A stretch of DNA of 64,000 nucleotides from Flavobacteriaceae bacterium (lineage in GTDB: Bacteria; Bacteroidota; Bacteroidia; Flavobacteriales; Flavobacteriaceae): positions 124,001 to 188,000 of the forward strand of contig NVXD01000004.1 in NCBI GenBank assembly GCA_002746415.1, in the 5' to 3' direction. Positions 1 through 64,000 of the stretch are shown here, piece by piece (position 1 is the stretch's first letter; each line of letters opens with the position of its first letter). The position numbers were made by a program, and so were the translations under genes. A model generated the notes under the pieces. It was given only the letters and a program-made list of their open reading frames with translations. It searched no databases and was not told the DNA's origin.

Positions 1-235
1 GAGAAAAACCATAGTGTTTGTTCTTTTCTGAATCAGAAAAAAATGTGAATGAATGCGAATCTTGGATATGGTGATTAATATCTGCTTTAATTTTTTCTTT
101 AAAGCTTAACTCAGGAGCCTCAATAATTGAAGCGTTGTGGTCTGTTTCCGTAGCATCATGATGCTGAGCAACAGATACAAAGGAAACTAAAAGCAATAAA
201 ATCGAAATCTTTTTAATTGAAAATTTTGCTGGCAT
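1..235 (-). CDS. atpB: ATP synthase F0 subunit a, N-terminal part (partial)
   Basis: The ATG at 235 opens a frame that runs off the window edge, so only about 78 residues are visible. They start with a hydrophobic signal-like stretch ending in VSVAQ, followed by a His/Asp-rich segment and then a block containing HHIQDSHSF and a phenylalanine-rich run. This long, signal-peptide-bearing N-terminus before the membrane domain is typical of Bacteroidota subunit a, the proton-channel subunit of F0 in the inner membrane. Two AtpI/AtpZ-like genes lie immediately upstream on the same strand, the usual beginning of an atp operon. A TACATTTG box upstream suggests atpB also has its own promoter. The membrane helices and the key arginine lie outside the window. 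Confidence 0.85.
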   Translation of the reverse strand, partial: MPAKFSIKKISILLLLVSFVSVAQHHDATETDHNASIIEAPELSFKEKIKADINHHIQDSHSFTFFSDSEKNKHYGFS

Positions 236-268
236 ATAACTCAAATAATCGTGTCTCAAAAATCGGTG

Positions 269-276
269 CAAATGTA
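269..276 (-). promoter_or_regulatory. Bacteroidota -7 box for atpB
   Basis: On the minus strand this reads TACATTTG, an exact match to the TAnnTTTG -7 element, 34 bases before the atpB ATG. The -33 region is only T-rich, without a clear TTG. It lies in the 118-base gap behind the small AtpI-like gene. Confidence 0.5.
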
Positions 277-353
277 AGCCATTATTGCAAAAAGAAAAAA
301 GCTTTTTAGAGTTTATTTAAAAGCCTTTGTTTTACTAGAAAAAGAGATGGTAA

Positions 354-746
354 TTATTCTAATTTTTTGAGCATTTTAGACATGAATATTGTCTCTATAA
401 TCAAAGAAATGGCATAAGGAGCAAAAAATGCAGCAAACTCCAGTCTACTCATTTCCGAGTCCACCTTATAAACAGGATAAAAGACGATGAAAAAAACGAT
501 GAACTTTAGAAAGCTCCCAGCAATAAAAAGAAATCCTATTTGGTTTTTGAGTTTTTTTCTAAAAGAAAAAAGCAGCACATATATCAACGCAGCAAGGACA
601 CCATTAACCAAATAGGACTTAATAATTAAATTGTCATATTTTGGAAGCCCGTTACTTTGAAGAATTGTGGTATGTACAAAAAAAGTAACCCCCAATAAAA
701 CCAGGGTAACAATTATAAATTGTGCAATAGGATTAATCTTGGACAT
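354..746 (-). CDS. small AtpI-like membrane protein of the atp operon
   Basis: A 130-residue protein with four hydrophobic segments. The family usually lies between the AtpZ-like gene and atpB in Flavobacteriaceae, and is thought to help assemble the F0 rotor ring or to be related to AtpI; the function is an inference from position. A TTG one codon upstream would extend it, but the ATG at 746 is preferred because it overlaps the stop of the preceding gene in a TGATG junction, the arrangement expected for translational coupling. It is followed by a 118-base gap and then atpB. Confidence 0.7.
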   Translation of the reverse strand: MSKINPIAQFIIVTLVLLGVTFFVHTTILQSNGLPKYDNLIIKSYLVNGVLAALIYVLLFSFRKKLKNQIGFLFIAGSFLKFIVFFIVFYPVYKVDSEMSRLEFAAFFAPYAISLIIETIFMSKMLKKLE

Positions 747-973
747 CAATATTTAATTCTTTTAAGCCGCAATAAAATTACCCAAATAGAAATTGCCACA
801 CCAAGTAGCGTGGCAAAAGCGGTACATATTCTTTTTCCAGTTTCAAAATGATCATCTAACCATTTTCCTCCATAAGCTGCCAAAAAAATAATGGCACCCA
901 TTTCAAAAGCAATGCCCATAAGCATTACAGCATTTTTTAATTTGTTCTTCTTAGGACGCTTTTGCTGGTTCAT
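746..973 (-). CDS. AtpZ/AtpI family protein
   Basis: This 75-residue protein has a basic N-terminus (KRPKKNK) and two membrane helices, with GGKWLDDHF between them. That GxWLDxxF-type pattern is characteristic of AtpZ/AtpI proteins, which accompany F-type ATP synthase genes and are implicated in rotor assembly or in Mg/Ca transport. It overlaps the bactofilin gene upstream by 23 bases and the next gene downstream by a TGATG junction, so the three are probably co-transcribed into atpB. Confidence 0.8.
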   Translation of the reverse strand: MNQQKRPKKNKLKNAVMLMGIAFEMGAIIFLAAYGGKWLDDHFETGKRICTAFATLLGVAISIWVILLRLKRIKY

Positions 974-1382
974 TTGGCTTCTTAAAACCTGAACTCATAG
1001 AAGAATTAGAAACACCACTTCCTGATCCGCCCATAGTACAAGCTGCATTAAATGTTGCGCCTGGCTCCACTGCCAGTTTAGAAACAGATACTGTCCCTTC
1101 TATAATAGCAGAAGCTTTTAAAGATAATAATTGAGAAACTAAAAGTTCTCCTTTAAATTTTCCTTCTATGTCTGCATTGACGCACTCTACTTTGCCATTA
1201 ATGTAGCCATCCTTTCCTATAACTACTTTTCCAGAAGTCTTTACGTTACCGTCCAATTTTCCATCTATTCTAAAATCTGCTTCTGAGACTATATCTCCTT
1301 TGATTTTAGTATTCTTTTCTATCCTGTTTGGCTGTCCGCCTAATTCTGTCATAATTTTAGGTTTTTTATTGTCTGAAAACAT
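951..1382 (-). CDS. bactofilin (polymer-forming cytoskeletal protein)
   Basis: A 143-residue protein. Residues about 18 to 110 show the short repeating beta-strand pattern of a bactofilin (KGDI, GKLDGNVKTSGKVVIG, GYINGKVECVNADIEGKFKG), flanked by low-complexity tails, the C-terminal one rich in Ser/Gly. Bactofilins self-assemble into nucleotide-independent filaments attached to the inner membrane and organise envelope machinery. It starts 4 bases after the sprE stop, so the two are almost certainly one transcript; this links a cytoskeletal scaffold to a type IX secretion component and the ATP synthase operon. Whether the proteins cooperate cannot be told from sequence. Confidence 0.88.
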   Translation of the reverse strand: MFSDNKKPKIMTELGGQPNRIEKNTKIKGDIVSEADFRIDGKLDGNVKTSGKVVIGKDGYINGKVECVNADIEGKFKGELLVSQLLSLKASAIIEGTVSVSKLAVEPGATFNAACTMGGSGSGVSNSSMSSGFKKPNEPAKAS

Positions 1383-1386
1383 TGTT

Positions 1387-3942
1387 CTATGGTTTTGGGG
1401 TTAAAACTTGCTCTTTGTATTCTTCTATGGTTTTATGTACTTGTATTGTTTTATAGTTAGCAGATAAAATTACAAAATTCTCTCTAGCCACCTTATACTC
1501 TTTGTTGTTTTTTAACAGTTCTGCATAGCCTAAGGCCCTGTCTCTTGTACTAAATCCATGAACTACCACAAACAAATCTTCTAAATTATAAATGTCTTTG
1601 GATACTAAATTACTGTACTTTAAATCTTTAATGGATTTTTTTAAGAGGTCCAACAGTTCTATAGCGTTTTTGTTATCCCTTCTTTTAAATGTGAAAATCA
1701 CTTTCCAGTTTCCCTTTTTGCCAGCTCCCGTTTCCATTGAAAACTCTTTTGGTTCCAATTTAGGCAGTTGTTCCACAATCATTTGCTGTGCTTTTTTACC
1801 TTCTGGATTATTGGGATAGTTTAAGGCAACATAATTCAAGGCTTCTTTAAAATCAATGTATCCTTGTAATCTGCCTATAGCATTTGCCTTCAACATTTCA
1901 AACTTAGGAACTATTTCATCTCCTGTATACCTATTGATATTCTCTTCAGCCGTTGTAATCACCCTTAAAAATTCTTGATTTTGAAACAATTTATATAGTT
2001 GAGCATACCTTGCTTCAGGACCATCTTTATCATTCTCAAGGATAGCTTGCGGATTCAATAAGATTTCTGCATAACGAGAATTTGGATGGTTCTTTATAAT
2101 GTTATCTTTCATTCCTATGGCCAAGGTGCTTTCAGAATCTTCATAAATTTTATACAAATTGTATTTTGATGGAAGTATAAGACGTTCCTCTGGATTGGAA
2201 GCCAACACATTTTCCAATTTTTCAGCTGCTAAAAGGTTCTCCTTAAATTTTTCTTTATAGATAAGTCCCAATTGATAATTTGCAAAATTCCTTTCGGTAT
2301 GTAGACTATCTATTATTGCAAGGTCTGTAGGAATCTGATTCAAATAAAAATCCACTGAATATTTTTCTTCTTCTGTCAATTCTTGTGTTTCATTTTCTGA
2401 TGCAATAATACTATTATCCAAACCTGCTGCCGGTAATACAGCGCTCTTATTGGACCATCTCCAATTATCCTCTAAGACACGTTCTCCCCATAAATTTTTA
2501 AAATCGTTCTTACCATAACCTAAACTGGTAACATTATAAAAATAGAAATTTCCTTTGGTCTTTTTCCCTCCTTTGGTTTCTGCAAAAGCGGCAAAACCAG
2601 CTGTAAGACGTGCATCTTCTTTCTTAGCCTCCGCAGCTTCTTTTTTCTTTAAAGCCGCAATGTGCTCTTCAAAAAAGATAACTTGCTTTTCTTTAGGCAT
2701 CTTAAACAGCGTAATAACACTATCTGTAAACTGCACGACCTCTTCATAGACAATTACATCCTCAAGGTTGTCTAGTTTCTTTTTTATAGCGCGATACTTT
2801 CTGGTGTTTTCAGGCAAATTAGTTAATACACTATCATAATATGCCCCAGCAGTTTTATATTCATTTTCATCAAAATGATGCTCTGCTAAATCATTATAGT
2901 TCAGCACATTCAATTTTGGTTCACGCTGTGTGGCGCGTAAAGATTTGTTGTAATAGGCCAATGCTAGGCTATCTGATTTGTTCTCTAAGTGAAATTCTGC
3001 TATCTGTCTATATATTTTATCTAAAAAAGGCCGGTTCTCTCTATTTTCCTCAAGCTTGGTCAAGTATTCTAAAAGGGCCTCTTTGTTTTCTTCAGTAACG
3101 TTTGTATTCTTTATTTTTTGAAGGTGTGCATTGATCATGTATACCCGTGGCGATTTTCTATTTAAAGCTATTACCTTATCAAAAGCATAATTGGCACTAT
3201 CTTTTATAAGTAATTGATTGTATAACTGGCCTATAATAAAATAATACCTGCCTTTTTCTGGGTTTTTATTGGTATACGTGGATGCGATTTTTAATTGCTG
3301 AATTGCAGTGTCAGGTATATTTAAGTTAATATAAGCCTGTGCCATTACGGCCCTTGCATCTGCATATTCTTGATTCTTTAATGTTTCAAATTTAAACAGT
3401 CGCTTCAAATTCTTCAGGGCGAGTTCTTCATTCTCTAATCTAATATTAACTTTTTCTCGCCAAATAGTTGCCTCGTTCAGCTTATCGCTTTCTATATATT
3501 TGCGAAGTATATAGTTAAAAGCTTCCAATGCCGGAATATAACGTTGGTCAAAATACCTAGCCTTACCCAACAATAAAAAAGCCTCATCAGTTTGTGGATT
3601 TCGCTCCACATCCTTAATATCCATACTGTGTTTTTGTATGGCTTTGGTTGCCTTTTCTTCTGCGATTAAAAATTTTGGGTTGTTGTCTTCAGAATCCAAT
3701 TTTATCTCATCTGTAACTTCAAGGCGTTCTATAGGCAATACTTCCCAATAATCATCCTTGTAAGATGCGTTGAGTTCTTCCCTGCCTTCTTCAAAAGCAA
3801 TATTGCCATTGTACAAAGTGTTGAACTTGGTATTCAACGCATGCCAATTACGATTGACCAATGCATCTTTTTTAGTGGAGCATGCATTGAAAATGACACC
3901 TCCAAAAATAACCAGTAAAATAAATTTAAAATGAAGCTTCAA
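1387..3942 (-). CDS. sprE: type IX secretion / gliding motility lipoprotein SprE (PorW)
   Basis: An 851-residue lipoprotein: signal peptide with lipobox VIFNAC and the lipidated Cys at residue 21, then TPR-like helical repeats over most of the chain. Length, the N-terminus after the lipobox (STKKDALVNRNWHALNTKF) and the repeats fit SprE of Flavobacterium johnsoniae / PorW of Porphyromonas gingivalis, an outer-membrane-associated periplasmic component of the type IX secretion system needed for secretion and gliding. The start is a TTG: there is no ATG before the signal peptide, and an in-frame TAG lies 7 codons upstream. It is followed closely by the bactofilin gene. Confidence 0.85.
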   Translation of the reverse strand: MKLHFKFILLVIFGGVIFNACSTKKDALVNRNWHALNTKFNTLYNGNIAFEEGREELNASYKDDYWEVLPIERLEVTDEIKLDSEDNNPKFLIAEEKATKAIQKHSMDIKDVERNPQTDEAFLLLGKARYFDQRYIPALEAFNYILRKYIESDKLNEATIWREKVNIRLENEELALKNLKRLFKFETLKNQEYADARAVMAQAYINLNIPDTAIQQLKIASTYTNKNPEKGRYYFIIGQLYNQLLIKDSANYAFDKVIALNRKSPRVYMINAHLQKIKNTNVTEENKEALLEYLTKLEENRENRPFLDKIYRQIAEFHLENKSDSLALAYYNKSLRATQREPKLNVLNYNDLAEHHFDENEYKTAGAYYDSVLTNLPENTRKYRAIKKKLDNLEDVIVYEEVVQFTDSVITLFKMPKEKQVIFFEEHIAALKKKEAAEAKKEDARLTAGFAAFAETKGGKKTKGNFYFYNVTSLGYGKNDFKNLWGERVLEDNWRWSNKSAVLPAAGLDNSIIASENETQELTEEEKYSVDFYLNQIPTDLAIIDSLHTERNFANYQLGLIYKEKFKENLLAAEKLENVLASNPEERLILPSKYNLYKIYEDSESTLAIGMKDNIIKNHPNSRYAEILLNPQAILENDKDGPEARYAQLYKLFQNQEFLRVITTAEENINRYTGDEIVPKFEMLKANAIGRLQGYIDFKEALNYVALNYPNNPEGKKAQQMIVEQLPKLEPKEFSMETGAGKKGNWKVIFTFKRRDNKNAIELLDLLKKSIKDLKYSNLVSKDIYNLEDLFVVVHGFSTRDRALGYAELLKNNKEYKVARENFVILSANYKTIQVHKTIEEYKEQVLTPKP

Positions 3943-4075
3943 AATTATCGATATTCTTGTCTACTCTTAACTTAAAAACAACAAGATTATTATGCAGTTG
4001 ATCGATAAAATGCGTTTATTTTTTCTCTATTAAAGTAATATGCCCAAGATTTTTTATTTAAAAGTGAATTTAGGG

Positions 4076-4771
4076 TTATCCCGCAAAAAAGCTTTCCAGT
4101 TCTTCTAGTGTTTCTCTTGAGGTTTGTATGTCTTTTACTATTTCGCCTTTATTTAGTACAACGATACGCTCACAAACCTCGGTAACGTGAATTAAGTCAT
4201 GACTGGATACCAGAACGGTCACCTTTTTATTTGCGGCTAAATCCTTTATAATTCCTTTGAGTCTAATTTGTGTAGTTGGATCTAAATTAGCAAAAGGTTC
4301 ATCCAAAATAATCACCTCTGGATTACCAATAAATGATGCTACGATGCCCACCTTCTTCTGGTTTCCTTTTGATAAATCTCTTAAGTACTTTTTTTGATTT
4401 AATATTTCTCCATGGAAAAAATCCTTGAAACCAGAAATTAAAGCATCAACATCGGCTTTGTTTTGTCCACGCAATTCTCCAATAAAATAAAAATATTCTT
4501 CTGGGGTTAAATACCCTATTAAAAAGGATTCGTCTATAAAAGCGGAGGTAAAAGGTTTCCATGCTTCACTAATATCTACTTGGACATCATTGTTTAAAAT
4601 GTGCCCTGTGGATGGCTGTACTAAGTCTAACAATAAGCTAAAGAAAGTGGTCTTCCCAGCGCCATTGTTTCCGACCAGACCAAAGCTTTGCCCTTTTGGA
4701 ATTTCAAGATTATCAATTTTAAGTACCGTTTGTGTTCCGTATGTTTTTGAAAGGTTAGTTGTGATGATCAT
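4076..4771 (-). CDS. ABC transporter ATP-binding protein
   Basis: 231 residues with the full set of ABC ATPase motifs: Walker A GNNGAGKTT (about residues 34-42), the signature region as LSKGNQKK, Walker B VIILDEPFANLD and the switch His in SSHDL. It has the size of a stand-alone ABC-2 type exporter ATPase. Its partner is very probably the DUF5687 membrane protein 33 bases upstream on the same strand. The substrate is unknown. Confidence 0.9.
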   Translation of the reverse strand: MIITTNLSKTYGTQTVLKIDNLEIPKGQSFGLVGNNGAGKTTFFSLLLDLVQPSTGHILNNDVQVDISEAWKPFTSAFIDESFLIGYLTPEEYFYFIGELRGQNKADVDALISGFKDFFHGEILNQKKYLRDLSKGNQKKVGIVASFIGNPEVIILDEPFANLDPTTQIRLKGIIKDLAANKKVTVLVSSHDLIHVTEVCERIVVLNKGEIVKDIQTSRETLEELESFFAG

Positions 4772-4804
4772 ATATCTTTTTTAAAATCTTAATTTATATA
4801 ATGG

Positions 4805-6277
4805 TTATGCCTTCTCTTTGTACGCCAATAAGGTTTTGTACTTTTCTTTTTTATAGACCTTTTCAATTATTTTAAAGACCTTGTTTTTAAAGACAAAACC
4901 AATAACGCCAGCCAATGCTACAAAAATATATCCAGCTGTTGGATTTATGGTGAAATGTCCAATAGCGTAAACAGCCATTGGCAATAATAATTTGGGAATG
5001 GTCAATAAAAGTGTCTTGGCATTGAACGCTTGCTTATCTCCAAATGCCTTTTTATTGGACGTTAAGTCGATTGGTGTTTTTATATATGCTCCACCCCAGA
5101 GCACAAGGTAGGAATTCACTCCTATGTTATAAATGGCCCCAACCAATATGGCTAAATATGCATCCCAACCAAAGTAAAGGTAAAAACTGGATAGGATGGT
5201 GCTTGCTATGGTAGCAATAACAATCAAGTACCATTTGGAGTTTAAATATTCCTCAGAAGAAATATTCTGACTCATCATTAGTGGGTAATAAGAACTGTCC
5301 CAACTAGGTACGTACTGCCCAAAAGTGAACAGAAATCCTCCTGAAACAAATATTCCTGCAAAAATCTTCCAAACAGGACCATCATAAGCTTCTACGGCCC
5401 CAGTGAAAAACAATAAACCATAGAAAAGAAACATAAAGCTCATAATGACGGTGGTTTTGGAGCGCTTGTTCCGCTTAATCAATTTAATGTCATTCTTTAA
5501 AAATGTGCCCAACTTTCCATATTTGTCCAACCAGGTAAGGTCTTCAGACGTAGCTTCTGTATGTTTCAAGGCCAAACCTCCATCCAAATACATGTTCTTT
5601 TTAAAATAACTGAAAGAGAAAAAATACAATCCTAACAATACCAACCATGGCAAGAGCGCTATCCAAGGAAGGTCATATAATCCATCAAAAAATGGTGCTG
5701 TATACAAAGTGATATCAAAAAATTCATAATATTGACAAATGCCCAAAATAGCCAAAATACTGGCTATGCCATAAAACACTACATCTTTATTGTTCACCAA
5801 TATGTTGATGAAATTGTTACAATAAAACAGGGCAATCATTCCCAAATGCCATCCAATTACACTTACTGGATCATATCCTTTAATCAAAAGCACTATAGAA
5901 AAAGGAATGAAGAAAAAAGCATGTGCCCAATTAAAAAATGAAACGATGGTCTTTCCCAAAGAATAATTTACAACTTGGCTTTTCTTAAAAGGCAGGTATA
6001 AAAGAGGTTTAATATTAGTGATTGGCATTTTCTGCAACATATAGCGCAGGACCAAATCCATAACCAAATAATAAATCATGTATTTATTCACTACTCTAAA
6101 AGGGTCGCCCAAATCAAATTCTTCAATAATAAAAAAAGCACCGAAGCCCAAGGATAAAAATGAAGCAATCATCCAGAGTGCACCAAAAATCATGAATATT
6201 TTAATCCAAATTTCTGTTTTAAAAGAAGAGGATCTAAAAAATGATTTCCATTGAAGGTTGAGGAAGTGTTTAAACAT
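4805..6277 (-). CDS. DUF5687 family membrane protein (ABC exporter permease)
   Basis: 490 residues with about twelve hydrophobic segments arranged in two halves. The N-terminus (FKHFLNLQWKSFFRSSSFK) is typical of DUF5687, a Bacteroidota membrane family regularly encoded next to an ABC-2 type ATPase, as here (the ATPase gene follows 33 bases downstream). It is therefore most likely the permease half of a two-gene exporter. The substrate cannot be inferred. It is divergent from the reductase gene at 6405. Confidence 0.8.
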   Translation of the reverse strand: MFKHFLNLQWKSFFRSSSFKTEIWIKIFMIFGALWMIASFLSLGFGAFFIIEEFDLGDPFRVVNKYMIYYLVMDLVLRYMLQKMPITNIKPLLYLPFKKSQVVNYSLGKTIVSFFNWAHAFFFIPFSIVLLIKGYDPVSVIGWHLGMIALFYCNNFINILVNNKDVVFYGIASILAILGICQYYEFFDITLYTAPFFDGLYDLPWIALLPWLVLLGLYFFSFSYFKKNMYLDGGLALKHTEATSEDLTWLDKYGKLGTFLKNDIKLIKRNKRSKTTVIMSFMFLFYGLLFFTGAVEAYDGPVWKIFAGIFVSGGFLFTFGQYVPSWDSSYYPLMMSQNISSEEYLNSKWYLIVIATIASTILSSFYLYFGWDAYLAILVGAIYNIGVNSYLVLWGGAYIKTPIDLTSNKKAFGDKQAFNAKTLLLTIPKLLLPMAVYAIGHFTINPTAGYIFVALAGVIGFVFKNKVFKIIEKVYKKEKYKTLLAYKEKA

Positions 6278-6380
6278 AATGGTTGGCTATTTTACAATCA
6301 ATTAGTGCCTAAAATACATTTTTTGTTACATAAGGTGTTATTTTTTTTCAAATGTCATTTTATATGGGCATCCCTTTCCG

Positions 6381-6388
6381 TAATTTTG
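6381..6388 (+). promoter_or_regulatory. Bacteroidota -7 box for the reductase gene
   Basis: TAATTTTG matches TAnnTTTG. It ends 16 bases before the ATG at 6405, so the untranslated leader would be about 10 bases. No clear TTG is seen at the -33 distance. Confidence 0.45.
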
Positions 6389-6404
6389 CATTAAAATTGC
6401 AAAC

Positions 6405-7454
6405 ATGGCTAGTTTTTATCCCTTAACCGTACAGCGCGTAAAGTCATTGACTCCAAGTTCTGTGGCGATTACCTTTACAATTCCAAAAGAATTGATTCAA
6501 ATTTTTGCCTTTATTCCTGGGCAATACATTACTATTAAAAAAGAAATTAAGGGAAAAGAACTGCGCAGGGCTTATTCCATAAGTTCTTCTCCAAAAAGCG
6601 ATTCCATTACCATAGGCATCAAAAAAGTGGATAAAGGTGGTTTTTCCAATTTTGCAAATACCAAAATCAATGTTGGTGATGTTTTGGAAGTGATGCCTCC
6701 TGAAGGACGTTTTGTGTATGATCCAGCCCCCATTGTTAAAAACATTGCAGCTTTTGCCGCTGGCAGTGGCATTACACCAATCATTAGTATTGCAAAGGCT
6801 GTTTTAGATGCCAATCCAAAAAACAAATTTGTTTTGGTCTATGGAAACAGGTCTTTTAAGGAGACTATGTTCCACACGGATATAGCAAAACTTCAACTTG
6901 AATATCCTAGTCGGTTTTATGAATATTTTATTTTCAGTCAAGCTCAAGAAGAAAATTCACTTTTTGGTCGTATTGATGCTTCAACTGTAAACTATGTCTT
7001 GAATAACAAACACAAAGACATTTTTTTTGATGACTTTTATCTTTGTGGCCCAGAAGGTATGATTCATTTAGTGACGGATACATTAAAAGACAATAATTAT
7101 TCCGAGGATAAAATTCATTTTGAACTCTTTACCTCAACTGAAATCAAAGATGAGTTTCCTGAAAAATCTAATGGAAAAGCACAATTAACCCTTGTAGTGG
7201 ATGACGAAGAGTTTTCTTTTTCCATGGACAAAAGCACTTTAGTTTTAGATGCTGCTCTAAAAGAAAATATTGATGTTCCTTATTCCTGTCAAGGTGGGGT
7301 TTGTAGTAGTTGCATTGCCAGAGTAATAGAAGGAAAGGCAGAAATGGTAAAAAACCAGATTTTAACGGATAGTGAGATTGAAGAAGGTCTTATTTTAACT
7401 TGCCAGGCACATCCTACAACGCCAACACTAAAGGTGAATTATGATGATGTTTAA
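6405..7454 (+). CDS. PaaE-type ferredoxin/flavodoxin--NAD(P)H reductase with C-terminal 2Fe-2S domain
   Basis: 349 residues in the domain order of the PaaE/HmpX reductases. An FAD-binding barrel comes first, with RAYSISSSP (55-63) as the flavin motif. An NAD(P)-binding domain follows, with GSGITP (120-125) and YLCGPEGM (212-219). A plant-type ferredoxin domain closes the protein, with cluster ligands Cys295, Cys300, Cys303 and Cys333. It would move electrons from NAD(P)H through FAD to its iron-sulfur cluster and on to an oxygenase or desaturase. No phenylacetate-catabolic genes are nearby, so PaaE itself is unlikely; in this family such stand-alone reductases often serve fatty acid desaturases or hydroxylases. 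The partner is unknown. Confidence 0.85.
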   Translation: MASFYPLTVQRVKSLTPSSVAITFTIPKELIQIFAFIPGQYITIKKEIKGKELRRAYSISSSPKSDSITIGIKKVDKGGFSNFANTKINVGDVLEVMPPEGRFVYDPAPIVKNIAAFAAGSGITPIISIAKAVLDANPKNKFVLVYGNRSFKETMFHTDIAKLQLEYPSRFYEYFIFSQAQEENSLFGRIDASTVNYVLNNKHKDIFFDDFYLCGPEGMIHLVTDTLKDNNYSEDKIHFELFTSTEIKDEFPEKSNGKAQLTLVVDDEEFSFSMDKSTLVLDAALKENIDVPYSCQGGVCSSCIARVIEGKAEMVKNQILTDSEIEEGLILTCQAHPTTPTLKVNYDDV

Positions 7455-7571
7455 TAATCCCATTATAGTTTCGTAAATATGGCAGTAGGCTTTATTTTCT
7501 CTTAGGTAATTTTATTTCCAAAAACTATTCACATTCTTTTGTAAAGAATTATTTGTCATTGCGACCAAATT

Positions 7572-7604
7572 TTTGTTCGCGTTTTTGTCATAATTTTATC
7601 TTTG
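7572..7604 (+). promoter_or_regulatory. Bacteroidota promoter of the arsenosugar genes
   Basis: A TTTG at 7572-7575 and TATCTTTG at 7597-7604 are separated by 21 bases, close to the TTTG/TAnnTTTG arrangement recognised by the Bacteroidota primary sigma factor. The gene starts 25 bases downstream at 7629. Confidence 0.6.
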
Positions 7605-7628
7605 ATAAATTCATTAAAATAAATAAAA

Positions 7629-7964
7629 ATGGCAAACTCTTATTACGATCCTGCAGACTTACGAAAATTTGGAAAAATCACAGAATGGAGTGAGGAACTC
7701 GGTGAAAAATTCTTTGATTATTATGGTAAAGTATTTGAAGAAGGTGCGCTAACAGCGCGAGAAAAATCTTTAATTGCTTTGGCAGTTGCTCATGTGATAA
7801 AATGTCCATATTGTATAGATTCATATACCAAAGATGGGCTACAACGTGGAATAACTAAAGAAGAAATGATGGAGGCGGTACATGCTGGCGCTGCAATTGA
7901 AAGCGGTGCAACTTTGGTGCACGGAGTACAAATGATGAACAAGTACAATAAATTATCAATGTAA
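7629..7964 (+). CDS. arsenosugar biosynthesis-associated peroxidase-like (AhpD/CMD) protein
   Basis: A 111-residue carboxymuconolactone decarboxylase/AhpD fold protein. The CxxC pair of the AhpD-type active site is Cys59 and Cys62 (KCPYCIDSYTKDG), preceded by the family's REKSLIALAVAHV helix. This small subfamily is typically encoded directly before the radical SAM protein ArsS, as here. It may act in thiol redox or peroxide handling around arsenic methylation chemistry; the exact reaction is not established. It has its own well-formed promoter upstream and is followed after 89 bases by arsS. Confidence 0.85.
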   Translation: MANSYYDPADLRKFGKITEWSEELGEKFFDYYGKVFEEGALTAREKSLIALAVAHVIKCPYCIDSYTKDGLQRGITKEEMMEAVHAGAAIESGATLVHGVQMMNKYNKLSM

Positions 7965-8005
7965 AATGGTTAACAGTCTTCAATACCAGATGGACAACAC
8001 CAACT

Positions 8006-8047
8006 GAGAACTGAGAACTGAGAACTGAGAACTGAGAACTGAGAACT
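8006..8047 (+). repeat. heptanucleotide tandem repeat, six copies of GAGAACT
   Basis: Six perfect head-to-tail copies of GAGAACT (plus a partial AACT before them) end 6 bases before the arsS start codon. The run lies wholly within the 89-base gap between the two arsenosugar genes. Perfect tandem repeats of this kind are prone to slipped-strand changes in copy number. An in-frame TGA within the array means copy number would alter the 5' untranslated spacing and not the reading frame. Confidence 0.95.
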
Positions 8048-8053
8048 GAACAT

Positions 8054-9109
8054 ATGGCAACAAAATCATTAAAAGCACAACAAAACGAACTTGCCACATC
8101 CAACAAGCAATTGGAAATATTAAATGGAGGTTTATTTGCAAATGGCGAACTACCATACTTTAAAGATAAAATTGCGGAAATAGGTCATTTTCCTTTGCGT
8201 CCGACTAGATTGGAAATTCTACAAATCAATGTGGGCTATATGTGCAACCAAGTTTGTGCCCATTGTCATGTTGATGCTGGTCCCGATAGGAAAGAAATCA
8301 TGACCAAGGAAACCATGATGCAGTGCCTAGAGGTCATTAAAAATACGAAAGCGCATACCTTGGACCTCACTGGTGGGGCGCCAGAAATGAATCCTAATTT
8401 TAGGTGGTTTGTAGAAGAGGCTTCCAAAGCTGGGATAAAAGATTTTATAGTTCGTTCTAACTTAACCATTATTAGAGCCAATAAAAAGTACTACGATCTT
8501 CCGGGTTTTTTTAAAAAACATAATGTGCACGTCATTTCTTCCATGCCACATTATACTAAAGGTAAAACAGATAAACAACGTGGAGATGGTGTTTTTGACA
8601 AATCCATCAAGGCTTTACAAGAACTCAATGCCGTAGGTTATGGCATGCCCAATAGTAATTTAAAGTTGGATTTAGTGTACAATCCATCTGGCGCATATCT
8701 TCCTGGTGACCAAGGAGCAATGGAACGGGATTTTAAAAAAAGATTGAAAGAAGATTTTAATATTCAGTTCCATAATCTATTTGCAATAACCAACCTGCCC
8801 ATAGCGCGCTTTCTAGATTATTTAATTGCTTCTGAAAATTATGAAGATTATATGTATGCCTTAGTGGAGGCTTATAATTCATCCGCAGTTGCCAATGTAA
8901 TGTGTACCAATACCATTTCTGTAAGTTGGGATGGCTGGTTGTATGATTGTGATTTTAATCAGATGTTGGATTTAAAAGTTGCGAGTAAGGTAAAGCATAT
9001 TAAAGATTATAATGAAGATGTTCTTACCGACAGAAACATTATTATTTCACAACACTGCTATGGATGCACAGCTGGTGCAGGAAGCAGTTGCCAAGGATCG
9101 GTTGCCTAA
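8054..9109 (+). CDS. arsS: arsenosugar biosynthesis radical SAM protein ArsS
   Basis: 351 residues. The radical SAM cluster motif CxxxCxxC is Cys64, Cys68, Cys71 (YMCNQVCAHCHVD), followed by a TIM-barrel-type core. The C-terminal DUF3641 region holds further cysteines (VMCTNTISVSWDG, YDCDFNQML, HCYGCTAGAGSSCQG) that probably bind auxiliary clusters. ArsS is proposed to join a 5'-deoxyadenosyl group to methylated arsenic, giving the precursor of arsenosugars. Some orthologues have selenocysteine in the C-terminal motif; here all positions are Cys. The AhpD-like partner is upstream, but no ArsM methyltransferase gene is present in this window. The start codon follows a heptanucleotide repeat. 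Confidence 0.9.
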   Translation: MATKSLKAQQNELATSNKQLEILNGGLFANGELPYFKDKIAEIGHFPLRPTRLEILQINVGYMCNQVCAHCHVDAGPDRKEIMTKETMMQCLEVIKNTKAHTLDLTGGAPEMNPNFRWFVEEASKAGIKDFIVRSNLTIIRANKKYYDLPGFFKKHNVHVISSMPHYTKGKTDKQRGDGVFDKSIKALQELNAVGYGMPNSNLKLDLVYNPSGAYLPGDQGAMERDFKKRLKEDFNIQFHNLFAITNLPIARFLDYLIASENYEDYMYALVEAYNSSAVANVMCTNTISVSWDGWLYDCDFNQMLDLKVASKVKHIKDYNEDVLTDRNIIISQHCYGCTAGAGSSCQGSVA

Positions 9110-9389
9110 AAAGCAAATAGTTCTCTGAAAACCAATACATTAATAGCCAATTCTTTTAAAATAGCCAGACGCATGGCCAGCTTATGTGAATTGAGATGCT
9201 TTTTGTCAATAAAAAGAAACACTTAAACCGACCAGCCGGTTTGTAAAGGTTTAAAGTATCGTGTAGTTCGTCCTATTATTTCCATTTTAACGAATTTAAG
9301 CGCCATCTCATCCTATAGTTTTAGTGAAAAGTGAGATTCATGGGTTCTTTGTAACAGACTTAATGGTCTAATCCTAAAACCCAAATCTT
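9110..9389. other. 280-base intergenic region with a candidate TetR operator
   Basis: No convincing gene is seen between arsS and the TetR regulator. The region contains one clear inverted repeat (9225-9242, listed separately). No tRNA-like or terminator-like fold was noticed. Confidence 0.5.
9225..9242. promoter_or_regulatory. candidate TetR-family operator
   Basis: AAACCG and CGGTTT form perfect 6-base inverted arms around a 6-base centre in AAACCGACCAGCCGGTTT. The size and form resemble operators of TetR/AcrR proteins of the ACCGACCGGTCGGT type. It lies 147 bases before the TetR start codon, so autoregulation is a reasonable inference. Confidence 0.45.
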
Positions 9390-10004
9390 ATGGATAAGAA
9401 TTTAAAACGTATGGCTACCATACACCGCTTACAAGTAAAAGGTTTAGAGTTGTTCTATAAACAAGGATATTATAATACTAGTGTAGATGACATTCTAAAA
9501 TCTCTTTCGCTATCAAAAGGTGCTTTTTATCATCATTTTAATTCCAAAGAAGACTTTTTCATTAGTATCATACAAAATTTAGTCGTTCAAAAAGTATATA
9601 GTATGCTTATTGAGCCTATTGAAGGTAAAGAGAACCCTTTTCTAACCATCGAAAAATGTTTTGAAAACGGATTGGAGACAGCTGAGCACAATGATATGGA
9701 CTATGGTTTTATCTTGAGTAACTTTATGAATGAGTTTAACAGAAGAAACCCTGAGATCATGAGATATTTAAAAGATATCATGAAAATATGGGAAGTAAAT
9801 ATGGTTTCTATTATTCAAAAAGGAAAAACAGATGGATATGTGGATAGACATGTAGACAGCGAAGGAGTTGCTACCTACTTAATTTCCTCTTATTTAGGTA
9901 TTCGTTCCTTAATGGTGGAAGGAAATTGTAAAGTATTGCGATACAATTTTATGCAACAACTAAAAGGATACTTTAAATCTCTTGAGGTTAAGGAAATTGT
10001 ATAA
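9390..10004 (+). CDS. TetR/AcrR family transcriptional regulator
   Basis: 204 residues with an N-terminal TetR helix-turn-helix (about residues 10-57; VDDILKSLSLSKGAFYHHFNSKEDFF is spread over 28-53) and a variable C-terminal ligand domain of the TetR_C type. No efflux pump or enzyme gene is adjacent in the same direction, and the gene ends 10 bases before the convergent GT9 gene. The ligand is unknown. A palindrome at 9225-9242 may be its binding site. Confidence 0.85.
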   Translation: MDKNLKRMATIHRLQVKGLELFYKQGYYNTSVDDILKSLSLSKGAFYHHFNSKEDFFISIIQNLVVQKVYSMLIEPIEGKENPFLTIEKCFENGLETAEHNDMDYGFILSNFMNEFNRRNPEIMRYLKDIMKIWEVNMVSIIQKGKTDGYVDRHVDSEGVATYLISSYLGIRSLMVEGNCKVLRYNFMQQLKGYFKSLEVKEIV

Positions 10005-10014
10005 TCACATTACC

Positions 10015-11070
10015 TTAGTTTAATATCTCTAAGATTTTTTGAACTATTTGTTTTGGTTCGATGGTTTCCATTGTATTTTCATATCCTTTTGGAAATTTAT
10101 TGCCATACACTGAAGTTGGAATCAATGGGAATTTCTCCCGATTAGCCATAATAGCGTTATCAGAATCCTGTCCATAAGGGTAAAAGCCTGCATATGGATG
10201 GGTAACGCCCCAAAGGGTCACTGTTGGAATAGCGTACATGGCAGACAAATGGGCATTGCCACTATCCATGGCCAGCATAATATCTAAATTGGAAATTACT
10301 GAAAGTTCTTCTTCGAAAGAAAGTTGTCCCGCAACAGTAACAACACTTCTATATGTAGCAGCTAATTGCTGTAGTTGATTTGTTTCTACTATGCCTCCTC
10401 CAAAAAGTAATATTTTATACTTTTCGGTATTATTTAGCTCTTTTATGACTTCCTCCATTTTATTTAAAGGGTACATTTTTCCTTTAAATGCAGCGAAAGG
10501 TGCAATTCCAATCCATTTTTTGGTGTCGGGAACAATTATTTTCTGTGCATTTTCAGACAAAGGTAATTTGGGTAGATGTGTATTTTTTGGTATTTCTAAA
10601 GGGAAACCTAGCTTTCTAAATACATCTGCATATCTTTCAATCGTAGTTTTTAAAGGTTCAAAAACTTTGCTTTTATGGGTTGTCAGGGCCTTCTTTTCTT
10701 TCCTACCCTTATCTATTTGCAAAAAAGGAATTTCCTTTGTTCCAAAATATTTTTTTAAAATGTTCGTCCGTAAAACATTGTGTAAATCGGCAACAGCATC
10801 AATCTCTAGCGCTATTAATTCCTTATAAAGCTTCCATAGCCCATAAACACCTTTGTGTTTTTCTTTTACAGCTGCTTCATGAATAGTGACATTGGAAAGT
10901 TGGGAAAACATGGGTTTAAAAAATGTCCTAGTAAGAATTGTAATTTTAAGTTGTGGATGTTGTTGTCTCAATGCCAAAATAACAGGAACGGTCATTGCTA
11001 CATCACCCATAGCCGAGAGACGGATTACAAGAATATGTGTTATTTTTTGTTCTTTATTATTTTTGTCCAC
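10015..11070 (-). CDS. glycosyltransferase family 9 protein (heptosyltransferase-like)
   Basis: 351 residues of the ADP-heptose:LPS heptosyltransferase family (GT9). The N-terminal ILVIRLSAMGDVAMT is the GT9 signature, and the C-terminal nucleotide-sugar half carries WIGIAPFAAFKGKMYPL and MAMDSGNAHLSAMYAIPTVTLWGVTHP. It should add a heptose or related sugar to the LPS core at the inner face of the inner membrane. The start is a GTG at 11070, with no ATG before the conserved N-terminus; it overlaps the DUF4254 gene upstream by 14 bases, which supports coupling. Confidence 0.85.
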   Translation of the reverse strand: MDKNNKEQKITHILVIRLSAMGDVAMTVPVILALRQQHPQLKITILTRTFFKPMFSQLSNVTIHEAAVKEKHKGVYGLWKLYKELIALEIDAVADLHNVLRTNILKKYFGTKEIPFLQIDKGRKEKKALTTHKSKVFEPLKTTIERYADVFRKLGFPLEIPKNTHLPKLPLSENAQKIIVPDTKKWIGIAPFAAFKGKMYPLNKMEEVIKELNNTEKYKILLFGGGIVETNQLQQLAATYRSVVTVAGQLSFEEELSVISNLDIMLAMDSGNAHLSAMYAIPTVTLWGVTHPYAGFYPYGQDSDNAIMANREKFPLIPTSVYGNKFPKGYENTMETIEPKQIVQKILEILN

Positions 11071-11659
11071 GAAGAACCGGATTTAACTCCTCATCATTGT
11101 ACATTTTCATTTGTTTATAGACTTTCATATACTTATTACCTGATTCAATATCTTTTAAAAGTTGATCTATAGCTGTAAAAAGGTCCTTTTTTTGTTCTAA
11201 CAACACTTGAAGCTTTTGTTTGCACTTCTCTATATGCTCATCTGTGGCGTCATCTCTGTTCGCCTCTTCTTGCATATGATAAACCTTAAGGGCCAGAATG
11301 GATAATCTATCTAATGCCCACGCTGGACTCTCTGTATTGATTGTTGCGTTAGATAAAACTTGAACTGATTGATGTTTTTCAAGGAAATAACTGTCAATAA
11401 ACTCAACCAAATCTGTTCTATCTTGATTACTGGCGTCTATTTTTCTTTTAAGCTTCAAAGCATCAACCGGATCAATGTTTGGGTCTCTAATGATATCTTC
11501 ATAGTGCCATTGCACTGTATCTATCCAATTTTTTCTATGCAAAAGGTGGTCAATATCATTCTTATCATATGGATTAATAAAAGGTTGATTAACAGTATCT
11601 GCAATATGATATTGTGCTATGCTTTTCCAAAAGATTGAGTATGCAAATTCACTAAACAT
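11057..11659 (-). CDS. DUF4254 domain protein
   Basis: A 200-residue, mainly alpha-helical, charged protein with no signal peptide, matching DUF4254 (WKSIAQYH, NWIDTVQWHYEDIIRDP, ESPAWALDRLSILALKVYHM). The family is widespread in Bacteroidota and is usually encoded next to a GT9 glycosyltransferase, as here, so a role in LPS core assembly is a context-based guess. Its biochemical function is unknown. The 3' end overlaps the GT9 gene by 14 bases. Confidence 0.85.
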   Translation of the reverse strand: MFSEFAYSIFWKSIAQYHIADTVNQPFINPYDKNDIDHLLHRKNWIDTVQWHYEDIIRDPNIDPVDALKLKRKIDASNQDRTDLVEFIDSYFLEKHQSVQVLSNATINTESPAWALDRLSILALKVYHMQEEANRDDATDEHIEKCKQKLQVLLEQKKDLFTAIDQLLKDIESGNKYMKVYKQMKMYNDEELNPVLRGQK

Positions 11660-11689
11660 AAATAAAAACTTTTTTACAAAGATATCTTA

Positions 11690-12625
11690 TTATTTTATGA
11701 GAAAACGAATAATAAGAAGCCCAAAAGGGATTACTACTGAACTTATTAAAAGGACTTCCTTGATGTTTGGCCGCTTAATGGATTCAATATAATTAGTTAC
11801 AAATACAGCGGCTGGTACAAAAGTAAGAATAATGAGGGGCTCTGGAAATTCTTCTAATACCATAACTACAATTCCAATGATAAAAGACATAAGAATCAAC
11901 CTAAGAGATACAATTCTTCCCAATCCTCTTTTCCCTAACTTTAAGAAGGCAAAAAAGATAGTAATTACAGTGCCCAGAATGTAAATAATCAACAATAAAT
12001 TATCTTTCCAATCACGGACTATTCCAATATTATTGTGAACGGAAAAAACATAACGGTTTTTAAAAAAGTCTGCATCACCAATGAAGGTCAATATACCAAA
12101 ACCAATTATAGCCAACGAAAAAATACCTGCCAAGGGAACAAGCCAATTTTTAACTTTTCTTGGTTGATACAACCAAATAGTAATTAAAACAAGAAGCATG
12201 TATAGCAGTGCCCAGTCGTATAATAAACTGGCCATTCCTATCCATAGCGTTGCGTCAAAAATTTTATTTTTTACGTCCATCAAAGACTTAATACTAACCA
12301 ATCTCCTTGTGGCTAGGAGGATAAAAAAATTACACAAAATTGCTTTCCCATCTGAAATCACCTCAGGAAATAAGACTATAAACAAGGAATAAATTAAAAT
12401 TGTGTAGGTGTTTGTTCCTGTTAATTTGTTTCTACTTACAATGAAGTTGATTACAAAAATGCTCAGTAATAATACGGCTAAAAAAAGTACTTGTAGAAAA
12501 ACGGAATCTTGAGAAATATTCTCTGGAAATAGAAAGAAATAGACTGATAAATAAAAAAGAAATAGAAAAGAAAGTACAATAATGTAACTAATGGGCTTTG
12601 TTTTTCCAAAAACGCTTGAAATCAT
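11690..12625 (-). CDS. DUF6427 family membrane protein
   Basis: A 311-residue protein with about nine to ten hydrophobic helices and almost no soluble domain, matching the flavobacterial DUF6427 family. It is divergent from the small DUF6341 gene (39 bases between start codons), and the same neighbourhood is common in Flavobacteriaceae. The function is unknown; membrane topology and position next to LPS/polysaccharide genes suggest envelope biogenesis. Confidence 0.75.
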   Translation of the reverse strand: MISSVFGKTKPISYIIVLSFLFLFYLSVYFFLFPENISQDSVFLQVLFLAVLLLSIFVINFIVSRNKLTGTNTYTILIYSLFIVLFPEVISDGKAILCNFFILLATRRLVSIKSLMDVKNKIFDATLWIGMASLLYDWALLYMLLVLITIWLYQPRKVKNWLVPLAGIFSLAIIGFGILTFIGDADFFKNRYVFSVHNNIGIVRDWKDNLLLIIYILGTVITIFFAFLKLGKRGLGRIVSLRLILMSFIIGIVVMVLEEFPEPLIILTFVPAAVFVTNYIESIKRPNIKEVLLISSVVIPFGLLIIRFLIK

Positions 12626-12645
12626 CTAGGGTTTTACTATTTTTG
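12616..12645 (+). promoter_or_regulatory. Bacteroidota promoter of the DUF6341 gene
   Basis: TTG at 12616-12618, a 19-base spacer and TATTTTTG at 12638-12645 give a near-perfect TTG-N19-TAnnTTTG promoter, 19 bases before the ATG at 12665. The -33 box lies inside the first codons of the divergent DUF6427 gene. Confidence 0.65.
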
Positions 12646-12664
12646 TATCGTAAATATAACTAAG

Positions 12665-12886
12665 ATGAAGTCATTTTTTGAAGGTATAGAAGATTTATTT
12701 GTTAATGTTCTTTTTGCTCCTTACGATTTATTCCGTTTTATGGAAAGTTGGTGGACCGCAAATATTATAAGTTGGGTTTTTATTCTTATTGGAAGTGTTG
12801 CATTTGTTTACTGGATGTTACAACTTAATAAATACGATAAAACAGGTGAAGAAGAAAATGATATTTCTGCACATTCTTATTTATAA
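12665..12886 (+). CDS. DUF6341 family small membrane protein
   Basis: A 73-residue protein with one amphipathic segment (FFEGIEDLFVNVLFAPYDLFRFMESWW) and one clear membrane helix (about residues 33-52), then an acidic tail. It matches the flavobacterial DUF6341 family, which databases have sometimes mislabelled as uracil phosphoribosyltransferase; nothing in it resembles that enzyme. It is conserved next to DUF6427 and purD. The function is unknown. The gene overlaps the end of purD on the opposite strand by 6 bases. Confidence 0.8.
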   Translation: MKSFFEGIEDLFVNVLFAPYDLFRFMESWWTANIISWVFILIGSVAFVYWMLQLNKYDKTGEEENDISAHSYL

Positions 12887-14152
12887 ATCAAACCCAATAT
12901 CTTTACGGTAATACATTCCATCAAAGTGTAGTTTTTCCATATTTTGATACGATTTTTGTAGTGCTTCTTTAAAATCATTACCGAAGGAGGTTACTGCCAT
13001 TACGCGCCCACCATTGGTGAGTACATACCCTTCTTTCAATATTGTTCCTGCATGAAAAAACAAAGAATCTGTTTCTTCTTTGTTAAGCATGATTTCTTTT
13101 CCTTTTTCATATGCTTCTGGATATCCTCCAGAAACGGTCATAACTGTAGCTGCTGTTCTTTCATCAAGTTTTAAATCTATAGTGTCTAAGGTTCCGTTAC
13201 CCACGGCTTCAAAAACATCAACTAAATCATTTTGAATTCTTGGAACAACAACCTCGGTTTCCGGATCCCCCATTCGCACATTATATTCTATAACAATTGG
13301 GTCATCATCTACTTTTATCAATCCAATAAAAATAAATCCTTTATAAGGCAAATTATCCTTTTTAAGGCCTTCTATGGTAGGCTTGACAATTCTCTGATGG
13401 ATCTTGCTTAAAAATTCCTTGTCGGCAAAGGGAACAGGGGAAATGGCTCCCATTCCTCCAGTGTTAAGCCCCGCATCATTCTCACCGATTCTTTTATAAT
13501 CTTTAGCAGTAGGCAGCACTTTATAGTTTTCCCCATCCGTAAGTACAAAAACACTAAGTTCTATTCCAGATAGAAATTCTTCTATAACTACTGTAGCACT
13601 TGCATTTCCAAACTTAGAATTAACAAGCATGGCTTTTAGTTCTTCTTTTGCTTCCTTTAAATCATTTAAAATTAAAACACCTTTTCCAGCAGCCAAACCA
13701 TCTGCTTTTAATACATATGGAGGTGTTAGCGTTTCTAAAAAAGAAAAGCCTTCTTCTAACTTTTCTTTTGTAAAGCTTTGATATGCGGCCGTGGGTATTT
13801 CATGCCGCATCATGAATTCTTTTGCGAATTTCTTGCTCCCTTCCAAAGCAGCGGCAGCTTTTTGCGGTCCAATTACTGGAATATGTGAAATTTCAGGGTC
13901 GTTTAGAAAAAAATCATGTACGCCATTGACCAAGGGGTCTTCAGGACCTACAATGACCATATTGATATCTTTGGAAAGTGCTACTTCTTTAATGACATCA
14001 AAATCATTGACATCAACGGGTATGTTTTCTGCAATCTCAGCAGTACCAGCATTTCCTGGTAGTACAAAAAGTTTTCCAAGTTTTGGGCTTTGATGTAATT
14101 TCCAAGCAAAAGTATGCTCACGACCTCCTGAACCTAGGATAAGAATATTCAT
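12881..14152 (-). CDS. purD: phosphoribosylamine--glycine ligase (GARS)
   Basis: A 423-residue ATP-grasp enzyme for the second step of de novo purine synthesis: phosphoribosylamine + glycine + ATP to GAR. MNILILGSGGREHTFAWKL is the PurD N-terminus, VIVGPEDPLVNG and LKADGLAAGKGVLIL mark the ATP-grasp part, and EYNVRMGDPETEVVVPR carries the metal ligands. Length is standard. The start is placed at the ATG at 14152; a TTG six codons upstream extends the frame but adds nothing conserved. Upstream are a TATTTTTG promoter box and a perfect 12-base inverted repeat, so it is likely a single-gene unit under specific control. Confidence 0.93.
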   Translation of the reverse strand: MNILILGSGGREHTFAWKLHQSPKLGKLFVLPGNAGTAEIAENIPVDVNDFDVIKEVALSKDINMVIVGPEDPLVNGVHDFFLNDPEISHIPVIGPQKAAAALEGSKKFAKEFMMRHEIPTAAYQSFTKEKLEEGFSFLETLTPPYVLKADGLAAGKGVLILNDLKEAKEELKAMLVNSKFGNASATVVIEEFLSGIELSVFVLTDGENYKVLPTAKDYKRIGENDAGLNTGGMGAISPVPFADKEFLSKIHQRIVKPTIEGLKKDNLPYKGFIFIGLIKVDDDPIVIEYNVRMGDPETEVVVPRIQNDLVDVFEAVGNGTLDTIDLKLDERTAATVMTVSGGYPEAYEKGKEIMLNKEETDSLFFHAGTILKEGYVLTNGGRVMAVTSFGNDFKEALQKSYQNMEKLHFDGMYYRKDIGFDL

Positions 14153-14167
14153 TTCTAAAAATTTGCC

Positions 14168-14175
14168 CAAAAATA
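14168..14175 (-). promoter_or_regulatory. Bacteroidota -7 box for purD
   Basis: TATTTTTG on the minus strand, 15 bases before the purD ATG, matches TAnnTTTG. The -33 region falls inside the inverted repeat at 14189-14217. Confidence 0.5.
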
Positions 14176-14188
14176 CAGCTTGACACTG

Positions 14189-14217
14189 AATTATAACAGA
14201 GAATGTCTGTTATAATT
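14189..14217. promoter_or_regulatory. perfect inverted repeat at the purD promoter (possible operator)
   Basis: AATTATAACAGA at 14189-14200 and TCTGTTATAATT at 14206-14217 are exact reverse complements with a 5-base centre. The palindrome covers the expected -33 region of the purD promoter. It lies downstream of the probable uxs terminator, so an operator is more likely than a terminator. Confidence 0.55.
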
Positions 14218-14276
14218 TTAGTCTGTTCTATCTAAAGCATAAGATTTTTATATGTCTTGCCTGTTCAAAGTAGAAT

Positions 14277-14304
14277 AAAAAAGCCCCAAGGGAATTCCTC
14301 AGGG
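14277..14304 (-). terminator. possible rho-independent terminator of the polysaccharide locus
   Basis: On the minus strand an imperfect hairpin (CCC ... GGAATTCC ... GGGG) is followed by CTTTTTT, 27 bases after the UDP-xylose synthase stop codon. The stem has internal mismatches, so it is a weak call. Confidence 0.4.
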
Positions 14305-14330
14305 TGAAAATTTCGAATTAAAAATAATTA

Positions 14331-15314
14331 TTATTTATTTCTATTCGTAAAATCTCTGTGTTCGGTTTTCTCTAATTCTTCTTTAGACAATTTTTTAAAG
14401 TAATCGAACGTTTTTTTCATCCCTTCTTCACGACCTACTTTAGGTTCCCAACCAATAATTTCTTTAGCTTTTGTTATGTCTGGCTGACGTTGCATAGGGT
14501 CATCCTGCGGTAAATCTTTATAAATTACCTTTTGATCCGTTCCTGTTAATTTTATGATCTCTTCAGCAAAATCACTAATTGTTATCTCATGGGGGTTGCC
14601 AATATTCATTGGCAAAGTATAGTCGCTCATTAATAAACGATATATTCCTTCTACCTCATCATCTACGTAACAGAAAGAGCGTGTTTGACTACCATCGCCA
14701 AAAACAGTAAGATCTTCTCCTCTTAATGCTTGTCCCATAAATGCAGGGATTACTCGACCATCATTTAGACGCATTCTTGGGCCATAGGTGTTAAAAATTC
14801 TCACAATCCGTGTATCTACACCATGAAAAGTATGATATGCCATTGTAATTGATTCCTGAAAACGCTTAGCTTCATCATAAACTCCACGAGGACCAATGGT
14901 GTTTACATTACCATAGTATTCCTCTGTTTGAGGATGTACTAGCGGATCTCCATAGATTTCTGATGTGGATGCAATTAAAATTCTTGCTCCCTTTTCTTTT
15001 GCCAAGCCCAACAAATTGTGTGTTCCCAGTGCTCCAACTTTTAAGGTTTGGATAGGGATTTTTAAATAATCTATAGGACTTGCGGGAGAAGCAAAATGCA
15101 ATATATAATCCAATTTTCCTGGAACATGAACAAACTTAGTAACATCATGATGGTAATATTCAAAGTTTTCTAGCTTAAAAAGATGCTCTATGTTTTTTAA
15201 ATCTCCTGTAATAAGATTGTCCATGGCTATAACATGGTATCCTTCTTTAATAAAACGGTCACATAAATGTGATCCAAGAAACCCTGCTGCTCCTGTTATT
15301 AATACTCTTTTCAT
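14331..15314 (-). CDS. UDP-glucuronate decarboxylase (UDP-xylose synthase)
   Basis: A 327-residue extended SDR enzyme. GAAGFLGSH is the NAD-binding glycine motif, and [10 protein letters not shown] with YDEAKRFQE forms the Ser/Tyr/Lys catalytic set. [29 protein letters not shown] and [15 protein letters not shown] are hallmarks of UXS, which converts UDP-glucuronate to UDP-xylose. It would supply xylose or a derived pentose for the surface glycan. It is the last gene of the polysaccharide locus on this strand, 133 bases after the initiating transferase. No UDP-glucose dehydrogenase to supply UDP-glucuronate is seen in this window. Confidence 0.88.
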
Positions 15315-15447
15315 CCTGTCTTATAAAATTGTTTTTGTTGCGCATACTGCACAACCATTTTTCAAAAATAGAAATGGTTTCACCATAATCTATTGGTTAA
15401 AGAACGTATATATTATGAAAAACTTATTCAGTTTAGAAATTTTTAGT

Positions 15448-16800
15448 TTAATATGCTTTATCTTCTCCTGAAATAGCATTAAAAACAGTTTGAGTCATAA
15501 TTTTTAAATCTAGAAATAATGACCAGTTTTCAACGTAAAATATATCAAATTTAATTCTGTTTAGCATATCATTGTCTTTTTCTATTTCACCTCTATATCC
15601 TCTAACCTGAGCTAAACCCGTAATCCCGGGTTTAACAAAATGACGCAACATATATTTATCTACTTTATTGGCATATTCATTGGTGTGCTTTACCATATGC
15701 GGTCTTGGACCCACAACTGACATTGTTCCAAAAAACACATTGTAAAATTGTGGCAATTCGTCTATACTGGTTCTTCTGATAAATTTCCCTATTCTAGTCA
15801 CCCTCATATCATTCTTACTGGCTTGGTAATCATCCGCATCATCATTAGGCGCCATTGAACGAAATTTATAGCAATAAAATTCTCTATTATCTATCCCATT
15901 TCTTTTTTGTCTAAAAAATACTGGGCCCCTAGACTCCAATGAGATTATTATTGCCAATAGAGGTATAAGCCATGAAAGCAATCCTAAAATAATTATTATG
16001 GAAAATAGAATATCAAATGTCCTTTTAAGAAATGAATTAATTGGGTTATGTAAAGGGATATCTCTTAAGGATAAGATTGGGATGTAATCATAGTATTCAA
16101 ATTTCAGTTTTTTAGAAAAAATGTTTTTATTATCTGGGATAAATTTTAAAGTTTTTAGATTGTTGTCTGCAAAATTTATAAAATCTGTAAGCTCCTCATT
16201 ATCCAGCTCTGAAACCGAGCAGTAAATTTCATTTACATTCTTTTCAATTATATATGCAAAACAATCCTGAAGATTAAATAAATCTTCTTTAGTGTTAAAT
16301 TGTTTAATAAATTGATATCCATATTCTGTTCTTTCTTCAAAAACATCTACAAGTTGGTCTGCTTTTTTACTTTTTCCTACAACTACTACATTTCTAAGAT
16401 TACCCTTAATACTCCCTCTATATTTCATCAATAGAATGTAGTTCAAGAATTTTATTATAGAAACAACAATGAAAGCAAAAGCAAAATACTCCGCTAAAGC
16501 CAATCTACTCATAAGTGGTTGTTTAAAAAACCCTATGAAAGCATATAAGATTAAAAAGAAAAAGAAAAATTGCGCAAACAATAACCTTAATATATAGGTG
16601 ACCTTCGTGTACCTATATATTTGATAAAATTCATTTTTAAGAGACAATATAATCCACGCTATAGATATATAACTATGGAAAATAATTGGGTTTTGAAAAT
16701 TAATGGGTAATAAATAGGCAAACCCATTTACAATCATTAAATCAAAAATATATGAACTTGGAGTTATAAAGCTAGAATAGCTTCCTTGCTTAAAAAACAT
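15448..16800 (-). CDS. WcaJ-like polyprenyl-phosphate sugar-1-phosphate transferase (initiating enzyme)
   Basis: 450 residues: four to five N-terminal membrane helices, a central nucleotide-binding-like soluble region, another helix, and a C-terminal bacterial sugar transferase domain (from about residue 270). RTFDILFSI, SRGPVFFRQKRNG, FYCYKFRSMAPN, RRTSIDELPQFYNV and VGPRPHMVKHTNEY are the conserved blocks. It transfers a sugar-1-phosphate to undecaprenyl phosphate and so starts repeat-unit assembly at the inner membrane. The first sugar is unknown. It is the expected partner of the Wzx and Wzy proteins encoded upstream. Confidence 0.9.
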   Translation of the reverse strand: MFFKQGSYSSFITPSSYIFDLMIVNGFAYLLPINFQNPIIFHSYISIAWIILSLKNEFYQIYRYTKVTYILRLLFAQFFFFFLILYAFIGFFKQPLMSRLALAEYFAFAFIVVSIIKFLNYILLMKYRGSIKGNLRNVVVVGKSKKADQLVDVFEERTEYGYQFIKQFNTKEDLFNLQDCFAYIIEKNVNEIYCSVSELDNEELTDFINFADNNLKTLKFIPDNKNIFSKKLKFEYYDYIPILSLRDIPLHNPINSFLKRTFDILFSIIIILGLLSWLIPLLAIIISLESRGPVFFRQKRNGIDNREFYCYKFRSMAPNDDADDYQASKNDMRVTRIGKFIRRTSIDELPQFYNVFFGTMSVVGPRPHMVKHTNEYANKVDKYMLRHFVKPGITGLAQVRGYRGEIEKDNDMLNRIKFDIFYVENWSLFLDLKIMTQTVFNAISGEDKAY

Positions 16801-16847
16801 TTAATACTTCTTATAAAACCTAAAGATACTTTTTTTAATATAATAAA

Positions 16848-17837
16848 TTATTGAAAATCTTCTGGAGAAATTTTTTTCCAATGTTTTAGAGCGTTTTTAA
16901 ATTCATATGAGAACTTAAAATTATTTAATATTAAATATTCCGGTTTAATGTTGGTTGGAAATCCTGCTTTTTTAACCCTAACCGGGTGAATATTTGATTT
17001 TTTACCAAGAATTTTTGAAAATCCCTGAATAAAAAAAGCAATAATTGCCAAAATACTTGTAGACAACTTCAAGGTCGGTTTTTTATAATTAAACTCTTCT
17101 TTCACAATTTGAGTCATTTCATTTAAAGGAACCAGAGGGTTTTCGGCATAATTATAAACAATTAATGAATCCTTTTTATCCATGGTAAAAAGAATACTCT
17201 CCACCAAACCAAAGACATACCCATAAGCTTTAATTACTTTACCGCCATTTGGTAATACAAAAGTGCCCTTTTTTAAGGCTTTGATCATCCTATAGACATT
17301 TCCTGGATCCTTTGGCCCAAAAATAACGCTTGGTCGAACAATTATTAGTCGTCTCGAATCGTCTTCCGCAAGCCATTTTTGGTGAATTTTCTCTGCTAAT
17401 GCTTTAGAGATACCATATGCCGTTTCTGGATAAAGTGTCGAGTTTTCTGTTCTTTCATTTAAAGATTTTCCATATGGAGCAATACTGCTTGTAAAAAAAA
17501 CATTCTTTATCCCAGTCTGCCTTGCAAAATTATTTATGTTTTCTGCTCCAGGAACATTGGTGTCAAAATATTCTTTATACTCATGTCCCGGTTCTCGGTG
17601 GATTGCTGCAAAATTAAAAATCCAAGAAGTTGATTTATCATATCCTAAAAGTCTAATATCAATTTCGCTTCTTACATCCACATTAAAAAACTGAATGTTA
17701 TCCTCCTTTTCAAAACCTTCCAATTCAATAATGTCACATATGATGTACTGAGAGAAAATATTTTCTTTTAATAAAAAAGATAACAAATTTCTTCCAATAT
17801 ATCCGGCACCTCCAAAAATGATAGCAGTTTTCTTCAA
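16848..17837 (-). CDS. NAD-dependent epimerase/dehydratase (extended SDR)
   Basis: 329 residues with an N-terminal GGAGYIGRNL NAD motif and an active-site set TSSIAPYG with YGISKALAEK (Tyr-x-x-x-Lys). It modifies a nucleotide sugar, but the sequence does not let me name the substrate; the C-terminal third lacks the motifs of GalE or RmlB. The start is a TTG at 17837: the codon two before it is an in-frame TAA, and no ATG precedes the glycine motif. It lies 19 bases after the CgeB-like gene, in the same operon. Confidence 0.8.
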   Translation of the reverse strand: MKKTAIIFGGAGYIGRNLLSFLLKENIFSQYIICDIIELEGFEKEDNIQFFNVDVRSEIDIRLLGYDKSTSWIFNFAAIHREPGHEYKEYFDTNVPGAENINNFARQTGIKNVFFTSSIAPYGKSLNERTENSTLYPETAYGISKALAEKIHQKWLAEDDSRRLIIVRPSVIFGPKDPGNVYRMIKALKKGTFVLPNGGKVIKAYGYVFGLVESILFTMDKKDSLIVYNYAENPLVPLNEMTQIVKEEFNYKKPTLKLSTSILAIIAFFIQGFSKILGKKSNIHPVRVKKAGFPTNIKPEYLILNNFKFSYEFKNALKHWKKISPEDFQ

Positions 17838-17856
17838 TTTTTACTTTCTTTAAACA

Positions 17857-18846
17857 TTATTCAAATACCTCCCGTAACCAATTGCCAATACTATACTTAG
17901 CATAAATGTCCTCTTGTATATCCTCTTGGCCACCATTAACAAAATCCATAGATAGTCTTGGATTTTTTCTATCAATAACTAGAATATTCTTTTCATTATA
18001 AAAATCGTACTCCTTAATATCAGCATTGGTTGTTATCAATTTCTTCTTAGCTCCTAGAACCTCTATTGTTCGCATTGTTAATCCACATTGAACAGCCCTC
18101 TCAACATCTAGAACACAGTTAGATTCTTTGATGATTTCAATTATTTGGTTCTTTCCTAAAGGAATAAAACTGAAATCCTTTTGTTTAGCTTTTCTAAAAC
18201 TTTTTGTTAAAATTTTTCTGACTAGAAAAATTTTAACGTCCTGAAGATAAATGAAAAAATAGCTTTTTAAATTCTTTGCATCACAAAACTCTTTTACTTT
18301 CATAACCATACTATAACGATCTGTATGTCCTGTCCCTATAAAAGTTATGTCATGAATAATTTCCTTTGGGTTATTGCTAATATCTGCATATTCATCAAGA
18401 TAGAAAAGGGGGCGAAAAGTCATAAAAGAGTTTCTAATTACATCTTTTCGGTCAAAAGAAAGAACCTTGTCAAAGGAGGGAAATAATTGTGTGACTGATT
18501 CGCAGTTTTTAATTGAATCCCATAAATACAAAATGAATTTTGCACTTGTCTGATTTCGCTTCAATTCGTTGAGCATCTCCAGTGTTACTACCTCAGCTTT
18601 TAAAAAAAAGACGAAATCATAGTCCTTATTGGCGGTAGTTTGTATTATTTCAGCATAATACTTCTCAATACGCTTTTTTATGATTCTTTTGTCCAATCGA
18701 ATCAAAGCTTTATACCAAAAAGTGTTTTTAGGTCTTTCGTCAAAAAAATCTACATCTGCCCCTAATGCAACAAGTTTGTTTTTTATCTCTATTTGATACC
18801 CAAAAAAGCTTGCAGAAAAAAATAAAATTTTTTTATCCTTAAACAT
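17857..18846 (-). CDS. probable CgeB-like glycosyltransferase
   Basis: 329 residues without membrane segments. The layout (KILFFSASFFGYQ at the start; a middle stretch FVFFLKAEVVTLEMLNEL, YLWDSIKNCESVTQLFPSFDKVLSFDR; a late VLDVERAVQCGLTMRTIEVLGAKKKLITTN) is that of the CgeB/DUF3880-type GT-B glycosyltransferases found in capsule loci. The late segment corresponds to the nucleotide-sugar binding half. Donor and acceptor are unknown. It is one of only two evident glycosyltransferases in the locus besides the initiating enzyme. Assignment to the broad family is moderately secure, function less so. Confidence 0.6.
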   Translation of the reverse strand: MFKDKKILFFSASFFGYQIEIKNKLVALGADVDFFDERPKNTFWYKALIRLDKRIIKKRIEKYYAEIIQTTANKDYDFVFFLKAEVVTLEMLNELKRNQTSAKFILYLWDSIKNCESVTQLFPSFDKVLSFDRKDVIRNSFMTFRPLFYLDEYADISNNPKEIIHDITFIGTGHTDRYSMVMKVKEFCDAKNLKSYFFIYLQDVKIFLVRKILTKSFRKAKQKDFSFIPLGKNQIIEIIKESNCVLDVERAVQCGLTMRTIEVLGAKKKLITTNADIKEYDFYNEKNILVIDRKNPRLSMDFVNGGQEDIQEDIYAKYSIGNWLREVFE

Positions 18847-18857
18847 ATCCTACAATC

Positions 18858-19997
18858 TTATTTTAACAACCCCTTTGTCTTCATCTCTTCTAAAGACTTA
18901 TTATACGAATCATTCTTTATTTCTTGGGAGGAAACCCAATCACTAAAAAATTTTATGCCTTCTTGAAATGTGACTTTAGGGTTAAAGTTTAAATCTCTTT
19001 TTATTTTCGAAATATCGGCATAATTGTCTCGTATATCACCCAATCTAAAATTCCCAGAAATAGTATATTTTACGTTGCTATCATATTCATCTAACAAGCT
19101 TTTGGTGACTTCTAAAACACTTGTTTGTTTTCCTGAGCCTACATTATAAATATTGTAATTGGCCTCTTCTTTTTCAATACCTAGAATAGTAGCATCCACT
19201 ACATCTTGTATGTATACAAAATCTCTACTTTCTTCTCCGTCTTCAAAAATATTTATATCATTTCCGTTTTTTATTCGGGTTGAAAAAATTGATAAAATTC
19301 CGGTATAGGGATTTGACAAGGACTGCCCTGGTCCGTATACATTTTGGTAACGAAAGGCTACTACGGGAATATTTAATGATTTTCCCGCTATCATGCACAT
19401 TTCTTCCTGGGCTTGCTTGGTTAAACCATAAATGGAGGATGGATGAATCTTACTGCCTTCATCAGTTGACATTAGTGCAGCAACCTCATTGCATTCAGGA
19501 CATTTTACACTAAAATCTCCATTTAACATGTCTTTTTCATTTCTTTCTTTTGGGTACACGATGCCATGTTCGTTACAATTATATTTCCCTTCGCCATATA
19601 TTGATCGTGAGGATGCAATAATTATTTTTTCTACTTTATGATTTTTATCATTGGCCAATATATCCAACAAAATTGATGTCCCTTTAATATTTACATCTGT
19701 ATACTTTTCAATTTCATACATGGATTGGCCAGTCCCTGTTTCTGCAGCGAAATGAACCACTACTTGCTGCCCTTTCAATGCGTTTAACCAATCTTCCCGG
19801 TTTCTAACATCCCCTTTAATAAAAGTAACCTTTCCTTCTATAGAATTATATAACTCGGAAGTAAAGGGGTCATCCCCATGAATTTGTTCAGACAAGTTGT
19901 CCAACACAGTGATTTTGTGTTCTTTTTGTAATAATGTTAAAGCCAAATTAGACCCTATAAATCCAGCACCACCAGTTATCAATATATTTTTTCCCAT
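18858..19997 (-). CDS. dTDP-L-rhamnose 4-epimerase-like SDR (WbiB type)
   Basis: 379 residues from the ATG at 19997 (a TTG five codons earlier is not needed). GGAGFIGSN is the NAD motif; ASSRSIYGEG and YGLTKQAQEE give the Ser-Tyr-Lys set. Between them is an insertion with cysteines (YNCNEHG, VKCPECNEV), and RYQNVYGPGQSLSNPYTG follows. This insertion and the downstream block resemble WbiB-type dTDP-L-rhamnose 4-epimerases, which make dTDP-6-deoxy-L-talose. The Rml enzymes encoded in the same locus would supply the substrate. Assignment rests on motif memory, so another 4-epimerase specificity is possible. Confidence 0.65.
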   Translation of the reverse strand: MGKNILITGGAGFIGSNLALTLLQKEHKITVLDNLSEQIHGDDPFTSELYNSIEGKVTFIKGDVRNREDWLNALKGQQVVVHFAAETGTGQSMYEIEKYTDVNIKGTSILLDILANDKNHKVEKIIIASSRSIYGEGKYNCNEHGIVYPKERNEKDMLNGDFSVKCPECNEVAALMSTDEGSKIHPSSIYGLTKQAQEEMCMIAGKSLNIPVVAFRYQNVYGPGQSLSNPYTGILSIFSTRIKNGNDINIFEDGEESRDFVYIQDVVDATILGIEKEEANYNIYNVGSGKQTSVLEVTKSLLDEYDSNVKYTISGNFRLGDIRDNYADISKIKRDLNFNPKVTFQEGIKFFSDWVSSQEIKNDSYNKSLEEMKTKGLLK

Positions 19998-20187
19998 ATT
20001 ATATTTTTCCAAAAACCATTATAGCATTCAAAAATAGTATTCTAAATGAAATTTTCAAGGAAAATAACTCCAATTAATTAAATAGTGTTTAATTCTTCTA
20101 ATTAGTTTACTCAAAGTGATATCCCCTTTCGCAGCATTATTTTAGTATTGAATTAATGAAAAAACAAAATATAGTAGTGCGATTTCC

Positions 20188-22113
20188 TTATTGTCCGGGT
20201 TCTAAATTGGAATCTGTAGTTATAAAAATACGATCCCAGCTTACTCCTTCTTCTGTCGCATAAATTCTAAGGGGGTATACTCCTTCTGGGATATTATTGA
20301 ATGCAATTTTTACCCAACTACTACCATCAAAGCTATTTGTAATTGTGCCATCAATTGGAATTTCAGTGTTTAAATCATTAAAGGCGACTTTAATCCCATT
20401 AGAATTACTGTCTATTCCAGAAGCATTGATCCATACATAATAGGTGCCACTTGCAAATGTCACCAAACGATACTCACTGTAGGCCCAAGTTCCTTGTCCA
20501 GGTTCGGCATTTACTATTTTCCCTTCACTTGCTCCATTATTGTTAATTACTCTTGCAGAACCTACTAAATAACGATAGTTTTCTGCTTCTATGTATGTAT
20601 CAGTATCTAAATTGATTATAACATCATTAAAATCTTTTACGTAATAAACATTGAGGACATCACTACGAGACTTCTCTCCATCACTTGCCACTAGCTTTAG
20701 GTCATAAGACCCTTGCTTGTTAAAAGTGGCACTGGTCTCCTTGTTGTTCATATTATCAAAACCTACAGTTTCCCCTAATGGCCCATCTACAAATGACCAT
20801 AAAAAAGTTAAGCTTCCTGAACTGGGTAAACCATCATCTGTAACTTCTCCTAAAAGTGTTGTTTGAGATGAAGTAATAACTTGATTTGATCCTGCAGAAA
20901 CTGTTGGGGCAATATTATTTATTGAAGCTCCATCATACTCAATAGCTCCCATATCTGGTTTGTTGCCAAAAATATCCACATCTGCTACGGTTTGACTTAA
21001 ATCATTATTGACATAGGTAATTGTACCCGCCTCAATACACAAACTGTTAAGGTCTAAGGAAAAATCAGGGTTAAACAAAGGGTCTTCAAATATATTGCTG
21101 TCTCCTAATATGGCATTAGAAAAATCAACCGTGTTATTGAAAAAACAATTAAAATCCGCCTTAGAGTTGTTGTCAAGCTTCTTTATGCCCGTATTTTCAC
21201 TTTTAGAAATAATGTTGTTAAACACCAGCATATTATTTGCCCCCGTAATACCATGATTGTTATTGTTAAACACATTGTTGTACACAAATGCTTTTTCTTC
21301 CATATAAGAGCCATTATAATCTTCTACGGTGTTCCCATTTATGGTACATCCTAAACCCACCATTGCAGAATTGATAATGGTATTATGGTGTATTTGAAAT
21401 TCTCTTCCCGAGTTTCCATCATAATCAATTAGCTGAATACCATCTTCTCCTGCTCCAGAAATATAATTATATCTAATTATGTGTACTCTTTCTGCTTTAT
21501 TGTCATTATGAAGTCTTATTTCCAATCCATCATCCTTAGGGTTGATGATCTCATTGTACTCAACAATCCAATCCAAACTGTTGTCCGCATCAATGGCCTC
21601 ATCACCACAATTTTCAAAATAATTGTACGCCACATAGCCCCCGGCTCCCTCAAAGCTCAAAGCGTCACTCCCACTATCAAAAAATTTACAATGTGTAATA
21701 GTCATATAATCACATTCAATGATTACTTGTTTTCTTGCGTTTTTAAATGTTATTCCGGTACATACAGATTCTTCAGAACCATCTTCAAATAAAATAAGTG
21801 GTTCTAAGTTTTGATTACTGGTAATTACAACTTGATCAACATCTGAATCGTTTTCCGTGTTAATATAATTAGAAGCAAGCGTTACTTTTTTATTGATTTT
21901 AAGCGGTTCTGTAATGGAATAAGTGCCTGGTGAAAGCAATATCACTTCGCCTTCCTTTGCAGCGTTTATGGCTTCTTGTATGGTGGCATAATCTTCAGGA
22001 ACTTTAATCTCTGTAGTCAATTGGTTTGGAACAATTAGTCTTGGTTCGTCTTTTCCACAGGAAATTGCCAGTGACAATAAAAATACCAGTACATATTTTA
22101 AAGGTGCGTTCAT
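20188..22113 (-). CDS. secreted parallel beta-helix lipoprotein with PKD-like and CBM-like regions
   Basis: 641 residues. The signal peptide ends in a lipobox (LAISC), so the protein is probably anchored at the outer membrane or cell surface. After PEDYATIQEAINAAKEGEVI come about 300 residues of right-handed parallel beta-helix repeats with asparagine ladders (HNTIINS, YNNVFNNNNHG), as in polysaccharide lyases and surface depolymerases. A PKD-like domain (about 400-490) and a CBM6-like module (about 505-635, with YIEAENY) follow. No T9SS C-terminal sorting domain is evident. In this locus it may cleave, edit or hold the glycan; catalytic residues could not be identified. 175 bases separate it from the next gene. 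Confidence 0.75.
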   Translation of the reverse strand: MNAPLKYVLVFLLSLAISCGKDEPRLIVPNQLTTEIKVPEDYATIQEAINAAKEGEVILLSPGTYSITEPLKINKKVTLASNYINTENDSDVDQVVITSNQNLEPLILFEDGSEESVCTGITFKNARKQVIIECDYMTITHCKFFDSGSDALSFEGAGGYVAYNYFENCGDEAIDADNSLDWIVEYNEIINPKDDGLEIRLHNDNKAERVHIIRYNYISGAGEDGIQLIDYDGNSGREFQIHHNTIINSAMVGLGCTINGNTVEDYNGSYMEEKAFVYNNVFNNNNHGITGANNMLVFNNIISKSENTGIKKLDNNSKADFNCFFNNTVDFSNAILGDSNIFEDPLFNPDFSLDLNSLCIEAGTITYVNNDLSQTVADVDIFGNKPDMGAIEYDGASINNIAPTVSAGSNQVITSSQTTLLGEVTDDGLPSSGSLTFLWSFVDGPLGETVGFDNMNNKETSATFNKQGSYDLKLVASDGEKSRSDVLNVYYVKDFNDVIINLDTDTYIEAENYRYLVGSARVINNNGASEGKIVNAEPGQGTWAYSEYRLVTFASGTYYVWINASGIDSNSNGIKVAFNDLNTEIPIDGTITNSFDGSSWVKIAFNNIPEGVYPLRIYATEEGVSWDRIFITTDSNLEPGQ

Positions 22114-22316
22114 ATATTTCTATCTTATTAACTTGATGGTGACATAAATAATATTTCCAATGTAGCAGTTTATTTACAGTATCTCAGAAACAGTTGATTA
22201 AGAAAACTAAGTTGTTGTTTAGAGGTAACAAAAGTGGGTAATAATAAATTCATCACAAGTGCTTTCCATAAAACGAGAATAATTATTTGAAATTGTGTAA
22301 TTCAAGTAGGTAAAAC

Positions 22317-23039
22317 TTAAGAATAAAAGGTCATTTTTACGATTCGTTTAAGGATTGCAACCAACATTCTAATTCTAATTTTAATGATTTTTATAATGGA
22401 ATTGGTCGTCTTTTCCCCTGTATTGGATACATTTAATCCATGTCTTCTATAATATATAAGTGGTTTCTTATAATAAAATGTTTTTCCATAGAAGGAAGTA
22501 ATAAAAAACAGCCACATATCATGCATTTCAATATGCTTGGGAAAAGGAATAGCATATTTCAACACCTTGGATTTAAATGCCATGGTAGCACCAACACAAT
22601 TGTTCTTAATAAAATTACGTACAAACCCATTACAATTTTTATTAAGGTCATACATATTATAGTTTTCTGCTACCTCATTAGAGAAAACACTTAGGTTAGA
22701 AAAAACCAAGTCATTCTTTTCTAATACTTTTAGGGACTCAACAACCTTGTTTTTAAACCATATATCATCTTGATCCGAAAGAAATATAATTTCTCCTGTT
22801 GCCTTTTGTAACGCATTTTCAAAATTTAAAATAACATTCTGAAAAGAACTATGGTGTAATTTTATTCTAGGGTCGTCAAAGGATTTCAGAATTTCTATTG
22901 TTCTATCTGTGGAGCCATCATCAGAAATAATTACCTCATCATTTTCATTTAACTGTTTTAAAATAGATTTTAATTGTTCCTCTATATACAATTCTCCATT
23001 GTATGTTGCTATACAAACTGAAATGCTCTTTTTTTCCAT
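22317..23039 (-). CDS. glycosyltransferase family 2
   Basis: A 240-residue GT-A fold enzyme: SVCIATYNGELYIEEQLKSI at the N-terminus, DEVIISDDGSTDRT with the first acidic motif, FLSDQDDIW as the DxD-type metal-binding motif and MHDMWLFF with RRHGLNVS later. It is of the RfbF/rhamnosyltransferase-like GT2 type. It should add a sugar, plausibly rhamnose or 6-deoxytalose, to the growing lipid-linked repeat. It is short but complete for this subfamily. It lies 12 bases after the AlgJ-like gene. Confidence 0.85.
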   Translation of the reverse strand: MEKKSISVCIATYNGELYIEEQLKSILKQLNENDEVIISDDGSTDRTIEILKSFDDPRIKLHHSSFQNVILNFENALQKATGEIIFLSDQDDIWFKNKVVESLKVLEKNDLVFSNLSVFSNEVAENYNMYDLNKNCNGFVRNFIKNNCVGATMAFKSKVLKYAIPFPKHIEMHDMWLFFITSFYGKTFYYKKPLIYYRRHGLNVSNTGEKTTNSIIKIIKIRIRMLVAILKRIVKMTFYS

Positions 23040-23051
23040 TAATATTTCTAG

Positions 23052-24713
23052 TTATTCAAAAATTCTAATAACATTATTAGATGAACTCTTAATTGTGATA
23101 TTGTTAGTGGTTTTATAAATAGTACTGCCATCATAAAAATCTATAAAATGTGTTGCCCCATTTTTCTTAATAATTTGATATAAACTATTGGTGTTTAATT
23201 CTATATTATCATTCATAACATTTCCCTCTACCATATCTTTTAAGCCAATTTTATTAGTATCTGATATAATTTCAAAATAAAGCATTTTCCCCTCTTCAAT
23301 AGATAGTGAATACTCTTCTAAATAAAGATTCTTATCCCATAAGTGCTCATAAAGGCCAACATCCTTAATAGTAAATTCTATGCCTAGCAATTCTTTATTC
23401 TCAGGAAACGAAATGCCTAAATAGGAATTGTTGTCCTTATAAAAAACTTCGCTCACTTTTTTCCACAATTTATACTTATTATCTCCTAAACTGATAATCG
23501 TATCAAAATTTTCTAATTTTCCAATTCCTCTAAACCTAATATTCTTTATTACTTGTTCATTGCCTTCAAGATATAAATAGAAATTATGCCCTATATAATT
23601 TTTATTCTCAAATCGCATTCTAAAATAGTTTTGCCTTAATTCCCCTTTTTGTCCAATTAGTATTCCATTGGTATCTCTTTTAATAATTTTATAGTTGAGC
23701 ATCTTGTTAAACATGTCTAAACTGGCTTTGTTTAGAGTGGTTTTCTTGGCGATATAGACAACCTTACTTTCTTTTTTTCTTACTGCCAACAACTGCTTGT
23801 TTGTGATGTCATTTATCAAAGAAGTTGTTCTAATCTTTCTTCCCACAACGTTAGGATGATAATGAGAATTAAAAAAATACTTTTTATCATAAGTATATTT
23901 TTTGTCCATACTCAACATTGGAATTTCTGTGGCCTCTGATAAAAATTTCCAAAAGGGTAAAATCTCTTTATTTCTATAATAGCCATCAATAATAACAGGA
24001 GGTGTCAGATAAAATTGAATCCCTTTTTTATCAAAATAACTTTTATATTCTCTTAAGCCATTTATCACGACCGATTTTTTTCGCAATTTCGGTAAGTCAT
24101 GTTCCTTTACCTCTTTTTCATACTTACCAATAATAAATTCTGATTTTAAATTATCTCCATTAAAGGCATCAAGACTATATACAGATTTAGTTCCCTTTTT
24201 CCCTTCTATGGGGTATTCTGAAACATAATATTTAATCGTTTTAAATACTCCATTAACTGTAGATTCAAATAATTTTCGATTCCTGAGTAAAACACGAAGC
24301 TGGGACAATTCATATGTTACTATTTTTGGAAGTTCTATTCCAGTCATTTTATTCCAATATTGATTTTTAAACCCACTATACTCTTTTGCAAGTATTAAAA
24401 CATCTCCTTTATTTAAATCTAATTTTACCTGTTCAAAAATATATTTTAGGGGCAATCCACCATGTAAAGACATATTAACAACTGGAATGCCTAATTCTTT
24501 TTCCATTAAATTAGTGTCTATTCCAAAACTAGCATTGCTACCTCCAATAATAACAAGTTTTGGTCCTTTAATACTTTTAAGTTTTTCTAATTTAGGGACA
24601 ATTGCTGCTACATATTCATTCTTATAATCAGGATTTAGGTATAATGCTGAATACGATAAAAGAAGGATAATACTTCCCAAGATTAGAATTCGAAAAATCA
24701 ATTTCACTATCAT
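23052..24713 (-). CDS. AlgJ/SGNH-like partner of the MBOAT acyltransferase
   Basis: 553 residues: one N-terminal membrane anchor (about 7-26) and a large extracytoplasmic part. VIIGGSNASFGID carries the candidate nucleophile Ser of an SGNH-type fold, and FNSHYHPNVVG, about residue 275, carries the Asn/His block. The C-terminal half (from about 310) is beta-rich and unassigned. In the AlgI-AlgJ and similar systems an MBOAT protein passes acetyl groups across the membrane to such a protein, which transfers them to the polysaccharide. The MBOAT gene is directly upstream, 11 bases away. The C-terminal domain looks unusual for this role. Confidence 0.65.
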   Translation of the reverse strand: MIVKLIFRILILGSIILLLSYSALYLNPDYKNEYVAAIVPKLEKLKSIKGPKLVIIGGSNASFGIDTNLMEKELGIPVVNMSLHGGLPLKYIFEQVKLDLNKGDVLILAKEYSGFKNQYWNKMTGIELPKIVTYELSQLRVLLRNRKLFESTVNGVFKTIKYYVSEYPIEGKKGTKSVYSLDAFNGDNLKSEFIIGKYEKEVKEHDLPKLRKKSVVINGLREYKSYFDKKGIQFYLTPPVIIDGYYRNKEILPFWKFLSEATEIPMLSMDKKYTYDKKYFFNSHYHPNVVGRKIRTTSLINDITNKQLLAVRKKESKVVYIAKKTTLNKASLDMFNKMLNYKIIKRDTNGILIGQKGELRQNYFRMRFENKNYIGHNFYLYLEGNEQVIKNIRFRGIGKLENFDTIISLGDNKYKLWKKVSEVFYKDNNSYLGISFPENKELLGIEFTIKDVGLYEHLWDKNLYLEEYSLSIEEGKMLYFEIISDTNKIGLKDMVEGNVMNDNIELNTNSLYQIIKKNGATHFIDFYDGSTIYKTTNNITIKSSSNNVIRIFE

Positions 24714-24724
24714 ATTATCTTTAT

Positions 24725-26194
24725 TTAAAATTGAAAGTATATAAACGCCGCCTTATCACTATCACCGTAAACACCATAAAACAAAATATAGAGTATAGAC
24801 AAAATATAAAAAGACCATCTTATTATAAGAGGTTGCTTTCTTAATAGATCCATTAAATCATATTTTCTTTCCAACAAATTTGCTGCCAAAAGAACAGCAA
24901 TTGATATAAGGGCAATTTTGAATTCCCTACTTGACAACCCCAAATCATAAACCTTATTATTAAGAAGATTATCAAAGTCAAAAGCAAGCAGGTTTTTTAG
25001 AATATAAGCTGCATCACCTAATGTATTAGCTCTAAAAAATATCCATGCTATACTAACCAAAGTAAATGTTAATCCAACTTTATAAAGCTTATACCCGAAT
25101 GACTGTTTATTAATTTTTAAGAAATCATTTACTTTTTTCATTAATGGATAAGTTGCCAAGTCAATTATTTGATAGGCCCCATGTAAAAAACCCCAAATTA
25201 AAAAATTCCAGCTTGCCCCATGCCATATTCCACTAACGACAAATACAATCATGATGTTTCTATGTTTTTTCCAAATAGAAACACGACTCCCTCCTAAAGG
25301 AAAATACAAATAATCTCTAAACCAAGCTCCCAATGATATATGCCATCTTCTCCAAAATTCTGGAATGGACTTTGAGAAATAAGGCCTGTCAAAATTTTTC
25401 ATTAAATCAAATCCAAGGATTTTTGCTGCGCCAATCGCAATATCCGTATAGGCAGAAAAATCACATAAAATTTGAAACGCAAAAAAGACAGTTGCAACAA
25501 TTAATTCAACACCAGTATACTCTTTCGGGGCATTATACACCGTATTGACCAAGATGGCAAGCCTATCCGCTATAACCAATTTCTTGAAAAACCCCCACAT
25601 CATCAATATGAGACCCTCTTTTATTCTATTATAGTCAAATTTGTTTTCCCTATCAAATTGTGGCAATAAATTGGCAGATTTTTCAATAGGGCCGGCCACC
25701 AATTGAGGGAAAAAAGAAACAAATAATGCATACTTTCCAAAATTTTTAGTTGCCTTTATTTCTCCCCTATACACATCCATAGTATAGCTTAAAGCCTGAA
25801 AAGTGTAAAAAGAAATCCCTACTGGAAGCAGAATATTTAGACTAGACACCTCCCAATTCAAACCCATTTTATTCCATAAAATATTGAGGTTTTCATTTAG
25901 AAAATTAAAATATTTAAACCCAATCAAAATAGCAAGATTAGAAATAAAGCTTAATGCAACATATGTTTTCTTATGGTTGGACCCTTTATTTCTGGCCTTT
26001 TCAATGTATATACCACTGAGGTATGTAATAAGGGTTGATGTTAATATTAATAAAGCATATTTTGGGTTCCAGTTCATATAAAAATAATAGCTCGTAACCA
26101 AAAGCCAAAGCCACCTAATTTTCTTGGGGAAAATATAATACAGAAAGACTACTACTGGGAAAAAGTATAAAAAACTAAATGAGTTAAAAAGCAT
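24725..26194 (-). CDS. MBOAT family O-acyltransferase (AlgI-like)
   Basis: 489 residues with about eleven membrane helices. The membrane-bound O-acyltransferase signature is clear: LPVGISFYTFQALSYTMDVYRG, FPQLVAGPIEK, FWRRWHISLGAWFRDYLYFPLGG and FVVSGIWHGASWNFLIWG with the conserved catalytic His. It would take acyl groups, usually acetyl, from the cytoplasmic donor and pass them to the periplasmic side to O-acylate the glycan. It sits 2 bases after the ligase-like gene and 11 bases before the AlgJ-like partner. Confidence 0.92.
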   Translation of the reverse strand: MLFNSFSFLYFFPVVVFLYYIFPKKIRWLWLLVTSYYFYMNWNPKYALLILTSTLITYLSGIYIEKARNKGSNHKKTYVALSFISNLAILIGFKYFNFLNENLNILWNKMGLNWEVSSLNILLPVGISFYTFQALSYTMDVYRGEIKATKNFGKYALFVSFFPQLVAGPIEKSANLLPQFDRENKFDYNRIKEGLILMMWGFFKKLVIADRLAILVNTVYNAPKEYTGVELIVATVFFAFQILCDFSAYTDIAIGAAKILGFDLMKNFDRPYFSKSIPEFWRRWHISLGAWFRDYLYFPLGGSRVSIWKKHRNIMIVFVVSGIWHGASWNFLIWGFLHGAYQIIDLATYPLMKKVNDFLKINKQSFGYKLYKVGLTFTLVSIAWIFFRANTLGDAAYILKNLLAFDFDNLLNNKVYDLGLSSREFKIALISIAVLLAANLLERKYDLMDLLRKQPLIIRWSFYILSILYILFYGVYGDSDKAAFIYFQF

Positions 26195-26196
26195 AA

Positions 26197-27921
26197 TTAA
26201 ATTCCTGTTTTATTTTTGCTGGTTAGAAACGTAAAAAGAAAACATATCACATATAAGGGTTTGGAAGTTTGTAAAATGGATTCCGTTAAAAACATATATC
26301 CCAAGCCAAACATAAAAAGAACAGCTACCGTGTTTTTATATAATTTTGTTATGTATACAAAGTAAGCTATACCTGCTATAACGACCGTAAGGCCTACAAA
26401 TCCTATTTCCAATAAAAATGTTATGTATTGATTATGGGAATGGTTTAAATCCAATGGTGATAAAAAGTTAGCTTTATCAATAAAATACCGATTGTGCAGA
26501 ATTGCGTTAGATTTACCCAAACCGTATCCAAACAAAGGATTATCCTTAATTGCTTCCCAGGAAACATTCCATAAATGATATCTATTTAGGTCTATTTTTT
26601 GAATGTTAAAAATTAACAAGGACCCAAATATAACATAGAGTAATGTGTTTATAAGAATTCTTTTTTTGTTGCTCCAGTTTGTAAGCAAATTAACAAGGAA
26701 CACCACATACAAGCCCAAACATATTCTAGTGCCTACCAAAACGATAAATAAGAATAAAAGAATATGATATGAATAAACCAATTTAAGATCCATCTCTTTT
26801 CTTTCATATAATTTATGAGCAAATAGTAACCCAACTAGACCAAAAAAAGATAAGAAAGCAGCGTGGTCATAATATAACCATCCTCTTATATTATCACTAT
26901 AGTCTTTTATATTGATGAAATAGTCCGCAATTTCCAATCCATAAAAATCATTGAACCAAAATAAAAAGCAAATGCTCGAGGCTAGCATTATGGCATTTAA
27001 TATGAAAAAGGTAAATACATAGTATCTATAAACCTTATATTTTGGAAAAAAGATGGTAGTACTTATGAAAGCAAACAATAACAACGACAATTGTTTGTCA
27101 ATTATAGAAAAACTAGAAGGTCTTCCAAAAAAAACCAATAAACAAAATACACCTATAAATCCATAAAAAAATGGATTTCTAAACAAGAGCTTCTTATTAT
27201 TTATCGCAGAAAATAAACCATATGCACATAATAATATTGTACAGAACGTGGTCCACGCTATTTTCAAAGGAATACAAATTATAAACAACAAAATTAACAC
27301 CTCAAGTGTTGTTACCTTATACTGTTTTCGAATATTTATTAAAAATACAAGTAAAAAAATAATGAATGGTGATAACAACACCATCGTATAAGTTGGTCCT
27401 TGTAAGGACAGTTCTGCCAATGGCAAAAAAATAATATACGGATCAAATGGATTAATCTCTTTTTTGAAAGAGATAATTTGTTGTTTTTTATTTAAATCAA
27501 TGGATGAACTATTTTTATAAAAACCATTGAAAATATCCTCTTCATCCAATACAATAGTTTTATCACTAAACAATAGTTGTAACTGCTTAATCTTAACCTG
27601 GGTAATTTTAGGGTCATTCCCAAAATCTAGTCTAAACTTTTTTACGATTTCATCTGAATCTGGAAACATAAAAATTAAAGTGTCTGAGGTTGATTTTAAA
27701 TTTTTCAATTTAGAAGACCCATCAAATTTTTGTGAGTACGTGTAAATTAAAGATGCCTCGAAATCAGAATCAGAATCAACAATGAATTTCATCCCCTTAA
27801 AATCGTGCAGTAAATCTTGTTTTACAGTATAGGAATAAATGGAAGTAAAAAGTACAGATGCTAGTATACACAGTGGTATAAAAAATAGAAAATAGGTTTT
27901 TTGTATAGAGCACATGGTCAT
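26197..27921 (-). CDS. O-antigen ligase/polymerase family membrane protein (Wzy_C-like)
   Basis: 574 residues. After one N-terminal helix comes an extracytoplasmic segment of about 130 residues, then about twelve helices. A large periplasmic loop contains NPLFGYGLGKSNAILHNRYF and LDLNHSHNQYITFLLEIGFVG. The GYG...NSHNQY-type pattern is the signature of WaaL/Wzy_C proteins, which move or polymerise lipid-linked glycan on the periplasmic face. Because a second polymerase-like protein is encoded next to it, this one may be the ligase and the other the polymerase, but the roles could be reversed. Confidence 0.8.
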   Translation of the reverse strand: MTMCSIQKTYFLFFIPLCILASVLFTSIYSYTVKQDLLHDFKGMKFIVDSDSDFEASLIYTYSQKFDGSSKLKNLKSTSDTLIFMFPDSDEIVKKFRLDFGNDPKITQVKIKQLQLLFSDKTIVLDEEDIFNGFYKNSSSIDLNKKQQIISFKKEINPFDPYIIFLPLAELSLQGPTYTMVLLSPFIIFLLVFLINIRKQYKVTTLEVLILLFIICIPLKIAWTTFCTILLCAYGLFSAINNKKLLFRNPFFYGFIGVFCLLVFFGRPSSFSIIDKQLSLLLFAFISTTIFFPKYKVYRYYVFTFFILNAIMLASSICFLFWFNDFYGLEIADYFINIKDYSDNIRGWLYYDHAAFLSFFGLVGLLFAHKLYERKEMDLKLVYSYHILLFLFIVLVGTRICLGLYVVFLVNLLTNWSNKKRILINTLLYVIFGSLLIFNIQKIDLNRYHLWNVSWEAIKDNPLFGYGLGKSNAILHNRYFIDKANFLSPLDLNHSHNQYITFLLEIGFVGLTVVIAGIAYFVYITKLYKNTVAVLFMFGLGYMFLTESILQTSKPLYVICFLFTFLTSKNKTGI

Positions 27922-27945
27922 AAAATCTCCTAGCTAAATTAAAAA

Positions 27946-29109
27946 TTAATAGGTTTTTAGAACAAACGTTTTTCTTTCAAAAAAAGCAAAGATTATACAA
28001 TATGCTAATTGAAATGATATTCCTGTTACAATCAACATATTGGTGAAAATATTTAAAAGAACAATTACTGATAATATGCCAATAGTTGTAACATGGTAAC
28101 TGCTCTTTCTTGGAACTAAGTACAAAACAATTAAATAAACCAATAGGTTTGACAAAAATAACAAATAGGGACCATACCATCCCAAATATGAAAAAGCTCT
28201 TGCATATGTAGTCCCTACAGTCAGCCAAGGGACTATCCTAACCAAGTCTCTGCGTTCAATATTTAAGGGATCTCCTAAATTCTTGGAAATAATTTTCGGC
28301 AAGTTTTCATAAAATATAAACCCCTTAAAATCATAATTATCAACTCTTTTTTTATTTACAGTATTTTGAAAATTTGCCAAGGGTGAAGCTGTATATAAGT
28401 ATGTCCAATAATATTCTTTAGGAATAGATGATTTCATAAAATCATCTTCAGCTTGGCTTTGCACATAAATGTAGTCCCCCCCAGACCTTAAGTTTCCAAT
28501 TACTCCAAAAAGATAAAGACCAAACAAACCTATTACAACAAGCTTTATTGATGTTTTTAACTTGACTTTATTCACAAAATGCAAATAGATAAAAAAGGAG
28601 GTTAGTATCCCAAAAACAATGATACTCCTATTAATAATTAATAATGGTGGTAGGTATAGTAAAAAATTATAGGTCAATACCTTTTTGCTTTTTGTAGACA
28701 TATAAAGAGCAAAAGAATGTGCTATAAGGAACGAATTAAATGATATCAAAATTCCATGAAGTAATGGAATTCCAAATTCCATATAATTTACCCCTGACCT
28801 GCCTATTAATTTGGCCAGCAATGGAATATCCTTTTCAAATATAAACTCCACTCCATAAAATACCATAATGATATAAAAGCAATTAGAAATTAACTTTTCA
28901 CGTGTTTTCGCGAGGGTATGTCTAATAAAATTGAAGCTTCTAATCAATAATCCGAAAAAAATAAAAAAAATAAATGTTATTGTGAAAAATACCTTCATTT
29001 CAATGGTCAAATCTGGATAAATATTTGACCAATCCAGGGTGTACACCAAAAAGGTAAGTGCAAAGCCCATCACATAAATATAAAAAGGATTTCTTAAAAG
29101 TTTAAACAT
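27946..29109 (-). CDS. O-antigen/oligosaccharide repeat-unit polymerase (Wzy-like)
   Basis: 387 residues, about ten to eleven membrane helices and a large extracytoplasmic loop (about 205-280) with RSGGDYIYVQ, as in the oligosaccharide repeat unit polymerase family. Wzy proteins are poorly conserved, so the assignment rests on topology and on position in a locus that also has a Wzx flippase, a Wzz-like chain-length protein and an initiating transferase. It would join flipped repeat units at the periplasmic face. Confidence 0.65.
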   Translation of the reverse strand: MFKLLRNPFYIYVMGFALTFLVYTLDWSNIYPDLTIEMKVFFTITFIFFIFFGLLIRSFNFIRHTLAKTREKLISNCFYIIMVFYGVEFIFEKDIPLLAKLIGRSGVNYMEFGIPLLHGILISFNSFLIAHSFALYMSTKSKKVLTYNFLLYLPPLLIINRSIIVFGILTSFFIYLHFVNKVKLKTSIKLVVIGLFGLYLFGVIGNLRSGGDYIYVQSQAEDDFMKSSIPKEYYWTYLYTASPLANFQNTVNKKRVDNYDFKGFIFYENLPKIISKNLGDPLNIERRDLVRIVPWLTVGTTYARAFSYLGWYGPYLLFLSNLLVYLIVLYLVPRKSSYHVTTIGILSVIVLLNIFTNMLIVTGISFQLAYCIIFAFFERKTFVLKTY

Positions 29110-29191
29110 TAAATATTTATTTCTCTAATAAGCATTAACAATCAAAATAAATCAACCAGGTTCTTTAAATAAAAAAAACTTAACAAATAAT

Positions 29192-30562
29192 CTATAACTC
29201 CAATTTACTCCCTAAGTTTTCATTTCGAGCCATTACTAATGATATATGAGTGTTAAATTTAACACTATTACCTCCCGCATCAATTTGTTCTGAGCTATTA
29301 TTAGTTGTATCAGGGTCCTGTATTGAAATAAAAAGATGCTTATAGTCTGGTGTAAATGTAATACCGGTTGGTTCTGACCCAAGAGGAGCTATCCCAAATA
29401 ATTTGACTTTTGGATTATCTTGACTGTGCTCTTTTTCAACAACCCAGATATAATTTTCTCCACCATCCTGCAATACCCATAGGTTTCCATCATCATCAAA
29501 GGCCAAATTATCATTGCCCACTCCCCATGGGACTGTTGTTTTTCCACCCACATGAGTAATTGTATAGTCCATATTTCCCACGTAGGTCTCCATAATTACA
29601 TCAACACCAGTAATTGGGTCAGAATCTTGAAAACGATAAATTTGTCCTTCTCCTTTTACCGCAAAATATATCATTCCATCAGGGCCAATCTCTACATCTT
29701 CTATTCCGTTAAATATAGTGGCTCCTACTGCTGCACTTTGATCAAGGGTAGTGTTTCTCTCTTCAATTGTTGTATTGTTTAATTGAATCCAACTACCAAC
29801 ACCCGCCTTGCTGCCAAAATAAACAAAGAGCTTACCTGAACTTAAATCTCTCTCATTATCCGCCACGAACTTATATAAATAACCAGGATTAGAATCTGCT
29901 CCTTGGTATGCAGTTCGAAGATTAGAGTGAATTGTAATATTTTCATGGGCAAAATTACCTAGAGCCCATCTTTTATCTATGACTTTTTTTGTTACAGGGT
30001 CAATCTCAACAGCCCAGCCAAAATCATTATATCCATCAGCATTATTATCAACTAACTGAATTCTTTCTTCACAAGATATAATAGTGTTCCATGGGGTTAC
30101 AGTACCCGAGCAGTTATTTTTAGTTCCGCCCACCCCTGAAAAATCTATGGCGGATGAGGCAGTAACTTCCCATAACTTTGAGTCAGCATTAAGAATAATA
30201 TCCAAAACTGTAACTCCCCCTGGAGAAGCCTCAGAGCTAATACTTAAATATCCTAATGAACTACTGTCATTAATTGGAACAAAACCTGTAAAATCATTTC
30301 TTGCTGGAAGCATTCCTCCTTCAGTTAAGGCATCACCTGTTTCAATTATTTTTTGAAACCTATGAGATGAAGGGAATATAAAATGACTGCTTTGTGATAC
30401 AGGAACAACCGAAACAAATTCGCCAATGCTTAGAATGGGTGGTCCAGTTAGTATACGTCCCCTAGGTGGTCTGTTTAAGAAATCTCCTCTTGCAAAGTCA
30501 TCATTAACACAAGATGATAATAACACTACTATGACAAGCCAAATATTTTTTAAGAACTTCAT
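29192..30562 (-). CDS. PhoX-like (DUF839) lipoprotein
   Basis: 456 residues. The N-terminal signal has a lipobox (LLSSC, lipid Cys about residue 18). The mature part matches DUF839/PhoX: NCSGTVTPWNTIISCEER (150-167) corresponds to the conserved NCxGGxTPWxTxxxCEE block, followed by FGWAVEIDP, LGNFAHENIT and a beta-propeller-like repeat region with DGNLWVLQDGG. PhoX enzymes are calcium/iron-dependent phosphatases that are normally soluble Tat substrates; here there is a lipoprotein signal without a twin arginine. Its place between polymerase and kinase genes in a capsule locus is unusual and suggests action on a phosphorylated glycan or intermediate. Activity is unproven. Confidence 0.75.
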   Translation of the reverse strand: MKFLKNIWLVIVVLLSSCVNDDFARGDFLNRPPRGRILTGPPILSIGEFVSVVPVSQSSHFIFPSSHRFQKIIETGDALTEGGMLPARNDFTGFVPINDSSSLGYLSISSEASPGGVTVLDIILNADSKLWEVTASSAIDFSGVGGTKNNCSGTVTPWNTIISCEERIQLVDNNADGYNDFGWAVEIDPVTKKVIDKRWALGNFAHENITIHSNLRTAYQGADSNPGYLYKFVADNERDLSSGKLFVYFGSKAGVGSWIQLNNTTIEERNTTLDQSAAVGATIFNGIEDVEIGPDGMIYFAVKGEGQIYRFQDSDPITGVDVIMETYVGNMDYTITHVGGKTTVPWGVGNDNLAFDDDGNLWVLQDGGENYIWVVEKEHSQDNPKVKLFGIAPLGSEPTGITFTPDYKHLFISIQDPDTTNNSSEQIDAGGNSVKFNTHISLVMARNENLGSKLEL

Positions 30563-30619
30563 TTAATAAAATTTACAGTTGACTTAAATCTTTAACTATT
30601 ATTTTATTCCCCATTAATG

Positions 30620-31399
30620 TTATTTTATTATTGTATAAGTGTTGGTATTGACTTTTTCTTTACATTCCTCAATAAGCGCAATAAGGATGTTCTTTTGTTC
30701 TTTTGACAGGCTATTTTGTTTATTCTTTTTTAGTTTCTTAAAAAGAATAAACAAAGAGTAATAATCATCCCATTTCAAGGGTTCTGGCTTATAGTTTACG
30801 CCTAAATCTATTAATTTAAGCATATTGCTATGGCTTTTTAAATTTATCTCTTTTATCTTTCCTTTTTCCGATTTCTCAATCATAAAAGAGAAATCGAAAA
30901 TTTTAATATTTCCAGCTTCAAAAATAAAATTATCTGCCTTTATATCTCTATGAACTAAAGAGGACAATGCAAGCTCATCTACAATCTTAATAAGCGTATG
31001 AAGTTGGTCTATGTTTTCTACCATCCAGTCTTCAGATAACACAGTGCCACCAGATTTTTTTAGCACCAAGGCTTTGTGATTCCCTTTTTTAATGTATTCC
31101 TTATACTCTATGACGTGGTTCTTTAAAAAATCATTTTTAAGGAGTTTTTTATAGGCTCTATTTTCATTTTTTAGTATTCGAGGCAGGTTTGTAAGTTTAA
31201 TAAATACCGGTGCATTCATTTTATCTATTGCTGTGAAAAGGAAAAGATTATGGTGCCATTTATGAATAATAAACGGTTTGGTTTTTTTATAACCATACTC
31301 ATTAAAAAAGTCACGAATGAACTTTCCTTTCCTTAAATAGAATATTCTATTTTTTATAGCTCTTACTATATTACCTATGTAATATTTTAATAATAACAT
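30620..31399 (-). CDS. small eukaryotic-like / LPS kinase family protein
   Basis: A 259-residue protein-kinase-fold enzyme without membrane segment. VFIKL supplies the ATP-binding Lys68, KNENRAY the helix-C Glu79, and HRDIKADNF the catalytic loop with Asp152 and Asn157. IFDFSFM has metal-binding Asp169, with DFS in place of DFG. Size and compact form resemble the Kdo/WaaP and RIO-type sugar kinases of LPS loci more than true protein kinases. It lies 3 bases after the NDPK-like/nucleotidyltransferase-like gene, so the two are translationally linked and may act on the same sugar. The substrate is unknown. Confidence 0.75.
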   Translation of the reverse strand: MLLLKYYIGNIVRAIKNRIFYLRKGKFIRDFFNEYGYKKTKPFIIHKWHHNLFLFTAIDKMNAPVFIKLTNLPRILKNENRAYKKLLKNDFLKNHVIEYKEYIKKGNHKALVLKKSGGTVLSEDWMVENIDQLHTLIKIVDELALSSLVHRDIKADNFIFEAGNIKIFDFSFMIEKSEKGKIKEINLKSHSNMLKLIDLGVNYKPEPLKWDDYYSLFILFKKLKKNKQNSLSKEQKNILIALIEECKEKVNTNTYTIIK

Positions 31400-31402
31400 G
31401 TT

Positions 31403-32557
31403 TTAAATTTTCACCCCCAGTTTTCTAAAAACCTTTTTAATTAGTGTTTTAAATGCTCTTATATTTTCATGTTTAATGCGCTCAGGAGACAAAAGTATAT
31501 CACCAAACTGTTCTACTACCCTGATGTTAAAAAAAACCGTTACATCTCTAGGCTCTACATAATCGTAGCCCTTGGACAGCATAAAACTGTTTAAATCATT
31601 CAATACCATAAAATCTAGGAATGATTTATTGTTATAATTTAAATTAACATTACTCGAAAAATCAATTAGCTTAATTATATAGTCTTCAATTAGTTTCTCT
31701 TTGTGAATAAACGCATGGTACATTAATGAATAAAAATGGTTTTCATTATTGGGAATATATAGGTTTTTATATTGAATCCGTGTATTTAATATTTGCTGTT
31801 CCCATTTATTATCATAATAATTATCCCCAACAAACCTAAAATCAAAGAACACTTTTTGACCATCTATCATTACCAAATGTTGTACCCTTCTTTTCTCTTT
31901 ATAGGTTGGTTTGCCGTTAGAGATATCAGCGAGTAACCGTTTGTTATCTGTTAGCAGATCAATGTCTGGATGAAGGTTTTTTAATTCATCGTCTATATTA
32001 ACAAAATTTCTTAATACAACATAGTTGGACAGTTCATTAAAGGCCTCAAAAATTTCTTCTAAAGAATTCCATCCCTCGGCTCCAATTAAATCCTTGCCGT
32101 ATGCTCTTGTAATGGCGGTTTCTTTGGTATTAACAAGAGTGTTATACTTGGCGCCATACAATAAATACATATTACTTCTTGCTTCTGTAACATTGTCCGA
32201 ACCATGTATTTGGTGTCCCCCTCCGGTCCAATTTCTATAAAGTTGTTTCGTGTCAAACATATTTACATTTACAACCTTTATGCCTTTTGACGTTTCCCTT
32301 AAATCATACTTAGGGTCGCCGTCTCTCACTATAACACATAAGAATGTTCCTGTTCCACAATGCTTTTCTTTAGAGGAATTTTTTGGGAGATTCTCCCCAT
32401 AAAACCTTGATAGGTTCTCTGAAAACTTCCCCTTTGACCATGTAGTATCTATACTTTCAAGGATTTCAAATTTTGTCTCAATGTCTGCAAGTATTTTATC
32501 ACGGTGTTTTAGCCCTTTGCTCCAAATAATAAAAACATGTACTTCCTTTTCTTTCAT
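31403..32557 (-). CDS. NDP-kinase-like domain fused to a nucleotidyltransferase-like domain
   Basis: 384 residues, no signal or membrane segment. Residues about 5-135 follow the order of nucleoside diphosphate kinase: an early strand with conserved Lys (HVFIIWSKG), FEIL, RFYGEN, a GTGTFLCVIV strand, then GGHQIHGSDNVTEA, where HGSD holds the equivalent of the NDPK catalytic His (here His118). Residues about 165-300 look like a nucleotidyltransferase fold: HPDIDLL gives Asp198 and Asp200, and KVFFDFRF gives the third acid Asp239. I do not know a described protein with this architecture. It overlaps the flippase gene by 4 bases and is followed after 3 bases by a kinase gene, so all three are coupled. 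Function is inference only. Confidence 0.6.
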   Translation of the reverse strand: MKEKEVHVFIIWSKGLKHRDKILADIETKFEILESIDTTWSKGKFSENLSRFYGENLPKNSSKEKHCGTGTFLCVIVRDGDPKYDLRETSKGIKVVNVNMFDTKQLYRNWTGGGHQIHGSDNVTEARSNMYLLYGAKYNTLVNTKETAITRAYGKDLIGAEGWNSLEEIFEAFNELSNYVVLRNFVNIDDELKNLHPDIDLLTDNKRLLADISNGKPTYKEKRRVQHLVMIDGQKVFFDFRFVGDNYYDNKWEQQILNTRIQYKNLYIPNNENHFYSLMYHAFIHKEKLIEDYIIKLIDFSSNVNLNYNNKSFLDFMVLNDLNSFMLSKGYDYVEPRDVTVFFNIRVVEQFGDILLSPERIKHENIRAFKTLIKKVFRKLGVKI

Positions 32558-33987
32558 TTTCCGTCTGTTATCTTTAATGCCCTAAGGTCCTTTTCATTTA
32601 TACTTTTTGTTAACCATAACATTACAATAAAAATACTTGTATCCATAAAAATCATGAAAAGAAAATTCAAGTTTTCAAGAAAATTTAATTTATGTATATA
32701 TGACAATACTCCTCCAGTAACCAAAATAACAATTAAAGTGTAAATGTTTTGTTTGCGGTAGCCCACAAAATTGTGTTTAACTTTTAGAACAGCTATTTGA
32801 ATGATATTAGAACACAACAATGCTATTAATATAGAAATTGAAGCGCCTATGTTTCCATAATATTTAACGCCTAGAAACAATAGAATAGCTCCAATGACGA
32901 AAGAGATTGTTCTTATATATAATTGACTTTTACTGTCTCCAAGCGCCAATAAATTTTGCCCTGTAAAGCCTAGCGACACATTGATCCATTGACCTAGAGC
33001 AAGTATTTTTAACACCAAAGCGCCTTCCGAAAATTCATTGGAATACAACAATTTTAGAATGTCTTCAGTATAAAATAGAATAGCTCCAAAAAAAATAGAC
33101 GCCATTATCATGGTCCATTTTGATGAAAAACTACTGAGAAGTATTGCTTTATTCTGTTTTCCACTCTTCAAAAAATTACTCATAATGGGTAGATACAGAA
33201 AGACCAATATGGTTAATATCAAAGGCAGTAAATTGCTAATATTAAATACTGCATAATACAGGCCCAGTTCATTATCAGAAACAAAAAAATTTAAAATGAA
33301 TTTATCCAAATTAGCACTTAAAACTATTAAAATAGAAACGCCATATAAAGGCCAAGTGTATTTAATGAACTTTTTAAAGTCTTTCGCCGTCAGGTCTTTT
33401 TTATTGAAAGTGGTCAAATACTTTTTTGATCCTAAAACATTCAAAACAAAAACTGAAAAAACATACAGCAAATAAATATAAGATACTTGCTTTAATTCAA
33501 AAGTATTTTCAAATTGAAAAAATACAACTAAGAACAAAAGGTATAGCGTAAACCCAAGAAAATCACTTATAAGAACTTTATTTTTTGGTTTTTCCAACCC
33601 GCTATATATGCTATTGTAAACAGTATTAATGCCAAAAAAGAATGTAGCTAATAAAAAGGGTATGTCAATATTAAAAAAAGAATTGAAACTAAAAATAATA
33701 ACTATTCCTATTGCTGTTGCAATTGATATTAGAAAAAGAACTATTGAAAGCACTTTTTTTTTATTGACCAGTGATTTTTGAATAGCTATCTCCCTAATTA
33801 CAGATGAATTAAAGCCTAAAGTGCCAAAAGTGCTCAACAACAAAACTGTCGTTATTCCGTACTTATATTGCCCAAAACTATCGACACCTAGTTGTAACGC
33901 TAAATATTTATCTATTAGCAGGGACAATATAATTTTAAATATAGTGCCTATTGCTATTAATAAACTTCCCTTTACAGTTTTGTTCAC
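32554..33987 (-). CDS. polysaccharide flippase (Wzx, MATE/MVF superfamily)
   Basis: 477 residues with about fourteen membrane helices. The N-terminal VKGSLLIAIGTIFKIILSLLIDKYLALQLGVDSFGQYKYG and later LYYAVFNISNLLPLILTILVFLYLPIMS regions are typical of the oligosaccharide flippase/PST family. It moves undecaprenyl-linked repeat units across the inner membrane. The start is a GTG at 33987. It is separated by 56 bases from rmlD and overlaps the next gene by 4 bases. Confidence 0.87.
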   Translation of the reverse strand: MNKTVKGSLLIAIGTIFKIILSLLIDKYLALQLGVDSFGQYKYGITTVLLLSTFGTLGFNSSVIREIAIQKSLVNKKKVLSIVLFLISIATAIGIVIIFSFNSFFNIDIPFLLATFFFGINTVYNSIYSGLEKPKNKVLISDFLGFTLYLLFLVVFFQFENTFELKQVSYIYLLYVFSVFVLNVLGSKKYLTTFNKKDLTAKDFKKFIKYTWPLYGVSILIVLSANLDKFILNFFVSDNELGLYYAVFNISNLLPLILTILVFLYLPIMSNFLKSGKQNKAILLSSFSSKWTMIMASIFFGAILFYTEDILKLLYSNEFSEGALVLKILALGQWINVSLGFTGQNLLALGDSKSQLYIRTISFVIGAILLFLGVKYYGNIGASISILIALLCSNIIQIAVLKVKHNFVGYRKQNIYTLIVILVTGGVLSYIHKLNFLENLNFLFMIFMDTSIFIVMLWLTKSINEKDLRALKITDGK

Positions 33988-34043
33988 AAAAATAGTATTG
34001 CTCTTTTGCCTCTTATTTTAAGCTAAAATAAGGGTTAGATAAA

Positions 34044-34898
34044 TTATTTAATTGAAGACAGGCATTTGGAAAGGCTATCTCTCCAATATGGGATTTCAAT
34101 ATTAAAATTTTTCTTGATTTTTGATTTGTCCATAACACTAAAAACTGGTCTTTCTGCAGGTGTTGGATAGACATCAGATTTTATAGGAAATAATTTGACA
34201 TTTGTTTTACTTTCATCAAAAATGGCTTTAGCAAAATCATACCAACTTGCAACTCCTTCATTACTATAATGATACGTGCCATAAACTTGTATTTCTTCAG
34301 TAATGATTTTTATTATTGTTTGAGCAAGATCCCCTGCATATGTTGGCGTGCCTATCTGGTCGCAAACCACATTTAATTCTTCTTTTTCCTTACCAAGTCT
34401 CAACATTGTCTTCAAAAAATTGTGCGCATGTTCCGAATAAAGCCATGAAGTTCTAACAATAAAATACTTATCAGTAGCATCAGCTACCGCTAATTCTCCC
34501 ATTAATTTTGTTTCTCCATAAACCCCTAATGGTTTTGCTGCATCATTTTCTGTATATAATTGGGGCTGTTTTCCATCAAACACAAAATCAGTAGATATCT
34601 GAATAATAACCGCATTATGCTTTTTACATGCCTCAGCTAAAAATTTAGCACCATCAACATTTACCCTTCCTGCAATAGTAGCGTCTGTTTCTGCCTTATC
34701 AACAGCTGTATAGGCTGCACAATTAACACAATACGATATATTGGTGTTTTCAAAATAAGCTTGTACAGCTTCTTCATTTGTAATATCTAATTCATCATAA
34801 TCTATATAAATAAAATTATGTTCCTTTATATTTAAAGACAGGTCTTTAATGCATGTGGCCAATTGCCCTTTCCCCCCTGTTATTAAGACATTTTTCAT
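34044..34898 (-). CDS. rfbD: dTDP-4-dehydrorhamnose reductase
   Basis: A 284-residue SDR: VLITGGKGQLATCI as the NAD(P) motif, VNCAAYTAVDKAE, STDFVFDG, and YGETKLMGE with the catalytic Tyr/Lys. It reduces dTDP-4-dehydro-L-rhamnose to dTDP-L-rhamnose, the last step of the pathway. It starts inside the end of rfbC (4-base ATGA overlap), so expression is coupled. Confidence 0.93.
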   Translation of the reverse strand: MKNVLITGGKGQLATCIKDLSLNIKEHNFIYIDYDELDITNEEAVQAYFENTNISYCVNCAAYTAVDKAETDATIAGRVNVDGAKFLAEACKKHNAVIIQISTDFVFDGKQPQLYTENDAAKPLGVYGETKLMGELAVADATDKYFIVRTSWLYSEHAHNFLKTMLRLGKEKEELNVVCDQIGTPTYAGDLAQTIIKIITEEIQVYGTYHYSNEGVASWYDFAKAIFDESKTNVKLFPIKSDVYPTPAERPVFSVMDKSKIKKNFNIEIPYWRDSLSKCLSSIK

Positions 34899-35440
34899 AC
34901 TCCAGTCAAATTAAATTCGGGTAAAATTGCATCTTTTTCTGACACCAAAAGTTCATTAACTGGTAATTTCCAGTCTATATTTAAGGTTGCATCATTATAA
35001 ATGACACCGCCCTCAGAAGCCTTATTATAATAATTATCACATTTATAAAAAAATTCCGCAGTTTCAGTCAAAACCACAAAACCATGTCCAAAGCCTCTAG
35101 GAACAAAAAGTTGTTGTTTGTTCTCTTCACTCAATTCTACTGCAACATGTTCACCATAGGTGCTGGAGTCCTTTCTTAAATCCACGGCTACGTCCAGTAC
35201 CGCTCCTTTTAACACCCTTACTAATTTGGCCTGTGCATGTTCTCCCGTCTGATAATGCAATCCTCGTAGAACCCCTTTTTGAGAAAAAGATTGGTTGTCC
35301 TGTACAAAGGAAACTTCTTGGCCAATAGCTTCATTAAAACGCTGGGCGTTAAAACTTTCAAAAAAATACCCTCGATTATCCATAAAGACACTCGGCTCAA
35401 TAATAAAACATCCTTTTAGTTTTGTTTCTTTAACAATCAT
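34895..35440 (-). CDS. rfbC: dTDP-4-dehydrorhamnose 3,5-epimerase
   Basis: A 181-residue cupin-fold epimerase: [29 protein letters not shown] with the catalytic His, [21 protein letters not shown] with the catalytic Asp partner, and [11 protein letters not shown]. It epimerises C3 and C5 of dTDP-4-dehydro-6-deoxyglucose. It overlaps rfbD and rfbA by 4 bases at each end. Confidence 0.94.
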
Positions 35441-36306
35441 TGACCCTTTTTTAATATTCCCAATAAATTTTTGCCATAACCACTTTTCATTAATGGTTCT
35501 GCAAGTTTTTTAAATTGCTCCTTACTAATAAAGCCCATTTCATATGCAGCAGCCTCTATAGCCCCAATTTTAAGCCCCTGTCTTTCCTCTATAACCTCTA
35601 CGAATTGTGAAGCTTGCATTAAAGATTGAAAAGTCCCTGTATCTAGCCAAGCTGTTCCTCTATCCAAAATGCTGACACTTAATTTTTGTCTTTCAAGATA
35701 TACCCTGTTCACATCAGTAATCTCTAGTTCTCCCCGAGAACTTGGCGGAATATTTTTTGCGATTTGCACAACTTCATTGTCATAAAAATATATTCCTGGT
35801 ACTGCATAATTGGATTTGGGTTCTAACGGTTTTTCCTCGATGCTTACAGCTTTACCTTCTTCATTAAATTCAACTACACCATACCGTTCCGGGTCATGTA
35901 CCCTATAGGCATATATAATACTTCCGTCTGGATCATTGTTGGCTTGTAGTAATTTAGCCAGGCCAGATCCATAAAAAATGTTATCTCCCAAAATAAGAGC
36001 TACCTTATCTTTTCCTATAAACTCTTCTCCAATAATAAATGCTTCCGCCAATCCGTTTGGTTCCTCTTGTACTGCATATTCAAAGCTGCAACCATATTTT
36101 TCGCCCGATCCCAGTAAATCTTTAAAAAGAGGCAAATCCTTTGGTGTTGAAATAATTAAAATTTCTTTTATTCCTGCATATATCAACGTTGACAGCGGAT
36201 AATAAATCATTGGCTTATCATAAACAGGCATCAATTGCTTGCTTACCGATAGCGTTAAAGGATGTAATCGTGTTCCAGATCCTCCAGCTAAAATTATTCC
36301 TTTCAT
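35437..36306 (-). CDS. rfbA: glucose-1-phosphate thymidylyltransferase
   Basis: 289 residues: [16 protein letters not shown] is the nucleotidyltransferase signature, [20 protein letters not shown] the sugar-binding start, [11 protein letters not shown] the metal-binding Asp motif, and [20 protein letters not shown] the C-terminal block. It makes dTDP-glucose from dTTP and glucose-1-phosphate. Overlapping genes downstream indicate one Rml operon. Confidence 0.95.
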
Positions 36307-36348
36307 TAATTATAAATGTTGGTTCAAATATTACTATACATAGTCAAT

Positions 36349-37407
36349 TTATGTATACATTTTTTTGTAGTACTCTTGATAATTTCCAGAAGTAACATTG
36401 GATAACCACTCTTCATTCTGCAAATACCAATCTATTGTTTTTGCCAATCCTTCTTCAAAAGTAACAGAAGGTTTCCAACCTAGATTTTTATTTATTTTTG
36501 AAGCATCAATTGCATATCTCAAATCGTGTCCTGGCCTGTCTTTTACGTAGGTAATGAGTTTTTCTGAAGAGCCATTGACTCTATTTAGTTTAACATCCAT
36601 TAGCTTGCATAAAAGTTTTACTAAATCAATGTTTTTCCATTCATTAAAACCACCTATATTATATGTTTCCGTATTTTTTCCTTCATGAAAAACTAGATCA
36701 ATAGCAACGGCATGATCTTCAACGAATAGCCAATCCCGAGTATAATTCCCATCTCCGTAGACTGGTAAAGATTTTTCTTGAATTATGTTATTAATAAATA
36801 AAGGTATTAATTTTTCAGGAAAATGGTTAGGCCCATAGTTGTTAGAGCAATTGCTAATAACATAGGGCAGTCCATAGGTTTCCCCGTAGGCTCTAACAAA
36901 GTGATCCGAGCTTGCTTTCGAAGCTGAATATGGGGAGTTTGGATCATAGGGCGTTTCTTCTGTAAATAAGCCTGTTTTTCCCAAAGAACCATACACCTCA
37001 TCTGTACTTACGTGATAAAACCGTTTTTCCGAAAAATCGTTTTTCCAGTAATTTTTGGCGGCATTTAGGAGATTTACAGTTCCAATAATATTGGTCTTGA
37101 CAAATGCCAAAGGATCAGTTATTGATCTGTCAACATGTGACTCTGCTGCTAGATGTATTACTCCATCAAATTCGTACTTCTCAAAAAGATTATTAATAAA
37201 TGATTCGTCCAGTATATTTCCTTTAATAAAGGTATAATTTGGATAATCTTGAATGCTCTTTAAGTTTTCTAAATTTCCTGCATAAGTAAGTGCATCTAGG
37301 TTAAATATGTTATAATTTGGATATTTTGTTACTAGCCCCATAACAACATGAGATCCTATAAAACCGGCTCCTCCAGTAACTAAAATATTTAAAGATTTTT
37401 TATTCAT
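36349..37407 (-). CDS. rfbB: dTDP-glucose 4,6-dehydratase
   Basis: A 352-residue extended SDR: LVTGGAGFIGSHVV, HLAAESHVDRSI, HVSTDEVYG, YSASKASSDHFVRAYGETYGLP with Tyr/Lys, and NNYGPNHFPEKLIPLFI. These are the standard RmlB motifs, including the Asp-Glu dehydration pair in STDEVYG. It converts dTDP-glucose to dTDP-4-dehydro-6-deoxyglucose. It follows the Wzz-like gene by 2 bases. Confidence 0.95.
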   Translation of the reverse strand: MNKKSLNILVTGGAGFIGSHVVMGLVTKYPNYNIFNLDALTYAGNLENLKSIQDYPNYTFIKGNILDESFINNLFEKYEFDGVIHLAAESHVDRSITDPLAFVKTNIIGTVNLLNAAKNYWKNDFSEKRFYHVSTDEVYGSLGKTGLFTEETPYDPNSPYSASKASSDHFVRAYGETYGLPYVISNCSNNYGPNHFPEKLIPLFINNIIQEKSLPVYGDGNYTRDWLFVEDHAVAIDLVFHEGKNTETYNIGGFNEWKNIDLVKLLCKLMDVKLNRVNGSSEKLITYVKDRPGHDLRYAIDASKINKNLGWKPSVTFEEGLAKTIDWYLQNEEWLSNVTSGNYQEYYKKMYT

Positions 37408-37409
37408 GT

Positions 37410-38420
37410 TTAAACTAATTCTAAAGATTTTTTATTCAAAAATTTAATGAAAGACCAAACAAAAAATAAACCTATTAAAATAAATGGAATTAAAAATAAC
37501 CCATGGTTAAAAAAGTTTTTTTCTATCTCTTGCGATAATCCAAAATTTAAAATTTGTATGGTATCTTGCTGATGTTTTATAGCCAATTTATTAGTGGCTG
37601 TACTTTGTATAAGTGTATTTTTAAGATTAAAAAGAGAGGGGATGTTTAAACCTTGCTCTCCACCCAACATTACCATGCCATCTCCTTCAGGTTGCTCAGA
37701 TTTATTGCCAAGAGCTTTAGAATAGTTCTCAATTAAAACATCTATTTGCTTCATCAAAACTATATTCTCAGCTATTCGTTCAGCAGAATTCTTTAAATAG
37801 ATTTCTTTTAATTCATTAAAATGTAGATTTTCATTAATATGACGCATAATCTTTATTGCAGCATCTTGCCCGAAATCAGCATTCTTATAATAAAAAGTAA
37901 TTTTATGATTGACATAACTACTTGAAATAACTGCATTTTTAACAACCTGTTTAATGGAGTTGTCATCTTTAAGGTGATCCCCCAGGAATTCCAAATATTT
38001 TAGGTCCTCTCCTAAGTCTAATTTATCATCAACCTCTTGAACTGGAGCTACCTCTATTTTGAATCCACGAACTGCATCCAAATCAATTCCCAAAGCATTA
38101 TAAAAAGTCGTATCCTTTCCCTTAATTTTTGATTGCAACTCCTTCACTACCCCATACAAATAATCCTTGCTCTCAAAATTAGGATTTACAATAACTTCTG
38201 TTTTTTTTAATCGTTCAATAATCTTACCCAATCCATAACCAGCTCCTAAACCAATAATTCCAAGTATTAGGAGAACAACAAGGTTCTTTTTTAAATATAA
38301 AAACACTCTTAAAAACCCTGTAAATACTGTATCAAAACCCCTTCCTATTAATTTAAAAAGTTGACCCAAATCTATTTCATCTGAAGGTTGCGGGGTACTT
38401 GGTTGAACTTGTTTTGCCAT
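37410..38420 (-). CDS. Wzz-like chain-length determinant protein
   Basis: 336 residues in Wzz/polysaccharide co-polymerase form: a proline-rich N-terminus, a membrane helix at about residues 47-66 (NLVVLLILGIIGLGAGYGLG), a long helical periplasmic part, and a C-terminal helix at about 307-326. There is no cytoplasmic tyrosine kinase domain and no kinase gene next to it, so it is a chain-length regulator of the LPS type more than a BY-kinase type. It starts the polysaccharide locus and lies 1 base after the DUF6909 gene. Confidence 0.75.
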   Translation of the reverse strand: MAKQVQPSTPQPSDEIDLGQLFKLIGRGFDTVFTGFLRVFLYLKKNLVVLLILGIIGLGAGYGLGKIIERLKKTEVIVNPNFESKDYLYGVVKELQSKIKGKDTTFYNALGIDLDAVRGFKIEVAPVQEVDDKLDLGEDLKYLEFLGDHLKDDNSIKQVVKNAVISSSYVNHKITFYYKNADFGQDAAIKIMRHINENLHFNELKEIYLKNSAERIAENIVLMKQIDVLIENYSKALGNKSEQPEGDGMVMLGGEQGLNIPSLFNLKNTLIQSTATNKLAIKHQQDTIQILNFGLSQEIEKNFFNHGLFLIPFILIGLFFVWSFIKFLNKKSLELV

Positions 38421-38421
38421 G

Positions 38422-40107
38422 CTATGAATTGAATATTTGTTGAAGTATTTTCTCAGTAATTAAATATGTAGGTTTAACACCAGTAGCGCCTAAGCCTCCA
38501 GAAGCCAATGTGCTACCGGTCTCCAATGGGTTGTCTGATGCATAATAGGCATATCTTACTGTTATGTCTTCCTTGATGCTTTTTCTTATTTTTGATGCGG
38601 ATTGAATCGCTTTTTGATAATGCACTCCTTCCATTTCTAAACCAATGACATTCCATGTAGAATCATGAAAAAACTTTAAAATGTCTTTATTTTGAAGCGA
38701 TGTTCCTAATACAGTAACCATAGTGCCCTCAAATACCTTTAGCCCATGTCCTTGAAAATCTTCAGCGCAAAGTGCGTTCTCAAAAGGATAATTATCTGCC
38801 GTTCCTTCAAAGATATGAGCTGAAGGAATCATTAAATCCCCTTTGCCTCCTTCTAAAATTCCAGCTTTTCCCATTATAGAAATAGAAGATATGTTTAAAA
38901 ATGTTTTTTTGTTCTTTTTAATCAAATACGGCTTTAAAAACTCATCTATAGTCTCATAAGCCTGTTCCCCAAACGCATAGTCCATGACAAAGATAACGGG
39001 TTTTTTGTCATTTGGAATGTCATTTTTTATTTCATAACAACAAGCGTCTTTTCCCAGCTTTGCCATATCAAATAGCTGCACATTTATATTGGTTCCAGAT
39101 ACGTCATCAATAACAATCATTCCATTCTTTTCTGCTATTGCAACAACCTTATTTCTAAGGGCTATGTTCCTAGGGTCGCTTAATGCTTCATATATCTCCA
39201 AAGAGTCCCTGCTTGGAAACTCCTTGGAAAGCGCCTTTTTTGCAAACAAACTGTTCATTACACTATGCATATTTGCGCTTATAATATGAATAGGCCTTTC
39301 TAAGAGATTATGCTTGGAAAGCACATCTTTGATGTTGTCTGCCCATCTTTCCCCATGTATGTGGTGTCCCAATCGCTCTCTAAGCAATCCGCTAAATGTA
39401 ATGGTGCGCTTATCCCCTGTGGTTTCTTCCTCTATGGCAAGCTTTCCCAACCAGTAAATAATATGGAGGAATTTCTCTGGGTTTTCCTTGGTGGTAAACT
39501 TTCCATAAATGGCTATGGTTTCTTCAAAAGATCTACCTAAAATGTTCGCTGTGTGAATTAATGTTACCTCCCTTTGTTCCTGGTTAAGTTTGCCAATTTG
39601 AATCGCTTCTTCAAGCTTTCTCCAGTCTCTTATTGTTTTAGTGGAATCCTCAATTAATACTCTGTCACTTATCTTTTTTGACTCAATGAATAAGAATGTG
39701 AGGTGGGTAAGAATATCATAAATTTCTGATCGCCCTCTAGTAATTTCAATATTCATTTGTTCATCGTCTATACGATAACAATTTCTTCTTCTTTTAGAGG
39801 GAATTATTGGTTTAAAATGTGATTTTGCATAGCCCTCATCGGAGGTTAAATTGATATACCTGCATTGTTCAATTCCTTCTGGCAATCTTTCCAAGACATA
39901 TATCAAACCATTGAGTTCTGCTTTGTCCTCTGCTACCGACCCGTAGATTTCTGGGCGTAGCAATAACAGTGCATTCCTGATGGCCTCTCCAGAAATACCT
40001 GCAGGCTTATAAAACCCACGATTAAACATGTGCCGCATCGTAACGTACAACCGTTCAATCGCATTTGTGGATTCTTGTGCTCTAGTAGTGTTTTTTACTT
40101 TAATCAT
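38422..40107 (-). CDS. DUF6909 protein with nucleoside-phosphorylase-like C-terminal half
   Basis: 561 residues, soluble. I recognise it as the flavobacterial family usually labelled DUF6909, of unknown function. The C-terminal half carries motifs of the nucleoside phosphorylase/AMP nucleosidase superfamily: MGKAGIL, GDLMIPSAHIFEGTADNYPF (compare the GDxxxPxAxxxGEGTSDDY block of AMP nucleosidases), GLEMEG (Glu491-Gly494, the MExE-type nucleoside site) and YYASDNP (Asp525, the base-binding Ser-Asp). The N-terminal half, about 250 residues, is helical and unassigned. It could cleave an N-glycosidic or phosphorylated nucleoside; this is inference. It is 1 base before the Wzz-like gene, so it may lead that operon. 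Confidence 0.65.
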   Translation of the reverse strand: MIKVKNTTRAQESTNAIERLYVTMRHMFNRGFYKPAGISGEAIRNALLLLRPEIYGSVAEDKAELNGLIYVLERLPEGIEQCRYINLTSDEGYAKSHFKPIIPSKRRRNCYRIDDEQMNIEITRGRSEIYDILTHLTFLFIESKKISDRVLIEDSTKTIRDWRKLEEAIQIGKLNQEQREVTLIHTANILGRSFEETIAIYGKFTTKENPEKFLHIIYWLGKLAIEEETTGDKRTITFSGLLRERLGHHIHGERWADNIKDVLSKHNLLERPIHIISANMHSVMNSLFAKKALSKEFPSRDSLEIYEALSDPRNIALRNKVVAIAEKNGMIVIDDVSGTNINVQLFDMAKLGKDACCYEIKNDIPNDKKPVIFVMDYAFGEQAYETIDEFLKPYLIKKNKKTFLNISSISIMGKAGILEGGKGDLMIPSAHIFEGTADNYPFENALCAEDFQGHGLKVFEGTMVTVLGTSLQNKDILKFFHDSTWNVIGLEMEGVHYQKAIQSASKIRKSIKEDITVRYAYYASDNPLETGSTLASGGLGATGVKPTYLITEKILQQIFNS

Positions 40108-40160
40108 AAATTTGTAGTAACAAAGCTACATTTAAAATTCATGATATGATTGACAAGCTT

Positions 40161-41657
40161 TTATTTTTTATAGTTTGACAAAACATCTGCCACTTTTCTG
40201 TTATCAGAAAGCCGTTGTACCTTGTTTTGTCCTCCTAATTTTCCAATAGATTTCATGTATTCAATAAAACCCCCTTCTTTAATACAGGTAACTTTTAGTG
40301 TTTGGAGTATATTACCGGCAATCAAATCAAAATAATAACTGTTTTGGTTTTGCAATGATTCGTCCAAGGTTTTAATGAAAATTGATATGTCTGATGGTTT
40401 TTTTTCAAACTCAATCAGCCACTCATGATATGGCAATTCTTTTCCCTTTGGATTAATTTGTGGTGCAACTGTAAATTCATTGATTCTTGCTCCAGTGACA
40501 TTGATTGCCTCAATCATAGCTTCCTCAACCTCTTTGGCAATTACATGCTCTCCAAAAGCAGATATAAAATGTTTTAATCTACCTGTAACCACAACCTTAT
40601 AGGGCTTCAAGCAAATAAACCGAACGGTATCTCCAAGATTGTATGCCCATAAACCTGCATTAGTTGAAATTATCATTACATAATTTACCCCTTCCTCAAC
40701 ATCTTCTATCGTAATACGATTAGGTTTCTCATTAAAAAAGTCATCCACTTTTACAAACTCATAAAAAATACCAGAATCCAATAACAAAAGCATTCCTTTT
40801 TCTTTTTGAGAGTTTTGATAGGCGAAAAAACCTTCACTGGCTGGGAAAAGCTCAATACTATCCACCTTTCTGCCAATAAGATTCTCAAATTTAGCTCTGT
40901 ACGGTTCATAATTTACACCGCCATAAATAAATAATTTGAAATTTTTAAACAGTTCACCAACCTTTTTGTTGGTCTTAGAATTTAATTTTTCAAAATACAT
41001 TTGCACCCATGAAGGAATTCCTGCAATAACAGCCATGTCTTCATTTACCGTTTCCTCAACTATAGCATTTACCTTGGTTTCCCAATCTTCTATGCAATTT
41101 GTTTCCCAACTGGGCAATCTGTTTTTTTGTAAATATCTTGGAATATAATGGGCAGAAATCCCTGATAGCCTTCCTAATTTAATCCCGTTTTTTTCATGTA
41201 AGACCGGACTTCCTTGCAAAAAGATCATTTTGCCATTTACAAAGCCTGCATTTCCAGTTTCATGAATATAATTTAATATGGCATTTCTAGAAGCTTCTAC
41301 TTGGTGATTTATAGATTCTTTGGTTATTGGTATGTACTTTGCTCCAGAGGTAGTGCCAGAAGTTTTAGCAAAGTAAATAGGTTTTCCTGGCCACAGTATA
41401 TCTTTTTCTCCTGCTACTACTTTTTCAACGTACCCCTTAATATCTTCATAATCCCTGATAGGAACATGTTCAACAAAATCTGAATAGGTTTTAATTTTTG
41501 AGAAATTATGATTTTTTCCAAATTTAGTATGAGTGGCTGTATCAACTAATTCCGCAAACACCCTTTTTTGCGTTTCAATGGGATTTTCAACCCATTTCGA
41601 GGTCTTTTTTGCGATTTTTCTTGCAAACTGTTTGGCTGCTAACGATTTTAAAGACAT
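40161..41657 (-). CDS. GH3 family adenylate-forming enzyme
   Basis: 498 residues of the GH3 auxin-responsive family: YFAKTSGTTSGAKYIPIT is the ATP/AMP-binding loop, ELFPASEGFFAYQN and YVMIISTNAGLWAYNLGDTVRF are the adenylate motifs, and VVTGRLKHFISAFGEHV the hinge. In plants GH3 enzymes join amino acids to acyl hormones. Bacterial members are common in Bacteroidota but their substrates are unknown. It lies 6 bases after the M23 peptidase gene on the same strand. Confidence 0.88.
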   Translation of the reverse strand: MSLKSLAAKQFARKIAKKTSKWVENPIETQKRVFAELVDTATHTKFGKNHNFSKIKTYSDFVEHVPIRDYEDIKGYVEKVVAGEKDILWPGKPIYFAKTSGTTSGAKYIPITKESINHQVEASRNAILNYIHETGNAGFVNGKMIFLQGSPVLHEKNGIKLGRLSGISAHYIPRYLQKNRLPSWETNCIEDWETKVNAIVEETVNEDMAVIAGIPSWVQMYFEKLNSKTNKKVGELFKNFKLFIYGGVNYEPYRAKFENLIGRKVDSIELFPASEGFFAYQNSQKEKGMLLLLDSGIFYEFVKVDDFFNEKPNRITIEDVEEGVNYVMIISTNAGLWAYNLGDTVRFICLKPYKVVVTGRLKHFISAFGEHVIAKEVEEAMIEAINVTGARINEFTVAPQINPKGKELPYHEWLIEFEKKPSDISIFIKTLDESLQNQNSYYFDLIAGNILQTLKVTCIKEGGFIEYMKSIGKLGGQNKVQRLSDNRKVADVLSNYKK

Positions 41658-41663
41658 ATATTC

Positions 41664-42533
41664 TTATTTGAAATCGATATAATCCAATGGGTTTTCTGGG
41701 TTTCCTTTTCTCCACAGTTCAAAATGCAAATGTGGTCCTGTAGTGAGTTCTCCAGTATTTCCAACAAAAGCAATTACTTCACCTGCCCGCACTAGATCAC
41801 CTTGTACCTTATTTAATGACCCGTTGTGTTTATAAACTGATAATAAGCCCTCCGCATGTTCCAAAATCATAACGTAACCCGTTTCAGTTGTCCATTCAGA
41901 AAAAATCACAGTGCCGCTGGTCGCTGCTTTTACTGGTGTATTTATAGGAGCGACTATGTCTACGGCATAATGTTTCATTTCTGAATCATACCCCTGGGAA
42001 AGCGTTCCAGAAACCGGAGGGAAGAGCATTATATTTACATCATTCACGTCTCTTTCAAATAAATTATACTTGTCTTCTAATGCTACTTGGGCCCTTAATA
42101 TAGAATCTTCTCTAATAGGCCTTAAGTTAACTGTTGAGGGATCAATTTTAAATTGTTCAAACAAGGAGTCTCTATTCAATTCATTATTATCCACATCCCC
42201 CCTTAAGACCATTCTAACATTGTCTAAATACTTATTGGTATAATTTAAAACATTAACCAGAGAATCTGTCCTATAGGTCAACTCCGTAGCTTGTCTTTTT
42301 AATTGCGTAGAAGAGTATCCAGGGATGTATTCTCGTAAAGGCGTAAAAGCAATCAGCAATGTTGTAAGGCCAATAAGAAATAGCATAAGAACGGTTCCAG
42401 TAACAAAAACATTTAACCTACTTAATTTAAAAGAAATTTTTTCCTCAAAAGTACTTTCGTTAAGGATAACCAAACGGTACTTGTGCAGAAGTTTTCTTTT
42501 AATTTCTTTTCTTTTCTTTTGCTTTTTGGACAT
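41664..42533 (-). CDS. M23 family metallopeptidase (LytM type)
   Basis: 289 residues: basic N-terminal cytoplasmic tail, one membrane helix (about 38-60), a periplasmic coiled region and a C-terminal M23 domain. MKHYAVDIVAP gives the first His/Asp zinc ligands and GPHLHFELW the HxH motif, so the zinc site appears complete. It should cut peptidoglycan cross-links at the periplasmic face. A TATATTTG promoter box lies 7 bases before the ATG, which would make the mRNA almost leaderless. It is divergent from tatA. Confidence 0.88.
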   Translation of the reverse strand: MSKKQKKRKEIKRKLLHKYRLVILNESTFEEKISFKLSRLNVFVTGTVLMLFLIGLTTLLIAFTPLREYIPGYSSTQLKRQATELTYRTDSLVNVLNYTNKYLDNVRMVLRGDVDNNELNRDSLFEQFKIDPSTVNLRPIREDSILRAQVALEDKYNLFERDVNDVNIMLFPPVSGTLSQGYDSEMKHYAVDIVAPINTPVKAATSGTVIFSEWTTETGYVMILEHAEGLLSVYKHNGSLNKVQGDLVRAGEVIAFVGNTGELTTGPHLHFELWRKGNPENPLDYIDFK

Positions 42534-42540
42534 AGAACAA

Positions 42541-42548
42541 CAAATATA
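42541..42548 (-). promoter_or_regulatory. -7 box directly in front of the M23 peptidase start
   Basis: TATATTTG on the minus strand matches TAnnTTTG and ends 7 bases before the ATG at 42533, predicting a transcript that starts at or next to the start codon. No clear TTG is seen at -33. Confidence 0.4.
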
Positions 42549-42683
42549 AGCTTACTGCTGAATTTTTGCCATAGTGTTTAACAATTAATAGCGCACATAT
42601 CTATTTTCGACTAGAAATAAGGTTTGAACAATTAAAAATAAGTGTTCCCGTTATAATTAACAGATACTTACTATCTTTTTTAG

Positions 42684-42691
42684 TACATTTG
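42684..42691 (+). promoter_or_regulatory. Bacteroidota -7 box for tatA
   Basis: TACATTTG matches TAnnTTTG and lies 21 bases before the tatA ATG, predicting a leader of roughly 15 bases. Confidence 0.45.
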
Positions 42692-42712
42692 TAGTCAGTA
42701 AAATTCATTGTT

Positions 42713-42898
42713 ATGACATTATTAAATACATTTTTAGTGATAGGTGCCCCACAAATCATTTTGGTTGTGGTGGTAGTTCTTTTATTGTTTGGAGGGAAAA
42801 AAATTCCAGAATTGATGAGAGGGCTTGGAAGTGGTATCAAAGAATTCAAGGATGCATCTAAAGAAGATGACCAGCTTCCAGAGAAAAAAGAGGAATAA
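42713..42898 (+). CDS. tatA: twin-arginine translocase subunit TatA/TatE
   Basis: 61 residues: a single membrane helix (about 13-26, PQIILVVVVVLLLFGG) followed by the conserved FGGKKIPELMRGLGSGIKEFK amphipathic helix and an acidic tail. This is the complete TatA pattern. It forms the pore part of the Tat system for folded proteins. tatC is not in this window, as is common in Bacteroidota. The gene is monocistronic with its own promoter and a strong terminator. Confidence 0.93.
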   Translation: MTLLNTFLVIGAPQIILVVVVVLLLFGGKKIPELMRGLGSGIKEFKDASKEDDQLPEKKEE

Positions 42899-42920
42899 AA
42901 AAATCAAATATTATATAAAA

Positions 42921-42950
42921 AACCCATCAATAATTATTGATGGGTTTTTT
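42921..42950 (+). terminator. rho-independent terminator of tatA
   Basis: AACCCATCAAT and ATTGATGGGTT form an 11-base perfect stem around AATT, followed by a T-run, 22 bases after the tatA stop codon. Confidence 0.85.
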
Positions 42951-43120
42951 ACTTTTTACCTATAAATAAGCATTTGCTGCATAGCTGTGTACATCAACAA
43001 TTACTCCCTGTTTCATTGTCAGTGTTTATGTGGCCTCATCGATAAACTACATAATCTTTATGTTTACGACACTTAACATGCTTTTCACAACAAAAAATAA
43101 ATTTACTAGGTAAGAACTAA

Positions 43121-43128
43121 TAAATTTG
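43121..43128 (+). promoter_or_regulatory. Bacteroidota -7 box for the OmpA/PD40 gene
   Basis: TAAATTTG matches TAnnTTTG and predicts a leader of about 60 bases before the ATG at 43197. The rest of the 298-base gap after tatA holds the tatA terminator and nothing else I recognise. Confidence 0.4.
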
Positions 43129-43196
43129 AAAATTATATATAGCATAACTACATGGTTATCAATATTTGAGACCAATAAACAATTGGTTTTAAAAAC

Positions 43197-45596
43197 ATGA
43201 AAAACATGAAAATACCTATTAAGGTTTTTATTTTTTTATTTTCAGTTTGTCTTTTCGCTGGAGTTCATGACAACTCAAAAGCAATAGGTATGAACAACCT
43301 AGAGCCTACAGCAAAAAACAATATAAAAAGTCGCGTTTTCACCAACTTAGAGGGGGTCGATAGTGGTTTTTATATTGTAGCTAATGTCTATAAAAATAAA
43401 GTGTACCTCAATAAATATATCTCAGACCTAAAAAATAAGGGCATAGCCGCTAATTACGTGTTTAACCCAAACAACGGCCTTAACTATGCATATTTAAAGC
43501 ATTATAACCATTGGGAGGATGCTCTTAAGGCATGTGAAACAAACTTAAACGGCAGGCATCAAGAAAAGGTTTGGATTATGATTGTTAATAATGACGTCCA
43601 TTCCATAACCACTACTCCCAAACCCATCAAAGACCTAGTAGTAACTGTCACAGAAATTTTCCATGAAAAGAAGGTGCACGCAAATAAAAAGGCTGATTTT
43701 CACCATAATAAGATAATTAAAAAGGCTGATGAATACTTTAACAAAATGTGGTACGCAGAAGCAGCCGAGCTATACGAAAAAGCCTTATACAGCAATAAAG
43801 AGTTCTATACTTTAGACATTCTCCAAAAGACTGGTGATTCTCACTATTTTAACACCAATATGGAACGGGCTTTTTACTGGTACAATATCCTTTATGAAAA
43901 GTATGAAAATACCGTTTCAGTAGATGTTATCTTTAAATATGCGCACACCTTAAAAAGTGCTGGAAAATACAGCAGGTCAAAACGATTAATGAGATTATAC
44001 AACCAAAGATATAAAAGTAGCGGTTCTAAAGATAGGGCAACAAAATCCAACAATGCAACTATATTAGATAACATTCTAAACCAAGAGGATAGATATGAAG
44101 TCAAAAATCTTGTAATAAATTCAAGATATTCAGAATTCTCTCCAATGTTCTATAATGAAGACCAGATTGTCTTTTCATCTTCGAAAGATACTTCCGTATT
44201 TACCACCAATAAATATAAATGGAACAATCAGCCTTACTTGGATCTTTATGCTGCTAAGCTCAATAAGGAGTCTAATGACTTGAGGCGTGCCACTAAATTT
44301 TCAAAGAAAATAAATACAAAATATCACGAAGCTTCTGTTACTTTTTCACCCGATAACGAAACAATGTATTTTACCAGAAATAATTATGGTAAAAAATTAA
44401 AAAGAGACAAAAAAGGAATAAACAACCTCAAAATATACATGTCAAAGAAACGTGCTGGGGAATGGTCAGAAGCAGTTGAGGTTTCATTTAACAGTGATGA
44501 ATATTCAACTGGACACCCTGCTTTAAGCCCAGATGGCAAGAAATTATATTTTGTTTCAGATATGCCCGGAAGTATTGGAATGACCGATATTTTCGTTGTT
44601 GATGTATTAGAAGATGGCTTGTTTTCTCAACCCAAAAATCTTGGTCCCGAAATAAATACCGAACGAAGAGAGATGTTTCCTTTTATCAATGATAAAAAAC
44701 TTTATTTTTCTTCCAATGGCCATGTTGGGCTAGGTGGTTTGGATGTATTTGAAACCACAATTGACGAGGAAAATGGCTTTAACAAGGTTGAAAACGTTGG
44801 GGCACCAGTAAATAGTAGAAAAGATGATTTTTCATATATCATCAATGAAGAAACTCAAAAAGGCTTTTTTGCCTCTAATAGGACTGGGGGGAAAGGTGAT
44901 GACGACATATACTCCTTTGCACGTCTGATTCCTGAAGAAGTAGAAGAAAATGCAATTGCGGGTGTGGTCACTGAACTTATTACAGGAAATGTTATGCCAA
45001 AGGCCATGGTAATACTCTTGGATGAAAACAACATCAAGCTAAAAGAAATGATGGCAGGAGTTGATGGAGGATTCATTTTTGAGGACTTGGACGGAAACAC
45101 CAAATACACTATTGCAACTAAAAATGACAATTACCTTGATGAAGAAATCGTAGTGAGTACCCAACAAAATGAAGTGGTAAATGTTGAACTTTCTTTAAGA
45201 AAACTAAAAGAAAAGATTGTCATAGAGAATGGTATCAAAAAGCTAAAGACGGATTTAATTTACTTTAATTTTGATAAATCATTTATTAGGCAAGATGCCG
45301 CATTAGAGCTTGATAAGCTGGTTGAAGTAATGACCGAACACAAGAATATGGTTATTAAAATTGAATCTCATACCGATTCATGGGGCCCAAGTGCATATAA
45401 CAAAGTCCTATCGGATAAAAGGGCAAAATCCTCCAGAGATTACCTAGTTCAAAAAGGAATAGCGCCTGAGAGAATTGAAAGTGCTATTGGGTATGGTGAG
45501 GAAAGGCTTCTGAACGAATGCGAAAACGGAGTTCCATGTGGTAGAGAAAAACACAAGCGCAATAGGCGTTCAGAATTTATTATTGTAGAAATATAA
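43197..45596 (+). CDS. OmpA family envelope protein with SPOR-like, TPR and PD40 regions
   Basis: 799 residues: signal peptide (to about residue 24), a SPOR-like segment (about 50-120, GFYIVANVYKNKVYLNKYISDL), TPR repeats (about 165-270), PD40/beta-propeller repeats (about 300-580, with FSPDNETMYFTRN, SPDGKKLYFVSD and NDKKLYFSSNG), a CarboxypepD_reg-like fold (about 590-660) and a C-terminal OmpA peptidoglycan-binding domain (about 680-799, ESHTDSWGPSAYNKVLSDKRAKS). TPR-propeller-OmpA proteins resemble PorE of the type IX secretion system, which anchors it to peptidoglycan, but no PorP/SprF neighbour is present. It has its own promoter box and a strong terminator. Confidence 0.85.
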   Translation: MKNMKIPIKVFIFLFSVCLFAGVHDNSKAIGMNNLEPTAKNNIKSRVFTNLEGVDSGFYIVANVYKNKVYLNKYISDLKNKGIAANYVFNPNNGLNYAYLKHYNHWEDALKACETNLNGRHQEKVWIMIVNNDVHSITTTPKPIKDLVVTVTEIFHEKKVHANKKADFHHNKIIKKADEYFNKMWYAEAAELYEKALYSNKEFYTLDILQKTGDSHYFNTNMERAFYWYNILYEKYENTVSVDVIFKYAHTLKSAGKYSRSKRLMRLYNQRYKSSGSKDRATKSNNATILDNILNQEDRYEVKNLVINSRYSEFSPMFYNEDQIVFSSSKDTSVFTTNKYKWNNQPYLDLYAAKLNKESNDLRRATKFSKKINTKYHEASVTFSPDNETMYFTRNNYGKKLKRDKKGINNLKIYMSKKRAGEWSEAVEVSFNSDEYSTGHPALSPDGKKLYFVSDMPGSIGMTDIFVVDVLEDGLFSQPKNLGPEINTERREMFPFINDKKLYFSSNGHVGLGGLDVFETTIDEENGFNKVENVGAPVNSRKDDFSYIINEETQKGFFASNRTGGKGDDDIYSFARLIPEEVEENAIAGVVTELITGNVMPKAMVILLDENNIKLKEMMAGVDGGFIFEDLDGNTKYTIATKNDNYLDEEIVVSTQQNEVVNVELSLRKLKEKIVIENGIKKLKTDLIYFNFDKSFIRQDAALELDKLVEVMTEHKNMVIKIESHTDSWGPSAYNKVLSDKRAKSSRDYLVQKGIAPERIESAIGYGEERLLNECENGVPCGREKHKRNRRSEFIIVEI

Positions 45597-45614
45597 TTCC
45601 AACATTAAAATATA

Positions 45615-45654
45615 AATATAAAAGCCACCTTCTTAAAGGTGGCTTTTATATTTT
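45615..45654. terminator. bidirectional terminator between the OmpA and DUF4837 genes
   Basis: A long stem AAATATAAAAGCCACCT pairs with AGGTGGCTTTTATATTT around a short loop. The A-run and T-run on its two sides let it serve both convergent genes. Confidence 0.88.
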
Positions 45655-45675
45655 AGAACGACTTTAAAGCTTATT

Positions 45676-46659
45676 TTAATTGATTTTAAGCGTTTTAAGG
45701 ATGGCTTCAAGCTCAAACATATAATCTCTTTTTGCTGTGGCTGGAGCAAAGGTAAAGCCCTCAATGACCAACTTCCTTTTATGAACGTCATCATTAATAA
45801 TATACGTTATAAAAGGTCCTGCCATAAAATCATTCTTTACCTCCCAAATACCTCTCGCTTCAAAAGCTTTTTTGCCTGCAATTTGAACAGGAAAAATAGA
45901 GGGAGCAAAAGATTTTTCTGTAATCATATAAGATATTTTTCCTGGAACATTTCCTGGAATATATTTTTCCCCTATTGAATCCCTCATTCTCACAATATCT
46001 TTTACTAAAGTAGAATCGGCACCAAAACTGTCCTCAGGCATGCTATAGACAATGATGTTCATGTGTCCTTTAGGAATTTGTCTATCTAACCAGACAAAAT
46101 TATCTTCTTCACTACCCACTTTGTAAGCTGATGGAATTGACATTGATATACCAAACTTTTCCTCCAAGGCCTTTTCCTTATTCAAGGATCGTTTAAATCG
46201 TTTTTGAGCCTCTTCAATTTCTACTGTTTTAAAACTAGTAATGGCTTCTGCATATTTTTTTTCAATATTTTGAATAAGCTCATCAACATCCCTCCCTTTA
46301 AAAACTCCTGTTTTTTGAGGTCTTGCATATAGGTTTGTCTTTATATGTGCGACACTTAAAGTGTCTATTTCCACAATCAAAAGGCTTCTGGTAGTTCTTA
46401 TGGCACCACTAAATACGCTTTTGGGAATTTGATTGATTGAAAATGCGGGTTCATCCCATATCATCCCTGCTAAAGGAGCTGCAAAATGTTCTCTAATTTT
46501 ATCTCCCGCCGGACCTTTCCATAAGTCATTATCCATGACTACAGTCAACGAATTAATAGCTCCTGTAGAAGATGGCTTGTATTCCTTTTGATTCTTATTC
46601 TTACAGGACGTAAAGACAATTGTTGTTAAAAGCACTACTAATATTCCTAAATGTCTCAT
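45676..46659 (-). CDS. DUF4837 family lipoprotein
   Basis: 327 residues with a signal peptide and lipobox (VFTSC, lipid Cys at about residue 19). The mature part matches DUF4837: LTVVMDNDLWKGPAGDKIREHFAAPL at the start, then VWLDRQIPKGHMNIIVYSMP and ARGIWEVKNDFMAGPFI. It is found throughout Flavobacteriaceae and its function is unknown. The ATG is 10 bases after the stop of the MltD-like gene, so the two are probably co-expressed envelope proteins. Confidence 0.85.
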   Translation of the reverse strand: MRHLGILVVLLTTIVFTSCKNKNQKEYKPSSTGAINSLTVVMDNDLWKGPAGDKIREHFAAPLAGMIWDEPAFSINQIPKSVFSGAIRTTRSLLIVEIDTLSVAHIKTNLYARPQKTGVFKGRDVDELIQNIEKKYAEAITSFKTVEIEEAQKRFKRSLNKEKALEEKFGISMSIPSAYKVGSEEDNFVWLDRQIPKGHMNIIVYSMPEDSFGADSTLVKDIVRMRDSIGEKYIPGNVPGKISYMITEKSFAPSIFPVQIAGKKAFEARGIWEVKNDFMAGPFITYIINDDVHKRKLVIEGFTFAPATAKRDYMFELEAILKTLKIN

Positions 46660-46669
46660 TAATTAAATT

Positions 46670-48301
46670 TTATGATGAACAATCACACAGTTTAAGTTTT
46701 GTGCCCGGTTTTAGATTACTACCGCTAATACCGTTCCATTCTCGTAAGTTTTCAATACTAATTCCTGGATACTTTCTAGATATGGTCCATAAAGAATCTC
46801 CTTGTTGAACTGTATGTACTTTAGCGCCTTTAACAGCAACGGTTTTTACAGCTTTGTTTTTAGCTTTTACTACAGCCTTAGCCCTTGGGTTTCTTGTAAA
46901 AATAGTAAGCCGCTGCCCAACTCTTAGGTTGTTGCTTCGCAGCCCATTCCATCTTTTTAAATCACTTACTCTAACACGGTATCTATTTGCAATTTTACCC
47001 AAATAATCGCCACTTCGCACCCTATATCTAATTTGATTATTCGCCTTTACCAATTGCGGCAACGGACTTTCTTTGGATTTAAACTCTTTTTCTACATGTG
47101 CATATATTGCTTGCTCATTTGCAACAAATTTTCCCATGGCGTCCTTTGGTAATCTTAAGGAGTAGTTCTTGCCTTCGATGTAGGGAATTATATTTAATTT
47201 ATAAGATGGGTTCAGCACCTCTAAATCTTCCACAGGTACATCTACCAATTCTGATATTTGATTAAAGGTAATGAGACTTTTAACCTGAATAGTATCTGTA
47301 ATAAAATAAGGCCTGTCTATTTTTTTTGTTTTAAAACCATGTTCTTCGGCATATTCAAATAAATACATGGTCGCTAAAAAAGCAGGGAGGTAACCTGCCG
47401 TTTCCCGTGGCAAATTTCTTCTTATGTTCCAGTAGTTTTTATACCCTCCAGACCTCCTTATTGCTTTGTTTACATTTCCAGGGCCCGAGTTATAAGCTGC
47501 CAATGCCAAGTCCCAATCGCCGAAAATATCATACAATTTTGATAGGTATTTTGCAGCTGCTTTTGTTGATTTAATTGGGTCCATACGTTCGTCAACATAA
47601 CTACTTACATCCAACTTGTACATCTTCCCGGTGCCATACATAAATTGCCATAATCCAGTTGCTCCTACTCTGGATTTCGCTCGTGGCTTTAATGCGGATT
47701 CCACAATAGCCAAATACTTTATTTCTAAAGGAATATTCTGGTTGTCCAATTCCTGTTCAAACAAAGGAAAATAAAACTGGCTGCTAACAAGCATGCGTTC
47801 AATAAGGCCTCTTCTTCTGGTAAGAAAAGATTTAATTACTCTTTCCAAAGATGGATTATAGGAAATATTGAAAGGTGTTTTTTGATTTAATATTTCCAGT
47901 CTTTTTTTAAGAACTTCTGTGTCTAAATCAGTAGTATAAACAGAATCCTTTTCAAAATTGGAAACTTCTTCATACATACTATCAAAAAGAGCATCATGGT
48001 CTGCCAGCTCTTTTAGCCAAAGACTATCATATTTAGCAGCTTCTAGATGGTCTTTAAGATTGAATTTTTTTTGATTCTCATTCCCAGCCGCCAAAGGCAT
48101 TCCTTCCAAACCATTAGAAAGGTTAACCAATGTTTTCTGTTCTGTTGGTTCTTGAATAAGGCGTATAGAATCTAAAGGAATATCCTTTACGGCAACAGTT
48201 TTTAGGGTGTCTAAGGAGATGCTATCTTTCTGCTGTGCACTCAAGATTGGCGTTATAAATGCCAACATAAGACAGAAACATATTTTTTTTATTGAGAACA
48301 T
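46670..48301 (-). CDS. MltD-like lytic transglycosylase with LysM domains
   Basis: 543 residues: signal peptide (ends at LSAQQ), an unassigned region to about 160, an SLT domain (about 175-320; AIVESALKPRAKSRVGATGLWQFM with the catalytic Glu, AAYNSGPGNVNKAIRR) and two clear LysM repeats (YRVRSGDYLGKIANRYRV and HTVQQGDSLWTISRKYPG) after a degenerate one. It cleaves the glycan strands of peptidoglycan. The order and motifs are those of MltD. It is followed by the DUF4837 lipoprotein gene. Confidence 0.9.
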   Translation of the reverse strand: MFSIKKICFCLMLAFITPILSAQQKDSISLDTLKTVAVKDIPLDSIRLIQEPTEQKTLVNLSNGLEGMPLAAGNENQKKFNLKDHLEAAKYDSLWLKELADHDALFDSMYEEVSNFEKDSVYTTDLDTEVLKKRLEILNQKTPFNISYNPSLERVIKSFLTRRRGLIERMLVSSQFYFPLFEQELDNQNIPLEIKYLAIVESALKPRAKSRVGATGLWQFMYGTGKMYKLDVSSYVDERMDPIKSTKAAAKYLSKLYDIFGDWDLALAAYNSGPGNVNKAIRRSGGYKNYWNIRRNLPRETAGYLPAFLATMYLFEYAEEHGFKTKKIDRPYFITDTIQVKSLITFNQISELVDVPVEDLEVLNPSYKLNIIPYIEGKNYSLRLPKDAMGKFVANEQAIYAHVEKEFKSKESPLPQLVKANNQIRYRVRSGDYLGKIANRYRVRVSDLKRWNGLRSNNLRVGQRLTIFTRNPRAKAVVKAKNKAVKTVAVKGAKVHTVQQGDSLWTISRKYPGISIENLREWNGISGSNLKPGTKLKLCDCSS

Positions 48302-48418
48302 AATAGTAGGCTTAAATTACCAAAGCGGTTAAAAATCGTTTATTTTTCTTGAAAATTAAAATTTTTAACTTAAATATAAGCTGCAAAAAAAATATGCCGT
48401 TAATCGATAGCGCGTTGT

Positions 48419-49609
48419 CTAGCCTATTATTGCAGCTATTCCAGGCAATGTTTTTCCCTCTAAGCTTTCCAACATGGCTCCTCCTCCAGTAGAAACATAG
48501 CTCACCTTGTCTTGGAATCCAAATTGTTTCACTGCCGCAACAGAATCTCCACCTCCTACTAGTGAAAATGCCCCGTTTTGAGTAGCTTCATCTATATAAT
48601 TACCTAAAGCCTTTGTTCCATTGGCAAAATTTTCCATTTCAAAAACACCAATAGGACCGTTCCAAAGAATGGTCTTGGATTTTAAAATTACTTCCTTGAA
48701 CATTTTAAGAGTCTCTGGTCCAGCATCCAATCCTTGCCAACCATCGGGTATTTTATCTGAATCTAATATCTTGGTCTGGGCATCATTACTAAAATCATCA
48801 GCTGCCACAACATCAACAGGAATATGAATTTCGACTCCCTTTTCTTTGGCTTGTTTTAAAATACTTAGTGCAAGTTCCATTTTATCATCCTCACAGATAG
48901 AATCTCCTACTTGTCCTCCATTTGCTTTTACAAAGGTATAAGTCATTCCTCCTCCAATAATCAAATGGTCTACTTTATCTAAAATATTCTCTATAATGGT
49001 GATTTTAGAAGAAACCTTAGCGCCTCCCAAAATAGCCAATACTGGCTTTTCACCAGAGCGCATTACTTTACCGATTGATTCAATTTCTTTTGCCAATAAA
49101 TACCCGAAACATTTATTTTCTGGGAAGAACTGAGCTACTATTGTTGTAGAAGCATGTGCCCTATGAGCAGTACCAAAAGCATCGTTTACGTAGACATCCC
49201 CTAATTTTGATAATTGCTCCGCCAACGCTGTATCTCCTTTAGTTTCCCCTGCATGAAATCTTAGGTTTTCCAATAAAAGAACTTCTCCGCTTTGTAGGTT
49301 TGCAACAGCAGATTCAGCAACTTCGCCTACGCAGTCTTTTACAAACTTCACTTCCACTCCTATAACATCAGAAACGATATCAACAATGTGGTTCAAAGAA
49401 AGGTCTGCGTTTGCTTCGCCTTTTGGTCTTCCCATATGACTCATTAAAATAACACTTCCGCCGTCTTCTAAAATCTTAATAATGGTTGGTTTTGCAGCTT
49501 CAATTCGGGTAGCATCAGTAACCTTAAAATCTGCATCTAATGGCACATTAAAATCTACTCGTATCAGTGCTTTTTTATCTTCAAAATTAAAATCGTCTAT
49601 TGTAATCAT
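48419..49609 (-). CDS. pgk: phosphoglycerate kinase
   Basis: 396 residues of standard length: [13 protein letters not shown] at the N-terminus, [48 protein letters not shown] and [17 protein letters not shown], and [13 protein letters not shown] at the C-terminal nucleotide site. It makes ATP from 1,3-bisphosphoglycerate in glycolysis. The gene is divergent from the delta prime gene; its TACATTTG promoter box and an inverted repeat lie upstream. Confidence 0.96.
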
Positions 49610-49632
49610 GGGTTGTCTTTTTTATGGAATGG

Positions 49633-49640
49633 CAAATGTA
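49633..49640 (-). promoter_or_regulatory. Bacteroidota -7 box for pgk
   Basis: TACATTTG on the minus strand, 23 bases before the pgk ATG, matches TAnnTTTG. Confidence 0.5.
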
Positions 49641-49660
49641 AAGATTTATCAGATGCCTAT

Positions 49661-49705
49661 AAAGAACCCTTGCCCATAATTTATTACTTCCCATTGGGGT
49701 TCTTT
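49661..49705. promoter_or_regulatory. inverted repeat between pgk and the delta prime gene
   Basis: AAAGAACCC (49661-49669) and GGGTTCTTT (49697-49705) are exact reverse complements separated by 27 bases. The left arm falls where the -33 region of the pgk promoter should lie. It may be a regulator site or a cruciform-forming element. Confidence 0.4.
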
Positions 49706-49756
49706 GTTATTATTTTTACAAATTCTGAAGAATTAATGCAAAACATCAAAAAAACC

Positions 49757-49764
49757 TATCTTTG
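49757..49764 (+). promoter_or_regulatory. -7 box directly in front of the delta prime gene
   Basis: TATCTTTG matches TAnnTTTG and ends 5 bases before the ATG at 49770, which predicts a leaderless or nearly leaderless mRNA. Confidence 0.45.
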
Positions 49765-49769
49765 AAACC

Positions 49770-50921
49770 ATGCTTTTCAAAGATATTTTAGGCCTTGTTC
49801 ATATTAAAAAGCACTTAACCCAAAGTGCAGATGCTGGTAGAATTCCTCATGCACAACTTTTTGTTGGGCCAGAAGGCTGTGGCACGCTCCCCATGGCTTT
49901 GTCTTATGCCCAATATGTGATATGCCAAAATAAGAATGGTGAAAATACGGAAGGGAACGAAGTTTGTAATCTAAAAAGCCATTCGCTCTCCCATCCAGAT
50001 ATTCATTTTGCCTTTCCCGTTTCCAATAGTGATAAAATAAAAAGCCATGCAGTGAGCAATCATTATATGGAAGAATGGAGACAATTCGTAAAAGAACAAC
50101 CCTATGGTAATCTTTTTGATTGGTACCAGCTCATTGGAACTGAAAAAAAACAAGGGCAAATAGGAGTCGATGAAGCACAAGATGTTGTAAAGAAATTGGC
50201 GTTAAAATCATATGAAGGCGGTTATAAAATGATGCTCATTTGGATGGCTGATAAAATGAACATTGCCGCAGCCAATAAGCTTCTAAAATTAATTGAAGAG
50301 CCGCCAGAAAAAACAGTTTTTATTCTAATAGCTGAAGATGAAGAACAAATTATACAAACCATAAGATCTCGTTGTCAAATAGTACATTTCCCACCATTGG
50401 CAGAAAATGTAATTGCTGATGCCTTGGAGGAAAAAGGCCTGTCTAAAGAGGAAGCTTCCAAAATAGCTCATGAAGCAAATGGCAATTTTAATAAAGCTTT
50501 GGATTTAAAAAATAACGATTCTGAAGACTTGGTTTTTGAAAAATGGTTTGTACAATGGGTGCGTAGTGCCTTTAAAGCCAAAGGAAATAAAGCTGCCATC
50601 CATGAGCTTATCCTATGGGGAGAAGAGGTTGCGAAAACTGGAAGGGAAACTCAAAAAAAATTCCTAAGCTATTGTTTAGTGGTCATGCGCCAAGCTATGC
50701 TCATCAATTATAACGCTCGTGAACTTGCCTATTTACAAATTCATGTAGATGGTTTTCAGCTAGAAAAATTTGCTCCTTTTGTGCATGAAAATAATATTTT
50801 AGACATTACAGAAGAATTAGAAAGTGCTATTTATCATATTGAACGTAATGGTAATTCTAAAATAATTTTAACGGATTTATCCATTAAACTAACCAGGCTT
50901 CTTCATAGGAAAGCCGCTTAA
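49770..50921 (+). CDS. holB: DNA polymerase III subunit delta prime
   Basis: 383 residues of the clamp-loader family: LFKDILGLVHIKKHLTQSADAGRIPHAQLFVGPEGCG with an atypical P-loop, as expected for the non-hydrolysing delta prime subunit, then HPDIHFAFP, KMMLIWMADKMNIAAANKLLKLIEEPPEKTVFILIAE with the sensor region, and TIRSRCQIVHFPPL. The subunit helps load the sliding clamp at the replication fork. The start fits homologues. 15 bases separate it from the DoxX-like gene downstream. Confidence 0.88.
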   Translation: MLFKDILGLVHIKKHLTQSADAGRIPHAQLFVGPEGCGTLPMALSYAQYVICQNKNGENTEGNEVCNLKSHSLSHPDIHFAFPVSNSDKIKSHAVSNHYMEEWRQFVKEQPYGNLFDWYQLIGTEKKQGQIGVDEAQDVVKKLALKSYEGGYKMMLIWMADKMNIAAANKLLKLIEEPPEKTVFILIAEDEEQIIQTIRSRCQIVHFPPLAENVIADALEEKGLSKEEASKIAHEANGNFNKALDLKNNDSEDLVFEKWFVQWVRSAFKAKGNKAAIHELILWGEEVAKTGRETQKKFLSYCLVVMRQAMLINYNARELAYLQIHVDGFQLEKFAPFVHENNILDITEELESAIYHIERNGNSKIILTDLSIKLTRLLHRKAA

Positions 50922-50936
50922 ACTTTTATTGCAATC

Positions 50937-51335
50937 ATGGAATCAATGTTAAATTATGCTGCCGAAATATTATTGCTGCTTTTATTAATCGTCACCTTTT
51001 TACAAAGTGGTTTGGACAAAATGTTTGATTGGAGCGGAAACATTTCTTGGCTCAAAGGTCATTTCTCTAAAACCTTTTTTAAAAACATGGTGCCACTTTT
51101 AGTGGCGGTAATACTTATATTGGAAATGCTTGCAGCTATCCTATGCATTGTTGGTGTTTATCAAATGATTGTAATGGACAATAGCACCTATGCACTATAT
51201 GGTGCTATACTATCTTGCATTGTATTATTGTTCCTTCTGTTTGGACAACGAGTTGCTAAAGATTATGACGGTGCAAGAACTATTGCTATTTACTTTATTC
51301 CAGCCGTCTTTTTGGTATTTCTATTGCAACTATAA
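50937..51335 (+). CDS. DoxX-like family membrane protein
   Basis: 132 residues with four membrane helices and FLQSGLDKMFDW near the start, as in DoxX/DoxD-like proteins. These small membrane proteins are linked to respiratory or thiol/redox functions, but this member has no specific assignment. It is co-oriented with holB (15-base gap) and ends before a strong bidirectional terminator. Confidence 0.7.
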   Translation: MESMLNYAAEILLLLLLIVTFLQSGLDKMFDWSGNISWLKGHFSKTFFKNMVPLLVAVILILEMLAAILCIVGVYQMIVMDNSTYALYGAILSCIVLLFLLFGQRVAKDYDGARTIAIYFIPAVFLVFLLQL

Positions 51336-51340
51336 AACAA

Positions 51341-51374
51341 AAAAGCGCCAACAAATTTTGTTGGCGCTTTTTTT
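51341..51374. terminator. bidirectional terminator between the DoxX-like and OmpH genes
   Basis: AGCGCCAACAAA and TTTGTTGGCGCT form a 12-base stem with A-run and T-run flanks, so it can stop both convergent transcripts. Confidence 0.92.
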
Positions 51375-51394
51375 GATATATATTGTGCTTGCTC

Positions 51395-51901
51395 TTATTT
51401 CTTATACTTCTCGTTAAGAATATTTAAAACCAACTCTGTAATGTTGTCGGCTTCTGTTCCATAAAGAACAGCACCACCATCACCACCACCAAGAACATAG
51501 GTATAACTGTTTGCTTTTCCGTAAGCAGAAATTTCTTCTTTTACCTTGCTAACAATACTATCCATTTCTATTTGGTTACTTTGCTGTATTCCCAACTCTT
51601 CTTGTTGTAATTGTTGTCCAATAAATTGGCTTTTTTGCTGAATGAGTGCATATTCCTCCTGAGCCTTATTTGGGTCTAATTTTTGTGCCCTTGTTTGAAA
51701 AGCTTGGGCTTCAATTTGAAAAGCCTGTGAAATACTATCTCTCTTTTTTGTAAAAGAATCTGCCTTAACTTTGTACTTGGCATCCATATCAATTTTTTCT
51801 TGATAATCGGTCATGATCTTTACTGTATCAACATAACCTATCTTGTTTTGTTGACATGCTACCATTCCCAATAGCGCCACTGCTAATATTATTTTTTTCA
51901 T
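51395..51901 (-). CDS. OmpH/Skp family periplasmic chaperone-like lipoprotein
   Basis: 168 residues from the ATG at 51901, which gives a normal signal peptide with lipobox (GMVAC, lipid Cys at 16); the frame upstream of it is not conserved. The mature part is the Skp-like coiled-coil type: KIGYVDTVKIMTDYQEK, a long Gln/Lys-rich helical hairpin, then YTYVLGGGDGGAVLYG. OmpH/Skp proteins hold outer membrane proteins in the periplasm. A lipid anchor is unusual for Skp itself but common in Flavobacteriaceae paralogues. Confidence 0.85.
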   Translation of the reverse strand: MKKIILAVALLGMVACQQNKIGYVDTVKIMTDYQEKIDMDAKYKVKADSFTKKRDSISQAFQIEAQAFQTRAQKLDPNKAQEEYALIQQKSQFIGQQLQQEELGIQQSNQIEMDSIVSKVKEEISAYGKANSYTYVLGGGDGGAVLYGTEADNITELVLNILNEKYKK

Positions 51902-51921
51902 CAGTTCTATTTTAAGTTGCG

Positions 51922-51929
51922 CAAAAATA
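51922..51929 (-). promoter_or_regulatory. Bacteroidota -7 box for the OmpH-like gene
   Basis: TATTTTTG on the minus strand, 20 bases before the ATG at 51901, matches TAnnTTTG and supports that start over the longer frame. Confidence 0.45.
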
Positions 51930-52154
51930 GGAAAGGTTTTTAAGAAATTGAAAAACTTTAGGACAAAAGGCATTTTGGTCCAAAATAACTGAATAACCTA
52001 ACTATAGACAAAACTTATGACGTATTGCTTGTTAAATCGATTTTAGCAATTGTTTAGGGTTGTTGTATCTGCTCCTGTTTGAATGTTTTTTCAACAAAGG
52101 CAAGTGTGCTTGACTTATCGCGTAAAGCTATGGGAAATCGTCTTAAAACAAGAA

Positions 52155-52985
52155 TTAGGCTTTTGTTAGCACATATATTAACGAAGAGTACTCCTTGGTT
52201 CGCCATGCTTTCATATTGGACCATAATCCAACACAAAATGCCTTCGCAAAATTCTGATTTCCTGTTTTATATTTTTCTGATAACAGTGAAACATAAAACG
52301 AATCAAACAACATGGGTTTAATTTCTGCCACCTTCATATTCTCTTTTTCAAAAAGCAATTCAATACTGCCTCTTGAAAAATGCCAAAGATGCCTTGGAAC
52401 ATCAAAAGCAGCCCAAAAATTTTTATAGTGATTAGCATCGAAAGATTTAAAATTAGGTACTGCAACAATCAATGTCCCCTCATCTTCCAATAAGGAACTT
52501 ATTTTTTTTATTTGTTTTTCTAAATCTGGTAAATGTTCTAGCACATGCCATAAAGTAATTACACTATATTTTTTTGATGGTGGTAATGACTCCATATCAG
52601 AAATAATGGTTACTCCTTTTTCGCTGGCCTTAGCTCTGGCTTTTTCGTTTGGTTCCACTCCATTAATTGTCCAACCATTGTTCTTGGCCAAAGACAAAAA
52701 ATCTCCAGTGCCAGCTCCAATATCCAAAAGGGATTTATTTGAATTTACCCCTTTAGAAATTAAATTCAATTTTTTTCTAAGGCTATATTTTTTTACGCTC
52801 TGGTATATCTTGTCAACAAAAGTCTTTTGAGAATCTGTATGGGAAATGTAATCATCACTTTGGTAATATGTCTCAAGGTTTTTTGGTTCGGGTGTTGTGA
52901 TGAGCATATCCAAATCTAGATTGTGCATCAATTGGAACTCCTCACCTGAGACTGAATGATCTTTAGTTTTTAAAAACGACTTCAT
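52155..52985 (-). CDS. class I SAM-dependent methyltransferase
   Basis: 276 residues. LLDIGAGTGDFLSLAKNNGW is SAM-binding motif I, VEPNEKAR the acidic loop and LWHVLEHLPDLEKQI motif post-II (Methyltransf_23 type). PNFKSFDANHYKNFWAAFDVPRHLWHFS follows, as in sugar- or lipid-related methyltransferases. The substrate is unknown. The start overlaps the end of the upstream lipoprotein gene by 23 bases. The 253 bases between it and the OmpH-like gene hold only the OmpH promoter box. Confidence 0.88.
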   Translation of the reverse strand: MKSFLKTKDHSVSGEEFQLMHNLDLDMLITTPEPKNLETYYQSDDYISHTDSQKTFVDKIYQSVKKYSLRKKLNLISKGVNSNKSLLDIGAGTGDFLSLAKNNGWTINGVEPNEKARAKASEKGVTIISDMESLPPSKKYSVITLWHVLEHLPDLEKQIKKISSLLEDEGTLIVAVPNFKSFDANHYKNFWAAFDVPRHLWHFSRGSIELLFEKENMKVAEIKPMLFDSFYVSLLSEKYKTGNQNFAKAFCVGLWSNMKAWRTKEYSSLIYVLTKA

Positions 52986-53511
52986 TATAATTATGGGTAG
53001 ACAGGTATTCTTCTTTTAAAGCCCGAAGATACTTTAAAACTACTTCTCTGGAAAGTGAATTACCCTCTAAGCAATCCTTATCAATATCACTATACACTTC
53101 TATTGCTAAATAGTAATTGTCTTTTCTACTTTCTTCTGGGGCTGCATCATTTTCTTCATCAGAATTCAAGGCTGCATTTAATGCATGAGCAAAAAGCACA
53201 GGGAATAGATTAATTGCCTTGTCTGGAATATCAACCTCATAAAAGGCGAAGAAATATTGCTGGTCATTAATTTTGAAGGGGATATCATCGTACACATTCT
53301 CATGCTCCAACTGATACTTAATATTCACATAATCGTAAAAATGATTAGCCTCTTTTGGGTCCTTAAAAATAAACATATTGCGCTTGGACAAACTCCTCTT
53401 AAACTTCTTTCCTGAAGTAATTTTATAATCTTCTATGTTTGGAGCAATCCGCAAAGGAATACAAGATTCAGCAACCAACAACATTAAAATTAAGGGTAGA
53501 AATTTTTTCAT
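52963..53511 (-). CDS. hypothetical lipoprotein
   Basis: 182 residues: signal peptide with lipobox (VAESC, lipid Cys 17), then a soluble acidic domain with no motif I recognise (FKRSLSKRNMFIFKDPKEANHFYDYV, QYFFAFYEVDIPDKAINLFP). It is probably anchored in the inner or outer membrane. It overlaps the methyltransferase gene by 23 bases and is followed upstream by a parS-like palindrome. The family looks flavobacterial; function unknown. Confidence 0.75.
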   Translation of the reverse strand: MKKFLPLILMLLVAESCIPLRIAPNIEDYKITSGKKFKRSLSKRNMFIFKDPKEANHFYDYVNIKYQLEHENVYDDIPFKINDQQYFFAFYEVDIPDKAINLFPVLFAHALNAALNSDEENDAAPEESRKDNYYLAIEVYSDIDKDCLEGNSLSREVVLKYLRALKEEYLSTHNYNEVVFKN

Positions 53512-53585
53512 TATGGTTAGATTATAGTCTCCCTAACCGTATCAAAAATTACGCCAAAAAAGCGCTCGCCTTTTATCAAAAAAAA

Positions 53586-53603
53586 TTGTTCCACGTGGAA
53601 CAA
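53586..53603. other. parS-like palindrome, copy 1
   Basis: TTGTTCCACGTGGAACAA is a perfect 18-base palindrome (20 bases with the outer A/T pair). Its core GTTCCACGTGGAAC is the ParB-binding site type (related to TGTTTCACGTGAAACA). It lies 2 bases beyond the stop codon of the frameshifted gene. A second exact copy is at 55957. Confidence 0.8.
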
Positions 53604-53605
53604 TC

Positions 53606-54081
53606 CTACTTCTTCCCTCTTAATTCTATATTTAATAAGTCACAAAGTTCAGCCGCCATAGCTGTTGCTTTTTCAAAAGAACTGGTTTTAAAAATAGTGA
53701 AATACCTGTTCCCCTTAAATAAACGGATAACAAAAAGATGTTCTCCTCTTTCTTTGCCAAGAGCAGCCACAGACCCCCAATCTGCTCCCTGCTTAAAAGA
53801 TGCAGAAAACACTGTGATATACTCAGGGTAAATGCATTGTAATTTTTGCCGAAATAAGGTTTGTCCAAATAATTTATAATGCTTCTTATTTCCAAAATCT
53901 TTCGTGATTTCATACGAAATAGAATAACCAAACACAACAATAGAAAGCCCCGATAAAACAACATATTGGTCAGTGTACCAGAATTAGTAAACATGACCAT
54001 ACCCAAGATAACTAATAAGAATATACCCAAAACCGTAACAGTGGTTGGTTTTAATAGTTTAAAAAACAAACTGTCTTTCAT
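53606..54081 (-). pseudogene. frameshifted small membrane-anchored protein gene next to mnmG
   Basis: Two overlapping frames look like halves of one protein. The first (from the ATG at 54081) encodes a membrane-anchored N-terminus, KDSLFFKLLKPTTVTVLGIFLLVILGMVMF. The second, in a -1 frame, encodes SGLSIVVFGYSISYEITKDFGNKK and a soluble domain ending RGKK at 53606. Reading the second after the first gives a protein of about 158 residues of the kind often found beside mnmG in flavobacteria. The shift must lie between about 53958 and 53983: the second frame has a TAA just before, and the first frame becomes non-conserved after. It is either a real single-base loss or a sequencing error. No classical slippery heptamer is present. 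It overlaps mnmG by 4 bases. Confidence 0.65.
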
Positions 54082-55946
54082 CGACCCATAAAAACTAAAA
54101 GCACACTTATATCACTAGGCTTGACTCCACTAATACGAGATGCCTGAGAAATGGTAACAGGGCGAATTGCGCTCAGTTTCTCACGGGCCTCATAGGACAG
54201 GGATTTAAGTTTGTAATAATCAAAATTATCAGGGATTTTAACAGCTTCTAATCGCTGTAACTTATCAGCATTTAGTTTCTCCTTTGCAATATACCCAGCA
54301 TATTTTACCTGGACTTCTGTTTGTTCCAAAACCTCTCTATCAAAGTTATTGTCATTTGCAAAAGATGAAACAGCATTTACTTTAAGCATGTGTTCCATGG
54401 TAACCTTTGGCCTAGAAAACACCTTAAACATTTTATCTGATTGCTTTACAGGAGCAGAAGAAACACTCTCCAAAATAGGATTCATTTCTTCCGGAGTAAC
54501 ACTAGTCTTTCTAAAAAAATCAATAAAAGCAGTAGAGTCCTTTTCCTTCTTCTCCATTCGTCTCAATCTATCTTCACTAGCCAAACCAATTTTAAAACCT
54601 TTAGGTGTTAGTCTTAAATCAGCATTGTCTTGTCGTAACAAAGTCCTATACTCTGCCCTCGATGTAAACATCCGATATGGCTCTTCAGTTCCTTTTGTAA
54701 TCAAATCATCAATTAAAACACCAATATATGCCTCATCCCTTTGAAGAATAAATGGGTCCTTCTCATTTATTTTAAGGTGGGCATTGATCCCAGCCATTAA
54801 CCCTTGAGAAGCTGCTTCCTCATACCCAGTTGTTCCATTTATTTGTCCAGCAAAATATAGGTTATTAACCAACTTAGTTTCCAATGTATGCCTTAATTGC
54901 GTAGGTGGGAAATAATCATATTCAATGGCATACCCCGGTCTGAAAAACTTAACATTTTCAAATCCTTTAACAGACTTCAATGCTTTGTATTGCACCTCTT
55001 CAGGAAGAGATGTAGAAAAGCCATTTACATAAACCTCTACCGTCTTCCAACCCTCAGGTTCCACAAATATTTGATGGCTATCTTTATCAGCAAACCTGTT
55101 AATTTTGTCTTCAATAGATGGGCAATACCTGGGTCCAATACTTTTAATTCGCCCGTTAAACATAGGAGATCTATCAAATCCTTCACGCAATAAATCATGA
55201 ACAATTTGACTTGTATGCGTCATATGACAATCCATCTGAGTGGTTAAAACAGGCGTGTCAGTATAAGAAAATTTCTCTGGTATTACATCTCCCGGTTGCG
55301 GTACCATAACGGAATAGTTTAGAGAACGACCATCAACTCTTGGTGGAGTGCCGGTCTTCATTCTACCACTTTCAAAACCGTAATCAAGCAATTGTTCTGT
55401 AATCCCTTTGGCCGCTGTTTCCCCAGCTCTTCCTCCACCAAATTGTTTATCGCCAATATGAATCAAACCATTTAAAAAGGTTCCATTAGTAAGTATAACC
55501 GATCTAGATTTTATATCAATTCCCAAAGAAGTTCTTACTCCTACTACATTGTTTTTCTCAATTAACAAACCAGAAACCATCTCTTGATAAAAATCCACAT
55601 TTGGTGTAGCTTCCAAAGAAAGCCTCCATTCCTCAGCAAAACGCATTCTATCATTTTGGGCTCTTGGGCTCCACATAGCCGGCCCTTTGGATTTATTCAA
55701 CATCTTAAATTGGATGGCAGACTTGTCCGTTATAATCCCACTATACCCGCCTAGAGCGTCAATTTCTCGTACAATTTGTCCCTTAGCAATTCCGCCCATA
55801 GCAGGGTTACATGACATTTGCCCAATATTTTGCAAATTCATCGTAACCAATAAAGTCTTAGAGCCCATATTGGCAGCAGCAGCAGCAGCTTCCGCACCAG
55901 CATGGCCACCCCCGACCACAATTACATCATATTCCTTTTCAAACAT
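54078..55946 (-). CDS. mnmG: tRNA uridine-5-carboxymethylaminomethyl synthesis enzyme MnmG (GidA)
   Basis: 622 residues: VIVVGGGHAGAEAAAAAANMG is the FAD-binding motif, CNPAMGGIAKGQIVREIDALGG the MnmG signature, GGRAGETAAKGITEQLLDYGFESGRMKTGTPPR and YIAKEKL follow. With MnmE it modifies the wobble uridine of several tRNAs using FAD and folate. Length is normal. It is flanked by two parS-like palindromes and sits between ybeY and the frameshifted gene. In many bacteria mnmG and ParB sites cluster near the replication origin. Confidence 0.97.
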   Translation of the reverse strand: MFEKEYDVIVVGGGHAGAEAAAAAANMGSKTLLVTMNLQNIGQMSCNPAMGGIAKGQIVREIDALGGYSGIITDKSAIQFKMLNKSKGPAMWSPRAQNDRMRFAEEWRLSLEATPNVDFYQEMVSGLLIEKNNVVGVRTSLGIDIKSRSVILTNGTFLNGLIHIGDKQFGGGRAGETAAKGITEQLLDYGFESGRMKTGTPPRVDGRSLNYSVMVPQPGDVIPEKFSYTDTPVLTTQMDCHMTHTSQIVHDLLREGFDRSPMFNGRIKSIGPRYCPSIEDKINRFADKDSHQIFVEPEGWKTVEVYVNGFSTSLPEEVQYKALKSVKGFENVKFFRPGYAIEYDYFPPTQLRHTLETKLVNNLYFAGQINGTTGYEEAASQGLMAGINAHLKINEKDPFILQRDEAYIGVLIDDLITKGTEEPYRMFTSRAEYRTLLRQDNADLRLTPKGFKIGLASEDRLRRMEKKEKDSTAFIDFFRKTSVTPEEMNPILESVSSAPVKQSDKMFKVFSRPKVTMEHMLKVNAVSSFANDNNFDREVLEQTEVQVKYAGYIAKEKLNADKLQRLEAVKIPDNFDYYKLKSLSYEAREKLSAIRPVTISQASRISGVKPSDISVLLVFMGR

Positions 55947-55947
55947 A

Positions 55948-56376
55948 TCAATTGTTTTGTTCCACGTGGAACAATTTTATCATTTCCTCTTCTTTACTCC
56001 TCATTAAATCCTTTTGAGCTTCTGTTTTATCATTGAAACCCAATAAATGAAGAATCCCATGAGACATAACGCGCAACAATTCATCATTAAATATAATATC
56101 CAAAGACTCAGCGTTCTCCCTAACCCTCTCAATAGAGATAAAAATATCACTCGAAATTTGATTGCCGACTGAATAATCAAAAGTGATAATATCAGTATAC
56201 GTGTCGTGCTTTAAATGTTTTTTGTTTATCTCCAGTAGATATGCATCATCACAAAAAATATAATTAATATCACCACAAAAACTATTCTCAACCTCAAAGA
56301 TATTAAGAATCCAGTTTTTATAAAACTCGTTATTATTTAATTTGAAGTCAGTCTCGTAATGAAATTCAATTATCAT
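55948..56376 (-). CDS. ybeY: endoribonuclease YbeY
   Basis: A 142-residue UPF0054 protein for 16S rRNA maturation: HLKHDTYTDIITFDYS in the middle and MSHGILHLLGFNDKTEAQ, the zinc-binding HGxLHLxGxxH block. The third metal-site His of that block is replaced (GFNDKT), a variant that I believe is common in Bacteroidota. The C-terminus LFHVEQNN is encoded by the second parS-like palindrome, so the site lies inside the coding region. It ends 1 base before the mnmG start and overlaps the DUF4175 gene by 11 bases. Confidence 0.9.
   Translation of the reverse strand: MIIEFHYETDFKLNNNEFYKNWILNIFEVENSFCGDINYIFCDDAYLLEINKKHLKHDTYTDIITFDYSVGNQISSDIFISIERVRENAESLDIIFNDELLRVMSHGILHLLGFNDKTEAQKDLMRSKEEEMIKLFHVEQNN
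55957..55974. other. parS-like palindrome, copy 2
   Basis: TTGTTCCACGTGGAACAA, identical to copy 1 over all 18 bases, is embedded in the last codons of ybeY, 11 bases before the mnmG start codon. The two copies are 2371 bases apart. Confidence 0.8.
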
Positions 56377-59300
56377 TTTTAAAATATAGCTTTACCTTGT
56401 TTTGAAAAATATGCTGCAAAGGTAATGCTTGTCTATTTAAAATTTCAATTTGATTCTCATAATCCTCTAAAAGCTCGGGCTTTGTAGTAATGGGGTTTGT
56501 AAATGCATTCACATTAGTATTACTTTCTCTCTTTTCCTTTATACCTTGCTTTAAAGCGGCATTTTCCAATTTAAGTAATTGATGTTGAATCACATTAATT
56601 TTATTAAGGGTTCGCTGAGTAATTCCATTCTCTATTAAATCATTTTCGAAATTTTCCATTTGTTGAATCAACTTTAAGGCTAGTCCTTTATCATAAGCAT
56701 TAATCATATCTTTTAATTGATTCTCCAATTGACTTCTTATCAATTGTTGCTTTTTATAAATTTCATAAATCTCTCTAAGCTCTTCTTCATTCGTTTGTCC
56801 ATTTCCAGATCCACCATTATTATCCCCTCCAGGTTGGTTGCTATTACCGTCATTACCATTCTGGCCGCCTTTACCTGACTGCCCATCACTTCCATCTTGG
56901 CCAGAACTCCCTTCCTCACCTTGATTCCCTTGTCCCTTTTTTCCATCTCCAGCTTGTTCTCCTTTTTCCCCCTTTGAGCCATCCTTCCCAGATGTGCCCA
57001 TCTCTCCCATCTGCTTCTGAAGAGCTCCCTGTCCCTTAATAATATCTGGTAACTGAAAGCCTTCTTTGCTTTCTCCACTGCCAGATCCAGGGTTCATACT
57101 TTGTTGCATATTCTCCAAAATATCAGCCAGAAAATCGGCTAAACTATTTGAAGCATTCAATACATATTGCTGATATGATACTCCTTGGTATATTCTACTA
57201 TCAGCTATACTTTCCAAACTTTTATCAATATTATAATACACCTCCGTTATTTGTTCATTGACAAACTCAGACAACTCAGCCCTTCTAAGTGATAAAGAAA
57301 ACAAACTATCGTCAACATGCTCAAACATACCCCTAAGCTCCTGTTGCTGTTTAATGTTATTAGAAAATTGTGAAACAGCAATTTCAGAATCTTCCATAGC
57401 ATTATATAACTGCTCTTGTTTAAAAGAAAATGTAACGAGGTTGTCCAAAATTTGTCTAAGCATTTCAGCATCTTCGGTAATGGTTGCTTCACTACTACCA
57501 GAAGAAGATTGCTGTAGCTGCTCACTCATCTCTTTCATTTTTTGAGCAGCCGACTTTTGCTTTTTTATTGCATTGTTTCTAGACTCAAGGTTATCAACAT
57601 CATTTGTAGAGGATCCATCATCACCTCTTTCCTTATTGAGTTCTTCTAGCGCTCCCTGTTGGTCAGATTTAATTTCTTCTTGTTTAGTTTCATCAATGTT
57701 CAATGACAAAGGCTTTTTTAGCCCTTCATTATCTTTCTTTAATTCATCCAATTCTTCAGAAATTTCATCAAATTCATCATTCAACATTTCTTGTTGTTTA
57801 GGCGAAAAGTCTTCCATTCTAATTTTGGATAGCGTATTTTGTTTCTTGGATAATTGTTCCAAATCTTTAGCCAATTGACTAGCCTTTTCCGTAACATAGT
57901 AACGCTTCGTTAATTCAAGTAGCTGTTCTAAGCTACGTTCATTATTTTGTTGGTTTTTAGCAATCTCCTCAAGTTTCTTTGCTAATTCTTCTTTGTTAAT
58001 CTTATCAGCAACTTTTTGCAACTCTTCTAAAAGCTTTTCATTCTTTCTAGCCTCTAATTCCTGCCGTTCTAACCTTTCTTTAAGAAATTGGTTTATCTCA
58101 TCCTCCTTAACATTCTCATCCAAATTCTCCTTTAACTGTTTGCTGAACTTTTGCATCATGCTTTCTTGCAACTGTTGCTTGTTCAAAAAATCCATAATTT
58201 GAGTTTGAGAATTAAAATTTAATTCTTTGGTTTCTATTTGGTTTTTATTAATGTCCTTAAGAATTTCCTTTTGTTCTTTATACTTATCCAATGTATCCTC
58301 TAAGTTGTCTATAATAGATTCTCTTTTCTCTAATATCTTGTTTTTCAATTGATTAGAGTCCGATAAAGCCATATTAAACACATTACTTCTACTAGTTTTA
58401 CCATGGTGAATAGCATCATTATCGGTTGTTTGAAAATATAAACTATACTTCTTTCCGATGTCCAATGACAAGCCAGAAGGAAAAGTATAATAAAACTCAT
58501 CAAAATTAGAATTCGGCCTGCCCAATTCTATAATTTGCCTTTCTCTTGTTGACGAAGCATTATAACAAACCAATTGTATTGTGCTGACTTTATAATCATC
58601 AGAGACTTCACCAACAAAATATAGAACATTAGGATTTAAAGAATCAACTACTTTGATTACCTCAATTGATGGATAATCATCTTTTATTACATTAATGGTA
58701 TACCCCAGTCTTTCATAGTCCTTTACATTGGTATTAGATGTAGTAAGGTCATACAATAATTTAGCATAAATCTTTTTTTCAAAATGAAACATTTCATTCT
58801 TTCGCGAGAAAATTGCAGCAGTATCCTCTTCAATAAGATGTATGCTCTCTGTATTTTTTCCTTTTATCTGCCACGTAACTTTAGTTCCTTCAGGTAGTAT
58901 GGCATTACCGCTTCCTTTAATTGTTTCTGTTGGTTTTTCCGTATAGTTCGGATAATCCAAAAGCATATTGAATTCTTGAATTGAAGGCACAAACAAAGCA
59001 TTCAATGTATATGTCCGAGATTGTATGTCATTTGCCAAAAAATAAAAATCAGTAGTCCTAAGTGGGGGTGGAAAAGAATATAGGTAACTACCTCTATCCT
59101 CTTGAAGCAAAAACTCCTTACCATTAATTACAATAAAAACTTCTTCAGGTTTAAATTTCCCTATAGTTGCTACTTCAATAGTAAAGGATTCGCTTTCCAA
59201 TACATCCAAATCGTTAGAAACCAAATGAAAAACAAAAGGAGCAGGTGGCTCATAAGCCAAATCGTAATTTACAACCCTGTTATAAGAACCAAAAAATGAA

Positions 59301-59839
59301 CTTAGATTCCCAGAAACCCAAATAAGGCATAATATAGCCACAGGAATTATAAAGTACTTGGCATACTTAATGTTTTCAGAGAAATCTATTGCCTTATTAA
59401 ATTGGAAAAGTGTCAGATTATCCGAACGTTGAACAATACTAGCAAGTAATAATTCTGACCCATCCAGATCATCTGCCAAATCCAAAAGGTTATACAGTTT
59501 ATCATCTACTTCAGGGAAGTGCCTACCAATTAATATAGAAGCGTACTTATTACTAATTCCGCGCTTTAACTTAAAAAGGTAGAAAAGTGGGACAAGTATG
59601 TATTTATAAAGTAAACATAATTCAACGACAACAAACAGAAAGAACAAAATGAGCCTTCCTATAGAGTTAAGCCACAAAAAGTACTCAACTCCCAAAGTGA
59701 CCAAAAAATAAAGCAAGCCAAAGGACACAAATAGTATTATTCCCCTTAAAAGTACTTTAGTATAGTACTTTTTTACAAATAGACTCAACTTCTTTAATAT
59801 GTCGTCATAGCTATCCAATTGCACTTGTTTTAACAGCAA
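56366..59839 (-). CDS. DUF4175 family large membrane protein
   Basis: 1157 residues: N-terminal membrane helices (about 34-55, 60-80 and 155-175), a beta-rich extracytoplasmic region (about 190-480), a very long charged coiled coil (about 490-830), a helical part with YYNIDKSLESIADSRIYQ, a collagen-like Gly-rich segment (about 945-1015, with SGKDGSKGEKGEQ), and a C-terminal helix. This is the DUF4175 layout of Bacteroidota; its function is unknown, with an envelope or aerotolerance-like (Bat) link proposed from context. No ATG precedes the first helix: the longest frame opens at a TTG (59839) after an in-frame stop, with a GTG five codons later as an alternative. Confidence 0.8.
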   Translation of the reverse strand: MLLKQVQLDSYDDILKKLSLFVKKYYTKVLLRGIILFVSFGLLYFLVTLGVEYFLWLNSIGRLILFFLFVVVELCLLYKYILVPLFYLFKLKRGISNKYASILIGRHFPEVDDKLYNLLDLADDLDGSELLLASIVQRSDNLTLFQFNKAIDFSENIKYAKYFIIPVAILCLIWVSGNLSSFFGSYNRVVNYDLAYEPPAPFVFHLVSNDLDVLESESFTIEVATIGKFKPEEVFIVINGKEFLLQEDRGSYLYSFPPPLRTTDFYFLANDIQSRTYTLNALFVPSIQEFNMLLDYPNYTEKPTETIKGSGNAILPEGTKVTWQIKGKNTESIHLIEEDTAAIFSRKNEMFHFEKKIYAKLLYDLTTSNTNVKDYERLGYTINVIKDDYPSIEVIKVVDSLNPNVLYFVGEVSDDYKVSTIQLVCYNASSTRERQIIELGRPNSNFDEFYYTFPSGLSLDIGKKYSLYFQTTDNDAIHHGKTSRSNVFNMALSDSNQLKNKILEKRESIIDNLEDTLDKYKEQKEILKDINKNQIETKELNFNSQTQIMDFLNKQQLQESMMQKFSKQLKENLDENVKEDEINQFLKERLERQELEARKNEKLLEELQKVADKINKEELAKKLEEIAKNQQNNERSLEQLLELTKRYYVTEKASQLAKDLEQLSKKQNTLSKIRMEDFSPKQQEMLNDEFDEISEELDELKKDNEGLKKPLSLNIDETKQEEIKSDQQGALEELNKERGDDGSSTNDVDNLESRNNAIKKQKSAAQKMKEMSEQLQQSSSGSSEATITEDAEMLRQILDNLVTFSFKQEQLYNAMEDSEIAVSQFSNNIKQQQELRGMFEHVDDSLFSLSLRRAELSEFVNEQITEVYYNIDKSLESIADSRIYQGVSYQQYVLNASNSLADFLADILENMQQSMNPGSGSGESKEGFQLPDIIKGQGALQKQMGEMGTSGKDGSKGEKGEQAGDGKKGQGNQGEEGSSGQDGSDGQSGKGGQNGNDGNSNQPGGDNNGGSGNGQTNEEELREIYEIYKKQQLIRSQLENQLKDMINAYDKGLALKLIQQMENFENDLIENGITQRTLNKINVIQHQLLKLENAALKQGIKEKRESNTNVNAFTNPITTKPELLEDYENQIEILNRQALPLQHIFQNKVKLYFKNDN

Positions 59840-59969
59840 GATACCTGATACTTATAAATCCATCTTAAAAAAACTGTTAAAACCATATCCAGCATATAAA
59901 AAAAGGATAGCGTATTGAGCAAATTATTGCATTGCTAAACCAAGTGTTTACTTTCTTACAACTTTCAAA

Positions 59970-60431
59970 TTATAATGGCACAGCATATGTTTGTTTAATT
60001 TCACCCATTACAAAAGTGCTATGAGCGCTTCCAATTGCCTGGATATCCCCTAAACGATTCAACACAAAATCTTGATAATGTTTCATATCCTTGACCAAAA
60101 CCTTTAACAAAAAATCATAGTCCCCAGAAATATTATAGCATTCGGTAACTTCATGTATCAGAAGGATGTCTTTTACAAATTGTTTACCCAATTCTTTAGT
60201 ATGTTGCTTAAGTGTAATATTACAAAAAACGATGAGTTCCCTATTCAGTTTACTAGCATCAAGAATAGCAGCATATTTTTTGATATATCCCTCTCTTTCT
60301 AATTTTCTTACTCGTTCATAAATAGGTGTTGGAGATAAATGAATTCTTTCAGAGAGTTCCTTTGTGGTAATATTAGAATTATTCTGAAGTAACTTCAATA
60401 TGGCAACATCAGTAGTATCCAAATCTTTCAT
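59970..60431 (-). CDS. Lrp/AsnC family transcriptional regulator
   Basis: 153 residues: N-terminal helix-turn-helix (about 5-55, LQNNSNITTKELSERIHLSPTPIYERVRKLEREGYI) and C-terminal RAM ligand domain (AILDASKLNRELIVFCNITL, VTECYNISGDYDFLLKVLVKDM). These regulators sense amino acids. It is divergent from metE with 158 bases between start codons, so it very probably controls metE and itself. A TACTTTTG promoter box at 60497-60504 fits its own transcript. Confidence 0.92.
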   Translation of the reverse strand: MKDLDTTDVAILKLLQNNSNITTKELSERIHLSPTPIYERVRKLEREGYIKKYAAILDASKLNRELIVFCNITLKQHTKELGKQFVKDILLIHEVTECYNISGDYDFLLKVLVKDMKHYQDFVLNRLGDIQAIGSAHSTFVMGEIKQTYAVPL

Positions 60432-60456
60432 AGTTAAAATATCTGTTTAGTGTTTC

Positions 60457-60567
60457 TTTTGACCATTTAAATACTTGATTACACTGTATAACACGTCAAA
60501 AGTATACAAAAACACTTTATTTAAACACTTTTTAAGAATAACCATCTAGATATAATAATTTTGACCA
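60457..60567. promoter_or_regulatory. Lrp/metE divergent control region
   Basis: A 9-base direct repeat TTTTGACCA occurs at 60457-60465 and 60559-60567. The second copy overlaps the metE -7 box TAATTTTG (60556-60563), and a TACTTTTG box for the regulator lies on the other strand at 60497-60504. The AT-rich DNA between them is a reasonable Lrp-type binding region. Confidence 0.4.
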
Positions 60568-60589
60568 AAAATATAAAAATATCATATAA

Positions 60590-62899
60590 ATGAAAACCAC
60601 AAACTTAGGCTACCCCAGAATTGGAGATAAACGAGAACTTAAAAAGGCTTGTGAAAACTACTGGTCCGAGCAAAATACAATTCATGAACTACAAGAAGTC
60701 GCCAAAGAAATAAGAACCCGCAATTGGACTTTACAAAAGGAACTTGGAATAGACCTTATTCCTTCCAACGATTTCTCACTATACGATCAAGTATTAGATT
60801 TATCTTTAACACTAAACTGCATCCCTGAACGATATAATGCATTGAAAAATAAAGGGTCACTCATTGATGTATATTTTGCAATGGCGCGCGGTGTTCAAAA
60901 AAATGGATTAGACATTACCGCAATGGAAATGACGAAATGGTTTGATACAAATTATCATTACATAGTACCAGAATTTGCAAGAAATCAAGAGTTTATACTT
61001 TTATCCACCAAAATATTTGATGAATACAAAGAAGCATTGGCATTAGGTATAAAAACAAAACCTGTGTTAATCGGACCTGTATCATATTTGCTCTTAGGAA
61101 AGGAAAAAGAAAAAGGTTTTCACAGAATTGATTTGCTAGCCAAACTTTTACCCGTCTATTTGGAAATTATAAAGCAATTATGCGATTTAGGTGTCACATA
61201 TATCCAGTTTGATGAGCCATATTTAGCAATGGACTTAACGCAAAAAGAACAAAAAGCATTACGACATGTATATGCAGAAATTGAAAAATCATTTCCAAAA
61301 TTAAAAGTCTTCTTAGCTACCTATTTTAACGATTGCCGCGATAATTTAGAAACCGCGCTATCATTACCAGTACATACCTTACATATAGATTTGATACGCA
61401 ACCCAGCACAACTAACAAGTATCTTAACTCATAGCAACTTAAACAAAAATATGTGCTTATCACTAGGGGTAGTTGATGGTAGAAATATTTGGAAAAACGA
61501 TTTTGAACAATCACTTTCTCTAATTCAACAAGCCATTAGGGCCATTGGTCCTGAAAGAATTTATATAGCGCCATCTTGTTCCTTATTGCACGTTCCTTGC
61601 AACTTAGAAATTGAAAAAAACGTGGCTTCTGAAGTGAAGCAGTGGCTGGCATTTGCAAAACAAAAATTGGAAGAAGTGATTGTTTTAAAGCAATTAATTT
61701 CAAATGAAAACATAGAAGAAACTAAAAACAAATTGCAAGAAAATAGTAAAGCAATTCAAAATAGAAACTCATCAACCTTGATTCATGATGTGGCAGTAAA
61801 ACAACGTGTCTTAGCCTTAAAGAAAGAAGATTCTCAACGAAATAGTAGTTTTAAGATTAGGCAATCAATCCAGAAATCTGTATTAAAACTTCCCTTGTTG
61901 CCAACAACAACTATTGGTTCTTTTCCGCAAACAAAAGAAGTTCGTGGTTGGAGACAAAAATTCAAAAAAGGAATATTAAGTAAATCCGAATATGATCAAT
62001 TGATAGCAAAAGAAACCAAAGAAGCCATTGCCTTTCAAGAAGAAACAGGAATTGATGTATTAGTGCATGGGGAATTTGAACGCAATGATATGGTAGAGTA
62101 TTTTGGAGAACAATTAAGTGGATTTGCATTTACTAGTTTTGGTTGGGTACAGAGTTACGGAAGTCGATGTGTAAAACCTCCTATTATTTATGGAGATGTT
62201 TCTAGAAAAAAGCCAATGACAGTAAGATGGTCATCCTTTGCTCAATCATTGACAAAAAAACTGGTGAAAGGAATGTTAACTGGTCCTGTTACTATATTGC
62301 AATGGTCTTTTGTGAGAAATGATCAACCAAGATCAGCAACTTGTAATCAAATAGCCTTAGCCCTACGTGATGAAGTGACAGATTTAGAAAAGGCAGGGCT
62401 AAAAATTATTCAAATAGATGAACCAGCAATTAGAGAAGGTTTGCCATTACGTAAAAACGAGTGGTCATCATATTTAGAATGGGCTATAAAAGCATTTCGG
62501 ATATCAGCAAGTGGTGTTGCCGATGAAACTCAAATTCATACCCATATGTGTTATTCTGAATTCAATGATATTATACAAAATATTGCAGATATGGATGCAG
62601 ATGTAATTACAATTGAATGCTCTCGTTCACAAATGGAATTACTAGATGTCTTTTCAGAATTTAACTATCCCAACGAAATAGGACCTGGGGTTTATGATAT
62701 CCATTCACCTAGGGTCCCTTCAAAAAATGAAATGTTGGCATTATTGGAAAAAGCATCAAAACTAATCCCAAAAGAAAATCTTTGGGTAAATCCGGATTGC
62801 GGACTTAAAACAAGACATTGGCCAGAAACCAAAAAAGCGCTTGTTGAAATGGTGAAATCGGCTCAAGAGTTGCGACAATCAACTCAGGTAAATACATAA
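60590..62899 (+). CDS. metE: cobalamin-independent methionine synthase
   Basis: 769 residues in two barrel domains. The N-terminal one starts TTNLGYPRIGDKRELKKACENYW. The C-terminal catalytic one has PTTTIGSFPQTKEVR, HGEFERNDMVEYF, IQIDEPAIREG, HTHMCYSEF (zinc His and Cys at about 648-651) and NPDCGLKTRHW (zinc Cys at about 736). It methylates homocysteine with 5-methyltetrahydrofolate without vitamin B12. No riboswitch fold was noticed in the short leader, so control is more likely by the divergent Lrp-type regulator. Confidence 0.96.
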   Translation: MKTTNLGYPRIGDKRELKKACENYWSEQNTIHELQEVAKEIRTRNWTLQKELGIDLIPSNDFSLYDQVLDLSLTLNCIPERYNALKNKGSLIDVYFAMARGVQKNGLDITAMEMTKWFDTNYHYIVPEFARNQEFILLSTKIFDEYKEALALGIKTKPVLIGPVSYLLLGKEKEKGFHRIDLLAKLLPVYLEIIKQLCDLGVTYIQFDEPYLAMDLTQKEQKALRHVYAEIEKSFPKLKVFLATYFNDCRDNLETALSLPVHTLHIDLIRNPAQLTSILTHSNLNKNMCLSLGVVDGRNIWKNDFEQSLSLIQQAIRAIGPERIYIAPSCSLLHVPCNLEIEKNVASEVKQWLAFAKQKLEEVIVLKQLISNENIEETKNKLQENSKAIQNRNSSTLIHDVAVKQRVLALKKEDSQRNSSFKIRQSIQKSVLKLPLLPTTTIGSFPQTKEVRGWRQKFKKGILSKSEYDQLIAKETKEAIAFQEETGIDVLVHGEFERNDMVEYFGEQLSGFAFTSFGWVQSYGSRCVKPPIIYGDVSRKKPMTVRWSSFAQSLTKKLVKGMLTGPVTILQWSFVRNDQPRSATCNQIALALRDEVTDLEKAGLKIIQIDEPAIREGLPLRKNEWSSYLEWAIKAFRISASGVADETQIHTHMCYSEFNDIIQNIADMDADVITIECSRSQMELLDVFSEFNYPNEIGPGVYDIHSPRVPSKNEMLALLEKASKLIPKENLWVNPDCGLKTRHWPETKKALVEMVKSAQELRQSTQVNT

Positions 62900-63167
62900 A
62901 CCAATAGTATTCAACAAAGTTTTTGTGTGTTCTAACAGTGTTTAATAGCCCTGAACAATATAAAAAGTATGAAAAACGTATTCATAACCAACAAATTTAC
63001 AAACCGCATAATTTGACACTGCCCATCCACATCAAATCAAAATGTCAGCATATCTAATCCATCGATAAATTCAAGTTTTCAAGCAGTTCTGGAAACTATT
63101 TTGGCCGTAAAGTAAATACAATCTCAAACCTCTTAGTTGGTTTCATAATTTAATAGTATCAATCTAC

Positions 63168-63175
63168 TAAATTTG
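63168..63175 (+). promoter_or_regulatory. Bacteroidota -7 box for the GNAT gene
   Basis: TAAATTTG matches TAnnTTTG and lies 19 bases before the ATG at 63195. The 295-base gap after metE holds nothing else I can name. Confidence 0.45.
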
Positions 63176-63194
63176 TATTATAAATACATTTTCA

Positions 63195-64000
<806 letters not shown>

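Follow-up and report, generated by a model that had tools for sequence, protein, structure and literature searches.

The window (the whole 64,000-nucleotide stretch of Flavobacteriaceae DNA that was analysed) carries on its minus strand a gene for a 384-amino-acid protein (P0001) followed by a gene for a 259-amino-acid protein-kinase-like enzyme (P0002). Both open reading frames were found where an earlier sequence-only reading had placed them, and so were the motifs to which it had drawn attention, H118-GSDN, D198-I-D200 and F-D239-F-R in P0001 and HRD and DFS in the kinase 3 bp further on. The features of the locus are as follows.

34044..37407, minus strand: rmlD-, rmlC-, rmlA- and rmlB-like genes, upstream (translations, named by inspection)
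32554..33987, minus strand: Wzx-type flippase, first in an apparently translationally coupled trio (Polysacc_synt, 5.7e-22)
31403..32557, minus strand: 384-aa NDPK-like plus nucleotidyltransferase-like protein, P0001 (open reading frame)
32123..32557, minus strand: NDPK-like domain (NDPKL), P0001 residues 1-145 (predicted structure, PDB matches, hhalign)
32204-32206, minus strand: His118 codon of NDPKL
31523..32110, minus strand: nucleotidyltransferase-like domain (NTL), P0001 residues ~150-345 (predicted structure, PDB matches, Asp triad)
31958-31966, minus strand: D198xD200 of NTL
31841-31843, minus strand: D239 of NTL
30620..31399, minus strand: 259-aa protein-kinase-like enzyme, P0002 (Pkinase 7.1e-5; K68, E79, HRD150-152, N157, D169)

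Read along the minus strand, the order is rmlB-rmlA-rmlC-rmlD-like genes, the Wzx-type flippase gene, P0001, P0002 and a PhoX-like gene, past which lie more polymerase, acyltransferase and glycosyltransferase genes (names of neighbours were partly assigned by inspection alone). The stop codon of the flippase gene and the start codon of P0001 overlap in ATGA, and 3 bp separate the P0001 stop from the P0002 start, an arrangement that suggests translational coupling of all three. Both genes are kept in Maribacter sp. ACAM166 (locus L002; 70% identical for P0001 and 59% for P0002) in the same order as the window, rml-wzx-NDPKL/NTL-kinase, and the pairing is therefore more than chance. Elsewhere in the window, a DltB-like MBOAT acyltransferase gene (TIGR04091 8.2e-44, below the cut-off) is followed by one for a 553-aa protein without a family (together 23052-26194, minus strand); the latter is possibly a DltD-like partner of the MBOAT protein, the two O-acylating the same glycan.

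Domain folds and catalytic residues

P0001 is covered by no Pfam or NCBIfam family, and NDPKL itself has none in either collection; PF00334 was not matched, there being no Pfam NDK match at E values up to 1. Sequence searches of the PDB with P0001 and with alignments A1 and A9 returned nothing useful, and the fold assignments therefore rest on structure comparison. In an AlphaFold2 model of P0001 built from a four-row alignment, NDPKL (residues 1-145) had a pLDDT of 74 to 96, the rest of that model being of low confidence. With Foldseek (best E 4e-4, probability 1.00), the 50 best-ranked PDB matches of this domain were all NDKs or chains with an NDK domain, as were all 50 PDB rows listed by a second structure aligner (best Z 12.5 over 121 residues at 2.8 Å). 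In its predicted structure, P0001 residues 1-145 have the NDPK ferredoxin-like fold across the whole domain, as the sequence-only reading had anticipated, with a predicted beta-hairpin in place of the NDK helix that precedes the Kpn loop. Profile comparison agreed: in hhalign, two divergent NDPKL sets aligned colinearly with 20 NDKs (E 0.0004-0.003, the better being 3.9e-4), and their His, which is His118 in P0001, fell on the NDK catalytic His. The scores were 25.5 and 25.1, compared with maxima of 17.0 and 23.7 among 60 column-shuffled versions; this match is modest and was used only together with the fold match.

H118 was invariant, as were D198, D200 and D239, in the 7-row alignment A3. 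The catalytic-position His was retained in every NDPKL copy, and the HxS/TD motif (H118-G-S-D in P0001) in nearly all. Copies fell into type A, to which P0001 belongs and all rows of which have the His, and type B, in which NTL comes first. Besides the His, the NDK active site comprises K12, Y52, R88, T94, R105 and N115 (NDK numbering). By inspection, T-N, R, N-x-x-H and S are retained in type B copies, aligned with NDK T94/N95, R105, N115, H118 and S120, and the Lys12 position is Arg; type A copies have a plausible equivalent of R105 and that of H118, and an invariant Trp in place of Lys12. In P0001, the N115 position is His, and R108 and Y53 are plausible equivalents of NDK active-site residues. 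NDPKL thus shares with NDK its fold and the catalytic-position His in an HxSD motif and differs from it in its fusion to a nucleotidyltransferase, in the missing Pfam match and at Lys12. Because the Lys12 position is Trp in the window's branch, ordinary NDPK activity is not assured, and NDPK-type NTP regeneration may have been lost or altered in type A proteins. The same genome encodes a separate ordinary NDK (L031), so NTP supply alone need not demand NDPKL.

NTL was modelled from a 23-row alignment (pLDDT 84, pTM 0.84), the fold spanning about residues 162-345. Loci that came from the genome searches did not enter structure prediction. Its leading PDB matches were pol-beta-type nucleotidyltransferases, namely MenT1 (Z 9.1) and ANT(2'')-Ia (Z 8.5), followed by MenT3/TglT, TM1012 and LnuA (MenT1 and MenT3/TglT spanning Z 7.4-9.1). 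The model thereby supports a pol-beta-type nucleotidyltransferase fold and bears out the earlier assignment of the second domain. The DxD...D Asp triad of these enzymes (D198, D200, D239) was invariant in 24 sequences, as were R183, N184, R241, D245, Y247, Y248, H281 and K286. The usual hG[GS] motif before DxD was absent from these sequences, which have V-L-R-N-[FW] there. P0001 scored 14.4 bits against PF14907 (NTP_transf_5) and did not reach the gathering cut-off of 31.2 bits, and hhalign of NTL with six genomic PF14907 matches, one of which was a wrong ORF, gave a weak 1.7e-4. Compared with pol-beta-type nucleotidyltransferases (MenT1/MenT3, ANT(2'')-Ia, PF14907), NTL is therefore alike in fold, triad and weak PF14907 profile match and different in LRN[FW] for hG[GS], in its score below the PF14907 cut-off and in its glycan-locus setting. 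Characterised pol-beta-type enzymes mostly nucleotidylate hydroxyls, and a member of the group that forms NDP-sugars is not known to us.

P0002 matched Pkinase at 7.1e-5, below the cut-off, and an 11-row kinase profile reached PDB protein kinases at 2e-13. It contains the set K68, E79, H150-R-D152...N157 and D169-F-S, in which K68 (VAIK Lys), E79 (alphaC Glu), D152 (HRD) and D169 (DFG) were invariant in alignment A10, the basis of that profile. By its sequence, P0002 is a member of the protein-kinase-like superfamily with predicted catalytic residues complete.

Recurrence and genomic settings

Relatives were surveyed in Bacteroidota genomes and, beyond that phylum, in IMG/VR contigs only. One scan of genome contigs gave a single relative, and genome searches gave matches in 6/397 and 6/395 genomes, low counts that mark the module as rare; in the plasmid and phage records, neither P0001 nor its homologues had a relative. 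Alignment A6 retained full-length P0001 and P0003, and the search from it was not specific to NDPKL. Sixteen distinct loci with NDPKL and NTL were counted (the window, L002, L003, L004, L005/L041, L006/L042, L009/L043, L010/L044, L012/L045, L013, L014, L037/L046, L056, L057, L060/L061 and L096), a figure that is the product of biased searches and not a census. A kinase was present in 15 of the 16, fused in 8 and close by in 7, so that the co-occurrence which the sequence-only reading had proposed to survey does extend to other genomes, often within one polypeptide with NDPKL-NTL. The kinases were of the protein-kinase fold in 10 loci, CTP-dependent-riboflavin-kinase-like in 2, P-loop in 2 and APH-like in 1. 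Kinase types and domain orders (PK, protein-kinase-like; GT, glycosyltransferase; RFK, riboflavin-kinase-like) were distributed as follows.

Protein-kinase-like domain, fused: L003, L004, L009, L014, L057, L060, L096
Protein-kinase-like gene, next door: window, L002, L056
CTP-dependent RFKase-like (PF01982): L005, adjacent (4.9e-5); L013, fused (1.2e-8)
P-loop AAA_18/dNK-like kinase, nearby: L042, L045
APH-like gene, nearby: L044, in which the NTL frame is broken
Order NDPKL-NTL-PK: L003, L004, L014
Order NTL-NDPKL-PK: L009, L096
Order PK-NDPKL-NTL: L057, L060
Order GT-NDPKL-NTL-RFK: L013

The L014 kinase is divergent (HRE for HRD) and was found by the profile, of which L014 is itself a row, at 3e-19. 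The exception among the 16 was L046, which has no kinase and an NTL without DxD; its stand-alone NDPKL-NTL protein (7099-8406, plus strand) is degenerate, HCGET replacing HxSDN. Chance pairing of NDPKL, NTL and kinase was rejected on the grounds of repeated fusions in several orders; the repeated rearrangement into four permuted orders, together with the replacement of one kinase type by another, is strong evidence for a shared function of the parts. Among the surveyed loci, NDPKL was never found without NTL (the NTL frame of L044 being broken), as would be expected if NDPKL serves NTL. NTL-PK two-domain proteins without NDPKL (320-345 aa) were common in IMG/VR contigs, and in cellular genomes NTL-PK also occurred inside the very large glycosyltransferase proteins of L047 (2785 aa) and L097 (2284 aa). 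Kinase plus NTL thus form the core pair, and NDPKL is an optional addition, observed only where NTL is present.

The unannotated module recurs in capsule/O-antigen loci, in flagellar glycosylation settings (NDPKL with NTL in one flagellar locus) and in phage genomes. Wzx adjoins module genes in the window, L002, L005 and L043, and in L003 the ABC exporter Wzt lies one base from the fusion gene. Glycosyltransferases are fused in L013, L047, L096, L097 and, by inspection, L014, and are adjacent elsewhere. L013 is flanked by head and connector genes and L060 adjoins terminase, which supports a phage origin of these two NDPKL loci.

Three arrangements deserve separate description. In the IMG/VR contigs L062-L084, a recurrent cassette (at about position 5000 in most) comprises a WbqC-family gene (PF08889 1.3e-21), the NTL-kinase protein and a glycosyltransferase, the NTL-kinase gene typically lying between the other two. 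The 2785-aa protein of L047 (3268-11625, minus strand) joins NTL, kinase, TPR and multiple glycosyltransferase domains, and flagellin (568-1395, minus strand) is encoded two genes away, all on one strand. In L096, a 1916-aa chain (2588-8338, plus strand) runs TPR, GT41 (O-GlcNAc-transferase-like), FkbM methyltransferase, NTL, NDPKL and kinase and adjoins fliD (304-1677, minus strand); it is possibly an entire flagellar glycan-decoration pathway.

Proposed function and alternatives

From the folds, the conserved catalytic residues and the recurrent linkage in glycan loci we infer substrates, an order of steps and a product. Our leading interpretation, held at somewhat less than even confidence, is that the two genes form a cytoplasmic three-enzyme module making a phosphate-linked, nucleotide-activated or nucleotide-dependent decoration of a surface glycan. 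The kinase would phosphorylate a hydroxyl on a small molecule, whether a sugar, a polyol or a compound of amino-acid type. NTL, using an NTP, would then either activate that phosphate, giving a pyrophosphate-linked NDP-X, or transfer phospho-X to the glycan, and one of the locus's own glycosyltransferases or phosphotransferases would take the product ahead of export by Wzx. Through phospho-His118, NDPKL would regenerate NTP or phosphorylate a phosphorylated intermediate. A small-molecule substrate is favoured because three unrelated types of small-molecule kinase replace the protein-kinase fold, and the product is placed in glycan assembly because glycosyltransferases and flippases are fused or adjacent. 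The sequence-only reading, which suggested that the proteins may phosphorylate a sugar or polyol and activate or transfer it, is confirmed in what it observed and partly supported in this functional interpretation. Its remark that it knew of no described protein with this architecture agrees with our literature search, which found no description of NDPKL-NTL-kinase among the sources within its reach, a range that took in few subscription papers. The module yields testable predictions (phosphohistidine, an NTP-dependent product and glycan phosphorus), and it suggests how phosphate-decorated glycans might be recognised by rule from sequence. NDPKL would be, to our knowledge, the first NDPK-fold domain in surface-glycan assembly.

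A narrower conjecture, which we regard as unlikely, is that the phosphohistidine domain NDPKL relays or adds phosphate not to free NDPs but to a phosphorylated sugar, polyol or glycan supplied by the kinase, with NTL completing the linkage. If true, bacteria and their phages would share a three-enzyme pathway, not described before, by which glycans are decorated through phosphate or pyrophosphate links.

Parts of this logic are known. WbdD, a kinase-methyltransferase that phosphorylates O-antigen, is likewise a protein-kinase-like enzyme acting on a surface polysaccharide and fused with a second enzyme, but that enzyme is a methyltransferase, and WbdD is without a nucleotidyltransferase or NDPK domain. 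In Type A and b-type flagellin glycans, substituents are joined via phosphodiester, and a nucleotidyltransferase step has been proposed (PMC10714395, PMC11833859). The enzymes (C. difficile CD0240-0244, P. aeruginosa PA1088-1091) resemble the module in combining a glycosyltransferase with a proposed activating nucleotidyltransferase toward a phosphodiester-linked surface-glycan substituent. Compared by description, they differ in that CD0242 is GDP-mannose pyrophosphorylase-like, CD0241 phosphoserine phosphatase-like and CD0244 TagF-like, and no NDPK or pol-beta nucleotidyltransferase is described among them; the GDP-mannose-pyrophosphorylase-like enzyme of the Type A pathway was not matched by the NTL model, which resembles pol-beta-type enzymes. 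For pseudomycoidin, PsmK phosphorylates Ser and PsmN, annotated as a nucleotidyltransferase, is reported to put hexose on the phosphate (PMC9266682). Here too a kinase and a nucleotidyltransferase-annotated enzyme jointly build a phosphate-linked hexose; the differences are that PsmK is one of the lasso-peptide kinases, which have been described as homologues of HPr kinase, that the substrate is a peptide and that no NDPK-like domain is described. Closest in logic are PsmK/PsmN and the enzymes of Type A flagellin glycans, which are built from different domains.

The main rival to small-molecule activation is a PsmK/PsmN-like modification at the level of the glycan, which we think rather unlikely. 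The kinase would phosphorylate the lipid-linked glycan itself, as WbdD does with O-antigen, NTL would attach a group to that phosphate and NDPKL would extend or supply phosphate, possibly yielding a cap or a repeat-unit decoration before export. The pseudomycoidin precedent of phosphorylation followed by hexose addition (PMC9266682) fits this order of events, as does the position of the genes beside Wzx (window, L002, L005, L043) or Wzt (L003), and flagellin near L047 and FliD near L096 suggest glycoprotein glycans as possible targets; against it, the RFKase-like, dNK-like P-loop or APH-like kinase substitutes in 5 loci point to a small molecule.

That NDPKL is non-catalytic, serving in oligomerisation or regulatory nucleotide binding so that only kinase and nucleotidyltransferase chemistry counts, is a less probable reading still. 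The many viral NTL-PK proteins that do without NDPKL, the Trp at the K12 position of type A copies and the weak sequence match to NDK are all consistent with it; against it stand the catalytic-position His kept in every copy and HxS/TD in nearly all, and, in type B, the residues aligned with NDK T94/N95, R105, N115, H118 and S120.

MenT toxins (MenT1, MenT3/TglT) are regulated by phosphorylation (PMC11375011) and are among the best structural matches of NTL (Z 7.4-9.1), but a regulatory or toxin-antitoxin-like pair, in which a nucleotidyltransferase toxin or protein/tRNA modifier is restrained through kinase phosphorylation as in MenT3/MenA3, is very improbable and was set aside with the defence reading: MenA antitoxins are without kinase motifs (PMC11375011) while P0002 has the complete set, the two partners share a single chain, inside glycan loci and joined to glycosyltransferases or next to them, PADLOC matches cover the kinase domain only with none for P0001, and NDPKL and the kinase swaps would be left unexplained.

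Beside the kinase gene, 57 bp 3' of it, the PhoX-like gene of the window (29192-30562, minus strand; Pfam PhoX 2.6e-39) encodes a predicted lipoprotein; the matching stretch of the Maribacter locus (near 11198-11572) appears broken. This secreted phosphatase-like protein may be connected with the adjoining putative phosphate-decoration module.
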